From NCBI GenBank assembly GCA_025403435.1, contig CM046345.1, positions 310,001 through 374,000 of the forward strand: a stretch of 64,000 nucleotides of DNA. Direction: 5' to 3'. Within the stretch, counting starts at the first letter, position 1; each line of letters begins with the position of its first letter. A model generated the notes under the pieces. The model was given only the letters and a program-made list of their open reading frames with translations, was not told the origin of the DNA and made no database searches. Source of the stretch: Artocarpus heterophyllus (lineage: Eukaryota; Streptophyta; Magnoliopsida; Rosales; Moraceae). The position numbers and the translations under genes are program-made. Shown here in pieces: positions 1 through 64,000 of this stretch.

Positions 1-1338
1 TGTTGTTGATAGTTATCTGATCAATTTTTTTCTTTTTAAAAATCTAATAACTAAAAAACAGATATATGCGGATAAGTTATTATAATAACTCATTTTTTGT
101 ATTTTGTTTTAACTTTAATTTGAGTTGGGTTGATCAGTCCCCTTTTTTTTTTTCACTGTTTTTGATAATTTGAAGAGAGCACGCCTTTCTAATTTGTTTC
201 TTTTCTTTGGTTTTTTTAGAGCAACGGGATTAGAGTCCCAAAAATTCTTCTCAATCCACTTTTTCTTTGCTTGCTTTTTGTATAATGCCAAAACATGGTT
301 CAATCTTCCAATTCCGTCTTTCTTTTCATAATCGATAAGATCGCCAAAAAAGGGGTTAGAAAATTTAATCAAGAAGCATCATATATCATATTCATGAACC
401 ACAAGCTATATGCTTGTGCGTAAAGTAGTAGTGCTATATATATTTTTGTATAATTATTTATCATGTACTACTCATTATAAATGCTTCTTTCATAATCTAA
501 CCATCATACATTAAAAACCAATGGTAAAGCATTCATTGACGTGTTTTTATTAGGGACCGTTTAATTTACTCTACAACGATGATTTCCAAACGTTTGGCCA
601 CACCAACCTTTTTTTTTTTTTTTTGGGGTATATAAAGCGAGGGGTTCAGAAAATTCCCGATCAAATACCGAACTGATAATCATGTATTCCTTAGAAACCA
701 TAGCCATTAGATTTTTATTCTGTTCTTCAGTTGTGATATATGATTTAACATTTAGATACGTATATAACACCGATAGAGAGAGTTGTGGTTGTAAATAAAT
801 ACTTTGTAATATGATCATTTGGTAATCATCATTTAACTAAATATGTTATATTATTCACAAATCTCTAGTGAACTATATATATATATATATATATATATGT
901 ATTTTAAGATAATACATATCAATTCCAAAAAAGAAAAAGAAAAAAAGGAAAAAGCTTATAACACATAGGGTAGTGATACAAACTAGCTTTTCGAGTTCAA
1001 AGACATTCCATTTTATGGACCATTGTGCATGGTGGGTTAATATATATAGGACTAATGACTATGGAATGTTGAGAACATGGGGCGTCCAATTAATTACTAT
1101 TGCCCCAAATATCGTGATAAAGATTGTGTAGTTAATATATACGCGAAAAGGGTGGCCATTTTCCCGTGAGAGGAGGGGAAGGCTACCCTCTTATAAGCCC
1201 ATTTCACAGCCATCCCTAATACGTGAGCGCCGACATATCTTCGCAAATTGGACATGGGTGAAATTTATTTCTTATGCTAGGTTTTATTAGACAAACAAGT
1301 GATAAGAGAAAGATAGAGAATTTTATCATGCAAAGGAC
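1..1338. other. AT-rich intergenic DNA, no gene seen
   Basis: No open frame here has family motifs or plausible splice structure. The stretch holds homopolymer runs and an (AT)n microsatellite near 876-898. Short open frames on the minus strand (115-372, 561-818) are low-complexity Lys- or Leu-rich translations of poly-T tracts, and I do not regard them as genes. Confidence 0.6.
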
Positions 1339-3411
1339 TGTAACCCCCGTAAAATTAATTAAGAATAATTAGTGTTTAAATAGTAGATAGGTATGCCTTG
1401 ATGTAAATTTGAACTTAATTTAAGTATTTTCTGGTAATTTGAATTTACCCCATTTTATAATTTCGATATGTTATTTTAAATTTTGAAACAAAATAATTTA
1501 CTAAACACCCGATACGTCCCAATTACAAAACCATGTGCTGGGGACAAGGTTTTGCTCTGTAAAACCACTCCTTCCCCTTTATTTATTCCTCTCTCTCATT
1601 CTCACAGACTTTCTTCCTCTCTCTTTTCCCTCTCTCCCAAGCTACCCTCTCTCTTTCTCTTCCTCTATTTATTTTGATTTCAAAATTTTGAGTTTAAGCT
1701 TCGAATCTTAGCTAGATTGGGAGCTTAGGAGCATGATTGGACTTCCACAAAACTGTTTTAAAGCTTCGATTCGAAGTTAGTTTTTTTATTTTTCAAATTT
1801 TAAACTTTTAACCTAAAATTTTCAATTTCTTTGAAATGTTGTAATCCGAGTTTCTTGAGCTTAGGAAACTCTTAATCTAAGTTAGTAGGACTCAAATCAT
1901 CTAAAATCTAAACTTGATTTCATGAAATATGAACTAAATCAAGTTTTTTTCTTTTTCTCCATTTTCAGATTCCCATGAAAATTTCTATGTAAATCTTGCT
2001 TAAATATGTTTAAAAGTGTTCTAGCATATTTTTTTATCATTTATGAATGTTATGAATGCTCTAAGACTTGAAAAAACAGGTTTAAAATTGATTTTTGGGC
2101 TTGGGGGGGCCGAGAATCTAAGTCTCGGACCTCCGATGGTTTTTTCAGTTCCGCAAGCTAAATTCATAGGTTCGACAGGGCTGGCCAGTAGGCCAGAACA
2201 GGGGTTCCGGTAGGTCGACCGGACTTCATGAGAACTCGTCGTTTTTCATATGTTTTTCACCAGTTAAAACTTAGATCAAGATTTTAACCTTATGAAACAA
2301 TTTTATGAACTTTAAAGGCATACTAAGACACCATGTGATAGCTTAGGGATGTAGAATACTTTAAGCTAGATATTAATAAACTTAGTTTCTATTTAAGGTT
2401 GTTTGTAGTTCTATGGAGCTAACGTATAGCGGATTAGGACTACGGTATTGAACGTTAGTATAGAATATCGAGATAGGACTTTTATCCCTTCTCCTTGGTA
2501 GCCATGTTTTTAAAGGGTTTTTTTTTTTTTTGGCCATAAAGCATTTCCTTTTAAACGTTTTCAAGAAATGAAGTTTAATTACTTATTTTCATTATTAGCT
2601 AAATAATGAATGATCATTATGAACGTAATGAGAATATCCAGTAAAGGAGACATGATAATGATATGACACCAGACGTGTCGGTTAGTATCATTTGGAATGA
2701 TAAGATAGAGCATGATACCATGTACAGAGATCAGGTCGTGGGCAGCACGACCTTAGGGGAGGTCCTGAAACCCAGCTAAGCCACTTTGATGGTGATTCAT
2801 ATGGCTTTGCCGAAAATATAATAATGAGACTGTCCATGGATGAATAAATGATTAATCGGTATGAATAAATTTAATGAGTTTTAGTTAGTTATCTGTTTAT
2901 CTATTTACCTTGTTTTATAGCTTTTGTTTAAAAAATGAATTACATGTTTAAATTAAATGTTTTCAAAAGCTTAGTCCTACTGAGCCTTTCGCTCACATTT
3001 TTCTTGTTTTAAAACCTTTCTCCCCTAGGTGGACTCTAGCTTAGGAAAGACTGAAAAATCGGGAAGAACTGCAGGATTAGAACATCACCATCTAGGGTAT
3101 TTATTTATAAACAAGGCATGTAATATTTTAATTTATTTCCCTTTCATTTGGACTGTGGTTATGTATTTAATATTGTTGATACCGTGTGTGCATACTAACG
3201 TGGGTCTGGTAGGGCCCAATGGTGTTTGTTTATTTAATATTTAATTCGTTTGCATGCTTTCATATTTTAACAAATATTTTAAGAAGTTTTAAATATCCTA
3301 CATTTTTATAATCAACTTAATAACTTTTAAAAATGGTAGTTTTTTATTAAAAATTAATTTATTTAACTTAATTAATCTGTCATGTCACCTCTTGGATTTC
3401 GGGGCATGACA
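1339..3411 (+). repeat. Solo LTR (about 2.07 kb), probably from a large Ty3/gypsy-like or LARD element
   Basis: The block starts TGTAACCCCC and ends GGGGCATGACA. It is flanked on both sides by the 5-bp direct repeat AGGAC (1334-1338 and 3412-3416), the hallmark of LTR-element insertion. No primer-binding site, internal region or second LTR follows, so this is a solo LTR left by recombination. Its layout resembles the LTRs at 21858-24437: TG start followed by an AT-rich ATTAATTA stretch, a CT-rich leader-like block near 1565-1670, and a 'cctactgagc...cgctcac' block near the 3' end. The two may belong to related families. Orientation follows that resemblance. The TSD is seen directly; the family is inferred. 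Confidence 0.75.
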
Positions 3412-3416
3412 AGGAC

Positions 3417-4639
3417 TTTATATGCATTTTTTTTTTGTTATGATATGCAGTTTTGAATAGTTAGATTTTTGTCAAATTCTCTTAAAATAATATATATTTT
3501 TTATTTTTTATTTTGATGTGCTCTTATCTTGTAGCGCATATGGAATAAGGTTTTTTTTTTTTAAAACAAAAAGATGAGAGATGAGGTCCTTAACAAAGGA
3601 CCTCATTTCCTTGTACATGTGCACCCTGATATTAAGCAAAAAAAAAAAAAGAGGGGGAGAAGACATGTCTAACACAATGCCACACATGCATGTGAAGTTT
3701 CCTACCATTCTGCCCATTTAGAGAGGATGTCATTACAAAATTTGGACTCTTCTGATATTGTTGTCACTAAGAGAGGAACATGGTTTACCTAAGAGTGGGA
3801 ATAGATTAAATTTGTAGAAATTAAATTAGGTAAATAATGCATTAAAATAACACATATGCCAATCAGATAATCATCTGTATCTCTCAATAGGTCAACATTT
3901 CCCACAAGTAGCACCAATATGTTTTTGTGTGATTTTCATGCAACTTCTCAATTCTCAAACTCTAACAGGTTTAATTAAAATCAACTCCCAGTGCATTCAA
4001 GCTTGACTGATACTATATACATACATAAATATATATATATATATATATTCCATCAGATTCATTATCAAACAATAATAATGAAGTTAATTATTTAATTCGC
4101 AACTTGGGAGATTGATAATTGATGAATGTACATGATGATTTAATCAATGAGCTATGCCATATGATCAACACACATTGCCGAGGCCCTCTCGTTTATTAAA
4201 TATATAAAAGACGGTGATATACTTACATATATATGTATATACACATACACACACACTAACAAGTGAGAGTTTCCTAAAATACTATTCAAAATTTAGTTCA
4301 CTTATTTTTTAAATATTTTTTAGGGATATTTATATTTGTATGCCCTTCATTTAAGGTTAATTCAAAAATTACACCTTATATTGTTTGTCTCATATATCGA
4401 ATATATACCTTTAAAGTAAATAATACATATAGATCTATATCTTACTTAAGTCAATAGTTAATCTCATATATCGAACGTATTCCTTGTATTGTTTTTGCTC
4501 AACATTGTTCTTAGCGGTTCATTTCTCTGTTACTTAACTTCGTAACTTATCGATTTATATTTCCTTTCCTTAACTTGAATGTTCCTTGATCAAATTCCCC
4601 ATCTTACTAGATGGTTTTATTACTTAACGTGGTATGAAC
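3417..4639. other. AT-rich intergenic DNA, no gene seen
   Basis: Nothing codes here. There are AT microsatellites near 4028-4050 and 4220-4250. A short motif (CTCATATATCGAA) occurs twice, near 4390 and 4453, on the edge of the LTR-like block that follows. Confidence 0.55.
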
Positions 4640-5992
4640 ATGTTTTATCTAAGAGCATTTTTCTAATTTGGAGGGCTCGAGCTCCGTTTTAATTATTTTA
4701 TAAAAAAAATAACAATTTTACTCTTAACGGGTTCTTGGTAAGACTCATAACTTTATTAAACTTTCCACTTTACTTTATCATTTCGTTATTTATGAGGTAC
4801 AAAAAAAATTCCCGCTTAAGAACATTTTCCTAATTCGGTCGTTTTAGAGTCCGTTTTGACATTTTTATGAAAAATGTACATTTTGCCTTTGACGGATCTT
4901 AAAAAACTTTCGAAACCCGTTTTAATCGAAGCTTATATTTCTTTACTTCTTGTAACATTACAAAAAATAAAACAACAGTTTTTCTTAGGATAAAATCTAT
5001 TTTATCAAAACTTTACCATTTTGACTCGTAATTTGAAAATCTTTACAATGATGCCCTTGGCACTTTTTTTTTCTTTTCTTAATAAAAACTATTAATTCTT
5101 TCAAACTTAAAACCTATGTTTACTCACTGCGTACAACAATACAAGTAACCAACATTTTCTTAGAGAAAATCCAATTTCACGTTCCTTTACGGTTTTGGCC
5201 TAAAACACAAAAATCTTGAAATTTTTGCCCTCAGATCCAAAAATAGCTATTTTATACTAAAACATTTACTTTTTCACAAGGATTAAAACTTCCTTAAACT
5301 TGGCCTAATCAAGACCATTTCATATCATTTTCTTATTTTACAAAATTTTGTACTTAAAATCTCATAAAATTTCATAACTTAATATCGGTGAGGTATTTTC
5401 GCAAACCATCCATGCCTTCCAAAAGTTTCGATGAGTTCTACAATTTTTGTATTTTAATTTTCTTGAAATTTCAATTGCACAGTAGAGTTTTCTGTCATTT
5501 TTCAGTTCCACCGAATCTTTACAAATTTTTGTAATTTCATCTTCTCAAAATTTCACAAAACTTTTGTTGAGGTCTAGCTTTATAATGTTGTTGCATTATA
5601 CTCATACTACATAATTTTTTTCCTTTTAATCTTTATACTGCATTGTTCTCATACTGCATGATTTTCATATTGTGTATTCCTTATATTGTATTTCTGTCAT
5701 AAAATTTGTTGCGATACCTTCTGCAGCAATTAATTTTTCTAGCTTATTTTTCATATCATTCCTTCCTTGTTTAAGACTATGGCATAATTTTTAAGTTTGA
5801 AAATCCCATTTTCACTTAGAATTTTTCATAAAAACCGGATTTAAACAACAATTCTTATGACACTAAAATTGCTCCTCAAATTCTTAACAAATTTTCAAGT
5901 ATAAAATTTAGCTCATAAAATTGTTCATAAATTACTTAACATAATCCTTAATTATTGCATACCTAATACACTAGAAACGCTCGGGTGTCACA
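4640..5992 (-). repeat. LTR-like fragment on the minus strand, other boundary not found
   Basis: Read on the minus strand the block begins TGTGACACCCGAGCG at 5992, the classic start of many plant Ty3/gypsy-type LTRs, and continues AT-rich with no open frame. Near its other end, two related 80-90 bp units (about 4650-4730 and 4818-4900) share the order CTAA(G/C)..., TCCGTTTT, TTTTATAAAA-like. I could not find a matching target duplication, so the left boundary is a guess. It is probably a truncated or solo LTR. Confidence 0.4.
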
Positions 5993-6689
5993 TTCTATAT
6001 ATTTTTTAAGTAAAAAAACCTTTATATAAAGTCTTTTTTTTTTAGTTGTTACAGTTATCTTATTTTTCAAATTAAGTGTATTTTGGACGATTTCTTAGAT
6101 TAAATTGAAGATTGATTAGGAAAATGTATAAGTTCGTATATTACATTCAATGAGATAAAAAATCTAAAGGTATAATATTTGAATAAGCCTAAAATATATG
6201 GCATAAAAACAGTAATAATTACTATTTATTATATTGTCTTATTAATTCCTTTGTTGTTTTTATTTTTTTCTTCATTTTTCTTCTTATAATCATAATTTAC
6301 AAAGTATTTTTATGAAGTATTTTTTTTCCCTTGTTTTACTCCTATTAATATAATTTCTTTCATACATGTCCATCTTAATTTTTTTGCTCTTTTTTCCTTT
6401 TGCAAAAAACTCGTGCACAATACATTCTCCTTGCTTTTTTCTATTAAAATATTCTTCCAAATGTGTTCGTACTTTATTTTTTAATATGAGACATTACATA
6501 AAAGAAAATGATCCTTATATATATTTAAATACTAGCAAATTAATCATAACTTTAACACGTAAATTTAACTACAAAATTGTTTTTAGTTAGTATATATATA
6601 GTTACAAATTCAATAACATACGTGTAATATTAGAGAGAGACTGGGGGAAGAGAGAGAGTTGGTTTTATGTATTGAGAATATATTAAATT

Positions 6690-6907
6690 AGGGACGGAGC
6701 TAGAAAATTAGTCAAGAGGGACAGAGATGGGGCAAATAAAGAAACAAAAAATTTTAGGAGAGACCGAATGAAATTTAAGGAGAAGCTAAAAACAACTTAA
6801 TTTAGAGGAGTGAAAAACTAGTTTGATTAAACTTTATTTATAAATTAAAAAAAATAAAAGTTCGAAGGGGATGACCGCCTACCCTTACATGAATGGCTTC
6901 GCCCCCG
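6690..6907. mobile_element. Small MITE, possibly Mutator-like
   Basis: The ends are imperfect inverted repeats: GGGACGGAGCTAG on the left and TGGCTTCGCCCCC on the right. The flanks TATTAAATT (6681-6689) and TATTAAATG (6908-6916) make a 9-bp direct repeat with one mismatch, which suits a Mutator-type insertion. The interior has no coding capacity. Superfamily is inferred from TSD length only. Confidence 0.55.
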
Positions 6908-6916
6908 TATTAAATG

Positions 6917-9900
6917 TTATTAAATGTTAGACAGCCATCATATATGCTTTGTATTTTGAAAAAGTTTATAATCAGTACATATTTCAATGCTAAGGTTTAA
7001 TCGAAGTTATAGCGCTTCTTAGTTCATAATGGGAATTAAGTTGGCTTATTTATGAATACATTCCGACGATAACATGTACTACTATACCATATACACAAAC
7101 ACACTAGACATAATATTTCAGCAATATATGACCAACGATGATGATCAATATGGTGATTTATATATTAATATTCCCTATTACCCCTGACAATAAGAAGGAA
7201 TTGATTCATGTAATCATTCAAACTAATCATGGATATATTCCCCACCTACGTATTAAGCCAATCCCTGCGACACAAAATGCAAAGAACCACTAAGGTGGTG
7301 ATAATGTAGAAGAAAGGTTAAATTTAGGTGCGAGTTCCATAAGAAGCGTCTATGACGTACTGTTTGTAATATACCGGTCGTTTAATATCCTTCGTTAGTT
7401 TGGTGGAGTATTAATGTAGACAATATATTTATCATAGAGGTCCCTTTTCTTCTTACACTAAGAAAGAGTAGCTACGACGGGTCACTTAGCTTCTAAGGAC
7501 GTGTGAATATACCGTATCCATATAGAACTAATTTGAATGTAATTAGTTACAGAAAATTATATAAACATATTATTAAATTCAAGCTTTTTATACTATAATT
7601 GATCTGTTTATCAAGGAAAACCGTATTTTATTATGTTAATAATGATAAAACACATTATAAGTATTATTGAGTATAATTATTATCCATATAGACAAGTCGT
7701 TCTCTTAAAAAAATATATTGCAGGCCCTTTTGAAGCAGACACTCTTGCACAAATGTTTCCTTAAACGATGAAGTCTCAATACAAATATATGATCACTCTA
7801 AAAGGGTACGTATGGAGAGACATGCAATATTTAGCTCCTAGAGGGATCATGAGGCTAAATACTACAACGTATGATCGGTTTTGACAATTTCTATCAGGGA
7901 GAGGAAAAAAACTAAAAAAAAAAAGAAAAAAAAAGGAAGATATTATTATTTTCAACGACCGACTCAGATGCATGTGGGTAAACAACGAGGCAACATGTTG
8001 GTCTTTTGCTTTGTTGTCGGTAGTGGGACCCACACATTCCCATGGTCCCACATGTCTCCTCATGAAATTGCATATATATGAGCCTTTAGCCAATCAGTGA
8101 TCGCCACGTTGGCTGTGGTGTAGCAGTGCGTTGGACATATATACGATGTAATTATGCGGTTCTTTACTGTTATTTGTGACATATGGAGTCCACTTCTTAA
8201 GTACGTCATCAATCATATGACTCGTGTATTATATATATATATATATATATATATAGCCATTTTGTTCAAATTCAATGTGAAATTCATGATTAATCTCATT
8301 CGACCGTAATAAACGTTATGAAAGCATGAAAAGTATTCCTTAATTAAATTATGCTGAAGAAAACAACACCACCAAAAGGAAGAATCTTAATTCCAAATAT
8401 AAAGAAGAGCCTAGAGACTTTGCTATCATCTAATTAAGAGATTAAATTCTATGTCATATAACTATATGCAAGCACATACAAACACACACACATATAGTCA
8501 TATTTTTATATATATCACATCACGCATATTTAAAACTCTTTCTCAAGAAATTGCCATCGTATGCATGCATGATGTATGCAACAAAGGTTTTTAGCTCTCT
8601 TTTTTTTTTTTTTTTTTTTTGCTTAATTGGTGCCAGTTATATAACTAATTTATTTCCTTTTGTTACATATTATTCCAATTGGAATTGCTACGTTATATTT
8701 AAAGCAAATAATTTTGGACAATGTGCATGGTTGGCCAATAACCGTGGAAGATCAAAGGCTAGCTAATTATTACATTAAGAGAGGTGTGATTTTCCGGTTG
8801 GAGTATTGTTGGTGGTGGTGTTCTTTTGAGAAAGGTACAAAATATTGGGTGGCTTTTGCTCTAGAGAGAGACAAGTCGTTTGTTCCCCCTAAACAATTTC
8901 GCCCTTTTCCCCTCGAATTGCTTGTGTTTGTAGTTATTGTTCAATTATCACGTATTGAAATATATACTATATATACGATATATATGCTTTATGAAAAAAA
9001 AATTTTCCTATATTTGATAAAAGGAATCTCTCTCTACAAATTTATCTCAATTTGTTTTTTTTAGTTGGCCAAACTTCTAAATATATGTGTGAGTTTGGGG
9101 TTTGGCCAAACATTAATTATGTGTACCAAGAATTATATGCTAGTATATAACATATATACATACTTCATTGATAATTATATATAGTTCTTGAATGTGTCAA
9201 GATCATATAATCGAAACAAAGAAAAATTACGTAAAGTTAATTATCATATCAAATAGTTCTCTCTTATATATAATTAAATAATATTTTTGAGAATGAGGAA
9301 CTGGCATTACGAAAAAAATTAACATTCTAACTAATTGTTGGCACCCAATATAGAAGATCCATTTGCACACCAAGCCCCAATTCATTAATACTATTAAAAT
9401 AAATTAAAAAAAATACAAAGCCTTGAAAAAGATTAAAATAAATACAATCCGACAGGCAAATTAACCAAAAACAATACACACACACACACACACACAGAGT
9501 ATTATGGTTGATGAAGTTAAATGTTTTATACGGTTTAGCCAACGAATATACCATATATACAGTTAGATAAGGTAAGTAACAGTATGACAAAAGGGAGACC
9601 CGTGTGGAATTACACTTATATATAGTCATTGTCAGGCGTATATATCGCTATATACATATATCTATATGTGTGTGTGTGTGTGTGTATACTGTTTCTGTTA
9701 TAGGAGGTGTTGACTGCTGACAAATGACAATACAATCCCTTGGCATGTGGTTGGGGGCGGGGGGGTTGCAGGGGTGGTCCATGAAAGAGATTCTTCATGT
9801 GTTATCCCTCTTTAATACCTTTGATCCTTCACAATCACACATCAGGTTGTAAAGTTGAAAAAGAGAAGAAAAGTTACGTAATTTTTCTACAATAAATGTA

Positions 9901-11407
9901 TATGTTAAGTACTTACTTCCAAACACAGAAAAGCCCCGTATATCTACACGATAAAAAGGAGGACTAGAAAGTTGAACAGTTGTTTTTTTGTGTTACGCCC
10001 AAAGGTAGGACTAGGGTGACCTGTTTGTGCATGTGCCCTAAAAGTGAAAGAATTGTATCTATGTATACACAGACAACTATATATGTAGGAAAAGCAACAT
10101 GTCACGTCCTCATCTGGCATTTAATTGCTAAATGGGTACTGTCCTGATCATTATTATCAATTATTATCCAATGCATTGTATGAATATGGATAGAATACCA
10201 TGGTCCATTCATATATATATATGATAATTAAAATCTTTATGGTACCTACCAATGTATGTCACATCATACAGCTAGCAATGGCAAAGACATATTTGTGAGT
10301 GTAACGACTGATTTCATATAATATATATTCTTAAAACTATTTTTACATAGAATCAGACCATGTTACAACTTAACCATTGTTGCATTTTATACGTTCATGA
10401 CCGTCTAGTCAAGAAGACCATATTCCCACGTAACATGTAAAATTGCAATATGTAATATGGTATTTATTTAACACAAGCATTAGGCTGAATAAATATTATA
10501 TTACGTATCTCAGTGTTATAAACGCGGAAGGACCACACACAAAGCCTATAAATACAAGATATGCATATCTTTAGTGGGTTTTTTTTTTTTCGTTTTGCTT
10601 GGGTGGAATATTATCTTTAGTGGCCTTTGATTACTGTGGGGAACAGTCCCCTTGATATGATTGAAAGGGGGAAAAGGGCAATGTGACCACACAAACGGGG
10701 ATATATGTGAGAATAAATGGAGTGGACATAGAAACATTGGCATTGGCAGGGAGGAAGATATGTATAATCCAAACAACATTAAATGCAAAACACATGCCAA
10801 AGTCAAGCTCACTTTTTTGTGTTGGGTCCCACAAACCAACTCATTTAGCTAATCCAATAAAAATAAAATGAAGAAAAAGAAAAGGAGATATATATACTGC
10901 AATATTGCAGTAAATTGGAACTATAGATTGAGAGCAATGGCCACAAAAATGTAGCCAAATCAATTCAAACCAATTAGTTTAAAGGTTGATCTTCTTACAA
11001 AGAAGTTACTTTTTGATAAATCGATTCAAACCAATTAATTAATCAACAGTTACAATATATAAATAAATTAAGGTCTAAATTATCGCTACATAAAGTATTC
11101 AGTGACTATTTGTGTCAATTACTCAGAAAAAGAAAACCCTTTTTGTTTTCAATATAACTTGAATTTTTTTTTTTAGGGATTATAGCTTGAATTAATTGTT
11201 GCACTTTCTTAAACTGAAAATTCAAAGCCGTATGTATATTATTATATACAAGTTTATGAAAGATATATATACATCACACATAACTAAAAACTCTCCATCA
11301 AGAAATCATTTTTGGTTTCAACATCACTTGAATTGTCATTACTTTGAATCTATGAGAGAAGTACTACAGAGTTATATGTTGAGTATGGCGTTGTAAAGCT
11401 AACAACT
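6917..11407. other. Gene-free AT-rich stretch with microsatellites
   Basis: I see no gene with recognisable domains or splice structure. The stretch contains (AT)n at about 8228-8254, (CA)n at about 9476-9496, (TG)n at about 9667-9686 and several poly-T or poly-A runs. The longest open frame (8660-9064, 134 codons) shows no family motif and uneven composition. AC- and GC-richer patches near 8030-8130 and 10620-10850 could be regulatory or repeat remnants, but nothing specific supports that. Confidence 0.5.
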
Positions 11408-13160
11408 GTGCCTAGAAAATCAACATTTGTTGATGCTATCATAATTTCTTGTCAGGATGGCAACCCTATAGAGCCTATCAAGAAGCAAAATAAAGAGGGA
11501 AACAACAATACAATTACAAAACATAAAGTTCATTTGTGTCAACCTCCAATACCCCAGAAGAAGGTTAACAAGCCTCCTCCACCAGTGAGTGCATTGAAGA
11601 CTTCAGCTGAACAAAATTCTGCGAGCTTTCCCTTCCCCGGTCACAACAGAGGACATGCTGCGCCGTCTTCATTAACTTGACTCATTGGTGTCAAGCCTTT
11701 TGTTCACGATTTACCAGAGCTTCCGGAGCTTGACAACCTCTTCTCTCCAGAAGGGCCAATTTTAGAGGCGCAACGAGAAGCAGCCGAGCTGTTTGGGGCA
11801 TCGGAAACATGGTTTCTATTCGGAGGTACCACGTGTCGAATCCAAGCAGCGATTATGGCAACTTGTTCACCGGTAGACGTTCTCATTCTCCCCCGGAATT
11901 GTCATTTATCAGCCGTGTCTGCCATGGTGTTATCTGGTGCAGTGCCCAAATACATCATCCCTGAGTACAATGTTGAATGGGATATTGCCGGTGTGGTCAT
12001 TCCATCACAGGCAAGTCTAGAAAAATGGTAGATAGTCATGCCAGTAATGACCAAATTTTTTACCTTGAAAGTCATGTTAGATTTGTATGAAACCAAACAA
12101 AATAAAAGGAGAATAATGTTAGATGCTTGTCTTTTCAGGTGGAGATGGCAATCCAGGAACTAGGGGTGGAAGGTCGAAAATCAGCCGCAGTTTTCATCAC
12201 TTCTCCTACTTACCATGGTATAGGTAGCAACTTGAGTGAGATATCTCAGCTGTGCCATTCTCATGGAGTTCCTCTAATTGTTGACGAGGCTCACAGGGCT
12301 CATCTTGGATTTAATCCCCATATGCCTAATTCAGAGCCTCAGCAGAGCGCAGATTTGGCTGTGCAATCAACTCACAAAGTTCTTTGCTCTCTCGTGCAAT
12401 CGTCAATGTACACATGTCTGGGCATCATGTCAATAGAGAGAATTTGTAGATGTCTTCAAACCCTTCAAAGCTCTAGTCCAAGTCATCTTCTTTTAGCGTC
12501 CTTAGATGCAGCTAGAATCAACTTAGTGAAAAACCCCGAACGCATTTTCGAAAAATCTCTGCAAATGGCTCTTGATGCTAAGAATACAATAAGAGGGCTT
12601 CCAGGCATTTCTTTGCTCGACTCTCAAGAGTTCCCTGAAATTCCCAGCAGTTGATCCCTTGAGACTTGCTATTGGTTTTGGACAGCTAGGTTTGTCTGGT
12701 TACGAAGTGGAAGAAATTTTGTACGAGGATCATGATGTTATCTGCAAACTCGTTGGAACTAGCTCTATTACTTTTGCATTTAACCTTGGAACTTGTAAGC
12801 AACATGCTGCGAGGCTAGTGTCGGGTGTCAAGCATGTAACAGTGTCCTCCGCGGCATCAACTTATAAGGGTGCAGCAAAGGAGGACTGCAGCGTTTCTGC
12901 ACCTTTTGCTGATTTTAAAACAAGCTTGATTCTGAGAGATACCTTTTTTTTAAGTAAATGGAGAGTGAGCATTGAAAACTGCCTTGGAGAGGTTTGTGGG
13001 GAGCTTTTATGTCCATATCCTCCAGGAATTCCAGTAATGATCCCTGGTGAGACGATTACTGAACGAGCCTTGGATTATCTCCTAGAGGCTAGGAGCAGGG
13101 CTATGATCAGCAGGGCTTCCGACCCCAGCTCTCTTCCATAGTTTGCAATGAACAGTCTAC
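11408..13160 (+). pseudogene. Orn/Lys/Arg decarboxylase family gene, decayed
   Basis: The translation matches the plant PLP-dependent Orn/Lys/Arg decarboxylase (class I, fold-type I) family. Seen in order are SFPFPGHNRGHAAPSS, the HDLPELPELDNLFSPEGPI block, the FGGTTCRIQAA cofactor-binding loop, VDEAHRAHLGF, and STHK, whose Lys (12376-12378) would bind PLP, followed by a C-terminal domain. Exon 1 ends at 12010 and exon 2 starts at 12139; the intron donor reads CAG|GCAAGT, so it is GC-AG or a mutated GT. Breaks: an in-frame TGA at 11678-11680; a frame change near 12640 so that the conserved block after it lies in another frame; a pair of local compensating shifts near 12405-12440; and a further shift near 13125. 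The conserved N-terminus before about 11565 is not recognisable. It is most likely a pseudogene; sequencing errors could mimic some breaks. Confidence 0.8.
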
Positions 13161-13779
13161 GACAGGGTGCAAGTTCGGCCTGAGTTTGTGAAAATAGACC
13201 TTGCATACATCAAGAAATGATGAGCATCCTTAAATCAGAACGCTTGAATTTGGTAAGCATACAATCATTGACACAATTGGTTTATCTTGGATCTGAGCAA
13301 GGATAAAAATATTGGTGTGATGAAAAATATCCTTTAGTTTAGGGATATTGTCGACAAATATCAGGATCTTTCAAGAAGAATAGTCATCATTTTTTACATA
13401 AGTCTTTGGTCTATTGGATAATTTGTGCAATAAAATAATACATCAGCATGGTGTGGTTGTTAACAGTATTCTCGGACGAAATATTTGTGGTATCATTCTT
13501 GATCTGAGTTGATAAAAATATGCATAAGATTTTCGACATGCTATTGCTGCTGTTTTTTTTTCCACAAAAGTTTACATTTTTCTAGAACTAGCTTTCCTCT
13601 GAAAGATAATACTTTTTACAATAACAAAACCACCCGTCTGTCCTCTGGGCTCTGGTATATATATGATTACGTGGTAATACAAAAGGACCAGATGACACTC
13701 AATAAACAAAAGAATATCTTGATTGGACTAACATTCCTCTGATTTAAAGTACCATTTCAAGATTGACCACAAAAGCCTT
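13161..13779. other. Spacer between the decarboxylase pseudogene and the MBD gene
   Basis: No gene is seen. The right part should contain the 3' UTR of the minus-strand MBD gene, whose stop codon is at 13780-13782. No clear poly(A) signal could be assigned with confidence. Confidence 0.5.
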
Positions 13780-15575
13780 CTAGCTTGAGTCAGTGGTGGC
13801 TTTTGGATCATTGCTATGCATCTCCTTTGACAGACTTCCTTTTGCTCGCTTCTTTGCTGGTCGATTAATGGGATCGGAAACACAGGGAGGAGGTAGGCGT
13901 GGCATGCCAATCTGCAAGTGGGGAGATTCATCTGGTCCAGCCCATGCCATGGGACTCACTGCAGCAAACAAACAATGTCATTACTGCTGCACCATCGAAT
14001 TTGTTTGTTGCATGCGGAAAAAAGATACCATCATGTGTTATAGCAAAATATCTCCCAAAAAAAGGGATAAAAACACGTAGAAAATTGTTGACTTTGCACT
14101 CTGCATATTTGCTGTAATTGACCTGTAATCAAATTTCTTATAGTATTTTTTAGAGATCTACGGATCTTTGATAGTGCATTTGGTTTATGCAAATTTCTTA
14201 TATCAAAAGATCTCTACCAATATATATATATATATATATAAAGGGAAAAAAAGATTGTAGATGATTCATGATTGTTGACTTTACACCCTGCATTTTGGTG
14301 GTGCAGTTGATCAGTATTCCAATTTCTTAGTGTCCGACTTTCCATTGCTTATACATAAGCTGTCAAATTTATGTAGTGAAGTATTTAGCTTGTTATGTGC
14401 ATACCCAAATCAGGTTCAAGACGTCCAAGGCCATTGCAAGGTGCCAGCAAACGAGCAAGACGCTTCCTCACATAATTTTCCTGCAAGGGCTTTGGGATTT
14501 GGAACGAAAATTTTGACATGGTCACCCCTTTTGTTGCATACTCAGGATGTTCCGATAAATACCTAATGAAATCAAAAGCACGCATAAAAGGCTGGGACTG
14601 TCAAGAAATCATGAAAGAAAATTAAACTAACACCAAGTAATATGCTTCCAGGGACTTGAAGTCATTAGATGTACGCATACAATATCCAAGACCCACAAGT
14701 CATTAAGAGTGGGAGAGAGAGAGAGAGTTTGGCAAAGACGTACTTTTGGATCTCCACCATTGAGCGAAATCTCTTGCCTGATGGTGCAACATAATACCTG
14801 AAAACCAACGGAGGAGCAAATTTTCAAGAATTATAGTTGAACTGAAGATTTAGATACAAATGGTACAGAAAAGCAAGAATCTATAAAATGAGACAAGATT
14901 TGAGAAATAGTGATAGCAACAACAATCATCATTCATCATCTTGAAGCAAGAAAAGGGTTCATACACGTCTGCAAATTTGGTGCCTCCTTCACCTCTAATC
15001 CTCAGCAGCCGTTGCCACCCGGGAGGGGGCTGTGCAATATTAGGCTTATCAATCGCCCACAGCCTGCTGCCATCTTGAGAAATGTCAGCTGGATCATCAC
15101 ATGAGATATCTGGCCGCCACTCACGAGCAGTCTTGCAGTAAAAGGGCTGCTCCAGAATGTGCTCGCGTAACTCTTCATACTTCTCCTTTGTTGGGATGAG
15201 CCTCCATTTGAAACATCTTGCACACTGAACTGTAAAAGCTCCTACAGACGGCAAACCTCGGGGTGGTTGCTGGTTTGAGATGGGTAATCCTTGACGTCTT
15301 GGATGTTGGAATGGAGTAGAGGGTTCAGGGACAGGCACAAGCACGCCATTAGCTGCTGCGGGGTCATAAAGCACCAGCTGTTTAAAGGCATCACTAGATT
15401 GGCCATTTTCATCCTCTAAAGACTCGTCGTCTGAAGATGGCGACGGAGACGACAACGAAGAAACATCTGCGAACTCCTGAGAAGCGTTGTCTCCCTGACT
15501 TATGAAATTTGAGTCGAGGGAACCATTCCCCGTCATTGTAAATTTAAACGTTATTTTACGAGGATGAGGCAACAT
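13780..15575 (-). CDS. Methyl-CpG-binding-domain protein with CW zinc finger (MBD2/MBD4-like)
   Basis: A nuclear chromatin protein of the plant MBD class that pairs a CW-type zinc finger (histone H3 tail reader fold) with an MBD. Coding exons are 15575-14965, 14797-14744, 14562-14405 and 13958-13780, giving about 333 residues; all junctions are GT-AG and in phase. The N-terminal 110 residues are Ser- and acidic-rich. The CW domain lies at about residues 114-165 with QCARCFKWR (C118, C121, W124), FYC (C147) and ISCDDP (C159). The MBD follows at about 171-245 with RLWAIDKPNI, PPPGWQRLLRIRG and YYVAPSGKRFRS. A Lys/Arg-rich tail could be a nuclear localisation signal. The start at 15575 is the first ATG after a good acceptor at 15598; ATG 15537, in the same frame, is an alternative. 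Whether it binds methylated DNA cannot be read from sequence; several plant MBDs of this clade do not. Confidence 0.88.
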
Positions 15576-16862
15576 TGACAGGACAAATGTTGAAAAGCCT
15601 GCACACGAAACACCATTTAAAAAAAAAAAAGAAAAAAACTCATCACCACAACAAAAGCACATTTCTGTGCCATTTGAGCCAAAAGCATCCATCAATATAT
15701 CCTAAAAATGTTCCTCTCTAATTATCTGAGAATAGAAAGCGTTCCCAATAAAGATTGAAATTCCAACTTACTAACTGGGTTCTAAACTAGACAAGGTCCA
15801 AAATACAAACTTTACAACCTTTGGTTGATTTGGGATGCTGACGAACCATAGTAGATAGGAAGGGGGGCGAGTAAGTAAACTAAATTCTTGAAACTTTTTT
15901 CTCTAATCCCCTGAAAATACAAAATGCCTTCCCCTTAGAACTCCCATGCAAAATCTACACTTTTTCATGGGTATAAATTATAAATTTATCATCTTTTGTT
16001 CATTTGGCGATGACAGAGAAACAATACTAGAAAAATAAGGAAAAGAAAGTTAAATTCCAAAAAAATGTTCCTCTCTAATCAGCTGAAAATGCAAAAATTA
16101 TTTGCCCAATAACTCCAAAATTTATATTTCATCATCTATAGAATGTCATAACTTACAATCTTTTGTTCATCTGAGCTGGCAGATAAACTATTATCCCAGA
16201 ATCAAGAGAGAGAAAGAGAGCATCAGCTGAAATTACATGTTTTCCTCAAGAACCCCAAAATCCACAATTTTTCCATCTACAAAAGGTACAAATTTGCAAT
16301 CTTATGTTCACTAGATAGCAAAGAAACTATCGTCCAGGAATATATATATATATATATCGATACTGAAATTCCTAAAAATATTCCTCTCGAATCACCTGAA
16401 AAGACTTCTTCTTCTTCTTCTTCTTTGCCAAGAACTCCAAGACCTGGATTTTAACATATTATTCTCGTTTTTTAAAGGTAGGCAAAAACTTCTATACTTA
16501 GCATAGATCTAGCAAAGATACAACAAATCCGAGTTCGTAACTTCAATCAATTAATAAACTCCAAAAACAAAACAACAACAACAATAACATAAAACAATTT
16601 TGTATATTACGAACACAAAAGAAAAGAAGACTTTTTTACAATTACAAGAACAACGTTAGATTGGGAAGATTGGCGAACAACAGATCATACCTTTCTCCGA
16701 AGAAGATGAAACCGAAGATCGTCGTTTTCTTTTCTTCCTTTTTTTTTTCTTTGTCTTTCTTTCTTTTTTTGGTGCGAAATGGTTTTGTCAGTTTGAGAGC
16801 TTTTTCTCTTCTTCCATGGAAATTAAATTACAGACAGATCGAGAAAATAAGCAAGATGAAAA
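15576..16862 (-). other. 5' leader of the MBD gene: non-coding exon plus intron
   Basis: On the minus strand a GA-rich stretch ends with the donor GAGAAAG|GTATGATC (exon end 16691), and a good acceptor GTGTGCAG lies at 15602-15599 just upstream of the first ATG. This predicts a 5' UTR exon from near 16800 to 16691 and a 1.1 kb leader intron that holds AT and CTT microsatellites (near 16341-16357 and 16406-16424). Related short units starting 'ttcctctc(t/g)aat..ctgaaaa' recur near 15710, 15900, 16070 and 16380. The putative promoter is interrupted at 16863 by the Copia LTR. The exon is predicted from splice signals only. Confidence 0.5.
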
Positions 16863-17191
16863 TGTTGAATTTTAATTTACCTACGTGAAGAGAAGGCAAT
16901 TTTTTTTTATTTAAAAAAAAAAGGAAACTGCCTTTAACTATAATAATTGTGTGATAGTTACGGTTAATAAATTAACCCATGTTTTGATTTCTAAACACGT
17001 AATTTAAACAAAAAACTACACCATCAAACAAGAATTAAGAGTGTCTAGAAAACCAAAATTCACGAAATACAGTATGTAAAATTCGTGCAAAACAGAAGAA
17101 AGCATCAATGGTAGGAGGTAACAAAATTCGATACAATACGCTTCCGTTTTCCTTGAATTCTAGTTGTTATAAATGTCTGAAACAACCAACA
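16863..17191 (+). repeat. 5' LTR of the outer Copia element
   Basis: It is 329 bp and pairs with 32499-32829. By eye the two differ at about 40 positions, nearly all transitions, and the left copy is consistently richer in A and T. It abuts the predicted leader exon of the MBD gene. Confidence 0.92.
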
Positions 17192-18640
17192 TTTAGCATC
17201 AGAGCCCATTAACCTCTGCCTTGATGTTCAAATTTCTGAACAAATTTTCTGCTTTTTCACGACATGTTGGCCGTGATATGAGTTTGATTCTTCATTATTT
17301 TTTTTTATCATTGATGAATTAAAACACTTAGTTTAATGTTTTTCTTAATGTTCTATGATTAAAATCATTGAATTTGGCCACTCTTCATGATCTGCAAATT
17401 CCGACATTGTGGCCGTGAAAAACAAAGTTTGATCAATATGCATTCTTGATTCATTATGTGTTTTCAGTTCATAGATCAATATATTTTTGAATTATGATCA
17501 ATTTGCGATTTAGAATGGCTAAAATGGACGTCGGAGGGAGGAAAAACTGTCGGGTTTTTCCTTGGGTCGCGCGGGTCTAAACCGGGTCAAAACTACAGGG
17601 CTGAAGGAAGAAGACGACCCCATACGCAGGTCGTTTTGCATTCAGGCAACAAAACGACCCGTCATTTTTGGCTGGCGTGTGAACCCTTTAAGGCAGAACG
17701 ACGCCGTTTTAGGACCCCCTTTTAAGCAAAACGACGCCGTTTTAGGGGAAATAAAAAAAATCTAAAAATAAAAAAAAATCAATTAATTTTAGTTTTTAGA
17801 TATGCACATAATTTTTGCAATAATTTCATTGAAAATTTATTTTATACATTATATGCCAAGTATTTGTTTTACGTGCATAATTTTATTGTTGTTATTATGT
17901 ACATAATTTATGAAATACATTTTAATGCAGAAATTATGAAATTAATTATGCATATCATTTAGAAATTGTTCTATTTTAATGAATGTTTTATTGGAAAACA
18001 TATTGTGGTTAATTGATGTACTAGTCATTATTATATGCATAGTTCTTAAGTTTTATTATACATGTTATTAAATTAATTTGACTTATTTAGCACAATTTGA
18101 AATTTTCGTTCATAATTATTACATTGCCTATAGAATATGCAATTTTTGTGAACAATTTGTGAACAAAATTAAATGTCTACGTGATCCATATAATTTTGAA
18201 TAATTAGAGCTTAGCCACAGCAACTCTAATTATACAAAATTATATATTAATTGGTTCAGGATCACATTAGGTTAAAGGACATTTATTGCAATTAGTTGTA
18301 CTTAATATAATAAATTTTATCCCATATGAATTTTTATTATATTGGTATGACTAATTGAGATAAAATATCAAATTATATTTTCTGATTTACCCACAAGGAT
18401 TAGAAAAGAGAATGTAATTTGAAAGTTTTGTCATACAATGAAATGGATCTAATTGAATTAGAACTTTAGCCCACATGCAAGTTTTATGTCATAGATTCAT
18501 AATATTATGCATGATTTATATTGGTAAAGCATGATTTATGTTTATTAGCCTCAATATTTTGGATCATAAGCATGTTTATTTTAATTATGCAGTTATACAA
18601 CCTGTGAATTTCTCTTATGTTTGATGTGATATCCCTGAGC
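17192..18640 (+). other. Untranslated leader of the outer Copia element
   Basis: Between the LTR and gag lies about 1.45 kb without a coding frame. A CG-rich block near 17690-17745 contains two copies of AACGACGCCGTTTTAGG (about 17697 and 17730), a near-palindromic motif. The rest is AT-rich. This leader is long for a Copia element. Confidence 0.55.
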
Positions 18641-21600
18641 TGAAAGGGGATAACTATAAGGTCTGGAAGGAGAGAATTCTCTTTCACTTGGGGTGGATGG
18701 ACATTGATTATGCTATAAGGAAAGATGAGCCCGTAATTATTGAAACCAGCACTCAGGATGAGATTGCTCTTTATGAACGTTGGGAGCGATCTAATCGCCT
18801 TAGCGTCATATTCATAAAGACTAAAATCTCTGCTGGGATACGTGGTTCTGTTGAACAGTATGACAAGGTCTGGGCATTACTGAAGGCCATTGATGAGCAG
18901 TTTGAAACTTTAGATAAGGCACTTGCCAGCACCCTAATTATGAGGTTCTCGTCCTTGAGGCTCACCAGTGTGAGAGGTGTGTGTGAGAACATCGTGGAGA
19001 TGAGGGACATAGCGGTTCAACTCAAGAACCTTGAGGTGGATATGTCTGGGTCTTTCTTAGTACACTACATTCTGAACACCCTTCTAAAACAATATGAGCC
19101 CTTTAAGATTTCCTACAATACACATAAAGACAAATGGTCAATTAATGAGCTTTTGACCATGTGTACTCAGGAAGAGGGGCGGCTTGTAATGAAAATGGGT
19201 GAAACTGCACTGACAACCACGAGAGGAAAGAATCAGAATCAAGACCAATTTTAAGCCAAGGACAAGGGAAAAGGTAAAATACCTCCCAAAGCTGTCATTA
19301 AGAAGGAATCCAAGTGTTTCTTCTGTAAAAAGAAGAGACACATGAAGAAAGATTGCACGGAATTTCAGAGTTAGCTTGAGAAGAAAGGTAATCCAATCTC
19401 ATTGGTTTGTTATGAATCTAATATGATTGAAGTTGTTTATAACACATGGTGGATTGATTCTGGATCTACAATCCATGTTTTGAATACATTGCAAGGTATG
19501 CGAAACCTAAGGAAACCAGTGGGAAGTGAACTGAGCATTTCTTCAGGAAACAAGATGCGTTCACATGTGGAAGCCATCGGAACATGCACCTTAGTTTTAA
19601 GTAGTGGTTTTATTTTGGAATTGGATAAGACATTTTATGTTCCAAACTTTTCTAGGAACTTAATTTCTGTTTCCAGACTTTTAACTTTAGAATATTCCTT
19701 TACTTTTTCAGACAAATGTTTTAGTTTATTTTATAAATCTGATCTTGTTGGAAATGGTATTTTGTCTGATGGTTTTTTCTCAATTAATTTGCAAAATGAA
19801 CCACATCATACTGCTATGCATGTTCAATCTGGCATTAAACGTTGTGTTATTAATGAGGATTTCTCTATGTTGTGGCATCGGAGATTATGACATATCTCCA
19901 TTAAGAGAATCAAGAGGTTAGTAAATGACGGGGTACTCAGTGCTTTGGATTTTACTGACTTCGATACTTGTGTGGGTTGCATTAAAGGAAAGCTAACCAA
20001 CAAGTCTAAGAAAGGTGCTAAGAGGAGTTCAAAAATATTAGAAATCATACATTTAGATATTTGTAGTCCAGTAATGGACTCATATGGTCTGAGATACTTC
20101 ATCTCTTTCATAGATGATTACTCACGATACATGTATCTCTACTTGCTTCATACAAAGGACGAAGCATTAGATGCCTTTAAGGTTTTTAAGGCTGAAGTAG
20201 AGAAACAATACGGAAAGCAAATAAAGATCGTGAGGACAGACAGAGGTGGAGAATATTATGATAGATACACTGATGATGGACAAGCTTAAGGTTCATTTGC
20301 GAGGTTTCTCCAAGAGCATGGGATAGTTGCCCAATACACCATGCCTGGTTCTCTATATCAGAATGGTGTAGCAGAAAGAAGAAACCAAACATTAATGGAC
20401 ATGGTGAGGAGCATGCAGAGTAACTCCAACCTGCCTAAGTCCTTATGGACTAAAGCTCTTAAGACGACTGTGTATATATTAAACCGAGTTCTGACTAAGG
20501 CTGTCCCAAAGACGCCATTTGAGTTATGGAAGGGTTAGAAACCGAGTTTGTGACATATACGCGTTTGGGGATGTCTGTATGAAGTAAGAGTATACAACCC
20601 ATAAGAGAAGAAGCTAGATCTGATGACCATTAGCGGGTATTTCGTTGGATATACCAAAAGGTCCAAAGGATATAGATTCTACTATCCAACTCACAGCACT
20701 AGGTTTGTGGAATCAAGGAACGCCAAATTTCTTGAGAATGACTTGATTAGTGGGAGCGATCAATTTCGAAACATAGTTTCTAAAAGAGATCATACTAAAG
20801 CTCAACCATCTACATCAAGTGATAGGTTGATCATAGTTTATAGCACTCCTATAGTTCAACAGAATGTTGTGCAACCAATCATTGAGGTTCCACAAATTGC
20901 TAATAATAATCTAGAAGGTCAAGTTGCTCAAGAACCATCGGATACAATCGAGCAACAAGTTGGACAACAGATTCAACAAGAAAATGTTGAACCAACATTA
21001 AGGAGATCTATTAGAGAAAGATAATTGGCAATTTCTAGTGATTATGTTGTGTATCTGCAAGAATTGGACTATATCATTAGAGCCGAAAATGATCCTGAAA
21101 TATTTTCACAAGCCATAAGTAGCTAAGAATTGAAACTTCGGTACGATGCAATGAAGGATAAGATGGATTCTATGGCATCCAATGGAGTCTGGGATCTCGT
21201 CGAGTTGCCTAATGGTGCAAAAGTCATAGGGTGTAAATGGGTCTATAAGACAAAAAAAGACTCATTGGGCAACATCGAAAGATATAAGGCAAGACTTGTC
21301 GCCAAAGGATTCACTCAGAAGAAAGGAATCAACTACAAGGAGACCTTTTCTCCTGTATCCAAGAAAGATTCTCTCGTCATCATCTTGGCACTCGTTGCTC
21401 ATTTAAACTTAGAGTTGCAACAAATGGATGTAAAAATGGCATTTCTCAATGGTGAACTAGAGGAAGAAGTTTATATCAAACAACCAGAAGGATTCTTCTC
21501 TAGTAATGGTGAGCAGTTGGTGTGCAAGTTTAAGAAATCCATATATGGGTTGAAGCAGGCCTCTCGTTAGTGGTATTTGAAATTCCATGACGTCATCTCT

Positions 21601-21857
21601 TTATTTGGATTCGTAGAGAACATCAAGGATCAATGTATATACCAGAAGAGCAGTGGGAGTAAAATTTGTTTCCTAGTTCTATATGTGGATGACATTCTAC
21701 TTGCAACCAATGATAATGGTATGCTACTTGAGGTAAAACAATTCCTCACTAAAAACTTTGACATGAAGGATATGGGTGATGCATCCTTTGTTATAGGTAT
21801 TAAGATACACAAAGACAGATATAAAGACACTTTGGGTCTGTCTCAAGAGGCCTATAT
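18640..21857 (+). pseudogene. Copia gag-pol, 5' part (gag, protease, integrase, most of RT), broken
   Basis: The gag region (about 18640-19254) ends near a CCHC zinc knuckle, CFFCKKKRHMKKDC, at 19315-19356. The protease motif DSGST follows near 19457. The integrase part runs from the HH-type finger (LWHRRL near 19875, CVGC near 19970) through IDDYSRYMYLY and DRGGEYY to [10 protein letters not shown] near 20370. The RT part has IGCKWVYKTK near 21230, [11 protein letters not shown] near 21290, DVKMAFLNGELEEEVYIKQP near 21430 and YVDDILLA near 21683. In-frame stops (for example at 19252-19254, 19888-19890, 20287-20289 and 21568-21570) make it non-functional. The frame is cut at 21857 by the nested element and resumes at 31415. 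Confidence 0.93.
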
Positions 21858-24437
21858 TGTGACACTCATTATTTTCTTAATAGGTAATATGGTAATTAAA
21901 TTAATTATTAGTGTGCTAATTAAAATTTATTTCATCTAAAATCTATTTCATCTTATTTATTTCTACCTACTTTAAAATTTTTTAAAATTTTCTTATATCT
22001 ATTTAGTAAATTTATCGAAACGCTCTTGGAACATCAAATTAATTACTAAAATGTCATTTGGCATTATATGAACTAAAGTCTCTGAATGAGACATAATGCA
22101 CTTAATGCTTCACCTACTTGTTTCCCACTTCTCATTATTTTCCTTCTTCAATCGGGCCCTCCAACAAAGAAAATCATGCATTTATTTTCTTTTCTCAGTG
22201 CAACACTTATCTTTCCCTTCCTCCTTGAAATTTGTTCCTCTCATTCTCTTCTTCTTCTTCTTCTTTCTTCTGCTCTCTAAGCTTGAGAAACCCAGCTCCA
22301 TGTCGTTCAAAAGTTTCTATTGCTAAAGTTGAACTTGAGCTTTAATCTCTTGAATTGATGACTTAAAGTTTTCAATGAGATTTTAAGGTAAGATTTTAGA
22401 AAATTAATCTAGTCTTATCTACCATCTTTACTTTGAATTTACTCATTTATTTTGCTGCACAATTTAGATTTCATGGTTTTGAATGAAAAAGTTTGACATA
22501 AGCATGTTCTCACCCTTAATTGTAAGAAAGGCTAAAGATAAGGTTTGATAATGATTTTGATATAAAACTCATGAAAATATGTTTATTGTGATTATATAAT
22601 GCAAGCTGCATATTTTGGAATGGTTTTGTGATTTTGAACAAGGATAATATGTTTTGGGTTAAAGAAAAATTTGACATTCCATAAACTTTGTAATACCTAT
22701 ATGGGTAGTGGCTCTTTCTTAAAATTCTGGGATTAAATGAAAATGAATTTTGTAAATTGTTTTGAATATTTAAAAAGTAGACATTTTAACCTTTTTAACG
22801 AGCTATCATAAGCCTAAATCAGAGTTGTATTATATTTTCTATGAATTTTTTAATTTTTAAATTAGAAATTAGTAAACCTGCTAGTAACAATATACCACCC
22901 ATTTATGTTAAGTAAACCGCCTGTTAACTCGTGTGATGATTGTAGATAGCGAATCTATCATTTTTACAAAAGTATACAGTCAGTTTGCCATGGTATACTA
23001 GCTGTTAACCTGAACCAAAAACCTATCTTTGCTCACCACCTAATTCCTTAATGTCTTGCAACCTCTCAAATATTATCCTAAGTGATTGATGAATCTTATT
23101 AGGGACTAAAACATATAGATTACTTGTTTACATTTTATATTGTGTTAAGACAAAAATTGTTTACTGTGGTATTCAAAAGAGATTTGCATAAAAGCTTTAA
23201 TGACACACTAGTAAGATAAATTTATACATGATTTATTTATGACTGTGGTTGTATGTTATGCTTTAGTTTTAATTATCCTTATGCACGCCTTAGGATCAAG
23301 GGAGTGTGGAGCTAACGTTAATTGATTCTGAGATTGAAAGATTGTTGATAAGCTTGAAAGGTAGGGATTCTATTACTTATCTTTTGTGAGGTTTTTATGG
23401 AATTAAAATTGATGTTTTACCACAAGATATATATATATATCTATGTTGAACTGCTATTATATGAGTATCACATATAAAACTATGACATGGACTTGTCTTG
23501 TATTGTACGGCAAAGAACATAATAAATTGACGCATGTTGTTATAAATTGAGAAGCATGGTTAGAAAAACTGACTATAAATAATAATTGAATATAGAGAAA
23601 TGGTAAGACGTGAAGAGGGACGACAGTTACGTCCTTGGGCACGAAAACCCTAAAAGATAAAATAGGGGGAAGGTGATGACGCTTCCTTGGGTTGAAATTC
23701 TCAAAACACACTGTACAGGAATCAACTGGGTGAGGACTTGGGGCTTGATGTCCCCTCACCGAAACACCCTTGGAATGTTTAGAGGGTGATCAAGCGCGCC
23801 CATTTGGATTTCAATGAGTTGAGTGATACTCTATTGAACATGAGTACCTAAGAATAATGATGAACTGTAATATTTGTATATATGTATTTGTATGAAACTC
23901 GATAATGATTAACTATGGTATCTACGGAATATGATTATAATAAATCTCATAATCTAAATAATGATGAGTATTAACTAACCATGTAAGTTTTAATGTGGTA
24001 ATGATAAAAACCTAAAGATAAGTAATGGTTTTCTCCACTGAGCATATTGTCGCTCATTCCCTTATATTTTTATCTTTTCAAGACTCACTAAGTGTGAGGT
24101 GGCTACGAGAAAAATAATTGAGGAAGCTATATAGCTATATTACATTGGGACTGCTTCAATTGTTAAGAATGTTATTCATGATAATGTGAGCATCAATTGT
24201 TACTTTCTGTGACTGTATTAAAATGCGTTGATGGTTAAAATGATGATGACGATAGTTTATATTATTAAATTTAAGGTGCTGCATTAAACTGTGGTTTAAT
24301 TATCGTTTATATTATTATTTTTGATTTGAGAGTTTTCATTGAAGCCCCGGACAACTTTATTTTTAAGGTTTTACTTTTATTTCTGATTTTTATTTTAATT
24401 CATTAAAAACTGTTAACCCCAATATAGGGGCGTTATA
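21858..24437 (+). repeat. 5' LTR of the nested LARD-like element
   Basis: It starts TGTGACACTCATT and ends GGGGCGTTATA. Inside is a CT-rich leader-like block with (CTT)n near 22240-22265. The matching LTR at 28832 has the same layout. A block with CTGAGCATATTGTCGCTCATT near its 3' end also appears in altered form in the solo LTR at 1339-3411. Confidence 0.93.
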
Positions 24438-25719
24438 GAATTTTTGGTATCAAAGTCTAGGTTCGGTTAACCTAGGGAGTATAACACCACTTTAAAAAAA
24501 AATTTGTTTTTGAGATGGTTTTGAAGCTGAATTTTCATTGTCCTCATCAAAATGAACCTTCACATTGATTTATACAGTCTAGAAGGATGTAACATGGAAA
24601 GGCCCTAGAATAAAAATATTTACGGTTATATGAGTACGATAATTATATATAAGGAAAGTATTAATAGTTATGAGGGAATGATAGTTATATGGAATAGGTT
24701 TATAAGTAGAATGCTTATGAGAGATTCGTATAATATTAGGATCTATAAGCATATCTAATTCGTATAGAATGATGAGAAATTCGTGTAGAAACGAGGATTT
24801 AAGAGCCTTTTATCTCGTGAAAAACAATAAGAAATATAAGGCTTGATTTATTGATTTCAAAGTTTGGCATAGATGTGCCAAATTCTTTGTAATTGATTCA
24901 GACCTAAGTAATGATTATGTGTGGATTCAGTGGAGTACATAAGTGTCAATGACTTTTCTTGAAAGTTCTATTTACTTGAGGAATATGAGATAAGTTAGGA
25001 ATCTATGGTATTGAATCTTGAGTGAGATAAACGTTAGACTTTTGATCTATTGAGACTGTGTAAAGGTAAGAATGTATGAATTTCAATGTTGGAATATTTT
25101 GTTACGTACATTGTATTTAAGTGTATCAATGAATATTTATGCATAGATGCAATGTGAAAATGACCAATAGGAGTTTCTTTAAGTAAATCATAATATTTAA
25201 GGAACCTATAATAATTTTAGATAATTACGATAAAAGGTTTAACTTCTAGATGTTTAGATGTGAATCTTTTGGTTACCTAAGGTTTTGTTATATGAAGAAA
25301 TTAAATATTGTATAAGTGAAATTGTGGGGATTGTAGATGTTCCTAAGTAGTAACATCAAATGTCTTTGTTCATTGATATGGTCTATGTTGGAAGACGTAA
25401 ATCATATTGATTTCAAGATTGGTCACATTCTAAACCCTTGGTAGTAATGATAATGAATCCATTGATAGATGTTGAGTATTAGGGATAACATATAGGTGTA
25501 TGCATTGTTCAATAAGATTTTGATTAAAACTAATTATTTTAGTTGCTAGAAGATTATGTTGTTATGAAATGATTTTAAATACCATTCAGGAATATTCCTG
25601 ATTGTCGTTAAATTAGACTTGTTCGTAGTTAATTTTATCTTTAGTGGGCTTTGAATTGGGTTTAAGATCTGTACAAATTGGTTTTCAATTTTATGTTTAT
25701 TATTTAACTCGTTATAAAT
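24438..25719 (+). other. Non-coding internal region of the LARD-like element
   Basis: After the primer-binding site this 1.3 kb stretch is AT-rich, with frequent stops in all frames and no retroviral motif. It may hold packaging and dimerisation signals of the element, but none can be shown from sequence. Confidence 0.5.
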
Positions 25720-26055
25720 GTGTTAAGGCCCAAAAAAACTTAATCCATTTCAACTTAACATTGGGGCCTAGTCCAAATCCTAAATTAGTTTGATTCACAC
25801 TGTCTCTCCCACGTGTCCTCTATACGTGTCATCTATAATGGTTTAATCATTGTTTACATATACGTCTACTGTGTATACGAGCTTGTTTCTCTGAGCTTAC
25901 TTTCTCTCTCTTAATTTGTTATTCTCTCTCTAAATCTCAAATCCTCTTCTTTCTCTCTAGAAATTCTTCTCTCTAAAAGAAGAAGGAATTCTAGGATTTT
26001 ACAACTTACTATCTTAATTTTTCCTTTCTATTTACTTTTGTTTTTTCATCTCATC
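25720..26055 (+). promoter_or_regulatory. Promoter- and leader-like block before the Cys-rich ORF, inside the LARD-like element
   Basis: Composition changes here from featureless AT-rich DNA to a stretch that resembles a plant gene's upstream region. It has GGCCC motifs (about 25729 and 25766), a CACGTG G-box near 25810, two further ACGTGTC-like cores, then a strongly pyrimidine-rich CT(C/T)TCTCT leader (25890-25980) running up to the ATG at 26056. A captured gene would bring such a block along with its promoter or 5' UTR. Transcription from it is inference. Confidence 0.35.
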
Positions 26056-26499
26056 ATGGACCCAAAGTACTAACACCTGAGAAAGTATTTCCTATCACTC
26101 TCCCAAAAGATTCTCAGAAAGAAATACAATGCTAGAATCACTCGGTTGTGGATTCTTATGCGTTTTGGCATCTCTTGTGATGCGAGAATGTTGATAAAGG
26201 GAAAGATTCATTCGAGTGACTTCAGTCAAGATGTCGATTTACCAGGAACGGGTACCAATTGTAGTGCAATGAAAAGAAGAGCCCGTACCATCGCGGTCAC
26301 TTATAACAAATGTGGAAGACAAAATTGTAACGGTAAATGTACTTCACCTGGTTATATGTCTACGAATAGAGAGGATAAAATAAGGTTTTGCAGGGATGGA
26401 CTTTCAAAGAAGAACTTCGATAGCATCCATCCTCCTCTTCATGGTCACCCTAGTGGATATGTTAAAGGAGCTATTTTTAAACTCTGGCCTAAATTTTAG
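26056..26499 (+). pseudogene. Cys-rich basic protein remnant, resembling plant-virus nucleic-acid-binding proteins
   Basis: From ATG 26056 to TAG 26497-26499 there are 148 codons with a single in-frame stop at codon 6 (26071-26073). The rest is open. The middle has an Arg/Lys-rich run (KRRAR near 26275) followed at once by a Cys cluster of spacing C-x4-C-x3-C (about 26311-26340), then a further Cys and a His-rich tail (near 26430-26450). A GTG...KRRAR block followed by Cys residues is the layout I know from the small zinc-finger nucleic-acid-binding and silencing-suppressor proteins at the 3' end of carlavirus and vitivirus (Betaflexiviridae) genomes. The similarity is by eye and short, so this is a lead, not an identification. 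A host zinc-finger protein or chance are the alternatives. No restored form is proposed. Confidence 0.4.
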
Positions 26500-27220
26500 G
26501 CAGAAAAACAACGCCTTCGAAATATGGTATTTCTAGATCCTATTTGCCAAGACATAAGAAAACTGGATGGGGAATAAGTCATCGCTCTATAAAGGTTGTT
26601 TAGTCTTTGCTTATTTGAAACAATTTCAGTTGATGTTCAACAGTTTACGTTTTTCTTTTACTCAGAATATTTGCCTTTGAGTTCGAAATAATTATGATTA
26701 TTAGATTGATACAATAAGTGTTTGTATCTCATTTAATTTATGGTTGTCTTTAATGTATATATAATAAAATATATTATCTTATCAGACACGTCACATATGG
26801 TACAGTAACATGTTTGAATTTTGAAAACTTATCCAGATATTTCAAGATTTGTGTCTCAAATTTCAAAAGTTCTACAGTATTTATCGTTTATATTGAATTT
26901 CTAAACTCGATGTATATTTGTCAAAAGGTCTACAGTTGTGTCAAGAAGGTCTTCTGTCAAACCATTCTCAATTGTGAAAAGGTATACCATTAGAGTCTAA
27001 TTTTTTTTCAAAAAGTGAATTAGATTTTCTGTAAACTATCAATCACCTTATCTTATTTTCTTACCCGCGTAAGATTTTGTTTAAATCTTTGGATTACCTT
27101 TTCATTTTCTACTTGTCTATCTCTTTAGTCCATTTTGCATATTCCTCATCCTTAAAATCTCATGTAGAACCCGAAGTCTGAGTGGAGCAGACATAAAGCA
27201 ATCACTTATATAAACCAAAT
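26500..27220 (+). other. Spacer between the Cys-rich and LOG-like remnants
   Basis: About 0.7 kb without a recognisable gene. The last 80 bases before the LOG-like ATG contain ACTTATATAAACC (about 27204-27216), a fair TATA-like box but only a few bases from the ATG, so it could equally be leader sequence. Confidence 0.4.
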
Positions 27221-27870
27221 ATGGCTACCTCTCGGTCCACCAAGAAAATAAAGAATGTCTGTGTCTTTTGTGGTTCTAGCCTTAGAAAAGATAAAGCCTA
27301 TGTAGAAGCTGCAAAACACTTAAGGTAAGTCCTAACACGCAAGAAGATTAACATAATCTATGGGGGTGGTAGTATAAAAATGATGGAAAATATGACGCTA
27401 GCAGCTAGGTCTAGTGACGCCACAGCTGTAGGGATTTGGTCTCATATTCTAGCTGAAAGAAACCTTTATAAGGAAACCATAGGTAAGGAAAAAGGAGTCA
27501 AGAGCATCTGAGAAATTTTTAAGCCATAATCAATAATTCTGATGCTTTTATAGCATTACCTGGTGGTCTAGGTACTCTTGAGGAAATATTCGTAGTTGCT
27601 TGTGAGCAATTATTGGGCTTTCATTCCAAACCCTTGGGATTACTGAATGTAAATGATTTTTATGATAGTCTTTTGAAATTTCTAGATTACGCTGTAGAAG
27701 AAAACATCATTGCAGAATCGGAGAGACAAATCTTTGTTACTACTTCAACAGTTGAGGAATTGATAGATAAGATGCAAATCATACATCTGAAATCCGACAC
27801 TACAACATCCAAGCTTGAATGGGAATGGGAAGGCCGGGAGCAGCCAATTGATTTGAATCTCCATCGGTAA
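27221..27870 (+). pseudogene. Intronless LOG-family (cytokinin riboside monophosphate phosphoribohydrolase) gene, decayed
   Basis: LOG enzymes release active cytokinin bases from nucleotide precursors. This 650-base stretch spans a whole LOG: KNVCVFCGSS at the N-terminus, then YGGGSIKMM (nucleotide loop), ALPGGLGTLEEI (the catalytic PGGxGTxxE signature, about 27560-27590), GLLNVNDFYDSLL and a normal-length C-terminus ending at TAA 27868-27870. Breaks: an in-frame TAA where the family has a residue between AAKHLR and VLTRKK (near 27325), a TGA near 27510 and a one-base frame change between there and 27530, hitting the segment that normally carries the catalytic Arg. Plant LOG genes have several introns; none is present here, which fits a reverse-transcribed copy captured by the element, or a non-plant origin. 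I am confident of the family and fairly confident it is inactive. Confidence 0.85.
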
Positions 27871-28831
27871 TCTTTTGGTTTTATTTATGGCATATAGGCA
27901 TGTGTGTCCGTATTTCGTGTGTCACGAATAACCGTTTACCTTGCATTATGTATTTCTTGTGGTATGCCGTTGTTCAATCTTTTAGATTCATTGAGCCTAA
28001 TGCCAGGATGATTGGATACAGAGTGCTTGATGCTCTCGAAATGCATCCTACTTAAGGTCTGATCTTTTATTTATCGATGTTTTTGTATTCTCCAAGCATG
28101 CCTGATATGGATAGCTGAATATGCAGAGTACCTTATACTCTCGAAACGTATCCGTATCATGTTTGTAATGTGTAATATTCTGTTAATATTATGTGGAAGT
28201 ACCAAAGTCAGTTATGGGGATATTCCATATGAAATATGAGTATATTATTTAGGTTAAATGTTAGTGTCATGAGGATAGCTGTTTAATGAAAAATATATCA
28301 GGTTTGTCTGCAACTACGAGATTCCATCTAATATCTCTATGAATAAGTTTAATGTATAGTTTTGAGTAGAAGTATTTGTATTATATGTTTTATGATTATG
28401 TTTTAGTTTATTAGTTGAAATATAAAAATCAACTATCCTTGACTTTCTCTTACTCAAAAAGAAAAGGAAACCAAAAATAAAGTATGTAGAAGTTTTCGAA
28501 CAATATCCTGAATGTAATTGTAAATCACAGTTCAAGGATAGTGAAGGACTGAAAAATGGTATGATTAGCATGTGTATTCTCTGATCAAAATGTTAAACCA
28601 TAATACGGTGTTGTGAATTTGGAACAAGTCGAAAATACTTTTGTTGAAGTATTTAGTATTGAAGTAAGGTTAATACTCCAAGCAAATGAAGGGAGATACA
28701 ATAACTCACACTTAGGGACAAACAACATTGACGGTTTAGAGTCAGAAGTGGATATCATTACGAAATTGTAATTCTTACTAGTATTGTTAGATTTGAAATT
28801 CAAGGATGAAATTTTTTTAAGGGGGTAGAGT
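27871..28831 (+). other. 3' internal region and polypurine tract of the LARD-like element
   Basis: No gene is identified. A short open stretch near 28440-28580 reads Lys-rich then ECNCKSQ, but it has no start or family match. The purine tract at 28819-28830 sits against the 3' LTR. Confidence 0.5.
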
Positions 28832-31414
28832 TGTGGCACCCATTATTTTTTTAATAGGTAATATGATAATTAAATTAATTATTAGTGTGCTAACTAAAAT
28901 TTATTTCATCTAAAATCTATTTCATCCTATTTATTTCTACCTACTTTAAAATTTTCTAAAATTTTCTTATATCTATTTAATAAATTTACTGAAACGCTCT
29001 TGGAACATCAAATTAATTACGAAAATGTCATTTGGCATTATATGAACTAAAGTCTCCGAAGGAGACATAATGCACTTAATGCTTCACCTACTTGTTTCCC
29101 ACTTCCTATTGTTTTCCTTATTCAATCGGGCCCTCCAACAAAGAAAACCATGCATTCGTTTTCTTTTCTCAGTGCAACACTTATCTTTCCCTTCCTCCTT
29201 GAAATGTGTTCCTCAAATTCTCTTCTTCTTCTTCTTCTTCTTTCTTCTGCTCTCTAAGCCTGAGAAACCCAGCTCCATGTCATTCAAAAGTCTCTATTGC
29301 TAAAGTTGAACTTGAGCTTTAATCTCTTGAATTGATGACTTAAAGTTTTCAATGAGATTTTAAGGTAAGATTTTAGAAAATTAATCTAGTCTTATCTACC
29401 ATGTTTACTTTGAATTTGCTCATTTATTATGCTACACAATTTAGATTTCATGGTTTTGAATGAAAAAGTTTGACATAAGCATGTTTTCACCCTTATTTGT
29501 AAGAAAGACTAAAGATATGGTTTGATGATGATTTTGGTATAAAACTCATGAAAATATGTTTGTTGTGATTATATAATGCAAACTTCATATTTTGGAATGG
29601 TTTTGTGATTTTGAACAAGGATAATTGTTTTGGGTTAAAGAAAAATTTGACATTCCATAAATTTTGTAATACCTATATGGACAGTGGCTCTTTCTTAAAA
29701 TTTTGGGATTAAATGAAAATGAATTTTGTAAATTGGTTTGAATATTTTAAAAGTAGACATTCTAAGCTTTTTAACGAACTATCATAAGCCTAAATCAGAG
29801 TTGTATTCTATTTTCTATGAATTTTTTAATTTTTGGATTGAAAATTAGTAAACCTGCTAGTAACAATATATCGCCCGTTTATGTTAAGTAAACCACCTGT
29901 TAACCTGTGTGATGATTGTAGATAGTGAATCTATCCTTTGTGCAAAAGTATACAGTCAGTTTGTCACGGTATACCAGCTGCTAACCTGAACCAAGAACCC
30001 ATCTTTGCTCACCACCTAATTCCTTAATGTCTTGCAACCTCTCAAATATTATCCTAAGTGATTGATGAATCTTATTCGGGACTAAAACATATAGATTACT
30101 TGTTTATATTTTATATTGTGTTAAGACAAAAACTGTTTACTGTGGTATTCAAAAAATATTTGCATAAAAGCTTTAATGGCACACTAGTAAGATAAATTTA
30201 CACATGATTTATTTATGACTGTGGTTGTATGTTATGCTTTAGTTTTAATTATCCTTATGCACGCCTTAGGATCAAGGGAGTGTTGAGCTAACGTTAATTG
30301 ATTCTGAGATTGAAAGATTGTTGATAAGCTTGAAAGGTAGAGATTTTATTACTTATCTTTTGTGAGGTTTTTATGGAATTAAAATTGATTGTTTTACCAC
30401 AAAATATAGATATATATCTATGTTGAACTGCTATTATATGAGTATCACATATGAAACTATGACATGGACTCGTCTTGTATTGTACGGCAAAGAACATAAT
30501 GAATTGATGCATGTTATTATAAATTGAGAAACATGGTTAGGAAAACTGATTATAAATAATAATTAAATATAGAGAAATAGTAAGACGTGAAGAGGGGCGG
30601 CAGTTACGTCTTTGGGCACGAATACCCTAAAAGGTAAAATTGGGGGAATGTGATGACGTTTCTTTGGGTTGAAAGTCTCAGAACACACTATACGAGAATC
30701 AACTTTGTGAGGACTCGGGGCTTGATGTCCCCTCACCAGAACACCCTTGGAATGTTTAGAGCGTGATCAAGCGCGCCCATTTAGGTTTCGATGAGTTGAG
30801 TGATACTTTATTGAATGTGGGTACCTAGAAATAATGATGAACTGTAATATTTGTATATATATATATATGTATGAAACTTGGTACTGATTAACTATGGTAT
30901 TTACGGAATATGATTGTAATAAATCTCATAATCTGGATAATGATGAGTATTAACTAACCATCTAGGTTTTAATGTGGTAATGATAAAAACCTAAAGGTGA
31001 GTAATGGTTTTCTCTACTGAGCATATTGTCGCTCATTCCCTTATATTTTTATCTTTTCAGGACTCACAAGTGTAAGGTGGCTATGAGAAAAATAGTTGAG
31101 GAAGCTATGTAGCTATATTACATTGGGACTTCTTCAATTGTTAAGAATGTTCTTCATGATAATGTAAGCATCAATTGTTACTTTCTGTGACTGTATTAAA
31201 ATGCATTAAGGATTAAAATGATGATGACAACAGTTTATATTATTAAATTTAAGGTGCTACATTAAACTGTGGTTTAATTGTCGTTTATATTTTATTTTTA
31301 ATTTGAGAGTTTTCATTGAAGCCTCTGGCAACTTTATTTTAAAGGTTTTACTTTTATTTCTGATTTTTATTTTAATTCATTAAAAACTGTTAACTCCCAT
31401 ATAGGGGCGTTATA
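28832..31414 (+). repeat. 3' LTR of the nested LARD-like element
   Basis: 2583 bp, starting TGTGGCACCCATT and ending GGGGCGTTATA, nearly colinear with 21858-24437. It is followed by the TSD copy TATAT and by the resumed Copia RT frame. Confidence 0.93.
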
Positions 31415-32224
31415 TATATCAACAAAGTTTTGGAGAAATTTTGGATGAAAAATTGTTCACCAAATATAGCTCCCATTGTGAAGGGTGACAGATTCAATTT
31501 GAATCAGTGCCCAAAAAATGACCTTGAAAGAGAACAGATGCACAACATTCCATATGCTTCAGCTGTTGGAAGTCTTATGTATGCTCAAGTTTGCACAAGG
31601 CCTGACATTGCATTTGCTGTAGGAATGTTAGGCATATATCAGAGTGATACAGGATCAGACCACTAGAAGGCTGCAAAGAAGGTGATGAGGTACCTGCAAG
31701 GAACAAAAGATTACATGCTTATGTACAGACGGACTGATAATTTGGAAGTCATTGGCTACTCTGACTCTAACTTTGCTGGCTGCATTGATTCACGAAAATC
31801 AACTTCCAGATACATTTTCATGCTAGCTGGTGGAGCCATTTTATGGAGGTGTGCCAAGCAAACTTTGACTGCTACTTCCACTATGGAGGCTGAGTTCGTA
31901 TCTTGTTTTGAGGCTACCTTACATAGTGTATGGATCAAGAGTTTCATTTCTGGGCTTAGAATTGTGGATTCTATCTCTAGGCCATTGAGGATATTCTATG
32001 ACAATTCAGTTGCTGTTTTTATGGCTAGAAACAACAAGAGCGGTAGTCGAAGCAAACACATCGACATTAAGTATCTAGCCATAAGAGAGCGTGTTAAGGA
32101 TAAAGTAGTTATCATTGAACACATAAGCACTGAATTGATAATTGCCGATCTCTTGACTAAAGGCATGCCACCAGTAAAATTTAGGAATCATGTAGATAGA
32201 ATGAGACTTGGTTCCCTTATGTAA
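31415..32224 (+). pseudogene. Copia pol, 3' part (end of RT, RNase H)
   Basis: The Copia frame interrupted at 21857 resumes here with INKVLEKF. Seen next are ASAVGSLMYA and TRPDIAFAVG, an in-frame TAG near 31663, then RNase H motifs: GYSDSNFAGC (near 31755), TATSTMEAEF (near 31873), YDNSVAVFMA (near 31998) and SKHIDIKY, ending at TAA 32222-32224. The D-E-D catalytic pattern of Copia RNase H is visible. The join confirms that the nested element split a single gene. Confidence 0.93.
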
Positions 32225-32498
32225 TTTGTTGTACCTTGATGTGAAACTCTATATTTATGATATTCCTCATTTCAACTTCAGTTAAGTGTACATTTTAGTT
32301 ATGAGAAATATCACTAAAGTTTGGTCCTAGAATAAACATAGGGTTTATTCATTCAGATACACGGGTAAATCTTAAGAAACATGATATGTTGTAATACATG
32401 GAAGATAATACTCGTTATTTAGAGGACTTATCACCATGATTCATGTATTTTGTTTCTCATTGTAATAATTAATATGATGTGTGCGCCTAGTAGGAGAA

Positions 32499-32829
32499 TG
32501 TTGAATCTTAATTGGCCCACGTAGAGAGAAGGCAATTTTTCAAAAAAAAAAAAAAAACAGGGGAAACTGCCTTGAACTGCAATAACCGTGTGATGGCCAT
32601 GGTTAATAAATCAACCCGTGTTTTGGTTCCTGAACACGCAATTCAGACAAAAAACTGCACCATCAAACGAGAATTGAGAGTGCCCAAAAAACCAAAATTC
32701 ACGAAATACAGTGTGCAAAATTCATGCAAAACAGAGGAAAGCACAATGGCAGGAGGTAATAAAATTTGATACAATACACTTCCGTTTTCCTTGAATTTTG
32801 GTTGTTATAAATGTCTCGAACAACCAACA
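32499..32829 (+). repeat. 3' LTR of the outer Copia element
   Basis: 331 bp; pairs with 16863-17191. DNA to the right of 32829 should be the original upstream flank of the MBD gene, moved 16 kb away by the insertion. Confidence 0.92.
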
Positions 32830-33203
32830 AAAAAACCAGGGTAAATTTTAACTCAATAATAATAGTCATAAAATTAAAAATTAATCAATTAAATAAATAG
32901 ACAACTGATAGCTTCTGTCTGATAGGGAATGGAAGACACCCTTTGGTATTTTTTTTGCCCCTTAAAAGGAAAAGGTGATTTTTTTAGTGACTTTTCGTCT
33001 TCTTAGTCTGTTGTTTTGATGAAATAAAAAATTAATTGCACGGACCAATCCCAGGAGTTGGAGAAGATAAAGGGGGAAAACAATAGACCAAAGAGAGGAG
33101 TGTTTTTTGGTGGGAAAAAGAGAGGAGTTGTAAAAGTAGGAGTAACAGACGTCTTGGAGGAATTATTTGCTAGACTGGATACATCACGTCATGATGCATA
33201 TAT

Positions 33204-34071
33204 GGTATACCTTTTTAATAAGTGCTTGATATTTGCACTGTTTTAATGTTATTTTGTTTAATTATTTTTCACTCTCTTAATCACAACCATCATCAATACT
33301 ACACCTAAATCTCCTGCATTAATTACTTCACACATCATCAATATTCTTATTATTTGTTATCTACATAAAACAATTTAGGAAACTTAGAAAAAAAAGTTAA
33401 TAACCTGTTTTAATTTATTTCCACATATATATATATATATATATATCATACATATAAGACGTTTGAGATATTTGAAAAAAAATTGAATGTTACTGAAAAT
33501 TGAATAGAAAGATGTGCAAAATCTAATACTTAGATATAGTTTAGTTTATATATAGACGGATATATATTGGTTTAGAGAGTAGAGAAATTAGATGGATATA
33601 TTAGGAGATTAGATTATATACACTGTTTTGGTTTATAGGAAATTGTATTGAAAGGATCTACTACATATTGGAGTGTATGTTGTTGTTAATATTTGTTAAT
33701 GGATTGTACAATGAAAAATCGTTAAGAATATTGGATCTTTTTTTTTTTTTCCTTTCATTAATTTCTCAAGCACCTTTTGTGTATGGTATATATGTGTGTG
33801 TGTTGAAATAAATTAAAACAGGTTATTAACCTTTTTTCTTTTTTTTTTGCTAAGTTTCGTAAACATATATTTTTTTTTTATTGAAAGGGCTCGTAATCTA
33901 ATTTAAGTGTAGAGAAAAAAAGTATTAAGAAGATTATTAATATTTAAAGCAATTAGTTTGAGAGATTTAAGTGGAGCATATATGATAGTTGTGATTAAGA
34001 GAGAAAGATGAATAAACAAAATAATATCGATAAAACAATCTAAATATTAGCATTTATTAAACGAATGTACC
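33204..34071. mobile_element. Long-TIR non-autonomous DNA element (about 870 bp)
   Basis: The two ends form inverted repeats of roughly 240 bp each. The clearest paired blocks are TTAATAACCTGTTTTAATTT (about 33399) against its reverse complement near 33810-33830, and CTCTTAATCACAAC (about 33275) against GTTGTGATTAAGAG (about 33990). The outer ends read GGTATACC.. and ..GGTACC-like. The middle carries AT and GT microsatellites and no gene. I could not settle the target duplication, so the superfamily (Mutator-like by TIR length) is open. Confidence 0.65.
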
Positions 34072-34199
34072 ACATAAACATAATAACATAATACACTCAG
34101 TCTTCTAAATAATTCTTTAAGATTTTGTTACCCGTGTACTTTTACCTATGCAATTGAAGATACTTTGGTACTTTTATCAGAGTTTAAGCTCTTCTTTTT

Positions 34200-34230
<31 letters not shown>

Positions 34231-35320
34231 CAATTCAACATAAGAATTCATGCTAAGATAATAACGGTTAATCTAAACCAGCTGACCATAAACTTTACAC
34301 ATCACGAAAGGCTTGAGCTTAGACCAAAAGATTTTTACTAAAATCTTGTGATGACTAAAACCTCACTGTATTATGTGCCTGTCCTGATAGTTAACATCAA
34401 ATAGCAGACAAGATTAATTCACTTACAATATAGTATATACATATAAAATGTTGTGTAACACTCTAGTGCAATCCAATATCTATAAATTTTTTATTGCATT
34501 TGAAATTACTTTGATTGTCTTTATATATATATATATATATTTTTATTTGACTATACTTTGGAGAATTTCCTTTACGATTGCAAGGTAACCACAAGTCCCT
34601 AAATTGAGTTTAAAGGGAAGAATCAATCAACATTGTAGATGTTGAAAAGATTTTCGCTCTCATTTCTATCAAAGAATTCTCCAAGCCTTTTCCTTATTTC
34701 AAATATAGATTTATTGTTTCCATGAGAAATAAAGAATGATAACAATTGCGTAGACCATCATCAATCTTCGGACATCTTAAACTAAAAGGAACAAATATAT
34801 CTTAAATATCTAACGTTAATAGTTTTCTTTTTGTAATTTTTTTGAAAAGGTTAACAAATATCATGTGTTCCATTGATTGCTTAAAACAATTACATCATAA
34901 TTACAGAACTATCTACTTTCTTTAATGTAAGCGAAGATACACGTTAGCCTCCACGTTTACACCGTATTTCTTACCTAACAAAAAAATGTAGACCATAGCT
35001 TATAATTCTGGGCTATGTAGGCTTAGTCAAGGATCAGGCCCATCAAATTTTGGGCCCACAAATCCACACCCAATACGTACACGTTTCCATTACTCAAAAA
35101 AAAAAGAAAAAAAGAAAAAAAAAAGAGCACCCATGTTTTGATTAACTAACTTCCCTCCAACTCTCCCATGATACGATCCCTCCACCACAATTTAAAAAAA
35201 AAAAAAAAAAAAGCTAAAACGGTATTTTTTTTCTTTTTTTGTTTTTTGTTCAATTTTCTGTTTTTTTTCCTGGTTAATGCTCAAGTTCTGATGTTTTGAG
35301 TTGCAACGATTCTTTAGCAG
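34072..35320. other. Intergenic DNA upstream of the DUO1-like gene
   Basis: No gene is seen. It contains a (CT)n tract (about 34201-34225), an (AT)n tract (about 34524-34540), and A-rich runs near 35096-35125 and 35192-35212. The promoter of the MYB gene is expected in the right half. Confidence 0.5.
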
Positions 35321-36170
35321 GTCACAGAAAAAGGTGCAAAGCAATCTGCTCTGGTCCCAAAAGGTAACTCAACTTTAACAATTGTTTTATGGTTTCTGTT
35401 TGATCTTTCTTATTCTCTCATTTTGGTTTTTAGCCATTTTCTGCCTCAACTATAGAATTTATGTTTTGATTTATACTCTCTTTTTTTTTTCTTTGCTTAT
35501 TATCTACGATAGTAGTAATTTTTGTAGTGTGATTTTGATTTTAGCATAAACAGCACATTCGAAAGTTTGTCCAAAATGTTATTGGAATTGGATTCCGCGT
35601 ATCTTTTTTATCAATTGATTGAACAAAAGATTTTTCTTCTTTATTCTTTTCTTAGGCAAATTCGTTTTGATCTGTTCCTGAGGAGTCATTTCGAATCTCT
35701 TTTGTTTTTATTTTATTTTATTTTGTTTTTCTTCGCTTTTCCAATGTTGGCTGTAGCAATTACAGGTTCTAATGTTTTTGTATATGTTTGTTTTGCCTTT
35801 GCCGTTTACGTTGGTTTTTTTTTTTTTTTTTTTAAATTCTGCTCTCTTTTTTTAAGTGTTTGTTGTTATTTTTTATATCCTTAATTTGATCACATCATTG
35901 TTTTTTATAATGGAACATTATCCTTGTTACGCTATTTAGAAAATACATCATTACTGTCATAACTCTTATGAGGGGAAAAAAAGAGAACAAAATAGCCTGA
36001 TTTTTAATACATTCATGTAAAAAAGAGGAAAAAATAGAGAATTTCGAACGTTTAAAATAAGAGAACAAATAGCTTGATATTTATTTATTTATTATTTTGT
36101 AGAGAGCTCAAGTGTGGTCGAAAGTTGTTTAGAGAATGGTTGTAGGAGTGTGAGAAAAAAGAGTTGAGAA
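35321..36170 (+). other. Probable 5' UTR exon and leader intron of the DUO1-like gene
   Basis: A short exon-like stretch ends GGTCCCAAAAG|GTAACT (donor at 35363), and a good acceptor TTTTGTAG lies at 36095-36102, about 70 bases before the ATG. Between them is a T-rich, intron-like 740 bases. This predicts a leader intron; no transcript evidence is available here. Confidence 0.4.
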
Positions 36171-37171
36171 ATGGAAGGAAACAAAGAAGACGACGTAAGA
36201 AAAGGGCCTTGGAAGGCTGAGGAAGATGAAGTACTAATTAACCATGTCAACAAGTATGGTCCTAGAGACTGGAGCTCCATTCGATCCAAAGGCCTTCTTC
36301 AGCGAACCGGAAAGTCTTGCCGTCTCCGATGGGTCAATAAGCTTAGACCAAACTTGAAGAAGTAGGATCAGGATCATTTTTTCTATATATTTTCAAATTG
36401 CTATATGAAAAACATGTAAAAATCTAACATGGGTTTTTCCCTAGTGGCTGCAAATTTTCGCTCGAGGAGGAGAGGGTGGTAATAGAGTTGCAGGCACAAT
36501 TTGGGAACAAGTGGGCGAGAATTGCAACGTACCTGCCCGGGAGAACCGACAACGATGTCAAGAATTTTTGGAGTAGCAGGCAGAAGAGGCTAGCTAGGAT
36601 TCTGCACACATCTTCAACTCCTTCCAAATCACATAAAAACAAAAGGCCAATTCCTGCTACTCCGCATAATGAAGGAGAATCATCATCAACTGTACTCTCA
36701 TGCACGTCATCTTTGAAAGACAACTCCGAGATAAAAATGGTGTCGCTGCCGGATCTTGTCAACCCAAAACTGCTTAATTTTGAGCAAGATCTTGGACAAG
36801 CATTGTTCAACCATGCTACCCAGAAGAATCAGAATCCATGCATTGACCCGCAACCATTAAACCTAAATCCTTTCCCTCCAGTATTACAATCCCAATCTGA
36901 CCTCAAATTTCCATCAGAAGAAAGCCCTGACTTTATAACCAAGCTTAATGACCCTGACTTTGATATGTTTGGATCCCTGGAGGCTTCAAAACTTGGAAAT
37001 GGAGCAGAAGAACTTCTGTTCGACATACCTCCATTTCTCGAACCAGTGGAAAAGCCAATGTTTAATGATTCCAGTAGTACTATCCCTGACAGCTTCTTCG
37101 ATGACTTCCCCGTCGACATGTTGGACCAAATTGAGTCGCTTCCTAGCCCCCCACCACCACCAGAGCCGTGA
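36171..37171 (+). CDS. DUO1: R2R3-MYB transcription factor, DUO POLLEN 1-like
   Basis: DUO1 drives male germ-cell division and sperm differentiation in flowering plants. Exons are 36171-36361 and 36445-37171 (AA|GTAGGA donor, CCCTAG acceptor), giving 305 residues, close to Arabidopsis DUO1 at just under 300. R2 has Trp at 14, 34 and 54 with the usual spacing; R3 has Phe68 in place of the first Trp, then W87 and W106. The R2 block GPWKAEEDEVLINHV, GLLQRTGKSCRLRWVNKLRP and the R3 block PGRTDNDVKNFWSSRQKRL are diagnostic for the DUO1 group rather than other R2R3-MYBs. The C-terminal half is Ser/Pro-rich with acidic patches (DIPPFLEP, SFFDDFPVDM), plausible as the transactivation region. A miR159-like site lies in R2. 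It is transcribed towards the convergent TOM7 gene. Confidence 0.93.
36270..36290 (+). promoter_or_regulatory. miR159 target-like site in the DUO1 coding sequence
   Basis: The 21 bases beginning TGGAGCTCCATTCG pair with the well-known plant miR159 with three differences, one of them a G:U. They encode DWSSIRSK in the R2 repeat. Arabidopsis DUO1 carries a miR159 site at this place. Cleavage here is inferred, not shown. Confidence 0.75.
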
Positions 37172-37465
37172 CTAACAATCACAATCTATTCATTTCATCT
37201 AGAATTTGTTAGAAACTACACCCACTTGTACTACTTTCTTTAGAGATTTCATCTGTATTTCTCCCATTCTCCTATTCTTATTCCTCGGACTATATATATA
37301 TATATGTGTATATATCAGCCACTGCCTGAAGGACAAGGTCTTCTCATTCATATCTAGGACTCATTGGTTATTGAAGTTGCAGGCATCTTATCAAGTGATC
37401 AGGATTTGTGAAAAGATTATCATGGTAATCTTAACAATAATCAGACATTGCAATCAATATTAGTA

Positions 37466-37496
<31 letters not shown>

Positions 37497-38160
37497 GCAA
37501 TGTTATAATTTTGTACATACTGGCAATTGAGAAGAGTTCTAATCACCTTTCATATTTCATTCAACAAAAATGAACAATATTTAAGAAGAATTAATGAAAA
37601 ATTTCATTCACGAGCGATCACTAAACATCAAAACATGATAAATAAAAGTGTGAACAAAATTACTTAGCAATCTGTGTTAAATTTCTCTCAACATCCTAAA
37701 ATTCATATAAATATCAAGCCAGATAATACAATTACTGCGCAATAAACCATAAAACTTATTTAAAAAAAAAGAAAGAAAGATTAAAGAAGAGGAACCCTAA
37801 AAATACACTATTTCGATTTCAACTCGATTCAGACAAAAACAGCAAAAAGATTAAAACTTTCTCCACTCTTCTCAAAAATCCACTTCTCAGCATCCCAAAA
37901 TCACATAAAGAAAAATTATACTATCTCTATTTCAATTCGATTCGACGAAAACAGTAAACAAGATTAAATATTTCACCATTTTTCTCTCAAATCCATTTCT
38001 CAACATCCCAAAATCACATAACAGATTCCAAAGCAGCTACGAAGTAAACACTATTATTAGGTAGAAGAAGAAGAAGAAGAAGAGAAACCCTAGCTATAAA
38101 AGCAGAGACGCGATGTGGAATCGACGGATGATGATGAGATCAGAGATCGGAAATCACGGA
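37172..38160. other. Convergent 3' regions of DUO1-like and TOM7 genes, with tandem repeat
   Basis: This holds both 3' UTRs. An (AT)n tract lies at about 37470-37495. Two units of about 110 bp (near 37805-37912 and 37917-38022) share TTTC(A/G)A(C/T)TCGATTC, AAACAG(C/T)A and CATCCCAAAATCACATAA, a tandem duplication close to the end of TOM7. A GAA microsatellite lies at about 38062-38082. Confidence 0.55.
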
Positions 38161-38376
38161 TCAGACAGGGCTGAGGAGCTGAGAGAGGTGGGGCTTGGGT
38201 TCGGAGTTCATGCCGATGATGATGACGAGAGGAATGAAGCCGTAGTGAGTAATGACCTTCGCCTTCTTCGCCGCCCATGTCGTCCACTCCTTCACCAACC
38301 GCTCAGTCGACTGCCCCTCATCATTCGAGCCCTTGCTCGACTTCCCCTTCGCCTTCAGACTAACCCTAGACGCCAT
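38161..38376 (-). CDS. TOM7: TOM7, small subunit of the mitochondrial outer-membrane import complex
   Basis: A 71-residue, single-exon protein; plant TOM7 is 70-80 residues. TOM7 is a tail-anchored subunit that tunes the stability of the TOM translocase. Residues 1-25 are Lys/Ser-rich and cytosolic. The core [20 protein letters not shown] leads into the membrane segment [12 protein letters not shown], then the conserved C-terminus [13 protein letters not shown]. The start [12 protein letters not shown] (38376) was chosen for its plant-like N-terminus; an in-frame ATG nine bases upstream exists. The gene is convergent with the DUO1-like gene. Confidence 0.93.
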
Positions 38377-40059
38377 GGAAGACAAGCTTCACTCTTTTGA
38401 ATCTTCTTTCTTCTTTCTCTCGACAGCTTGAAACCCTAACAAATGAGATTTTTTATTTTGATCACTCTTTCTCAAAAAATAATATTTATCATTTATAATT
38501 TATAATTTAAAATATATAGACATTCCCCATTTCTTTATGTTATTCCAAAGGTGCCCTTATTATTTTTTTACAGAAAATTAGTTTTACAGTTTCACATTTT
38601 TACAAATTTTTTTTTCTTTTCCAAAAACAAATACACTCTAAACTTTATAGTGATCAAAGATTCTTTTAAAAATAGATGCCAAGATTAAATTCTGTCATTT
38701 GTGAGAAAAAACTATAATATGAAAAAGAATAATTTGAGGGTATTTAATATGATGATTAGAACTATTGGTTAGAATTATTACTCTTGTATATGAGAGCTTT
38801 ATATTGTAACAACCTTTTGCTCTTACTGCAACATGTGAGAGTTTTACACTGTTCTTAATTGAAAAGTTGATTAAAACCGACTAATACTAAACATGCTATT
38901 TATTTGACCATGCAAACAAAATCATACAAGTCCAACGCTTTTTATCTACTCAAAGCAAAAATTTCCACAATTGCTCATACAAGACTTTGTTCTTGAGTAC
39001 AGTGCAAGCAAATATGACTTCTGGAAAATTAGAACAAAAATAAATTTCTCTATTTGATTGCTCAAAGCCAAAGTTTATACGGACCTTCAAAAAAACAAAA
39101 AATAAATAAATAAATAAAAGAAAGATTCAACACAAAGTCTATAGCATACGTGAGTCCCAACTTTGTAAGAGAGAAGGGTGCAGCCCCAAAAACTTACTTT
39201 ACAGAAAGAGATAAAAAAAAGTCTTGAAACCATGACGAGCTCCCAACTCTACAAGAAAGCTGAATCATAACATTATCAGCTCTTAACTCTGTAAGATATA
39301 AGAGTGCAATTTATATCTTTTAAGAACATAGTTCAAACCACTAATTGACTGTTTGGTTAAGTGGTGGGAATTGGTTTCCACCACAAATTTAGTTATAAAC
39401 AGTGTAAAGCTTTCACATGCTATATTAACTAAAAAAAGAATTGCTACATTGTAAAGCTTTTGCATGCTCAGTAAAAGTGGTTCTAACCAACGGTTCCTAC
39501 CACCCTTTCAAACACCCTCTAAAAGTGGATTTGATAACACAATTTAAAGTAAAAATTAGAATTAATTCATTATAGCATGTAAGAGCTTTACACTATAGCT
39601 TACTTTTGTTTTATACAGTAACACATGAGAGGTTTATACCATAATAGTTGAAATTATATAGTTGAAACGATATTACCAAACAAAGTCTAAATTATGGTTC
39701 AAACCAACTCACTAAATTATATCCAACTTTAATCTAAATTTTTGGTTTAAATTGTTTCCAAAGATCCTAGAGCATCGCATGCCCTTGACTCCGATGGAGA
39801 CAAAACGGTTGCCCGCCCAAATGAAGAGAATTGGTCGGACCCCAAAAGAGACAGAAAAACAAAATAGGGGCCACTCAAGAATTTTTGCAAGTTTAAAGCA
39901 AGGCCCACAAAGATACTCCAGCCAGCACATGCGGCTCCTTGACCAACCAGTCAAAACAATGCAAATTAAAAACAAATTAAGAAAATTAAACAAAATTATT
40001 AGAATATTATGGGATAGTTTTACGTTTCATTGAAATTTCAGAACTGGGTAAATATAAAC
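38377..40059. other. TOM7 promoter side and intergenic DNA with inverted short repeats
   Basis: No gene is seen. A motif of about 20 bases, (A/C)CATG(T/A)GAGAG(T/C)TTTACACT, occurs near 38830, 39568 and 39623 and in the reverse orientation (GTAAAGCTTT(C/T)(A/G)CATGC) near 39402 and 39451. Ends reading GACTGTTTGGTTAAG (39347) and CCAAACAAAGTC (39677-39688) suggest a PIF/Harbinger-like MITE, but a clean target duplication is not seen. Confidence 0.4.
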
Positions 40060-40226
40060 AAGTATATAAAGGAAAAGATTTGTGTTTATTGGGAGAGGGA
40101 GGCCTTTTTGTTTCTCCTCCACTAAAAGGAGAGAATTGAAAAAAGAAAAGGAAAAAAAAAAAGAAAGAAACAGAAGAGCCGAAGAGAAAGAGGAGACGCA
40201 AAACACAAAACCGAAAAGCTCAAGAG
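40060..40226 (+). other. Probable first 5' UTR exon of PECT1
   Basis: A purine-rich stretch ends at the strong donor AGCTCAAGAG|GTAAGC (40226/40227). It lies 2 kb before the PECT1 ATG with no gene between. The 5' end is not defined by sequence. Confidence 0.45.
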
Positions 40227-40374
40227 GTAAGCAAATCAATGGAAGGAGAACACAACACAAACACAAATTATTATTTTTGGAGAGAATTCATTAAAAATGG
40301 AAATGGGTTTTCTTTTTCATGTTATATCCTTCTTCTGGGAATTCTAAAAATCCCAACTTGTCGTTGCTCAGGTC

Positions 40375-41077
40375 GAGAGGTGAACAACGGGCGGTTTAGT
40401 AGTTTTTAGGCGGGTGTGGGTCGGTTTTTTTAAATGACGGGTTGGCGATTAACCAACCCACAAACCCTCCGTGGAATGGATGGCGGTTTCGGTTTGGGTG
40501 CGGGCGGTGGGGCGGGTTGGGTCTACACTAATGTACAATATAATTTTTTGAGCTCTTTTTTATTAAAAAAAAGTGAAGAAAATTTGTAGAAAATATAAGA
40601 TGATAATATATAAAGCATTCCTAACAACAACCTAAGTTTGACGTCTAAAGACAATGATCATATTCACAATAAATTAAAAAACATAATCACTCATTGCAAC
40701 AAGAAACATCAACTACAGATGAAATGATGAACAAAGTCAATAATTCTTGTTCTTTTATAAACCTGTTCATTGGGTTCGAAAATAACAGGATACTACAGAT
40801 GAAATGATGAACAAAGTCAAGTGTTCTTTTTCTTTTTAAAGAGTGAGGAGTAGGGGAGGTTTAGATTAAGATTTTTTTTTTGTTTAAGAATTAGGCGGGT
40901 GGGTTCAGGTTGAACCTGCCCTCTAAAATTTAAAACCGTACCCGTCCATCAACACATATAGGCGAACGGGTTAAACCCGTCAATAGGCGGGTTAAACCCA
41001 CAAAGTCCTTTTTTTCGACCGGGCTGAGCGCATACACGGATAGCCGATGGTTGCGGGGCGGTTTTTATACACCCCTA
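40375..41077. mobile_element. hAT-type MITE in the PECT1 leader intron
   Basis: A perfect 8-bp direct repeat CTCAGGTC flanks the element (40367-40374 and 41078-41085), as expected for hAT transposons. Terminal inverted repeats are short and imperfect (GAGAGGTG.. on the left, ..CACCCCTAC on the right). The subterminal regions are rich in GGCGGGT and ACCCG motifs. There is no transposase. A 29-bp direct repeat starting ACTACAGATGAAATGATGAA occurs twice inside (about 40713 and 40792). Confidence 0.8.
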
Positions 41078-41649
41078 CTCAGGTCCCCCACGGCCCTTTT
41101 CTTCACAGCTTTTCCTATAATTTTTTAATCATTTAGTTGATTACCCACTTTTGATTTTGGTCTCTCCTATTTAGATTTTAAGATTCGTATATTTTTCTCT
41201 TTTTTTCCCCCTTTCTTCATAAAATTCCTTGTTCTTGTTGCTGCTGTCATTTCTCTGTTCCGCAGGAAAAAAATAAAGTAAAAAAGATTAAGGTTCTGTC
41301 TACCCTTTTAAGGTGAGATTTCTGGGTCAGATTCAGAATTTCACTGCTTTTGCATGTTGAGCTCAAAGGTCTCCATCATTAGGCTTTGGATTCGCCGTTT
41401 GCTTAATTCCCACCAAGTGTTTGTTTTATTGCTTTGTTTTTTTCCTTCTGATGTTTGGATTTTATTTTATTTTGATTTTGTTTATAAATTGCACATCTTC
41501 TGTAAAGTCCTCCAATGAATTGCCTTCCACTCCTCTTTTTAGATTTGAAATGCCATTTGCTTGTTGTGCGTCTTTCTCTTTTAATCTTCTTATTACTCTG
41601 GAGTAACGTGTTTGCCTTTCAGCTTAGATCTTAAGCTTTAATTTTTATC

Positions 41650-42190
41650 TTTATGATTTCGTGTATTGATTGTGGAGACATCAATGGGATTCAGGTAGAA
41701 TTAAGATAGATCCCCACATGGGATAATAAAAAAAAAAGAAGAAGAAAAAGAAAAAAGAAATCGAATTAGAACAAGCTTAATCCTCTGGTTTATATTATTG
41801 GTATGTGTGGTTATAATATCAAACGGATTGTGTATTCATTGTGGACGATCAATGGGGTAAAATTGGTAGATCCTACCATTGGAAAATAATTCCAAAAACA
41901 ATTAAACAAGCTTAATTATTTGGTTTGTCTTTGTCTCCTACAAATTATTGGTATGTGAGGCTAGTGATTGGTACCACTTTTGTTGTAGGCTTTTGTGTCT
42001 CCTCTTCAGCCGAAAGGCTCATTGAATAAGCAGAGGAAAAGGTAAAGAAATCTAATTAAAACAAGCTTAACTCTTTGGTGACGTATTGGTATTTGTTTAT
42101 GTTAGAATATATCATGTGATTTATACCACTTTCTTTACAGGTTTTTGTGTCTCCTCTTCACTCAAAAAGGCTCATTCGAGAATAAGTAGA
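41650..42190 (+). repeat. Three imperfect tandem units in the PECT1 5' leader
   Basis: Units of about 140-160 bp share, in order, ATTG(A/T)GGA..ATCAATGGG, AACAAGCTTAA, ATTGGTATGTG and TTTTGTGTCTCCTCTTCA. The AACAAGCTTAA element occurs at about 41770, 41905 and 42060. The last two units carry a copy of the acceptor region (GTAGGC.. and ACAGGT.. before TTTTGTGTCTCC at about 41988 and 42140). The final copy leads into the PECT1 ATG. Confidence 0.6.
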
Positions 42191-42220
42191 GAGTAAAAGG
42201 GCAGGATTCCCACCATTACC

Positions 42221-45200
42221 ATGGATTACAAGAGTAACAGTTGGATATGGGGTGGTGTGTACAACTTCCTGCACCCTTTCAGCGGTCTAATGCTCACAGC
42301 GGCTTTGTTGGGGCTGTCCACAAGCTACTTTGGTGGAATAGGGGTTCCCCATGTGCCGTTCTTGTGGTCCGATTTGGGAATTCTCTATAAGAAGCGCGAG
42401 AAGAAGCGTATTCGTGTCTACATGGATGGCTGTTTTGATCTCATGCACTACGGTCATGCCAATGCCTTGAGGCAAGCCAAGGCTTTGGGCGATGAGTTGG
42501 TCGTCGGGGTTGTTAGTGATGAGGAGATCATTGCCAACAAGGGTCCACCTGTTTTGTCCATGGAAGAGAGGTTGGTGCTTATGGCATGGATTTCTTGAAT
42601 TCCTTGTCTAATTTTGATTCAAATCACACATGTTAAGAAACGTTTGAGTTGCTTTGAAGCTTTATCTCACTTTTCTCTGTACAAGCTTATGTAAACACAA
42701 TTGCAATAGATGCACTTTTGAGATAGAGTTATAGCTTGGGGATGTGGTTTGGTGATTGTTTTACTATTTCCCTTGCTTAGACGGTTAAACCCTTGATTGG
42801 TCTTACTCAGTTGCTATATTTTGGCTACTATGAGAGTTTTGTGCAGCTGTATGTGATAAGGATGATCATTTACGTGCACGATAACCAAGTATCTTTTGAA
42901 CTAATTTTGAAGTTCTCTCTAGGCTGGCTCTTGTTACTGGGTTGAAATGGGTGGATGAAGTCATAGCCAATGCTCCTTATGCAATTACCGAGCAGTTCAT
43001 GAATAGACTCTTTAATGAGCATAAGATTGACTACATCATACATGGCGATGATCCTTGCCTACTTCCAGATGGAACTGACGCTTATGCGTTAGCAAAAAGA
43101 GCTGGCCGCTACAAGCAGATTAAACGCACAGAAGGTGTCTCCAGCGCAGATATTGTAGGTATGATGCTTCTCTCAATCTCTCTCACAGCCATGATTTTTT
43201 TGTTATTACTAGTTAGTTGAGAAAGTTAAAGCACTCTTTGTGCATGTGATTAAATATATTGCTCTATTAGCCAAACGTTGCGTGTTAAGAATCTAACTCT
43301 TCTTATAATAATTACATTTATGTAGGACGGATACTTTCCTCTACGAAAGATAAGAAAGCATTCGAAGATCATAATGGGACATCGTTGAAAGGAGATCATA
43401 AAGAACGTGGATCCAAGGGTGCCCATTTATCTCAATTTCTAATGACATCCCAGAGAATTGTGCAATTCTCTAACGGAAAGGTGTGTTTTAAATATCCATT
43501 AGTTATAACACAGTATTTATGAGCAACGTATCAAACTATTTCATCTATAGCCTTGTGTATAACAACAAAAAAAGAGGTCTAATTCATTCACATATTAAAG
43601 GAAGTTGAAGAAGCTGCTGTTCTCCCAAGATCAAGATCAATGCTGCTGCTTCTATTTCACCATGTTCTTTGTAGTCATGGTTATTTATAAGATACATGTG
43701 TATGGGGTCTGCCATTTTCACTTTCGTATTATTATATTATTTGTCTAAGTGGGAAGATACATCATCCTTTCGAACAGACAGCCGTCTACTATCAAAAAAA
43801 TAATCACATAATTTATAGTTGCACATTTTTGTATATTCACATATCAATTAAGCTTTTCTCACCATGTTCTTTGTAGTCACGGTTATCTGTAAGATCCATG
43901 TGTATATAGTCTACCATTTTCACTTTTGTATTAGTTGCATTATTTGTTTAAATGGGACAACTACATCATCCTTTCGAATAGACAGCTATCTGGTATCACA
44001 CGAACAATCATATAATTTATAGTTGCGAATTTTGCATAGTCACATGTCAATTTGGCTAAACGTTTCTTCACAAGATCTTACCTTAAACTTTTATGTATTA
44101 AGGTATAAAGTTAAAAATCTTCACTAATTCATTATCATTTTTTTTCTTAAATTTTTTGTGTGTTTTTTATTTTATTTTATTGCATTTTTAATTGTGTTTC
44201 CCCTTATTGTTAACATTAACCACATCAAAATTTAGGCACCTGGACCGAGTGCTCGTGTAGTGTATATTGATGGAGCATTTGATCTTTTTCATGCAGGACA
44301 TGTTGAGGTACAATTTCTCATTTGTTGCTGTTAGCATCTTATTCATTGCCTTTTCTTCTTGTTTCATTTGTTGTCTTGTAATCACTTCCAAAATTGAGTC
44401 TTTGTTCACTTGGAAACTTGGAGCCTAGGTTGTTATTACACGCAACAAGTGTTTGTGTATTTCCATTTTGTGGTTCCATCTTGTCCTATCGTTTATTTGA
44501 TCTAACCCTTTGCTTGCTCAGATCCTGAAGAATGCTAGGCAGCTTGGAGACTTTCTACTAGTCGGCATCCATGATGACCACACTGTGAGGTATTTCCATA
44601 TCGTTCCCCTTGATTTGAAACCATTTCGTCATTGGTGTGCTTAAGTTACGGAGTTTCTTCAACATAAAATCTGAAGTTTTTATGTCCAAGTGAACCAGTG
44701 AAAACATTTAAAGATGCGAATGGTTAATCAATTCATGATATTGCGTGCAGTGAACACAGAGGGAAGCACTACCCAATTATGCATTTACACGAACGAAGCC
44801 TTAGTGTGCTGGCTTGCCGCTATGTTGATGATGTAATCATTGGTGCTCCCTGGGAAGCTACAAAGGATGTGGTGAGTGATTATACTTTTAACTCCGTAGT
44901 GTACTGGCTTTCCCATGTTATCTAGTTATAACTCTTGGCAAACTTGTGTCCCATTACTACTAAAACATCCATGTGTTCATTAGCTGGTTTTTTGTCCTAC
45001 ATAATTTTTTGGCGTGGGTTTTAGAGTTGCCATTATTGTTTGCAAGGCTAAGGCCTCTCTTTTGTTTATTGCAGATAACTACATTCAACATTTCTTTGGT
45101 TCTGCACGGGATAGTTTCCGAGAGCAACTCTCCGTCAACGGCAAGCCGGAAGTTTCTTTCACTTATGATACTCACCATTACAGTCCACTTTAGTAATAGA

Positions 45201-45785
45201 CTAATAGTTGGATATTCAAGGAGATAATTTTTTTTTTTCTTTTTCTTTTTTTTTTTTTTTTTTTGGTAATGCAGGGTGACACTGATCCATACTCTGTTCC
45301 CAAGAGCATGGGGATTTTTCAGTTGCTTGAGAGCCCCAAGAACATAACCACTACATCAGTAGCTCAGAGGATAATTGCAAACCATGAAGCTTATACGGTA
45401 TTGTTTTCCTTAAACTTTCTTGTTTTGCATCATAAGCATCTCATTTAAAAAAAAATGGGGCCTTTTCATTTTTGTACCTTGCATTTTGAGGTTACAAAAA
45501 AAAAAAAAAAGCCATATTTAAGACTCCAAAATTATACATCCACATCTTAAATTCTTGCTAAATTCTTGCCTCCTTTTTTTTGGGGTCAAAGGTATTGTTT
45601 TCCTTTAATTTGTTTTGCATGATTTACAACTCATTTAAAAATTTAGACTGATGAGGGGCTTGGAGTTTTGGCGGTTATGGTCTCTAAATTTATTATTATC
45701 GTCTTCCATGTAGAAACGCAATGCGAAGAAGGCTGAGAGCGAAAGGAAATACTATGCTGAAAAGAAATACGTCTCAGGAGACTAA
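42221..45785 (+). CDS. PECT1: Ethanolamine-phosphate cytidylyltransferase (CDP-ethanolamine synthesis)
   Basis: Makes CDP-ethanolamine from CTP and phosphoethanolamine, the rate-limiting step of the Kennedy route to phosphatidylethanolamine. Exons are 42221-42570, 42923-43158, 43326-43480, 44236-44307, 44522-44589, 44751-44871, 45075-45140, 45275-45397 and 45714-45785, all in phase, giving 420 residues (Arabidopsis PECT1 is 421). An N-terminal hydrophobic segment (LMLTAALLGLSTSYFGG) is the membrane anchor typical of the plant enzyme. Two cytidylyltransferase domains follow: the first with HYGH (near 42450) and RTEGVSSADIVGR, the second with FHAGH (near 44290). Intron 7 uses a GC donor (ACG|GCAAGC at 45141) because only this keeps the conserved frame. 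The Lys/Glu-rich C-terminus is normal. All key motifs look intact. Confidence 0.95.
43657..44060 (+). repeat. Tandem duplication (2 x about 202 bp) in a PECT1 intron
   Basis: Two head-to-tail copies start TTCACCATGTTCTTTG(T)AGTCA near 43657 and 43859. They share TGTGTATA.., CATCATCCTTTCGAA, AGACAGC and CATAATTTATAGTTGC in order. The copies are visibly diverged. They lie within intron 3. Confidence 0.8.
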
Positions 45786-46558
45786 TCAGAGATAGTAGGA
45801 AGTTTTCTTGATATAGCAAGTTTCATCATCCAGCTCTTGATTCGTTGAAGAGAGAGGCACGCCATTGATGAGAGAGAAATTTCCTGTAGGTGTCCATAGC
45901 TTTTTCTCCCTCGGAAGGAAGAGAACCAATTACATAGAAGAATACACCCCTCATTGTAGTTGAATCTTTCATTTATTTATTTATTTTCCTCTTTTTGTAA
46001 CATTCTTGATGTAACTTGTAGGTCTTAGAAAGTTGCATTTCCCAATAATGTTTCCCCAAGTTCATATATTGTAACGAGATTATGGTAGTGCTTTCTAATC
46101 CTCTTTTTATGACAGTGTTGTTTATTTCCGTAGTATTCCTCTTATCAATTTTTGTTGAATTGAATAGTAGAGTTCACCTTTTCTCATTATTTTTTTAAAT
46201 TGTTGGTGACCGGTTGGGCATATGTCCCAAAGTTTACCAGGGCTCATTATGCAGAGTGCTTAACACCTCAACCTAAATCAGTGATGTCGTCCCGTGCCTA
46301 AACCCACGGACCTCTTAACAATCTACTGGGACCGCGTGCGATGGAAAAAATCAAAAAAGAACAAAAATCAATCTTTCTACATTGCTATGAAACTACATAT
46401 TAACAATCCTTGAGCTGAGTTTCCATAAAAGGACTCTAAATACGAACACCCTATTATCGTGGCAAAGGCCATCCAAAACATGAGAGAAGAAGGGGGTCCT
46501 CTTAAGATCCCCCTAAAAACCCTAGAGCATAATCGGAAAAATGTGTTGTATATTAATA
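45786..46558. other. Convergent 3' regions of PECT1 and the unknown gene
   Basis: The left part is the PECT1 3' UTR. A patch at about 46200-46345 (GGTTGGGCATATGTCCCAAA.. CCCACGGACCTC) is of different composition and could be a SINE or other repeat remnant; no tRNA-like boxes are convincing. Confidence 0.45.
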
Positions 46559-48119
46559 TCAGTGATTAGCATTCAGTTCAGTGGGTCTCACTAGGACCAA
46601 GTGATGGGCGTCGGACGTGTTGTGAGGTGGCTGTGGCACCATGCAGTGCTGTTGCTGCCATTGCGGCAAGCCTTCCCCAGCTGACCGCATCCCGCCGATC
46701 CCACCATACCCATCACCAGATTGTCCTAATTGCAGTATGTTCTCATTGCTGTCCTCAATCTCCATTGAATCCTCGGCTTCCATGGTTAATTCGGAAGGCT
46801 CGGTTGTTTTCGAAATCTCTACTTCTGAAGCTGTAGGAGGAGGAACCAGTTGGGATGGTGGTACCCACGGAACAACAGCTAGGGATTCTTCCTGCCTACT
46901 GCTGCTAACAGCTACGTCTTCTTCAATGGCGGTTCCCTTCTGTTGGGTGGTTACACGGATAAATTGATCTGCGAAATCATGATCAGCCTTTGATAATTAG
47001 AATCAAACCCGTATGCAGATAATGATTAAAATGCCAAATAAACTACCAAATTTGCAAGATGACAAATGAATCGTCATTTTCAAAGCGTGTGTAAGTAGTA
47101 AATAACCTGAAAAGGTAGAATCCCTGATATTGTCCTCTTCTCAGTTCTCAAATATAGAATTAACAAAAATACTCTTAAAAAATCTCTTACAATTTAGATT
47201 TAACAGTAACAAGTATCACTGAGCTAAATCACAAAAGTAAAGCCTTGTATCCGAATGAATAAGTTTCAAATAAAAGATTACACAAACAAAAAAAATCCTA
47301 ACTCAGAAAGAAAAAAAAACATAACAAAATAAATCCTAGCAGAAAGTAGAGTCATATTTTCAGTAAAATACCCAACTAAATAAAATCCCAAAATATTCAA
47401 GACTTGTCCCAAATTAGACATTAGTTTTTGCTGATTCAACAAGAAAAACGCCCATTAAAGGCTCAAACTCAATAGACAAACAAAAACTGAGGCAATTTCA
47501 AAAACAAAGGTGAAAAATTAAGCCAAAGAAATAGTGATGATAAAATTTAAAAAAAAAAAAAAGAGGAGAATGTTGAAGAAAGCTTTAGCCTTTACTTACC
47601 CTTGAAGCCATAGATCAAGTCAGAATGAACGGAGACCGATAAATTACAAGGTGAAGAGCCATTCAAAAATGGGGAATTCAGAGGCTTGAACAAGACGATC
47701 GCTTTGTCATTCACAGTGTCCAATTCCGATTCCTCCATGAAAGCAGGAGAAGAAGCAGAAGAACAAGAGATCTCTGAAGACTCGTCCTCTTCCTCCATGA
47801 TCGGCGGCAACTCTGCATCCTGTTCAATTTAACCAAATCAATTCGACGCAAAATTAGCAACTTCTGTAAGAAAATTTTCTAGGATTTGATCAATTCAACA
47901 CACACAAAAAAAAAAAAGAACTTTTTGCGGGAAACATTTATATCTACATACCAGACACAAAATTGACACAAAAAGTTTTCAATTTCAGTAAGAAATTTTC
48001 CACACTCCAATCCAATCAATCATTTCGACACAAAAATTGGGAAGCTTTGGTGAGAAATTTGTAGAAACTAGAAGTTGCGTAAGAAAATTTCTAGGATTTA
48101 ATCAATTCGACATGCAAAA

Positions 48120-48150
<31 letters not shown>

Positions 48151-48414
48151 CATAATCTACCAGAACCAAAATCCACAAAAAAATTTTCGCAATTTGATGA
48201 ATAAAATTTCCACAGTCCAATCGAATCAATGAAAAAATTGGAAGGTTTGGTGAGAAATCTAAGGCTTTACCAGGCGGCGAATCTTTCTGGCGGGAGAGGA
48301 TAGAGACAAGTCGGAGAAATCGTGGTGAAGTTCATCCAAGTCTAAATCGGCCTCCTTCCTCTTCAGCATCTTGTTCCCTCTCATCCCCATCCCCATTCCC
48401 ATGAACCCTACCAT
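46559..48414 (-). CDS. Conserved-looking plant protein of unknown function
   Basis: I do not recognise the family. Exons are 48414-48271, 47819-47600 and 46968-46559, in phase with GT-AG introns, giving 257 residues. The N-terminus has alternating Gly-Met, then RGNKMLKRK and, at the end of exon 1, SPARKIRRL, both basic and possibly nuclear-targeting. Exon 2 is acidic and Ser-rich (MEEEDESSEISCSS) and has IVLFKPLNSP, which looks conserved. Exon 3 has Pro/Val-rich and Glu-rich stretches, a Gly-rich GDGYGGIGG and a Gln/His-rich C-terminus. No membrane segment, catalytic motif or known domain is seen. Largely disordered; a nuclear or regulatory role is only a guess. The splice logic and codon-like composition support a real gene. 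Confidence 0.75.
47860..48265 (-). repeat. Tandem duplication (2 x about 210 bp) in the first intron of the unknown gene
   Basis: Paired blocks about 210 bp apart: AAGAAAATTT(T)CTAGGATTT (47870 and 48080), poly-A after AATTC(A/G)AC, and CAATC(C/G)AATCAAT..AAATTGG followed by TTTGGTGAGAAAT (48005-48060 and 48216-48258). A (CA)n run at 48137-48152 and poly-A lie inside. Confidence 0.65.
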
Positions 48415-50093
48415 TTTTCAATTTCAAAGCGTGATTCTTTCTTTGAAGATCACCAAATCCCTAAATTTCAGAGAGAGAGAGAGCGCGGGCAAAACGACGA
48501 CGTATCAGAGACAGCGATGGACTGGCTATGGATTGAGACACTAGACAGAGAGTGACAAGCAAAGGTCGTTGTTTCTTAGGGTTTTAAATAAACAAGCAAC
48601 CTAACAGAAGAAGAAGAGATTTTTCTGGAGCAGCTCTAGACTTCTCCAGAAGCCAACATCGCCTCGTCATTTTCTTTTCTTTGGCTTTCGTTCGAACGCT
48701 GAATTTTCTTTTTTCTTTTTCTTTTTGGGTAATTAACCTTGTGTGTCGTGCCATTTTTTTCTTTAATTTTTTGACGTGTTAATCCTATTTTTTTTTAATT
48801 TTTTTTTCTTCAAAGTGTACAAACGCTGATCCGGACACAACAGACCATAACGTAGTAATAAGCGACTTAACCCAATAACAAGTCAAAACTACAAGTAAAT
48901 TCGATTGAAAATACTTAAAAAGGGCAAAACGTTTATTGAGTTCCAACATATGAAAACAAAAAAGGCACATTATTAATCAAACGCGGACAAAGCTCTTTCA
49001 CCGACACAAATTGACATCTCTAGATGGGAGATGAATGATGTATGTTATTTAGTTGGTCCCATAAGTTCATAATAATTTGGGTTAATAAGACATATGACCT
49101 TTTTATTTGTAGAATTAAAATATGTCTCCTAGTTTATAAATATGCTTTATATGTCCTAAAGCATATGTATAAAGACATTAATGATCTAAATAATGATATT
49201 TTTAGCTTTAATTTATTTTTTTAGAATAATTAGAATATATATATTTAAGATTTCAAATAGATTATGATTTTATTATATTTTAAAAATCTCTAAAATTAAC
49301 CTGTTTGTTATTTGAATTCAAATTGTATCTAAAATAACGATTTTAAATTCCTTCAGCTAAAAGATAGAATTTTTTTTTTATAGAATCACGATTTTACTGA
49401 CAAATTGAAATTAAGATGTTGTAATTAAATTAATGATATAACATTTATTAAGTCTTTTTCTGTGTCTTACAGGTTATATAATTAATATATCATTAAGTTA
49501 ATGATACGTAATAACATTTATTTTTTTAAGACTTTAAGTGGTAATGAAATATATGTTTTTTGGTGATATGTAATAAATTAACAAAAGTATTTATTAAGTT
49601 TAAGATTTACTTAATAAAAACACATTTACTTTTATTTTATTCAATGTGTTTCTATAAATGCAACAATTTGAGGATCGTCTTTCAAATAGAAGGGACAGCT
49701 CTAACGGCCATAGCCTTAAAAGGTTTAAGATTAATTGACAGCTGCAAGTCTCACAACTCTCTTTCATGGAATTATTTACGTCGTCTCTCCTACTATTCCT
49801 CCACTTCCAGATTCAGGTATAGTCATTATTTATTTATTTATTTGTAGTTGAGAGTGATAAATGTTCTCAACTTCCAAGCTTGGTGCATATACTGCTTTCA
49901 ATCGGACAGTTTGTCACCTCTCTTCACAAATCATATTGCTGGTAAGCTTCCTTCTTAATCATTAATCTCTCACCTTTTCACTCTATACATTAATTGAATT
50001 TATGGTTAGATATCAATTAGCTCGGAAGTTTGAGTTAATACAATAAACAAATTGGTTACAAGATACGATAGCGTTTGAGAGAATAACTATACA
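48415..50093. other. Upstream region of the unknown gene and AT-rich intergenic DNA
   Basis: 48415-48620 should hold the 5' UTR and promoter of the minus-strand gene (GA-rich, with ACGACGACGT near 48493). The rest is AT-rich. A stretch at 49690-49940 reads as a Ser-rich open frame and ends near GGTAAGCTT (49940), so it could be an old exon or gene fragment, but nothing identifies it. Confidence 0.4.
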
Positions 50094-50603
50094 GCATGTT
50101 TAGTGCGTAAGATTAAATAGGATTTTATTGAATTAAATTTTAATAATTTGTGTAGTGAAAAATTTTAAAGGACTACGTTAGATAAGCTATTATCTTATTT
50201 ATGCTTGAATCCCCTTAGAAGGGGGTTAGGAAATACCTTGCTCAAGCATTGGATTAAACACAACCTTTCTATATTACAAAAAATTTAAAGGGCCTATTTG
50301 TAAAAACTTACCAAATTTAGGGTCAAACTATAATTTTCTAAAAAAATGAGGGTTCTAAATGTAATATTTATGTGACAGAAATATTTTAAAACTATATTGT
50401 TGCCCCTATAATTTTAAACAAATTACAATACAACACCAATTATTGAAAAAATAACAACAAAAAAAAACCCTCTATTCTAATAAGACAATACCAAACATAG
50501 AATTAGATTGCCTAAAAATATTAGCCTATCCTTTTAATACATTTCAATCTAATCCTCCAAGACTATACAATTTTATCTATTCTATACACCAAACGGGCCC
50601 ATA
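50094..50603. mobile_element. Possible MITE with diverged terminal repeats
   Basis: The left end reads TGTTTAGTGCGTAAGATTAAATAGG and the right end, reverse-complemented, CGTTTGGTGTATAGAATAGATAAAA; these agree at most positions. Boundaries and target duplication are not clear. The GGGCCCGTTTGG-type end suits PIF/Harbinger or hAT MITEs. Confidence 0.4.
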
Positions 50604-50880
50604 GGCGATTGGATTGGAGTCTGAATGTGTGCGTGTGTGTGCGTATACAAAAAAGGATAAGTTGAACTATAAGAGATCTGTAGTTAACAGACTTAATGCG
50701 TAGACTAATTAGATACAACAGCACAAGAGAACAACATATGGTGGTAACTTGCAACTCTGTTCGTCCTAAACAGAATCAGAATCAACTACAACATTAAAAT
50801 ATACATAGCTGTGCTTGTATATACACACACACACGCATATATATATATATATATGTATAAAATATACATTAAAATTTACT

Positions 50881-51148
50881 CTTCATAAGGAAGCAATTTT
50901 GAAAGAGAGTGTAAATTCAATAGTTGTGCTTGATAACGCTTTACCTGGTGAAATCGTGGATTTTGTTATCTATAAATTCAATTATCATCTGTTCACCATA
51001 AATCCGAGTGAGATTGAGACTGCTATCAAACAAGGATTGCATTGCAGGAGCTCATTCTTCCTGAACCTGAGGTAGGGCTCTTGACCACAGTTAGACGAAT
51101 TGTTGCTAGAGCGCCAACCAACATTCATTCCTCTAATAAGTAGTTCAA
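50881..51148 (+). pseudogene. Unidentified coding-like fragment
   Basis: An open stretch reads KESVNSIVVLDNALPGEIVDFVIYKF and IETAIKQGLHC. After a frame change near 51045 it continues as ELILPEPEVGLLTTVRRIVARAPTN to TAG 51146-51148. The composition looks like real protein and both parts look like one gene broken by an indel. I cannot name the family. It has no plausible start and may be a captured or relic gene piece. Confidence 0.3.
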
Positions 51149-52487
51149 ATGTGAAGAAACTTCATGATAAGGAAAATAGCATCAAATAAGAAACTTCATA
51201 TGGTACTTGAGGTAATCCTAATATATATATATATATATATAGCCCATGTCGTTTACAATTTTTTTTCCTTTTTTAAAAAAATTCGTATTTTATCAATATT
51301 CTAATAAACTACTAATGCACGCTTGTTGGTTGGTTTTTGATCATGCATGCACGCATGCAGCAAAGTATTTGGTTGGAAGATGCCTATGATAGAGGCAGAC
51401 AGTTATACATGTCGTCAATCTTTCAATTGGTAAACTTATGTTGGCAAATGTTGGATGGAGATGAACGCTTTGTCGATCATTGCAAAACTTAACATTTCAA
51501 TCTGTCAAGGATGTAGTGTTGGAAGCAATATGGAGGTCGATCACGTGTAACTTTTTATATATTAATTTTTACAAATCAAATCAATTAACACATGTCCAAT
51601 TAACACCTAATAAATCGATGGAAAACATTGTCTTCAGACTGAAATTATAAACGATAGGTGATCCTACTCAGCAATATTCTCATCTAACTAAGCAAAAATA
51701 CATTTTTTAAGACTTATCTAAATTTAGGTTGTAATATATTTTTATGGATTAGTGATGGTTTTGCTTCAATTTATGTTCAAGCCAAATAACAATAACAATA
51801 ACAATAACAATAATAATGTGTGCATTTCTAATACAAGCTCTACAAACATGTCATCGCTTCCGGTTTGGCATATAAAGGTAAATGGGATATACGGTTACTT
51901 AGTAAACTAAATCTTGGACGGTTTGTGACATATATAGCACTCCCATCCTTTTAGAAAGCTGTTAGCATTGAAGACATATTCTTCGCATATGATCGATTAA
52001 AAGCTAATGATGATTTTATCTATCCATGCATCGGAATAGCAGGGTAGCTTGAAATTACTAGTGAATTTGTGTAACATGCTGAATTACGTCATTGCAATGG
52101 AACCTGATTACTCAACGAAACGTCACAGACCATTAATTAAAATCATTACTATAATAACAATAATAAATAAATAAATAAATATGACACAAGGAAATATGTC
52201 ATTCTTTAATCCCTCTAATAAGAGAAAAGAAATGTTAAATTCTTTCTTTAAAAAGGTCGTGTAAATATTGTATTACAATCATAAAGCATTTATAAATTTA
52301 TACACTCACAATTATAATATATGTTTGCTTTGAACCCCAAAATTCACTTACAAAATATAGTTCGAAATGCATCGATAATATATTACCTCTCACAGCGTTA
52401 CATAGCTGTACATGAAGCAAGTAAACGTAATTCACATGCTTAACATTTTTTTTTTACAAGGATTTGAATGTGATACGAAATATATGC
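51149..52487. other. Intergenic DNA downstream of ISA3
   Basis: Nothing convincing codes. Small microsatellites occur: (AT)n near 51222-51241, (AATAAC)n near 51786-51815 and (AATA)n near 52161-52180. The right end carries the ISA3 3' UTR. Confidence 0.5.
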
Positions 52488-55400
52488 TCACGAGGAATCC
52501 TCCTCATATGGGACAAGTAACAGAATGATGGAAGAGTAACTAAGCATGGGGTACAGATTGGTGTCGAGGAAGTGCGCATACTGTTTCACAACAGTCTGTC
52601 TTTCTGGAACATCAAGTGAGAGGAAGTCGTATGGCGCAGGCTTGCCTGTATCAACCAACGGCTCCCATCTATATCCGGGCCGCTCCGGCAGTGAAATGGT
52701 AACTGGGAGATGGCTGGCATTGAAGGCAATATAGATTTCTCCCTTGATCGAGTCTTTCTGTATTCATGTTTTGGACCCAACCCAATATCAATCTCTAGCC
52801 AAGGATAATGTAACCAGAAAGTCGACAACCAGAGAGACAGAAAAATGCTAAGATTCTCTATTATTGTTAACATTACAGTTAATAACTATTTTTATCTGAA
52901 TTAAGACTCCTAGTGAGACTAGGATTTCTTAGGCACGTCTTTAAGCTTGTAGTTTCTAATGGCTTCAAATAGAAACGTGATGGGATCCCGTAGTTACTCG
53001 GTGGTTAGTTTGTTGTCATGTTTGTCACGATAGAGGTGAATTCGTTAGTTTTGTTAGTTCTAGGTGATGTGAGAATTATGTGATGAGATAATTAGTATAA
53101 AAGGGGTGAGGGAAGAGAAGGGGATTAGGCAATTAGTGAGTGTGAGTGAGACTTGGTCTCCAGGAAGAGATCAAAACCTCTCGAAAGCTTTGAAAACTAT
53201 CTGCAATTTCTTCATTTTTATTCTAATTCTTCAATACAAAATCAGTCTGATTTCCTTCTTATCTTGGATCATATCTGTGAAGATATGTCGCTAATCGTGA
53301 TTCAGTTAAAATTCAGTTAGAAGGCAATTTAGGATTATTGCTTCAGTGTGGTCGAGTGCAGGACTGCAGCCTGTGCCTAACATATTGTATGATGTGTCCT
53401 TATGCCATTGGTTCAAGATCAGTAGTTGATGTAGATGTGAGCACATTCTATAATTGTAAGAAGAGTATACGCAATCAGGGTGAGAGCATATATTGGTCTT
53501 TCTTCTTGTTCGGTGACCTCTGTGAGATCTAGTTGGGGAAGTTCTTGTAATCTTCTTGTGCTGGGTTTTGAGTGTCCTTGAAAATCATTCTCTGTCTGTG
53601 TAAATCTTTTATATATAGTGGATCTAACTAGAGTTGAACAACCCAGACTTGGATGTAGGATCTGTTTTGATCCGAACCAAGTATAAATTCCTGGCGTTCT
53701 TGATATTTTCTTCTTGTTTGCTCTGTGTTTCATATTCTGTTTTGCTGTTAGAATCCTCACAATATCAAAACGTTTAGTACGTTCAGTTCTTTTAAAATCG
53801 TATTCTGATTTTCATCATAGCCTTTTGCGGCATCATTCCAACAATAGTCTGTTTACCTCACCCGTTTGTTTAAAATATATGCTCAATGCATGGCGGTTAC
53901 ATTTTTTTTCCAATATATGTCTACCTTAATTCACTTCTCTTTCTCCAAAAGAAAATGTGGTCAAGCTTCCATTTGTTTAGCAAAGCTAAATTTCATGATG
54001 AATTATAGAATTACAATCGTGTTAAGAGAATAGATGCTATTGGTAAGAAGAATATGACGTGAAAGGTGAAACAAGAGAACAAACCAGACTGAAGGCAACA
54101 TAACGGCTAGTCTCAGACCAGTCTGGACCTCCAGGAGCATGACCATGCCACTGCAGCCTCTCCGCCGTTGGGAAGTCATTCAAACCAAGTGACTCGCATT
54201 CCCTGCAAGATTGTGAAATCATAAAAGGTACAAAAAGGTGAAGTAGAAAGCAAATACACAAGAGCAGTGCCGGCAAAATCTAGAGATTTGATACCGGCGG
54301 AATTTGGTCATGAGGCAGCAAAATCTGAAGAAGTCTGAAAACGAATCTTCCTTCTTATCCCAGCGAAAGTAGTTGATCTGCAGCGCGATAACAGTCAGAA
54401 TTGACAACTGGATCTGATTAAGTGTAGAGAAACAGCAGAGTCTAGGGAATCACATAGTTATCATGGCAATATGTATTGTTGTTTCCCCCTTTTGTGTGAC
54501 CATATTCATCACCCATATATATCATTGGAACACCCTGACCACCCAGCAAAGAAGAAAAAAAGAAAAGTTAGTAGAGAAATATTCTGCCTGGCCCAAGTAA
54601 TGTAGTTATAGCACACGTGGACAGATAATAAATTCATCGTTTTGGCTTATCTTTCCTTCCGGCTTTCCCCTTTACTGAAAGATAAGCCAATGCACCGCAG
54701 CAAAGAGATTAAATTCCTTCTTTTTCCTTTAAATTCCAATATGGTACATGATTCTATTCAATGTAGTGGGATCTTAAAGTAACGTCTCCTCGAGAACTAT
54801 AAAAATAAAACACCAACTAGTAGTATTCTGTTATCAGTTAATTTAAAGGTGCAAAAAACATTTCAGTCCAGCGGAGAGCAGGAAATGATCAAGAATAGGA
54901 CCTTACTTGGGAAACCATGAGGCAGAGGAAAAAATTCTTCATTTGTCGTTTCCTCAATTTCTTCACGGAAATACTTGCAAACTCTCCCTCCTATACAGTA
55001 AAATCCAATTTATATGCCCAAGTAATGATACATAAAAAGGAGCTTACATATCGTAAACCAATATTCATAAATTTAAATAAAATGTGTGACAGTGCCAAGA
55101 GTCTTTATATTATTAGTATTAATTGCATGAACGCTGAAGATTGCTCTTCGGTTTGCAAAACACAAGTCCAAATTAATCTTCCAGAAAAAGATGAGATAAA
55201 ACAGAAACCAAATTTTGGGTCCTTTTGACTTCCCAAGGTTTGTGGAGCCTTCCACCAACAGCTTGACAAGTTTTATCATTTATGTAACATAAAGGTTATC
55301 AGATGTAAACAGACTTGAGAGAGATATTAGGGCATGACAAATACGGCTTTCTTGTCTTAATCTGTATGCAAGGTATCAGGAGAAACTCGATTGCTTTTCC

Positions 55401-58400
55401 AAAAGGAATGACGGTAAACTTCTCTCTGATAAACAGGACCACAAGGTACTGTAAAAAGAAAGTAGGATCTCATGGTAAAGAAGTCAATGTTATCCAATAA
55501 ATTCCTCACCGGTTTTCTTTTCTATTTTTTTCCCCAAATGTCAAAATGCTAGATCTGCCAACCTCTGGAAATATCTTTAGCCAAAAAAAAAAAAGGTGGA
55601 AATAACAATGTACCCAACTTTACACACATGTACCTGTCCACAGTTCCAGCTATTATTATGATTCTCTCCGTCATTGTTGTCTTCTCCATTTGCTAAGTTA
55701 TGTTTGTTGTTATAGGTAACCAAATCCGCCAAAGTAAATCCATCATGAGCACATATAAAATTGATACTATTCCAAGGTTTCCTTCCACCTTCCTGCTCCA
55801 AGATTTAAAGAAGGGTTTCAGTCACAAAAAAGAGACCCTTATGATAACGATTTCAAATCAATTTAGTGAATAAAACAGTTTTTGATTTATAAAAAAAAAA
55901 AAAAAAGATTTTGGCCAGAGACAAAGACAAGCAAAAAAATTACCTGGTATAAATTTGGGCTCCCACAAAGACATTCAGCAAAGGCCCCAGAAAAACCATC
56001 TGTACCTTTTATAAACTGCCGTACGGTGTCTCGATACTGTAAAATTTTTCAAAAATCATTTTTCGTAACACATCACGTAAGATAAAACGTCGTGTAAGAG
56101 AGTTCACCACTTAAAATTTGATATACATCACTTCTATTACGTTATATTCTAAATTGCTTTACTTTTCTTTCATCGTTTAAATCTAAACTAACCTTTCCAT
56201 TCCACTCTGACCAAATACCCCAGTGAGGAAATGAGCCGACTTGGTACAGGCCTCCTGTATCCCATGCTTCGGCTATAAGCTATTTAAAAGAGGCAAAGAA
56301 GGCCCAATTAGTAATAATAATGATATCAGAATAATAGGTTGAACAATGAAAAAATCTCACCAAAAGAAGCCAAACTCCAAACCATGTATATTGAAGGATA
56401 AATTGGAATTCAAAGTAAGAACCTTCACTCCACGGAGTATGGAATCGTTACTCATCATATCAATCAATGGAGGGCTGCCAAGAGGGGTGCCAGTTGTCAG
56501 CAAGTCACCTTCAACTGGACTTCCATATACATTAATGGCATCGTAAAGACTGTATTCAAATAATTAAACAAAATATAAAATGTTAAAAGGAGGACTGAAA
56601 TAACAAGTACTGTCTTTCATAACCTTAGATGAAATATTATTTAGCAGATGACCTGCTACCCCTGGTCATGATAGAAGCAAGATCAAAGCGAAACCCATCA
56701 ACATGCATTTCCATTACCCAATATCTGTTGCAGAGAATGAATACAGACCTTCAGCCCTATGAAAATTAACGTTCAAAAATCGAGAGAGGAAGTGCGAAGT
56801 ACTTAATGAAGCATATACCTTAAGCAGTCTATTATAAATTGGCGAACAATGGGATGGTTGCAATTGAAGGTGTTACCACATCCAGAGTAATTATAGAACT
56901 CTCCCTAAAGACATTAATAATCAGATAGTAGATACCGTATAAATGTAGCCTCCAAAATACAGAAATCTCCTATGATCAAATATGTGCCAGGATCAAAAAA
57001 TAACACCACAGCATAGATCTTCTAGAAAAGCATCAAGTCTTGGTCACAAACTCGTCATCAAGGGATTCAATAATTTGAAAGACTGCACGAATGGTACTTT
57101 TTTATTTTTTATTTTTCACTCAGGACCTAGGGATGGCAACAAGGTGGGGCAAGGCCAAGGAATGCTTTTCCGTCCCCATCCCTATTCCCCAAAACCATCC
57201 CAATCCCAGCTAAATAAAGGTGGGGACAAAGTCGGGGAATTCCCATTGGGAAAGCCTTCTTGATACCCGCCCCAATCCACACATTGATGTTTGTTGTAGA
57301 TGAAAATTTTAATAATAATAAACAAAAGAAACATGATCAAATTCATACTAAATTCAATCCAAATTCAATGTTTTAACAAAACGAATCAAATTTCAACAAA
57401 ATATAGATGTTGAGAACTGTTGAAGATACAGCTTAATCTTTTAGATTCTTATTTTCCTATCTTTGTTTTTTAAGTTGCCGAATCAGTTAGGATATTCTAA
57501 GTAGTCTTTTATTTTCCTATTTTTTAGGAGATCTTATTAACAAGATGTTAGGATTTTTTCAGTTTAAAGGAAGCAGTCAATGTGACTTCTATATATAGAT
57601 CTTGTGTAACTCGATATTTTCAATAAGAGAGAATCATTTTTTCTCCAAAATTCTTTGTAGTATCAGAGCTGACTCTGAGAATCTAAACTGTAAAAAACCT
57701 TATGGCCACCAAGAAAGGAGCATCATCAACGAAGGTCATCCCAAGCACCTCCAGTCAGCCGGGAGTCGTCGATACTTCATCCTTTGTCATCACTGGCCAC
57801 AGATTGAATGACCAAAACTACCTCGCCTGCTCCCAATCTGTGCTAATCTTTATCTCTGGTAAAGGGAAAGATGAGTACCTCACTGGTGAAGCCGTCAAAC
57901 CGGAGAAGGAAGACCTAACCTTCCTAGCATGGAAAATAAAGAACAACATGGTGAAATCATGGCTTCGCAATTCCATAACAAATGAAATTGGAGAAAATTT
58001 TCTCTACGAGACAACCGTTGAAATCTGGGAAGCAGCCAAGGAAGCATACTCACGTGTTGAAAACAAGTTAGAGTTGTTCGAGATTGAGTGCATCCTCCAT
58101 GATCAACGCCAAGGAGATTTAATGATCTGTTTGGTTCGAGTATTTGAATAGAGTATTTGAATGAAGATTTAAATTTTTGAGAGAGAAAATACTGTAACAA
58201 AATGATTCGAACCGTGATTTGAGTATTGAAACAAACAGGCCCTAAGTGTAACCCAATATTTCAATATCCTCAACCGACACTGGCAGCAGTTGAACGCGTT
58301 TCGAGAGCGCAAGGGGAAGTGTTCCAAAGATGGTTTTTATTACAAACAAATTGTTGAAGAAGCACAATTATTCAAATTCCTAATTGGATTAAACAAGAAC

Positions 58401-61400
58401 CTGGATGATACGCGTGGAATAATCTTATCACAAAGGCCACACCAAGTTTACGAGAAGCGTTTGCTGAAGTAAGACGCGAGGAGAGTCGAAAGAAGGTGAT
58501 GATGGGCTCAAAAATATCTGCAACAGCCACAGACTCATCAGCCCTTGTAGCTCGGGGACAACCAGCCTGGAACAACGGAAATCAATAGAACAAAGAACAG
58601 CCCAAGTGTGATCATGGTGGAAAACTCGGCCACACACGAGATACCTGTTGGAATCTTCACGGCATACCTAAAGGAGGAAGACCACCAAGGAACCGAGAGA
58701 GTCGAGGCAACACGGTCACATCAGAAGAAGAACCCGAAGTCTCTAAACATGCCCTGTCCAGCAAAGAGCAGCTAGAGTTGCTACAAAAATTGTTTGGTCA
58801 ACATCAGTCTCAATCTTCTAAATTCACAAGTGGAACTGCTTCTCTTGCTCACAAAGGTAAAAACTTTATTGCTTTTAACTCTAAGAGTGGAGATCCAAAT
58901 GTCTGGATTATCGATTCTGGAGCCTTGGATCACATGACGAGTAACGCTTCCCTATTTTCTACATGTACTCCCGTGTTTGCAAAATGGACTGTAAAAATTG
59001 TAGATGGTTTAGTCTCTAAAATTGTTGGCACTGGTTTGGTTCTACTTTAAGACTTTCTTACACTAAAATAAATCCTGTTGGTTCCTAATCTTGATTGTAA
59101 TTTGTTATTGATAAACAGACTGACAAAAGAATTGAAGTGTGTTGCTACTTTTGACAATCATTCATGTACATTTCAGGACTTGGTTATGGGGAAAACGATT
59201 GGTGATGCTTAAGTGAGCTCGGGACTTTACCTCATCAACCCAAGCCGTTTCTCTCGAAGACAAGTTCAAGGTTCTGGTTGTGTCATGTCATCAAGTCTTT
59301 TTCCTTTTCAAAAGTCAACTCTAGGGTCAAATAATGATAGTACTATAATGTTGTGGCACTATCGTTTAGGTCATCCAAATTTCATGTACCTTGAGAAATT
59401 GTTTCCTTCATTATTCATTAATAAAATTTCAAGACGTTCAATGTGAAATTGTCAATATTCAAAGCATATTCGAAATTCCTATCTGCCTCAACCATACAAA
59501 CATTCACATCCATTTTCTTTGGTTCACAATGATACTTGGGGTCCCTCAAGAATTAAAAACATTACAGGGTCCAAATGGTATATCAGTTTTATAGATGATC
59601 ACACCCGGTTAACCTGGGTCTTTCTCATGAAAGAAAATCTAAAGCAACCCAAATATTCAAAAATTTCAACTCCATGATTCAGACTCAGTTCCAAACCAAA
59701 ATCCAATCCCTAAGATCAGACAATGCAAAAGAATATTTCAATTCCAATCTAGGAGACTTTCTATCAAATCAGGGAATAATCCATCAGAGTTCTTGTGTTA
59801 AGACTCCTCAACAAAATGGGGTTGCCAAAAGGAAAAATCACCGTCTTCTAGAAGTCGCTCATTCTCTCATCTTCTCTTCCAATGTTCCACATTATTTTTG
59901 GGGAAAGCTGTCCTGACGGCAACATACCTAATCAATAAAATGCCATCTCGCGTCTTGAAGTTTCAAACCCCGTGTGATACGCTCCTTCGAACCTATCCAA
60001 ACTCTTGGGTTATCGCAACCTTACCTCTTAAAGTATTTGGATGTATTTGCTTTGTTCTTGAACACTCTCCACACCGCAGAAAATTAGATCCCCGGGCAAT
60101 TAAATGTGTCTTCTTAGAATACTCTCCACACCAAAAGGGATACAAACATTATTCCCCTATCATAAAATGGTTCTACAACACCATGGATATTACCTCTATT
60201 GAGAACCAACCCTATTACCCTAAGTTTGCAATTTAGGGGGAAAGAGAGAGTGAATAAAAACTTTGGATTTGGGAAAATTTCATCTCCACTTCTTTACCCA
60301 AGAGTCTTGTTGAGAATCCTGGGAGTCCTATCCATCAGCCCGAAGTTCAGCCTTCTACAAAAAATTCATCTTCTCCACCTCCTTTCGAAATTCCCACATC
60401 TACGTCTACCGAAAACCTGCCCCTTCTCATGCATCAGTCACCAAGCAACCAAAAAACAACATCGAACTCAATGCTTTGTCGGGAGGAAGAGCAAGAGACG
60501 ATGAGGGAATGGAACAAACTCATCTATTATAGAACCAAGAATCTGAACCGGTTCCTGTCTTCTGAAGGTAATTCAGAACCCATTATTAATAATGATGATT
60601 TACGTTAGCCGATTGCCTTAAGGAAAGGGGTGAGAAAGTGTGCTCAGCACTCTATTAGGAACTACATTTCTTATGGCAATCTGTCTACTAAGTACTGTGC
60701 ATTTGTTACCAAACTTGATAACATTTAGGTGCCCAAGAATATAAATGAAGCCTTAAGAGTCTTAAGAATGGAGAAAAGTAGTCTATGAAGAAATTCGTGC
60801 ACTTGAGAAAAACAGGACATGGGCAATTATTGATCTTCCTCAAGGCAAGAAACCAATAGGCTGCAAGTGGATTTTCACAGTAAAGTTCAAAGAAGATGGG
60901 ACAATAGAGAGACACAAGGCCCGTCTCGTAGCAAAGGGGTTCACACAATCTTATGGGATTGATTATCATGAGACATTTGCTCCGGTTGCAAAACTTAACA
61001 CGGTTAGAGTCCTTTTACTTGCTGCTAATCTTGATTGGCCACTCTTCCAGTTAGATGTTAAAAATGCCTTCTTAAATGGAAACTTGGAAGAAGAAGATGA
61101 CTGTTCCTCTTGGCTTTGAAAACACTACTAGTAGTAGCAAAGTGTGTAAATTGAAGAAATCCTTGTATGGCCTCAAACAACCTCCCAGAGCATGGTTTGA
61201 TCGATTTACCAGGGTAGTTAGGGGCCAGGGATACTCACAGTGTCAAGCAGATCATACTTTATCTGTGAAGCAATCTCCTGAAGGTAAACTAGCAATCCTT
61301 ATTGTCTATGTAGATGACATTATAGTTATTGGTGATGATCTTGAAACCATTCTCAAACTAAAGGGCCTACTTGCCAAGGAATTCGAAATCAAGGGTCTTG

Positions 61401-63967
61401 GAAATTTAAGATATTTCCTTGGGATGGAAATAGCATGTTCTAAGAAAGGCATCGCTGTGTCTCAGAGGAAATACGTGCTTGACCTCTTGAAGGAAATAGG
61501 GATGACAGGGTGTAAACCATCACCAACTCCTATGGATTTGTCTATAAAACTGGGAGCTAAGACTGACTACAAACCTGTTGATAAAGAAAGGTATCAAAGG
61601 CTTGCTGGTAAGCTTATATATTTATCCCACACTCGTCCTGATATTGGATTCGCCGTGAGTGTAGTAAGTCCATATATGAGTAACTCGAATGATGAACACA
61701 TAGAGGCTGTCTACCGAATACTGAGATATCTTCAAGCGATCTCCTAAACGAAGTGTGGAGATTACAGTGATGCAGACTAGGCTGGATCAATCATTGACAG
61801 AAGATCTACAATCGGATATTGCACTTATGTGTGGGGAAACTTAGTAACATGGCGTAGCAAGAAGCAACCAGTGGTCTCTATAAGCAGTGCAAAAGCATAA
61901 CTTCATGCAATGTCTCAAGGTGTTTTCGAGGGCATGTGGTTGAAAAGGCTACTAACAGAGCTCCATGTTCCAATGGATGTTCCTATGATTCTATTCTGCG
62001 ATAACCAATCCACAATTAACATGGCAAAGAACCAAGTTCATCATGATCGTACTAAGCATGTTGAGATTGGTCACCACTTCATGAAAGAAAACGTTGATTT
62101 AGGAGTTATCAAGATAGTGTATACTCCAACAAGTCACCAGATTGCAAATATTCTAACAAAATCTCTCCAAAGACAACTGTTCGAGACGTTGAATTCCAAG
62201 CCTGGCATGTTCAACATCTACAGCCTAGCTTGAGGAGGAGTGTTAAAGATACTTAAAACAGCTTAATCTTTTAGATTATTATTTTCTTGTCTTTGTTTTT
62301 TAAGTTGCCAAATCAGTTAGGATATTCCAGGATATTCTAGGTAGTTTTTTATTTTCCTATTTTTTAAGAGATCTTATTAACAAGATGTTAGGATTTTGTC
62401 TGTTTAAAGGAAGCAGTCAATCTGACTTCTATTTATCGGTCTTGTGTAACTCGATATTTTCAATAAGAGAGAATCATATTTTCTCCAAAATTCTTTAAGA
62501 ACAGATTAATATTAAGAATAATTAAACTATATTTTTTACTAACCAATAAAATGTACACGTCTTTTTTTATGTATATTTGGGTGGAGGTGAGGAAGGGACT
62601 CCTTCCTCCATCCGGCCCAGCCCCCGCCTTGGGGACAAGACTTTGCCCCCATCCCCGCCCTAACCCCTGAATATTATTGTAACGCCCCCTCATGGGACGT
62701 CACAATTACTATCTCATCACATCTATTATTTGTGATAAAACAATTTTTATAGAATTTAAATAATCAAAGTAATATGAAATAGCTTAATTTTTTTTTAAAA
62801 ATTCTATAAAAATTTTGTTTTATCACAATAATAGATGTGATGAGATAGCAGCTATGACGTCCCGTGAGGGGGCGTTACAGATTATCCCCCATCTCTACTT
62901 TTTCGGGGAAGGGCCCCGTCCCCGTGGGGAATATTGCCTTTCCTATCAGGAACATGAATGATACTTCAATATGAGAATCATGCGACTTTGTCCACAAAAG
63001 AGTCTACAGGTCAAAACTCATCTCTTTGGCAAAAGAACAAAGAAAGAGTAAAGACTGTCTGTATATCTTTCAATTGAAAGATTGTAAACAACGTGAAACA
63101 AAATTCAAATTATACCTTAGGTGCAAGCATGTAATAGACACAATTGTCGGCACCTCTAAAAGATAAAATGGGGCCATTTTCATTGCCTTCAGCCGTGTGA
63201 TTGAAAACAACATCCATGATCACCTACATAAGTAGAATTAAAATTGAAACTCTGAGAAAGAAAACTTGGAAAAGAAAAGAAAAGAAAGAAAGAACAAAAG
63301 AAACGAAAAAAGAATAATTATCTGTCAAGCTACAACTTCTTAGTCACCTCAATTCCTCGCTTATGTGCTTCTCTAATAAGAAGCTTGAGTTCATTTACTG
63401 CATCCCGGCCGCTATTATGTATTCCCACAGACGAATATCTTAACATTGGGGAAAAGTAATTGACAGTCGAATATCCCCAAAAGTTTACCCTGGCCACCAA
63501 AATTTACATATGTAACTGAAGATATCTTTTATGTTTTGCTATATTCAGGTAAAATGTTTTTATGAATAAGGGAAAAGTTGTCATTATAAAAAAAAATCTG
63601 GATGAAGACCCATCATTTTATTAGTACCCCAGAAATAAAAGAATGAGAATGATAACGTCATCATATTAATGGTTTTTGCCAACATAATGATATTGGATAT
63701 TTTCCCACAGGGGAAAAAAAAAAAAAAGCTTCTATGCATTTTGATTTTCTTAAATTTATCTAGAATTTCATATTGCTAAACATGCTGCATAAATGGACCA
63801 AAAATGATGATATGTAAATAGAATCCAGCATATGCCCATGAAATACATTGTAGATATAAGGTAAAAGTATTTTACTTATGATCACCCATGGCAGAATTGT
63901 AGCTGAAGTACTCAAGCTCATTGAACTCATGACATGGCATTAACTCTATACAGTTTACCCCAAGTTC
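52488..63967 (-). CDS. ISA3: Isoamylase-type starch debranching enzyme, ISA3-like (3' part, 14 exons)
   Basis: A plastid GH13 enzyme that cleaves alpha-1,6 branches during starch breakdown. Exons, in order: 63967-63876, 63489-63348, 63223-63116, 56904-56819, 56724-56653, 56549-56423, 56279-56193, 56036-55944, 55792-55634, 54990-54907, 54534-54454, 54377-54295, 54202-54085, 52757-52488. Every junction is GT-AG and in phase, giving 533 residues; about 230-250 N-terminal residues, including the transit peptide, lie beyond the window. The four GH13 regions are intact: [16 protein letters not shown] (nucleophile Asp), LIAEAWD (acid-base Glu) and FICAHDGFT (transition-state Asp). [18 protein letters not shown] and RKRQMKNFF are typical isoamylase. 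Catalytic residues being complete argues against ISA2; ISA3 rather than ISA1 is my judgement from the overall sequence. The third visible intron is 6.2 kb because of nested transposons. Confidence 0.92.
52866..53275 (+). repeat. Possible older LTR-like or transposon remnant hosting the solo LTR
   Basis: This intronic stretch has AGTATAAAAGGGG (about 53095-53107) followed 110 bases later by ATTCTTCAATACAAAATC, an arrangement like the promoter and R/U5 part of a plant LTR. Ends were not found, so this is tentative. Confidence 0.3.
53276..53761 (+). repeat. Solo LTR (486 bp), Copia-type, in the last ISA3 intron
   Basis: It begins TGTGAAGATATG and ends AGAATCCTCACA, and is flanked by a perfect 5-bp repeat ATATC (53271-53275 and 53762-53766). 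The 3' part (TATATAGTGGATC.. CTTGGATGTAGGATC.. CCGAACCAAGTATAAATTC) has the familiar layout of plant Copia LTR ends. No internal region follows. It lies antisense to ISA3. Confidence 0.8.
57418..57657 (+). repeat. 5' LTR of the intronic Copia element
   Basis: 240 bp starting TGTTGAAGATAC; TSD AGAAC lies immediately left. Pairs with 62241-62497. Confidence 0.93.
57702..62233 (+). pseudogene. Copia gag-pol of the intronic element, broken
   Basis: Gag starts at ATG 57702 ([11 protein letters not shown]..). It is interrupted at 58122 by a 120-bp MITE and resumes at 58246. Further along are the protease motif DSGALDHM (near 58915), where the usual Ser after Ala is Leu, integrase parts ([10 protein letters not shown] near 59595, [11 protein letters not shown] near 59810), RT with [29 protein letters not shown] and YVDDIIV (near 61307), and RNase H near 61770-62180. 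Multiple stops and frame changes (for example near 59050, 59210, 59910, 60234 and 61745) make it inactive. The last motif, [11 protein letters not shown], is intact. Confidence 0.92.
58123..58242. mobile_element. Tourist-like (PIF/Harbinger) MITE inside the Copia gag
   Basis: 120 bp flanked by the 3-bp repeat TAA (58120-58122 and 58243-58245). The ends are imperfect inverted repeats: TGATCTGTTTGGTTCGAG on the left, and GGGCCTGTTTGTTTCAAT as the reverse complement of the right. Removing it restores the gag reading frame (..QGDL followed by SVTQYFN). The TWA duplication and the GGGCCTGTTTGG end are typical of Tourist elements. Confidence 0.85.
62241..62497 (+). repeat. 3' LTR of the intronic Copia element
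   Basis: 257 bp starting TGTTAAAGATAC; followed by TSD AGAAC. It is longer than the 5' LTR by small insertions, such as a duplicated GGATATTC unit near 62320. Confidence 0.93.
62678..62879. mobile_element. Fold-back MITE (202 bp hairpin) with GTAACGCCCC ends
   Basis: The two halves are near-perfect inverted repeats: TGTAACGCCCCCTCATGGGA on the left and its complement (with T changed to C) on the right, extending inward through CTATCTCATCACATCTATTA and TTTTATCAC. Flanks carry ATTAT on both sides (62673-62677, 62881-62885), with one extra G on the right. The RNA would form a hairpin with arms of about 90 bases. It lies inside the hAT-like element. Confidence 0.85.
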
Positions 63968-64000
63968 CTGCAAAAAAAAACAAAAAACAAAAAAACAAAA

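What the first reader, a model, noticed from the sequence alone, without database searches (positions are those of the whole stretch)
21858..31414. A gag-pol-less LTR element carrying a cytokinin-activating LOG gene and a virus-like Cys-rich gene
The LTRs, PBS, PPT and a perfect TATAT duplication define a complete mobile unit of 9.56 kb, yet the interior has no retroviral gene. It has instead two unrelated coding remnants. A LOG enzyme could raise local cytokinin; the Cys-rich basic protein resembles nucleic-acid-binding or silencing-suppressor proteins of plant RNA viruses. Mobile cargo of growth-hormone activation plus possible silencing suppression would be a striking package, if intact relatives exist. 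In this copy both genes are broken.
Basis: partly seen in the sequence, partly recalled or inferred. Interest (0 to 1): 0.88.

Follow-up and report, generated by a model that had tools for sequence, protein, structure and literature searches.

The report
Gag-pol-less retrotransposon with two accessory genes
A plant jumping element that has lost the usual retrotransposon genes still exists in many copies while keeping two other genes, one resembling a zinc-finger protein of plant RNA viruses and one derived from a hormone-activating enzyme, which suggests that it lives by these accessory genes and by borrowed machinery.

Summary
The window holds a 9.56-kb LTR element (LTRs 93.9% identical, TATAT duplications) inside a Copia element, with no gag-pol detected and a broken Cys-rich gene (CRP) and LOG gene. 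It is a decayed copy of a family with many copies. Of 20 further copies fetched, 20 carry CRP and 17 LOG, in the same order and strand. A young copy has LTRs with 0 mismatches in 1,966 sites and both genes open. At least 150 places in the genome encode CRP without stops and at least 150 a LOG printed as 100% identical to one reference. A divergent locus has both genes open (dN/dS 0.16 and 0.28). CRP relatives pass the cut-offs of viral nucleic-acid-binding profiles; this family's own tested copies do not. LOG has lost the catalytic arginine in 15 of 17 copies, so cytokinin activation is unlikely. LOG in Citrus and Populus Gypsy elements is published; I found no report of the CRP or the pair, but one key paper could not be read. 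Silencing suppression and trans-mobilisation are inferred; no autonomous partner was found.

The parts
21853..21857 (.). target-site duplication TATAT, left
21858..24437 (+). 5' LTR (TGTGACAC...GCGTTATA)
24445..24457 (+). primer binding site, TGGTATCAAAGTC; the young copy L030 reads TGGTATCAGAGC, initiator-Met type (label recalled)
   Evidence: sequence
24438..25700 (+). non-coding leader; its first 1,001 bases are 93-95% identical in the 39 other scored genome copies
26056..26577 (+). Cys-rich basic protein gene (CRP), 173 codons in intact relatives; here in-frame stops at 26071 and 26497
27221..27870 (+). intronless LOG-derived gene, 216 codons in intact relatives; here stops and a frame change
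28819..28829 (+). polypurine tract
   Evidence: sequence
28832..31414 (+). 3' LTR
31415..31419 (.). target-site duplication TATAT, right

Best explanation
This is a decayed copy of a non-autonomous LTR retrotransposon family with many copies, some of them very recent. It has lost gag and pol and must be moved by proteins of another element (inferred). It keeps, as a two-gene module, (1) a small basic zinc-finger-like protein related to viral nucleic-acid-binding proteins of the carlavirus kind and (2) an intronless, LOG-derived Rossmann-type protein. Most likely mechanism: the Cys-rich protein binds nucleic acid and promotes the element's expression or survival, by countering silencing or acting as a transcription factor as its viral counterparts do; this is inferred. 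The LOG-derived protein in this family is probably no longer a cytokinin-activating enzyme and is kept for another role, such as nucleotide or partner binding (inferred). The module was probably inherited from Ty3/gypsy elements in which it sits downstream of gag or pol (inferred from L001 and L032).
For: Structure. No gag-pol detected; the young copy L030 has no other + strand open frame of 90 aa or more inside the element (one of 127 aa antisense to LOG). Family: the leader gives 2,705 first-look candidates, 40 scored, the 39 others at 93-95%; CRP in 20 of 20 and LOG in 17 of 20 fetched copies. Activity: L030 LTRs 0 mismatches in 1,966 sites, TSD ACTAC. Intact genes: 150 scored CRP places of 5,428 candidates, none with a stop; 150 scored LOG places of 6,120 candidates printed as 100% identical to P0002. 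These lists are capped and best-first, so they are lower bounds on intact copies, not fractions. Selection: L030 against L031, CRP dN/dS 0.16, pN/pS 0.27 (0.18-0.40); LOG 0.28, 0.40 (0.30-0.51); shared variants less often non-synonymous than private ones, CRP p 0.018 (19 copies), LOG p 0.084 (17 copies); CRP of L030 against three old copies 0.34-0.38, among those old copies 0.69-0.99. Origin: CRP follows a frame with H2C2 and rve integrase domains in L001; gag frames lie upstream of CRP and LOG in L032; LOGs of L032, L031 and this family form one clade, 100/99. Viral likeness: 12 of 16 aligned members match Carla_C4 and 8 of 16 Viral_NABP at E 0.01, best 1.9e-7; 0 of 10 reversed or shuffled controls match either.
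Against: No autonomous partner was identified. This genome's own CRP copies do not reach the Viral_NABP profile directly: 0 matches among 117 candidates, and 0 in the 14 control genomes, so the tool calls the answer inconclusive; L030's CRP has no Pfam hit at 0.01; P0001 scores 0.0032 and 0.03, below both cut-offs. In the control, 4 of 7 reversed sequences matched an unrelated family (Stress-antifung, best 1.9e-4, below its cut-off), so E-values near 1e-3 mean little here. The ORFs are not better conserved at nucleotide level than the leader. Window-against-P0001 differences are not depleted at conserved columns (6 of 16, P 0.65), nor are window-against-P0002 differences (15 of 42, P 0.20). 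The LOG within-family test is not significant (p 0.084). L031's vehicle is unresolved and L032's gag is tied to the module by position only, so part of the measured constraint could come from another kind of element or a host locus. Intact genes in a recent burst need not mean function.
Confidence: 0.8

Rival explanations
1. The two genes are passive passengers: an ancestral element captured them once, and a single recent master copy amplified them without any function.
For: The 150 scored LOG places are all printed as identical to one reference, as in a burst from one master. ORFs are no better conserved than the leader at nucleotide level. LOG within-family test p 0.084.
Against: dN/dS 0.16 and 0.28 between L030 and L031 with both genes open in each. 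The module recurs in L031 and L032 and, as the end of a CRP joined to a LOG domain in one gene model, in Citrus (P0150). CRP shared/private contrast p 0.018.
Confidence: 0.2
2. The LOG-derived protein is an active cytokinin-activating enzyme and the element raises local cytokinin.
For: The motif PGGxGTxxE is kept in the window copy, in P0002 and in most rows (changed in L020, L022 and L025, gapped in L023). Arg is kept in 2 of 17 copies (L011, L023) and, read by eye, in L031 and L032.
Against: The residue matching CgLOG Arg99 (proposed catalytic, PMC4979012 passages) is Asn in 15 of 17 copies and in P0002; the Trp129 position is also lost in P0002 and the window, and Lys100, which most of the clade lacks too (18 Lys among 118 other rows). 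P0002 departs at 30 of 90 clade-conserved columns; the highest of the other clade members is 15 of 93. NCBIfam LOG equivalog score 85.6 against a cut-off of 300 (a model for prokaryotes).
Confidence: 0.1
3. The CRP is a plant or retrotransposon protein that resembles viral zinc-finger proteins only by convergence of a basic stretch and a Cys motif.
For: Direct profile search of this genome found nothing; the viral matches cover only about 27 to 92 residues around the basic and Cys core.
Against: Relatives exceed the curated cut-offs of two viral families (P0122 22.6 bits, P0124 31.7, P0126 30.1 and 25.5, P0134 22.7, L001 34.2, L031 23.6); 0 of 10 controls match.
Confidence: 0.3

Closest known systems
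LOG/YgdH domain in plant Gypsy LTR retrotransposons (Citrus sinensis, C. clementina, and Populus trichocarpa without the n5 filter; PMC9289625 section 12, citing Steinbauerova et al. 2011)
   Same: LOG domain inside Gypsy-type elements; in my tree the window's LOG groups with LOGs of Populus, Reevesia and others apart from canonical LOGs (rows are the best hits to the query only)
   Different: Those consensuses were found through reverse transcriptase, so they had pol; here gag-pol is gone, LOG is paired with CRP and mostly lacks the catalytic Arg. Steinbauerova 2011 was not held
Carlavirus Cys-rich proteins and viral nucleic-acid-binding proteins (Pfam PF01623, PF05515)
   Same: basic KRRAR-type stretch followed by a Cys motif; relatives pass the curated cut-offs
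   Different: encoded by a retroelement; about 173-185 aa, with a conserved C-terminal part (GLSK...HPSGYV) extending beyond the matched core; Cys spacing C-x2-C-x4-C-x3-C in L030, against C-x2-C-x9-C-x4-C in PVH (PMC3689765 passages)
Non-autonomous LTR elements without gag-pol (LARD-type; label recalled)
   Same: LTRs, PBS, PPT, TSD, no gag-pol detected, many copies
   Different: carries two protein-coding genes with signs of constraint
Additional ORFs (aORF/eORF) of plant LTR retrotransposons (PMC7264820 part 1 of 3; PMC6317226 and PMC11728184 passages)
   Same: extra sense ORFs in Ty3/gypsy elements; PMC11728184 suggests a silencing-related role for Tekay aORFs on structural grounds
   Different: here the extra ORFs outlive gag-pol; their identity is CRP plus LOG

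Membership tests
non-autonomous LTR retrotransposon | paired LTRs with target-site duplication | tested here: met
   window and L030; the script found matching 5-mers in 3 of the 12 other usable pairs (L016, L021, L023), the rest having untrimmed ends
non-autonomous LTR retrotransposon | PBS and PPT beside the LTRs | tested here: met
   window and L030, sequence
non-autonomous LTR retrotransposon | no gag-pol | tested here: met
   (7 inputs, 0 hits, + strand only)
non-autonomous LTR retrotransposon | moved by an autonomous partner | not tested
   no partner identified
Carla_C4 / Viral_NABP protein family | profile score above the curated cut-off | tested here: inconclusive
   met by relatives P0122, P0124, P0126, P0134, L001, L031; not met by the window frame, P0001, P0123 or L030 nor in the genome search
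Carla_C4 / Viral_NABP protein family | nucleic-acid binding | not testable with these tools
   needs purified protein
LOG cytokinin phosphoribohydrolase | LOG family by profile | tested here: met
   PF03641 4.6e-24 for the window piece; TIGR00730 130.4 bits for P0002, cut-off 96.35
LOG cytokinin phosphoribohydrolase | catalytic Arg and Glu | tested here: not met
   Glu kept in P0002 and the window; Arg is Asn in 15 of 17 copies and in P0002; Arg kept in L011, L023, L031, L032
Ty3/gypsy Tekay or Athila lineage | RT/RH/INT phylogeny | not testable with these tools
   no pol in the window element; its ends look Tekay-like and the L001 pol Athila-like (both recalled)

The most novel reading that the evidence does not exclude
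A retrotransposon family has discarded its whole replication machinery and persists in many copies because it encodes two host-acting proteins, a virus-like nucleic-acid-binding protein that relieves silencing or reprograms transcription and a repurposed LOG pseudoenzyme, while its movement is borrowed. It would be a satellite that lives by manipulating the host cell and not by copying itself.
Probability: 0.35. Interest if true: 0.92.

Novelty: new variant of a known kind. Interest (0 to 1): 0.8.

Why it matters
Elements without gag-pol are usually taken to survive on cis signals alone (general knowledge). Here two protein genes stayed open, with signs of constraint, while gag-pol was lost, which makes it testable what accessory proteins do for a retroelement. 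One of them links Cys-rich proteins of plant RNA viruses, some of which suppress silencing or act as a transcription factor (PMC3689765 passages), to retrotransposons, so gene traffic between RNA viruses and retroelements becomes testable in either direction.

Tried and rejected
Rejected: one-off capture (CRP in 20 of 20, LOG in 17 of 20 copies). Rejected: independent insertions of the two genes, because of the shared layout; the direct-repeat test (11 bp or more) was too coarse to decide. Rejected: LOG as an active enzyme in the main subfamily. Led nowhere: viral contigs with P0001, P0002 and A2, no relatives; phages with P0001, none; PDB with the CRP profile, nothing better than 0.42; tRNA and Rfam scans of the window, none; no structure could be predicted. 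LTR-age rows: 22 examined, 7 without a usable pair (L013, L015, L017-L020, L028), and L012 and L014 dropped because the repeat pair found is not the family's LTRs, leaving 13. L031's flanks gave no clear LTRs. An earlier count said 18 of 20 for LOG; the count is 17 of 20. The 20 copies are the first 20 other places of the 40 listed, so they are chosen by similarity to the window's leader.
Full report
What is there. The window carries an LTR element at 21858-31414 with 2.58-kb LTRs that are 93.9% identical (K2P 0.064; about 2.1 to 4.6 million years at recalled rates of 1.5e-8 to 7e-9) and TATAT duplications. It lies inside a Copia element whose reading frame is restored across the empty site. 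Both LTRs of this copy end in TA, whereas the 3' LTRs of L016, L021, L023, L024 and L030 end in CA. No Pfam family was found in seven + strand frames of the interior outside the two genes.

The two genes. The Cys-rich frame (CRP) begins at 26056 and has two in-frame stops; LOG begins at 27221 and has stops and a frame change. One protein in the database, P0001, is 86% identical to the window's CRP over 80% of the query; it lacks the first 28 residues of the frame and is open past the window's second stop. A profile search with the two gave 31 proteins at E 10 or better, 18 of them with the precomputed Pfam label Carla_C4, and one Citrus gene model (P0150) that joins the end of a CRP to a LOG domain in the order seen here. 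For LOG the closest protein, P0002, is intact and 80% identical; the other 119 of the 120 listed (4,724 found) are 40-48% identical and include several entries each of Populus, Reevesia and Xanthoceras.

The family in its own genome. The genome search answered: assembly of 985 Mb, window at C19:310001-374000; the leader has 2,705 first-look candidates, of which 40 were scored, the 39 others at 93-95%. Of 20 further copies fetched, all 20 carry CRP sequence and 17 carry LOG, in the same order and strand; LTR sequence was found on both sides in 13 of the 20 stretches, on one side in the others. Among full-length regions, excluding the window, a stop-free stretch of at least 160 aa is present in 8 of 18 for CRP and of at least 200 aa in 8 of 16 for LOG. 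P0001 finds 150 scored places of 5,428 candidates, none with a stop, at 96-98% identity; P0002 finds 150 scored places of 6,120 candidates, printed as 100% identical. These lists are capped and ranked best first, so they show that at least that many intact genes exist, not which fraction is intact. On contig C7, 4 of 6 listed CRP places have a listed LOG 1.1-1.3 kb away on the same strand.

A young copy. L030 (C5) has LTRs with 0 mismatches over 1,966 sites and one gap, a TSD ACTAC, PBS TGGTATCAGAGC, a PPT, CRP of 173 and LOG of 216 codons open, and no other + strand frame of 90 aa or more inside the element. LTR K2P over 13 usable copies of 22 examined runs from 0 to 0.076. So copies of quite different ages exist, one of them very young.

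Selection. L031, a divergent locus in the same genome, has both genes open. Against L030, CRP is 74% identical with dN/dS 0.16 (pN/pS 0.27, bootstrap 0.18-0.40) and LOG 62% with 0.28 (0.40, 0.30-0.51). Within the family, variants shared by copies are less often non-synonymous than private ones: CRP 39 N to 25 S against 68 N to 18 S, p 0.018; LOG 73 to 46 against 73 to 27, p 0.084. CRP of L030 against L010, L011 and L027 gives 0.34-0.38 while those three among themselves give 0.69-0.99; LOG of L027 against L030 gives 0.52. Against the foreign L001 the window CRP gives pN/pS 0.52 (0.41-0.64) with dS near saturation. Differences between the window and P0001 are not depleted at conserved columns (6 of 16), nor those between the window and P0002 (15 of 42). 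At nucleotide level the ORFs are no better conserved than the leader.

Where the module came from. In L001, a 3.3-kb contig filed under a bacterial MAG but looking like a plant retroelement, CRP starts about 200 nt after a frame with Integrase_H2C2 and rve, on the same strand; no LOG match (three LOG queries) lies in the roughly 980 nt that follow. In L032, of this genome, two frames with Retrotrans_gag and further open frames without Pfam hits precede a broken CRP and an open LOG; the L001 pol had no tblastn match there at 1e-3, and LTRs tying gag to the module were not found. LOGs of L032, L031 and this family form one clade (100/99) in that order. The simplest series is a Ty3/gypsy element that gained the genes and then lost pol and finally gag; it is an inference, because L031's vehicle is unclear and the lineages of L001 and of the window's ends differ by recalled signatures (Athila-like against Tekay-like). 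The best L001-CRP matches in this genome are only 51-52% identical (150 scored of 5,265), so no closer L001-type CRP was seen here.

What the proteins may do. Of 16 CRP rows, 12 match Carla_C4 and 8 Viral_NABP at E 0.01, best 1.9e-7; of 10 reversed or shuffled controls none match either, though 4 of 7 reversed ones match an unrelated family below its cut-off. Members of this genome's family are weaker: no hit for the window or L030, P0001 at 0.0032, and no hit in a genome-wide profile search whose control genomes were also silent. Homology therefore rests on a chain of relatives. Carlavirus CRPs are reported to suppress silencing (PVH, PVM), while CVB p12 did not suppress local silencing but acts as a transcription factor that causes hyperplasia (PMC3689765 passages). 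The window's LOG belongs to a clade of 107 rows apart from the 12 canonical ones in the tree (SH-aLRT 96 and 99; the rows are the best hits to the query). CgLOG residues Arg99 and Glu122 are proposed as catalytic, and changing active-site residues to Ala nearly abolished activity, S19A excepted (PMC4979012 passages). The Arg is Asn in P0002 and in 15 of 17 copies, Arg in L011, L023, L031 and L032. P0002 departs from the clade at 30 of 90 conserved columns against at most 15 of 93 for other members, and the window shares 19 of these 30 changes. The LOG is thus better read as a pseudoenzyme in most of this family.

Print. LOG (YgdH) in Gypsy consensuses of two Citrus species and, with a looser filter, Populus is published (PMC9289625, section 12 read). 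Additional ORFs are well known (PMC7264820 part 1 of 3; passages of PMC6317226, PMC11963269, PMC11728184). Endogenous betaflexivirus replicase sequence is known from cucumber (PMC3136472 passages). My ten answered searches (some listings were cut) listed no paper whose title or abstract start reports a carlavirus-type CRP in LTR elements or the CRP-LOG pair; Steinbauerova et al. 2011 was not held and could contain it.

Verdict. The function of the CRP and the way the family is moved remain inferred.

Noticed in passing
L001:2345-2410 and protein P0130: tblastn of P0130 aligns to L001 1901-2410, past the CRP stop of L001; P0130's frame runs on there. A possible read-through or older longer form.
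   Followed up: no
G000 C9:16537152-16564376: Five LOG copies printed as identical to P0002, spaced about 6.65 kb apart on one strand, as in a tandem array of LTR-plus-interior units.
   Followed up: no
own genome: Tomato LOG3 finds 150 scored places of 5,731 candidates at 44-52% identity, many as single frames of 200-260 aa without stops: probably several more intronless LOG families besides this one.
   Followed up: partly
proteins P0003, P0004 (Xanthoceras): Gene models with two LOG domains in a row.
   Followed up: no
window 57428-62496: A second Copia-type element with short LTRs (57428-57656 and 62258-62496) and RVT_2 at 61076-61744.
   Followed up: partly
L016 and L021 (both contig C21): Same layout, same tail duplication and same TSD CACCC: probably one insertion duplicated with its surroundings.
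   Followed up: no
L015, L018, L028: Internal partial duplications of LOG.
   Followed up: no
window 12106-13138, 14850-15701, 36428-37168, 42197-42595: Host gene pieces: Orn/Lys/Arg decarboxylase, CW-type zinc finger, MYB, cytidylyltransferase.
   Followed up: no
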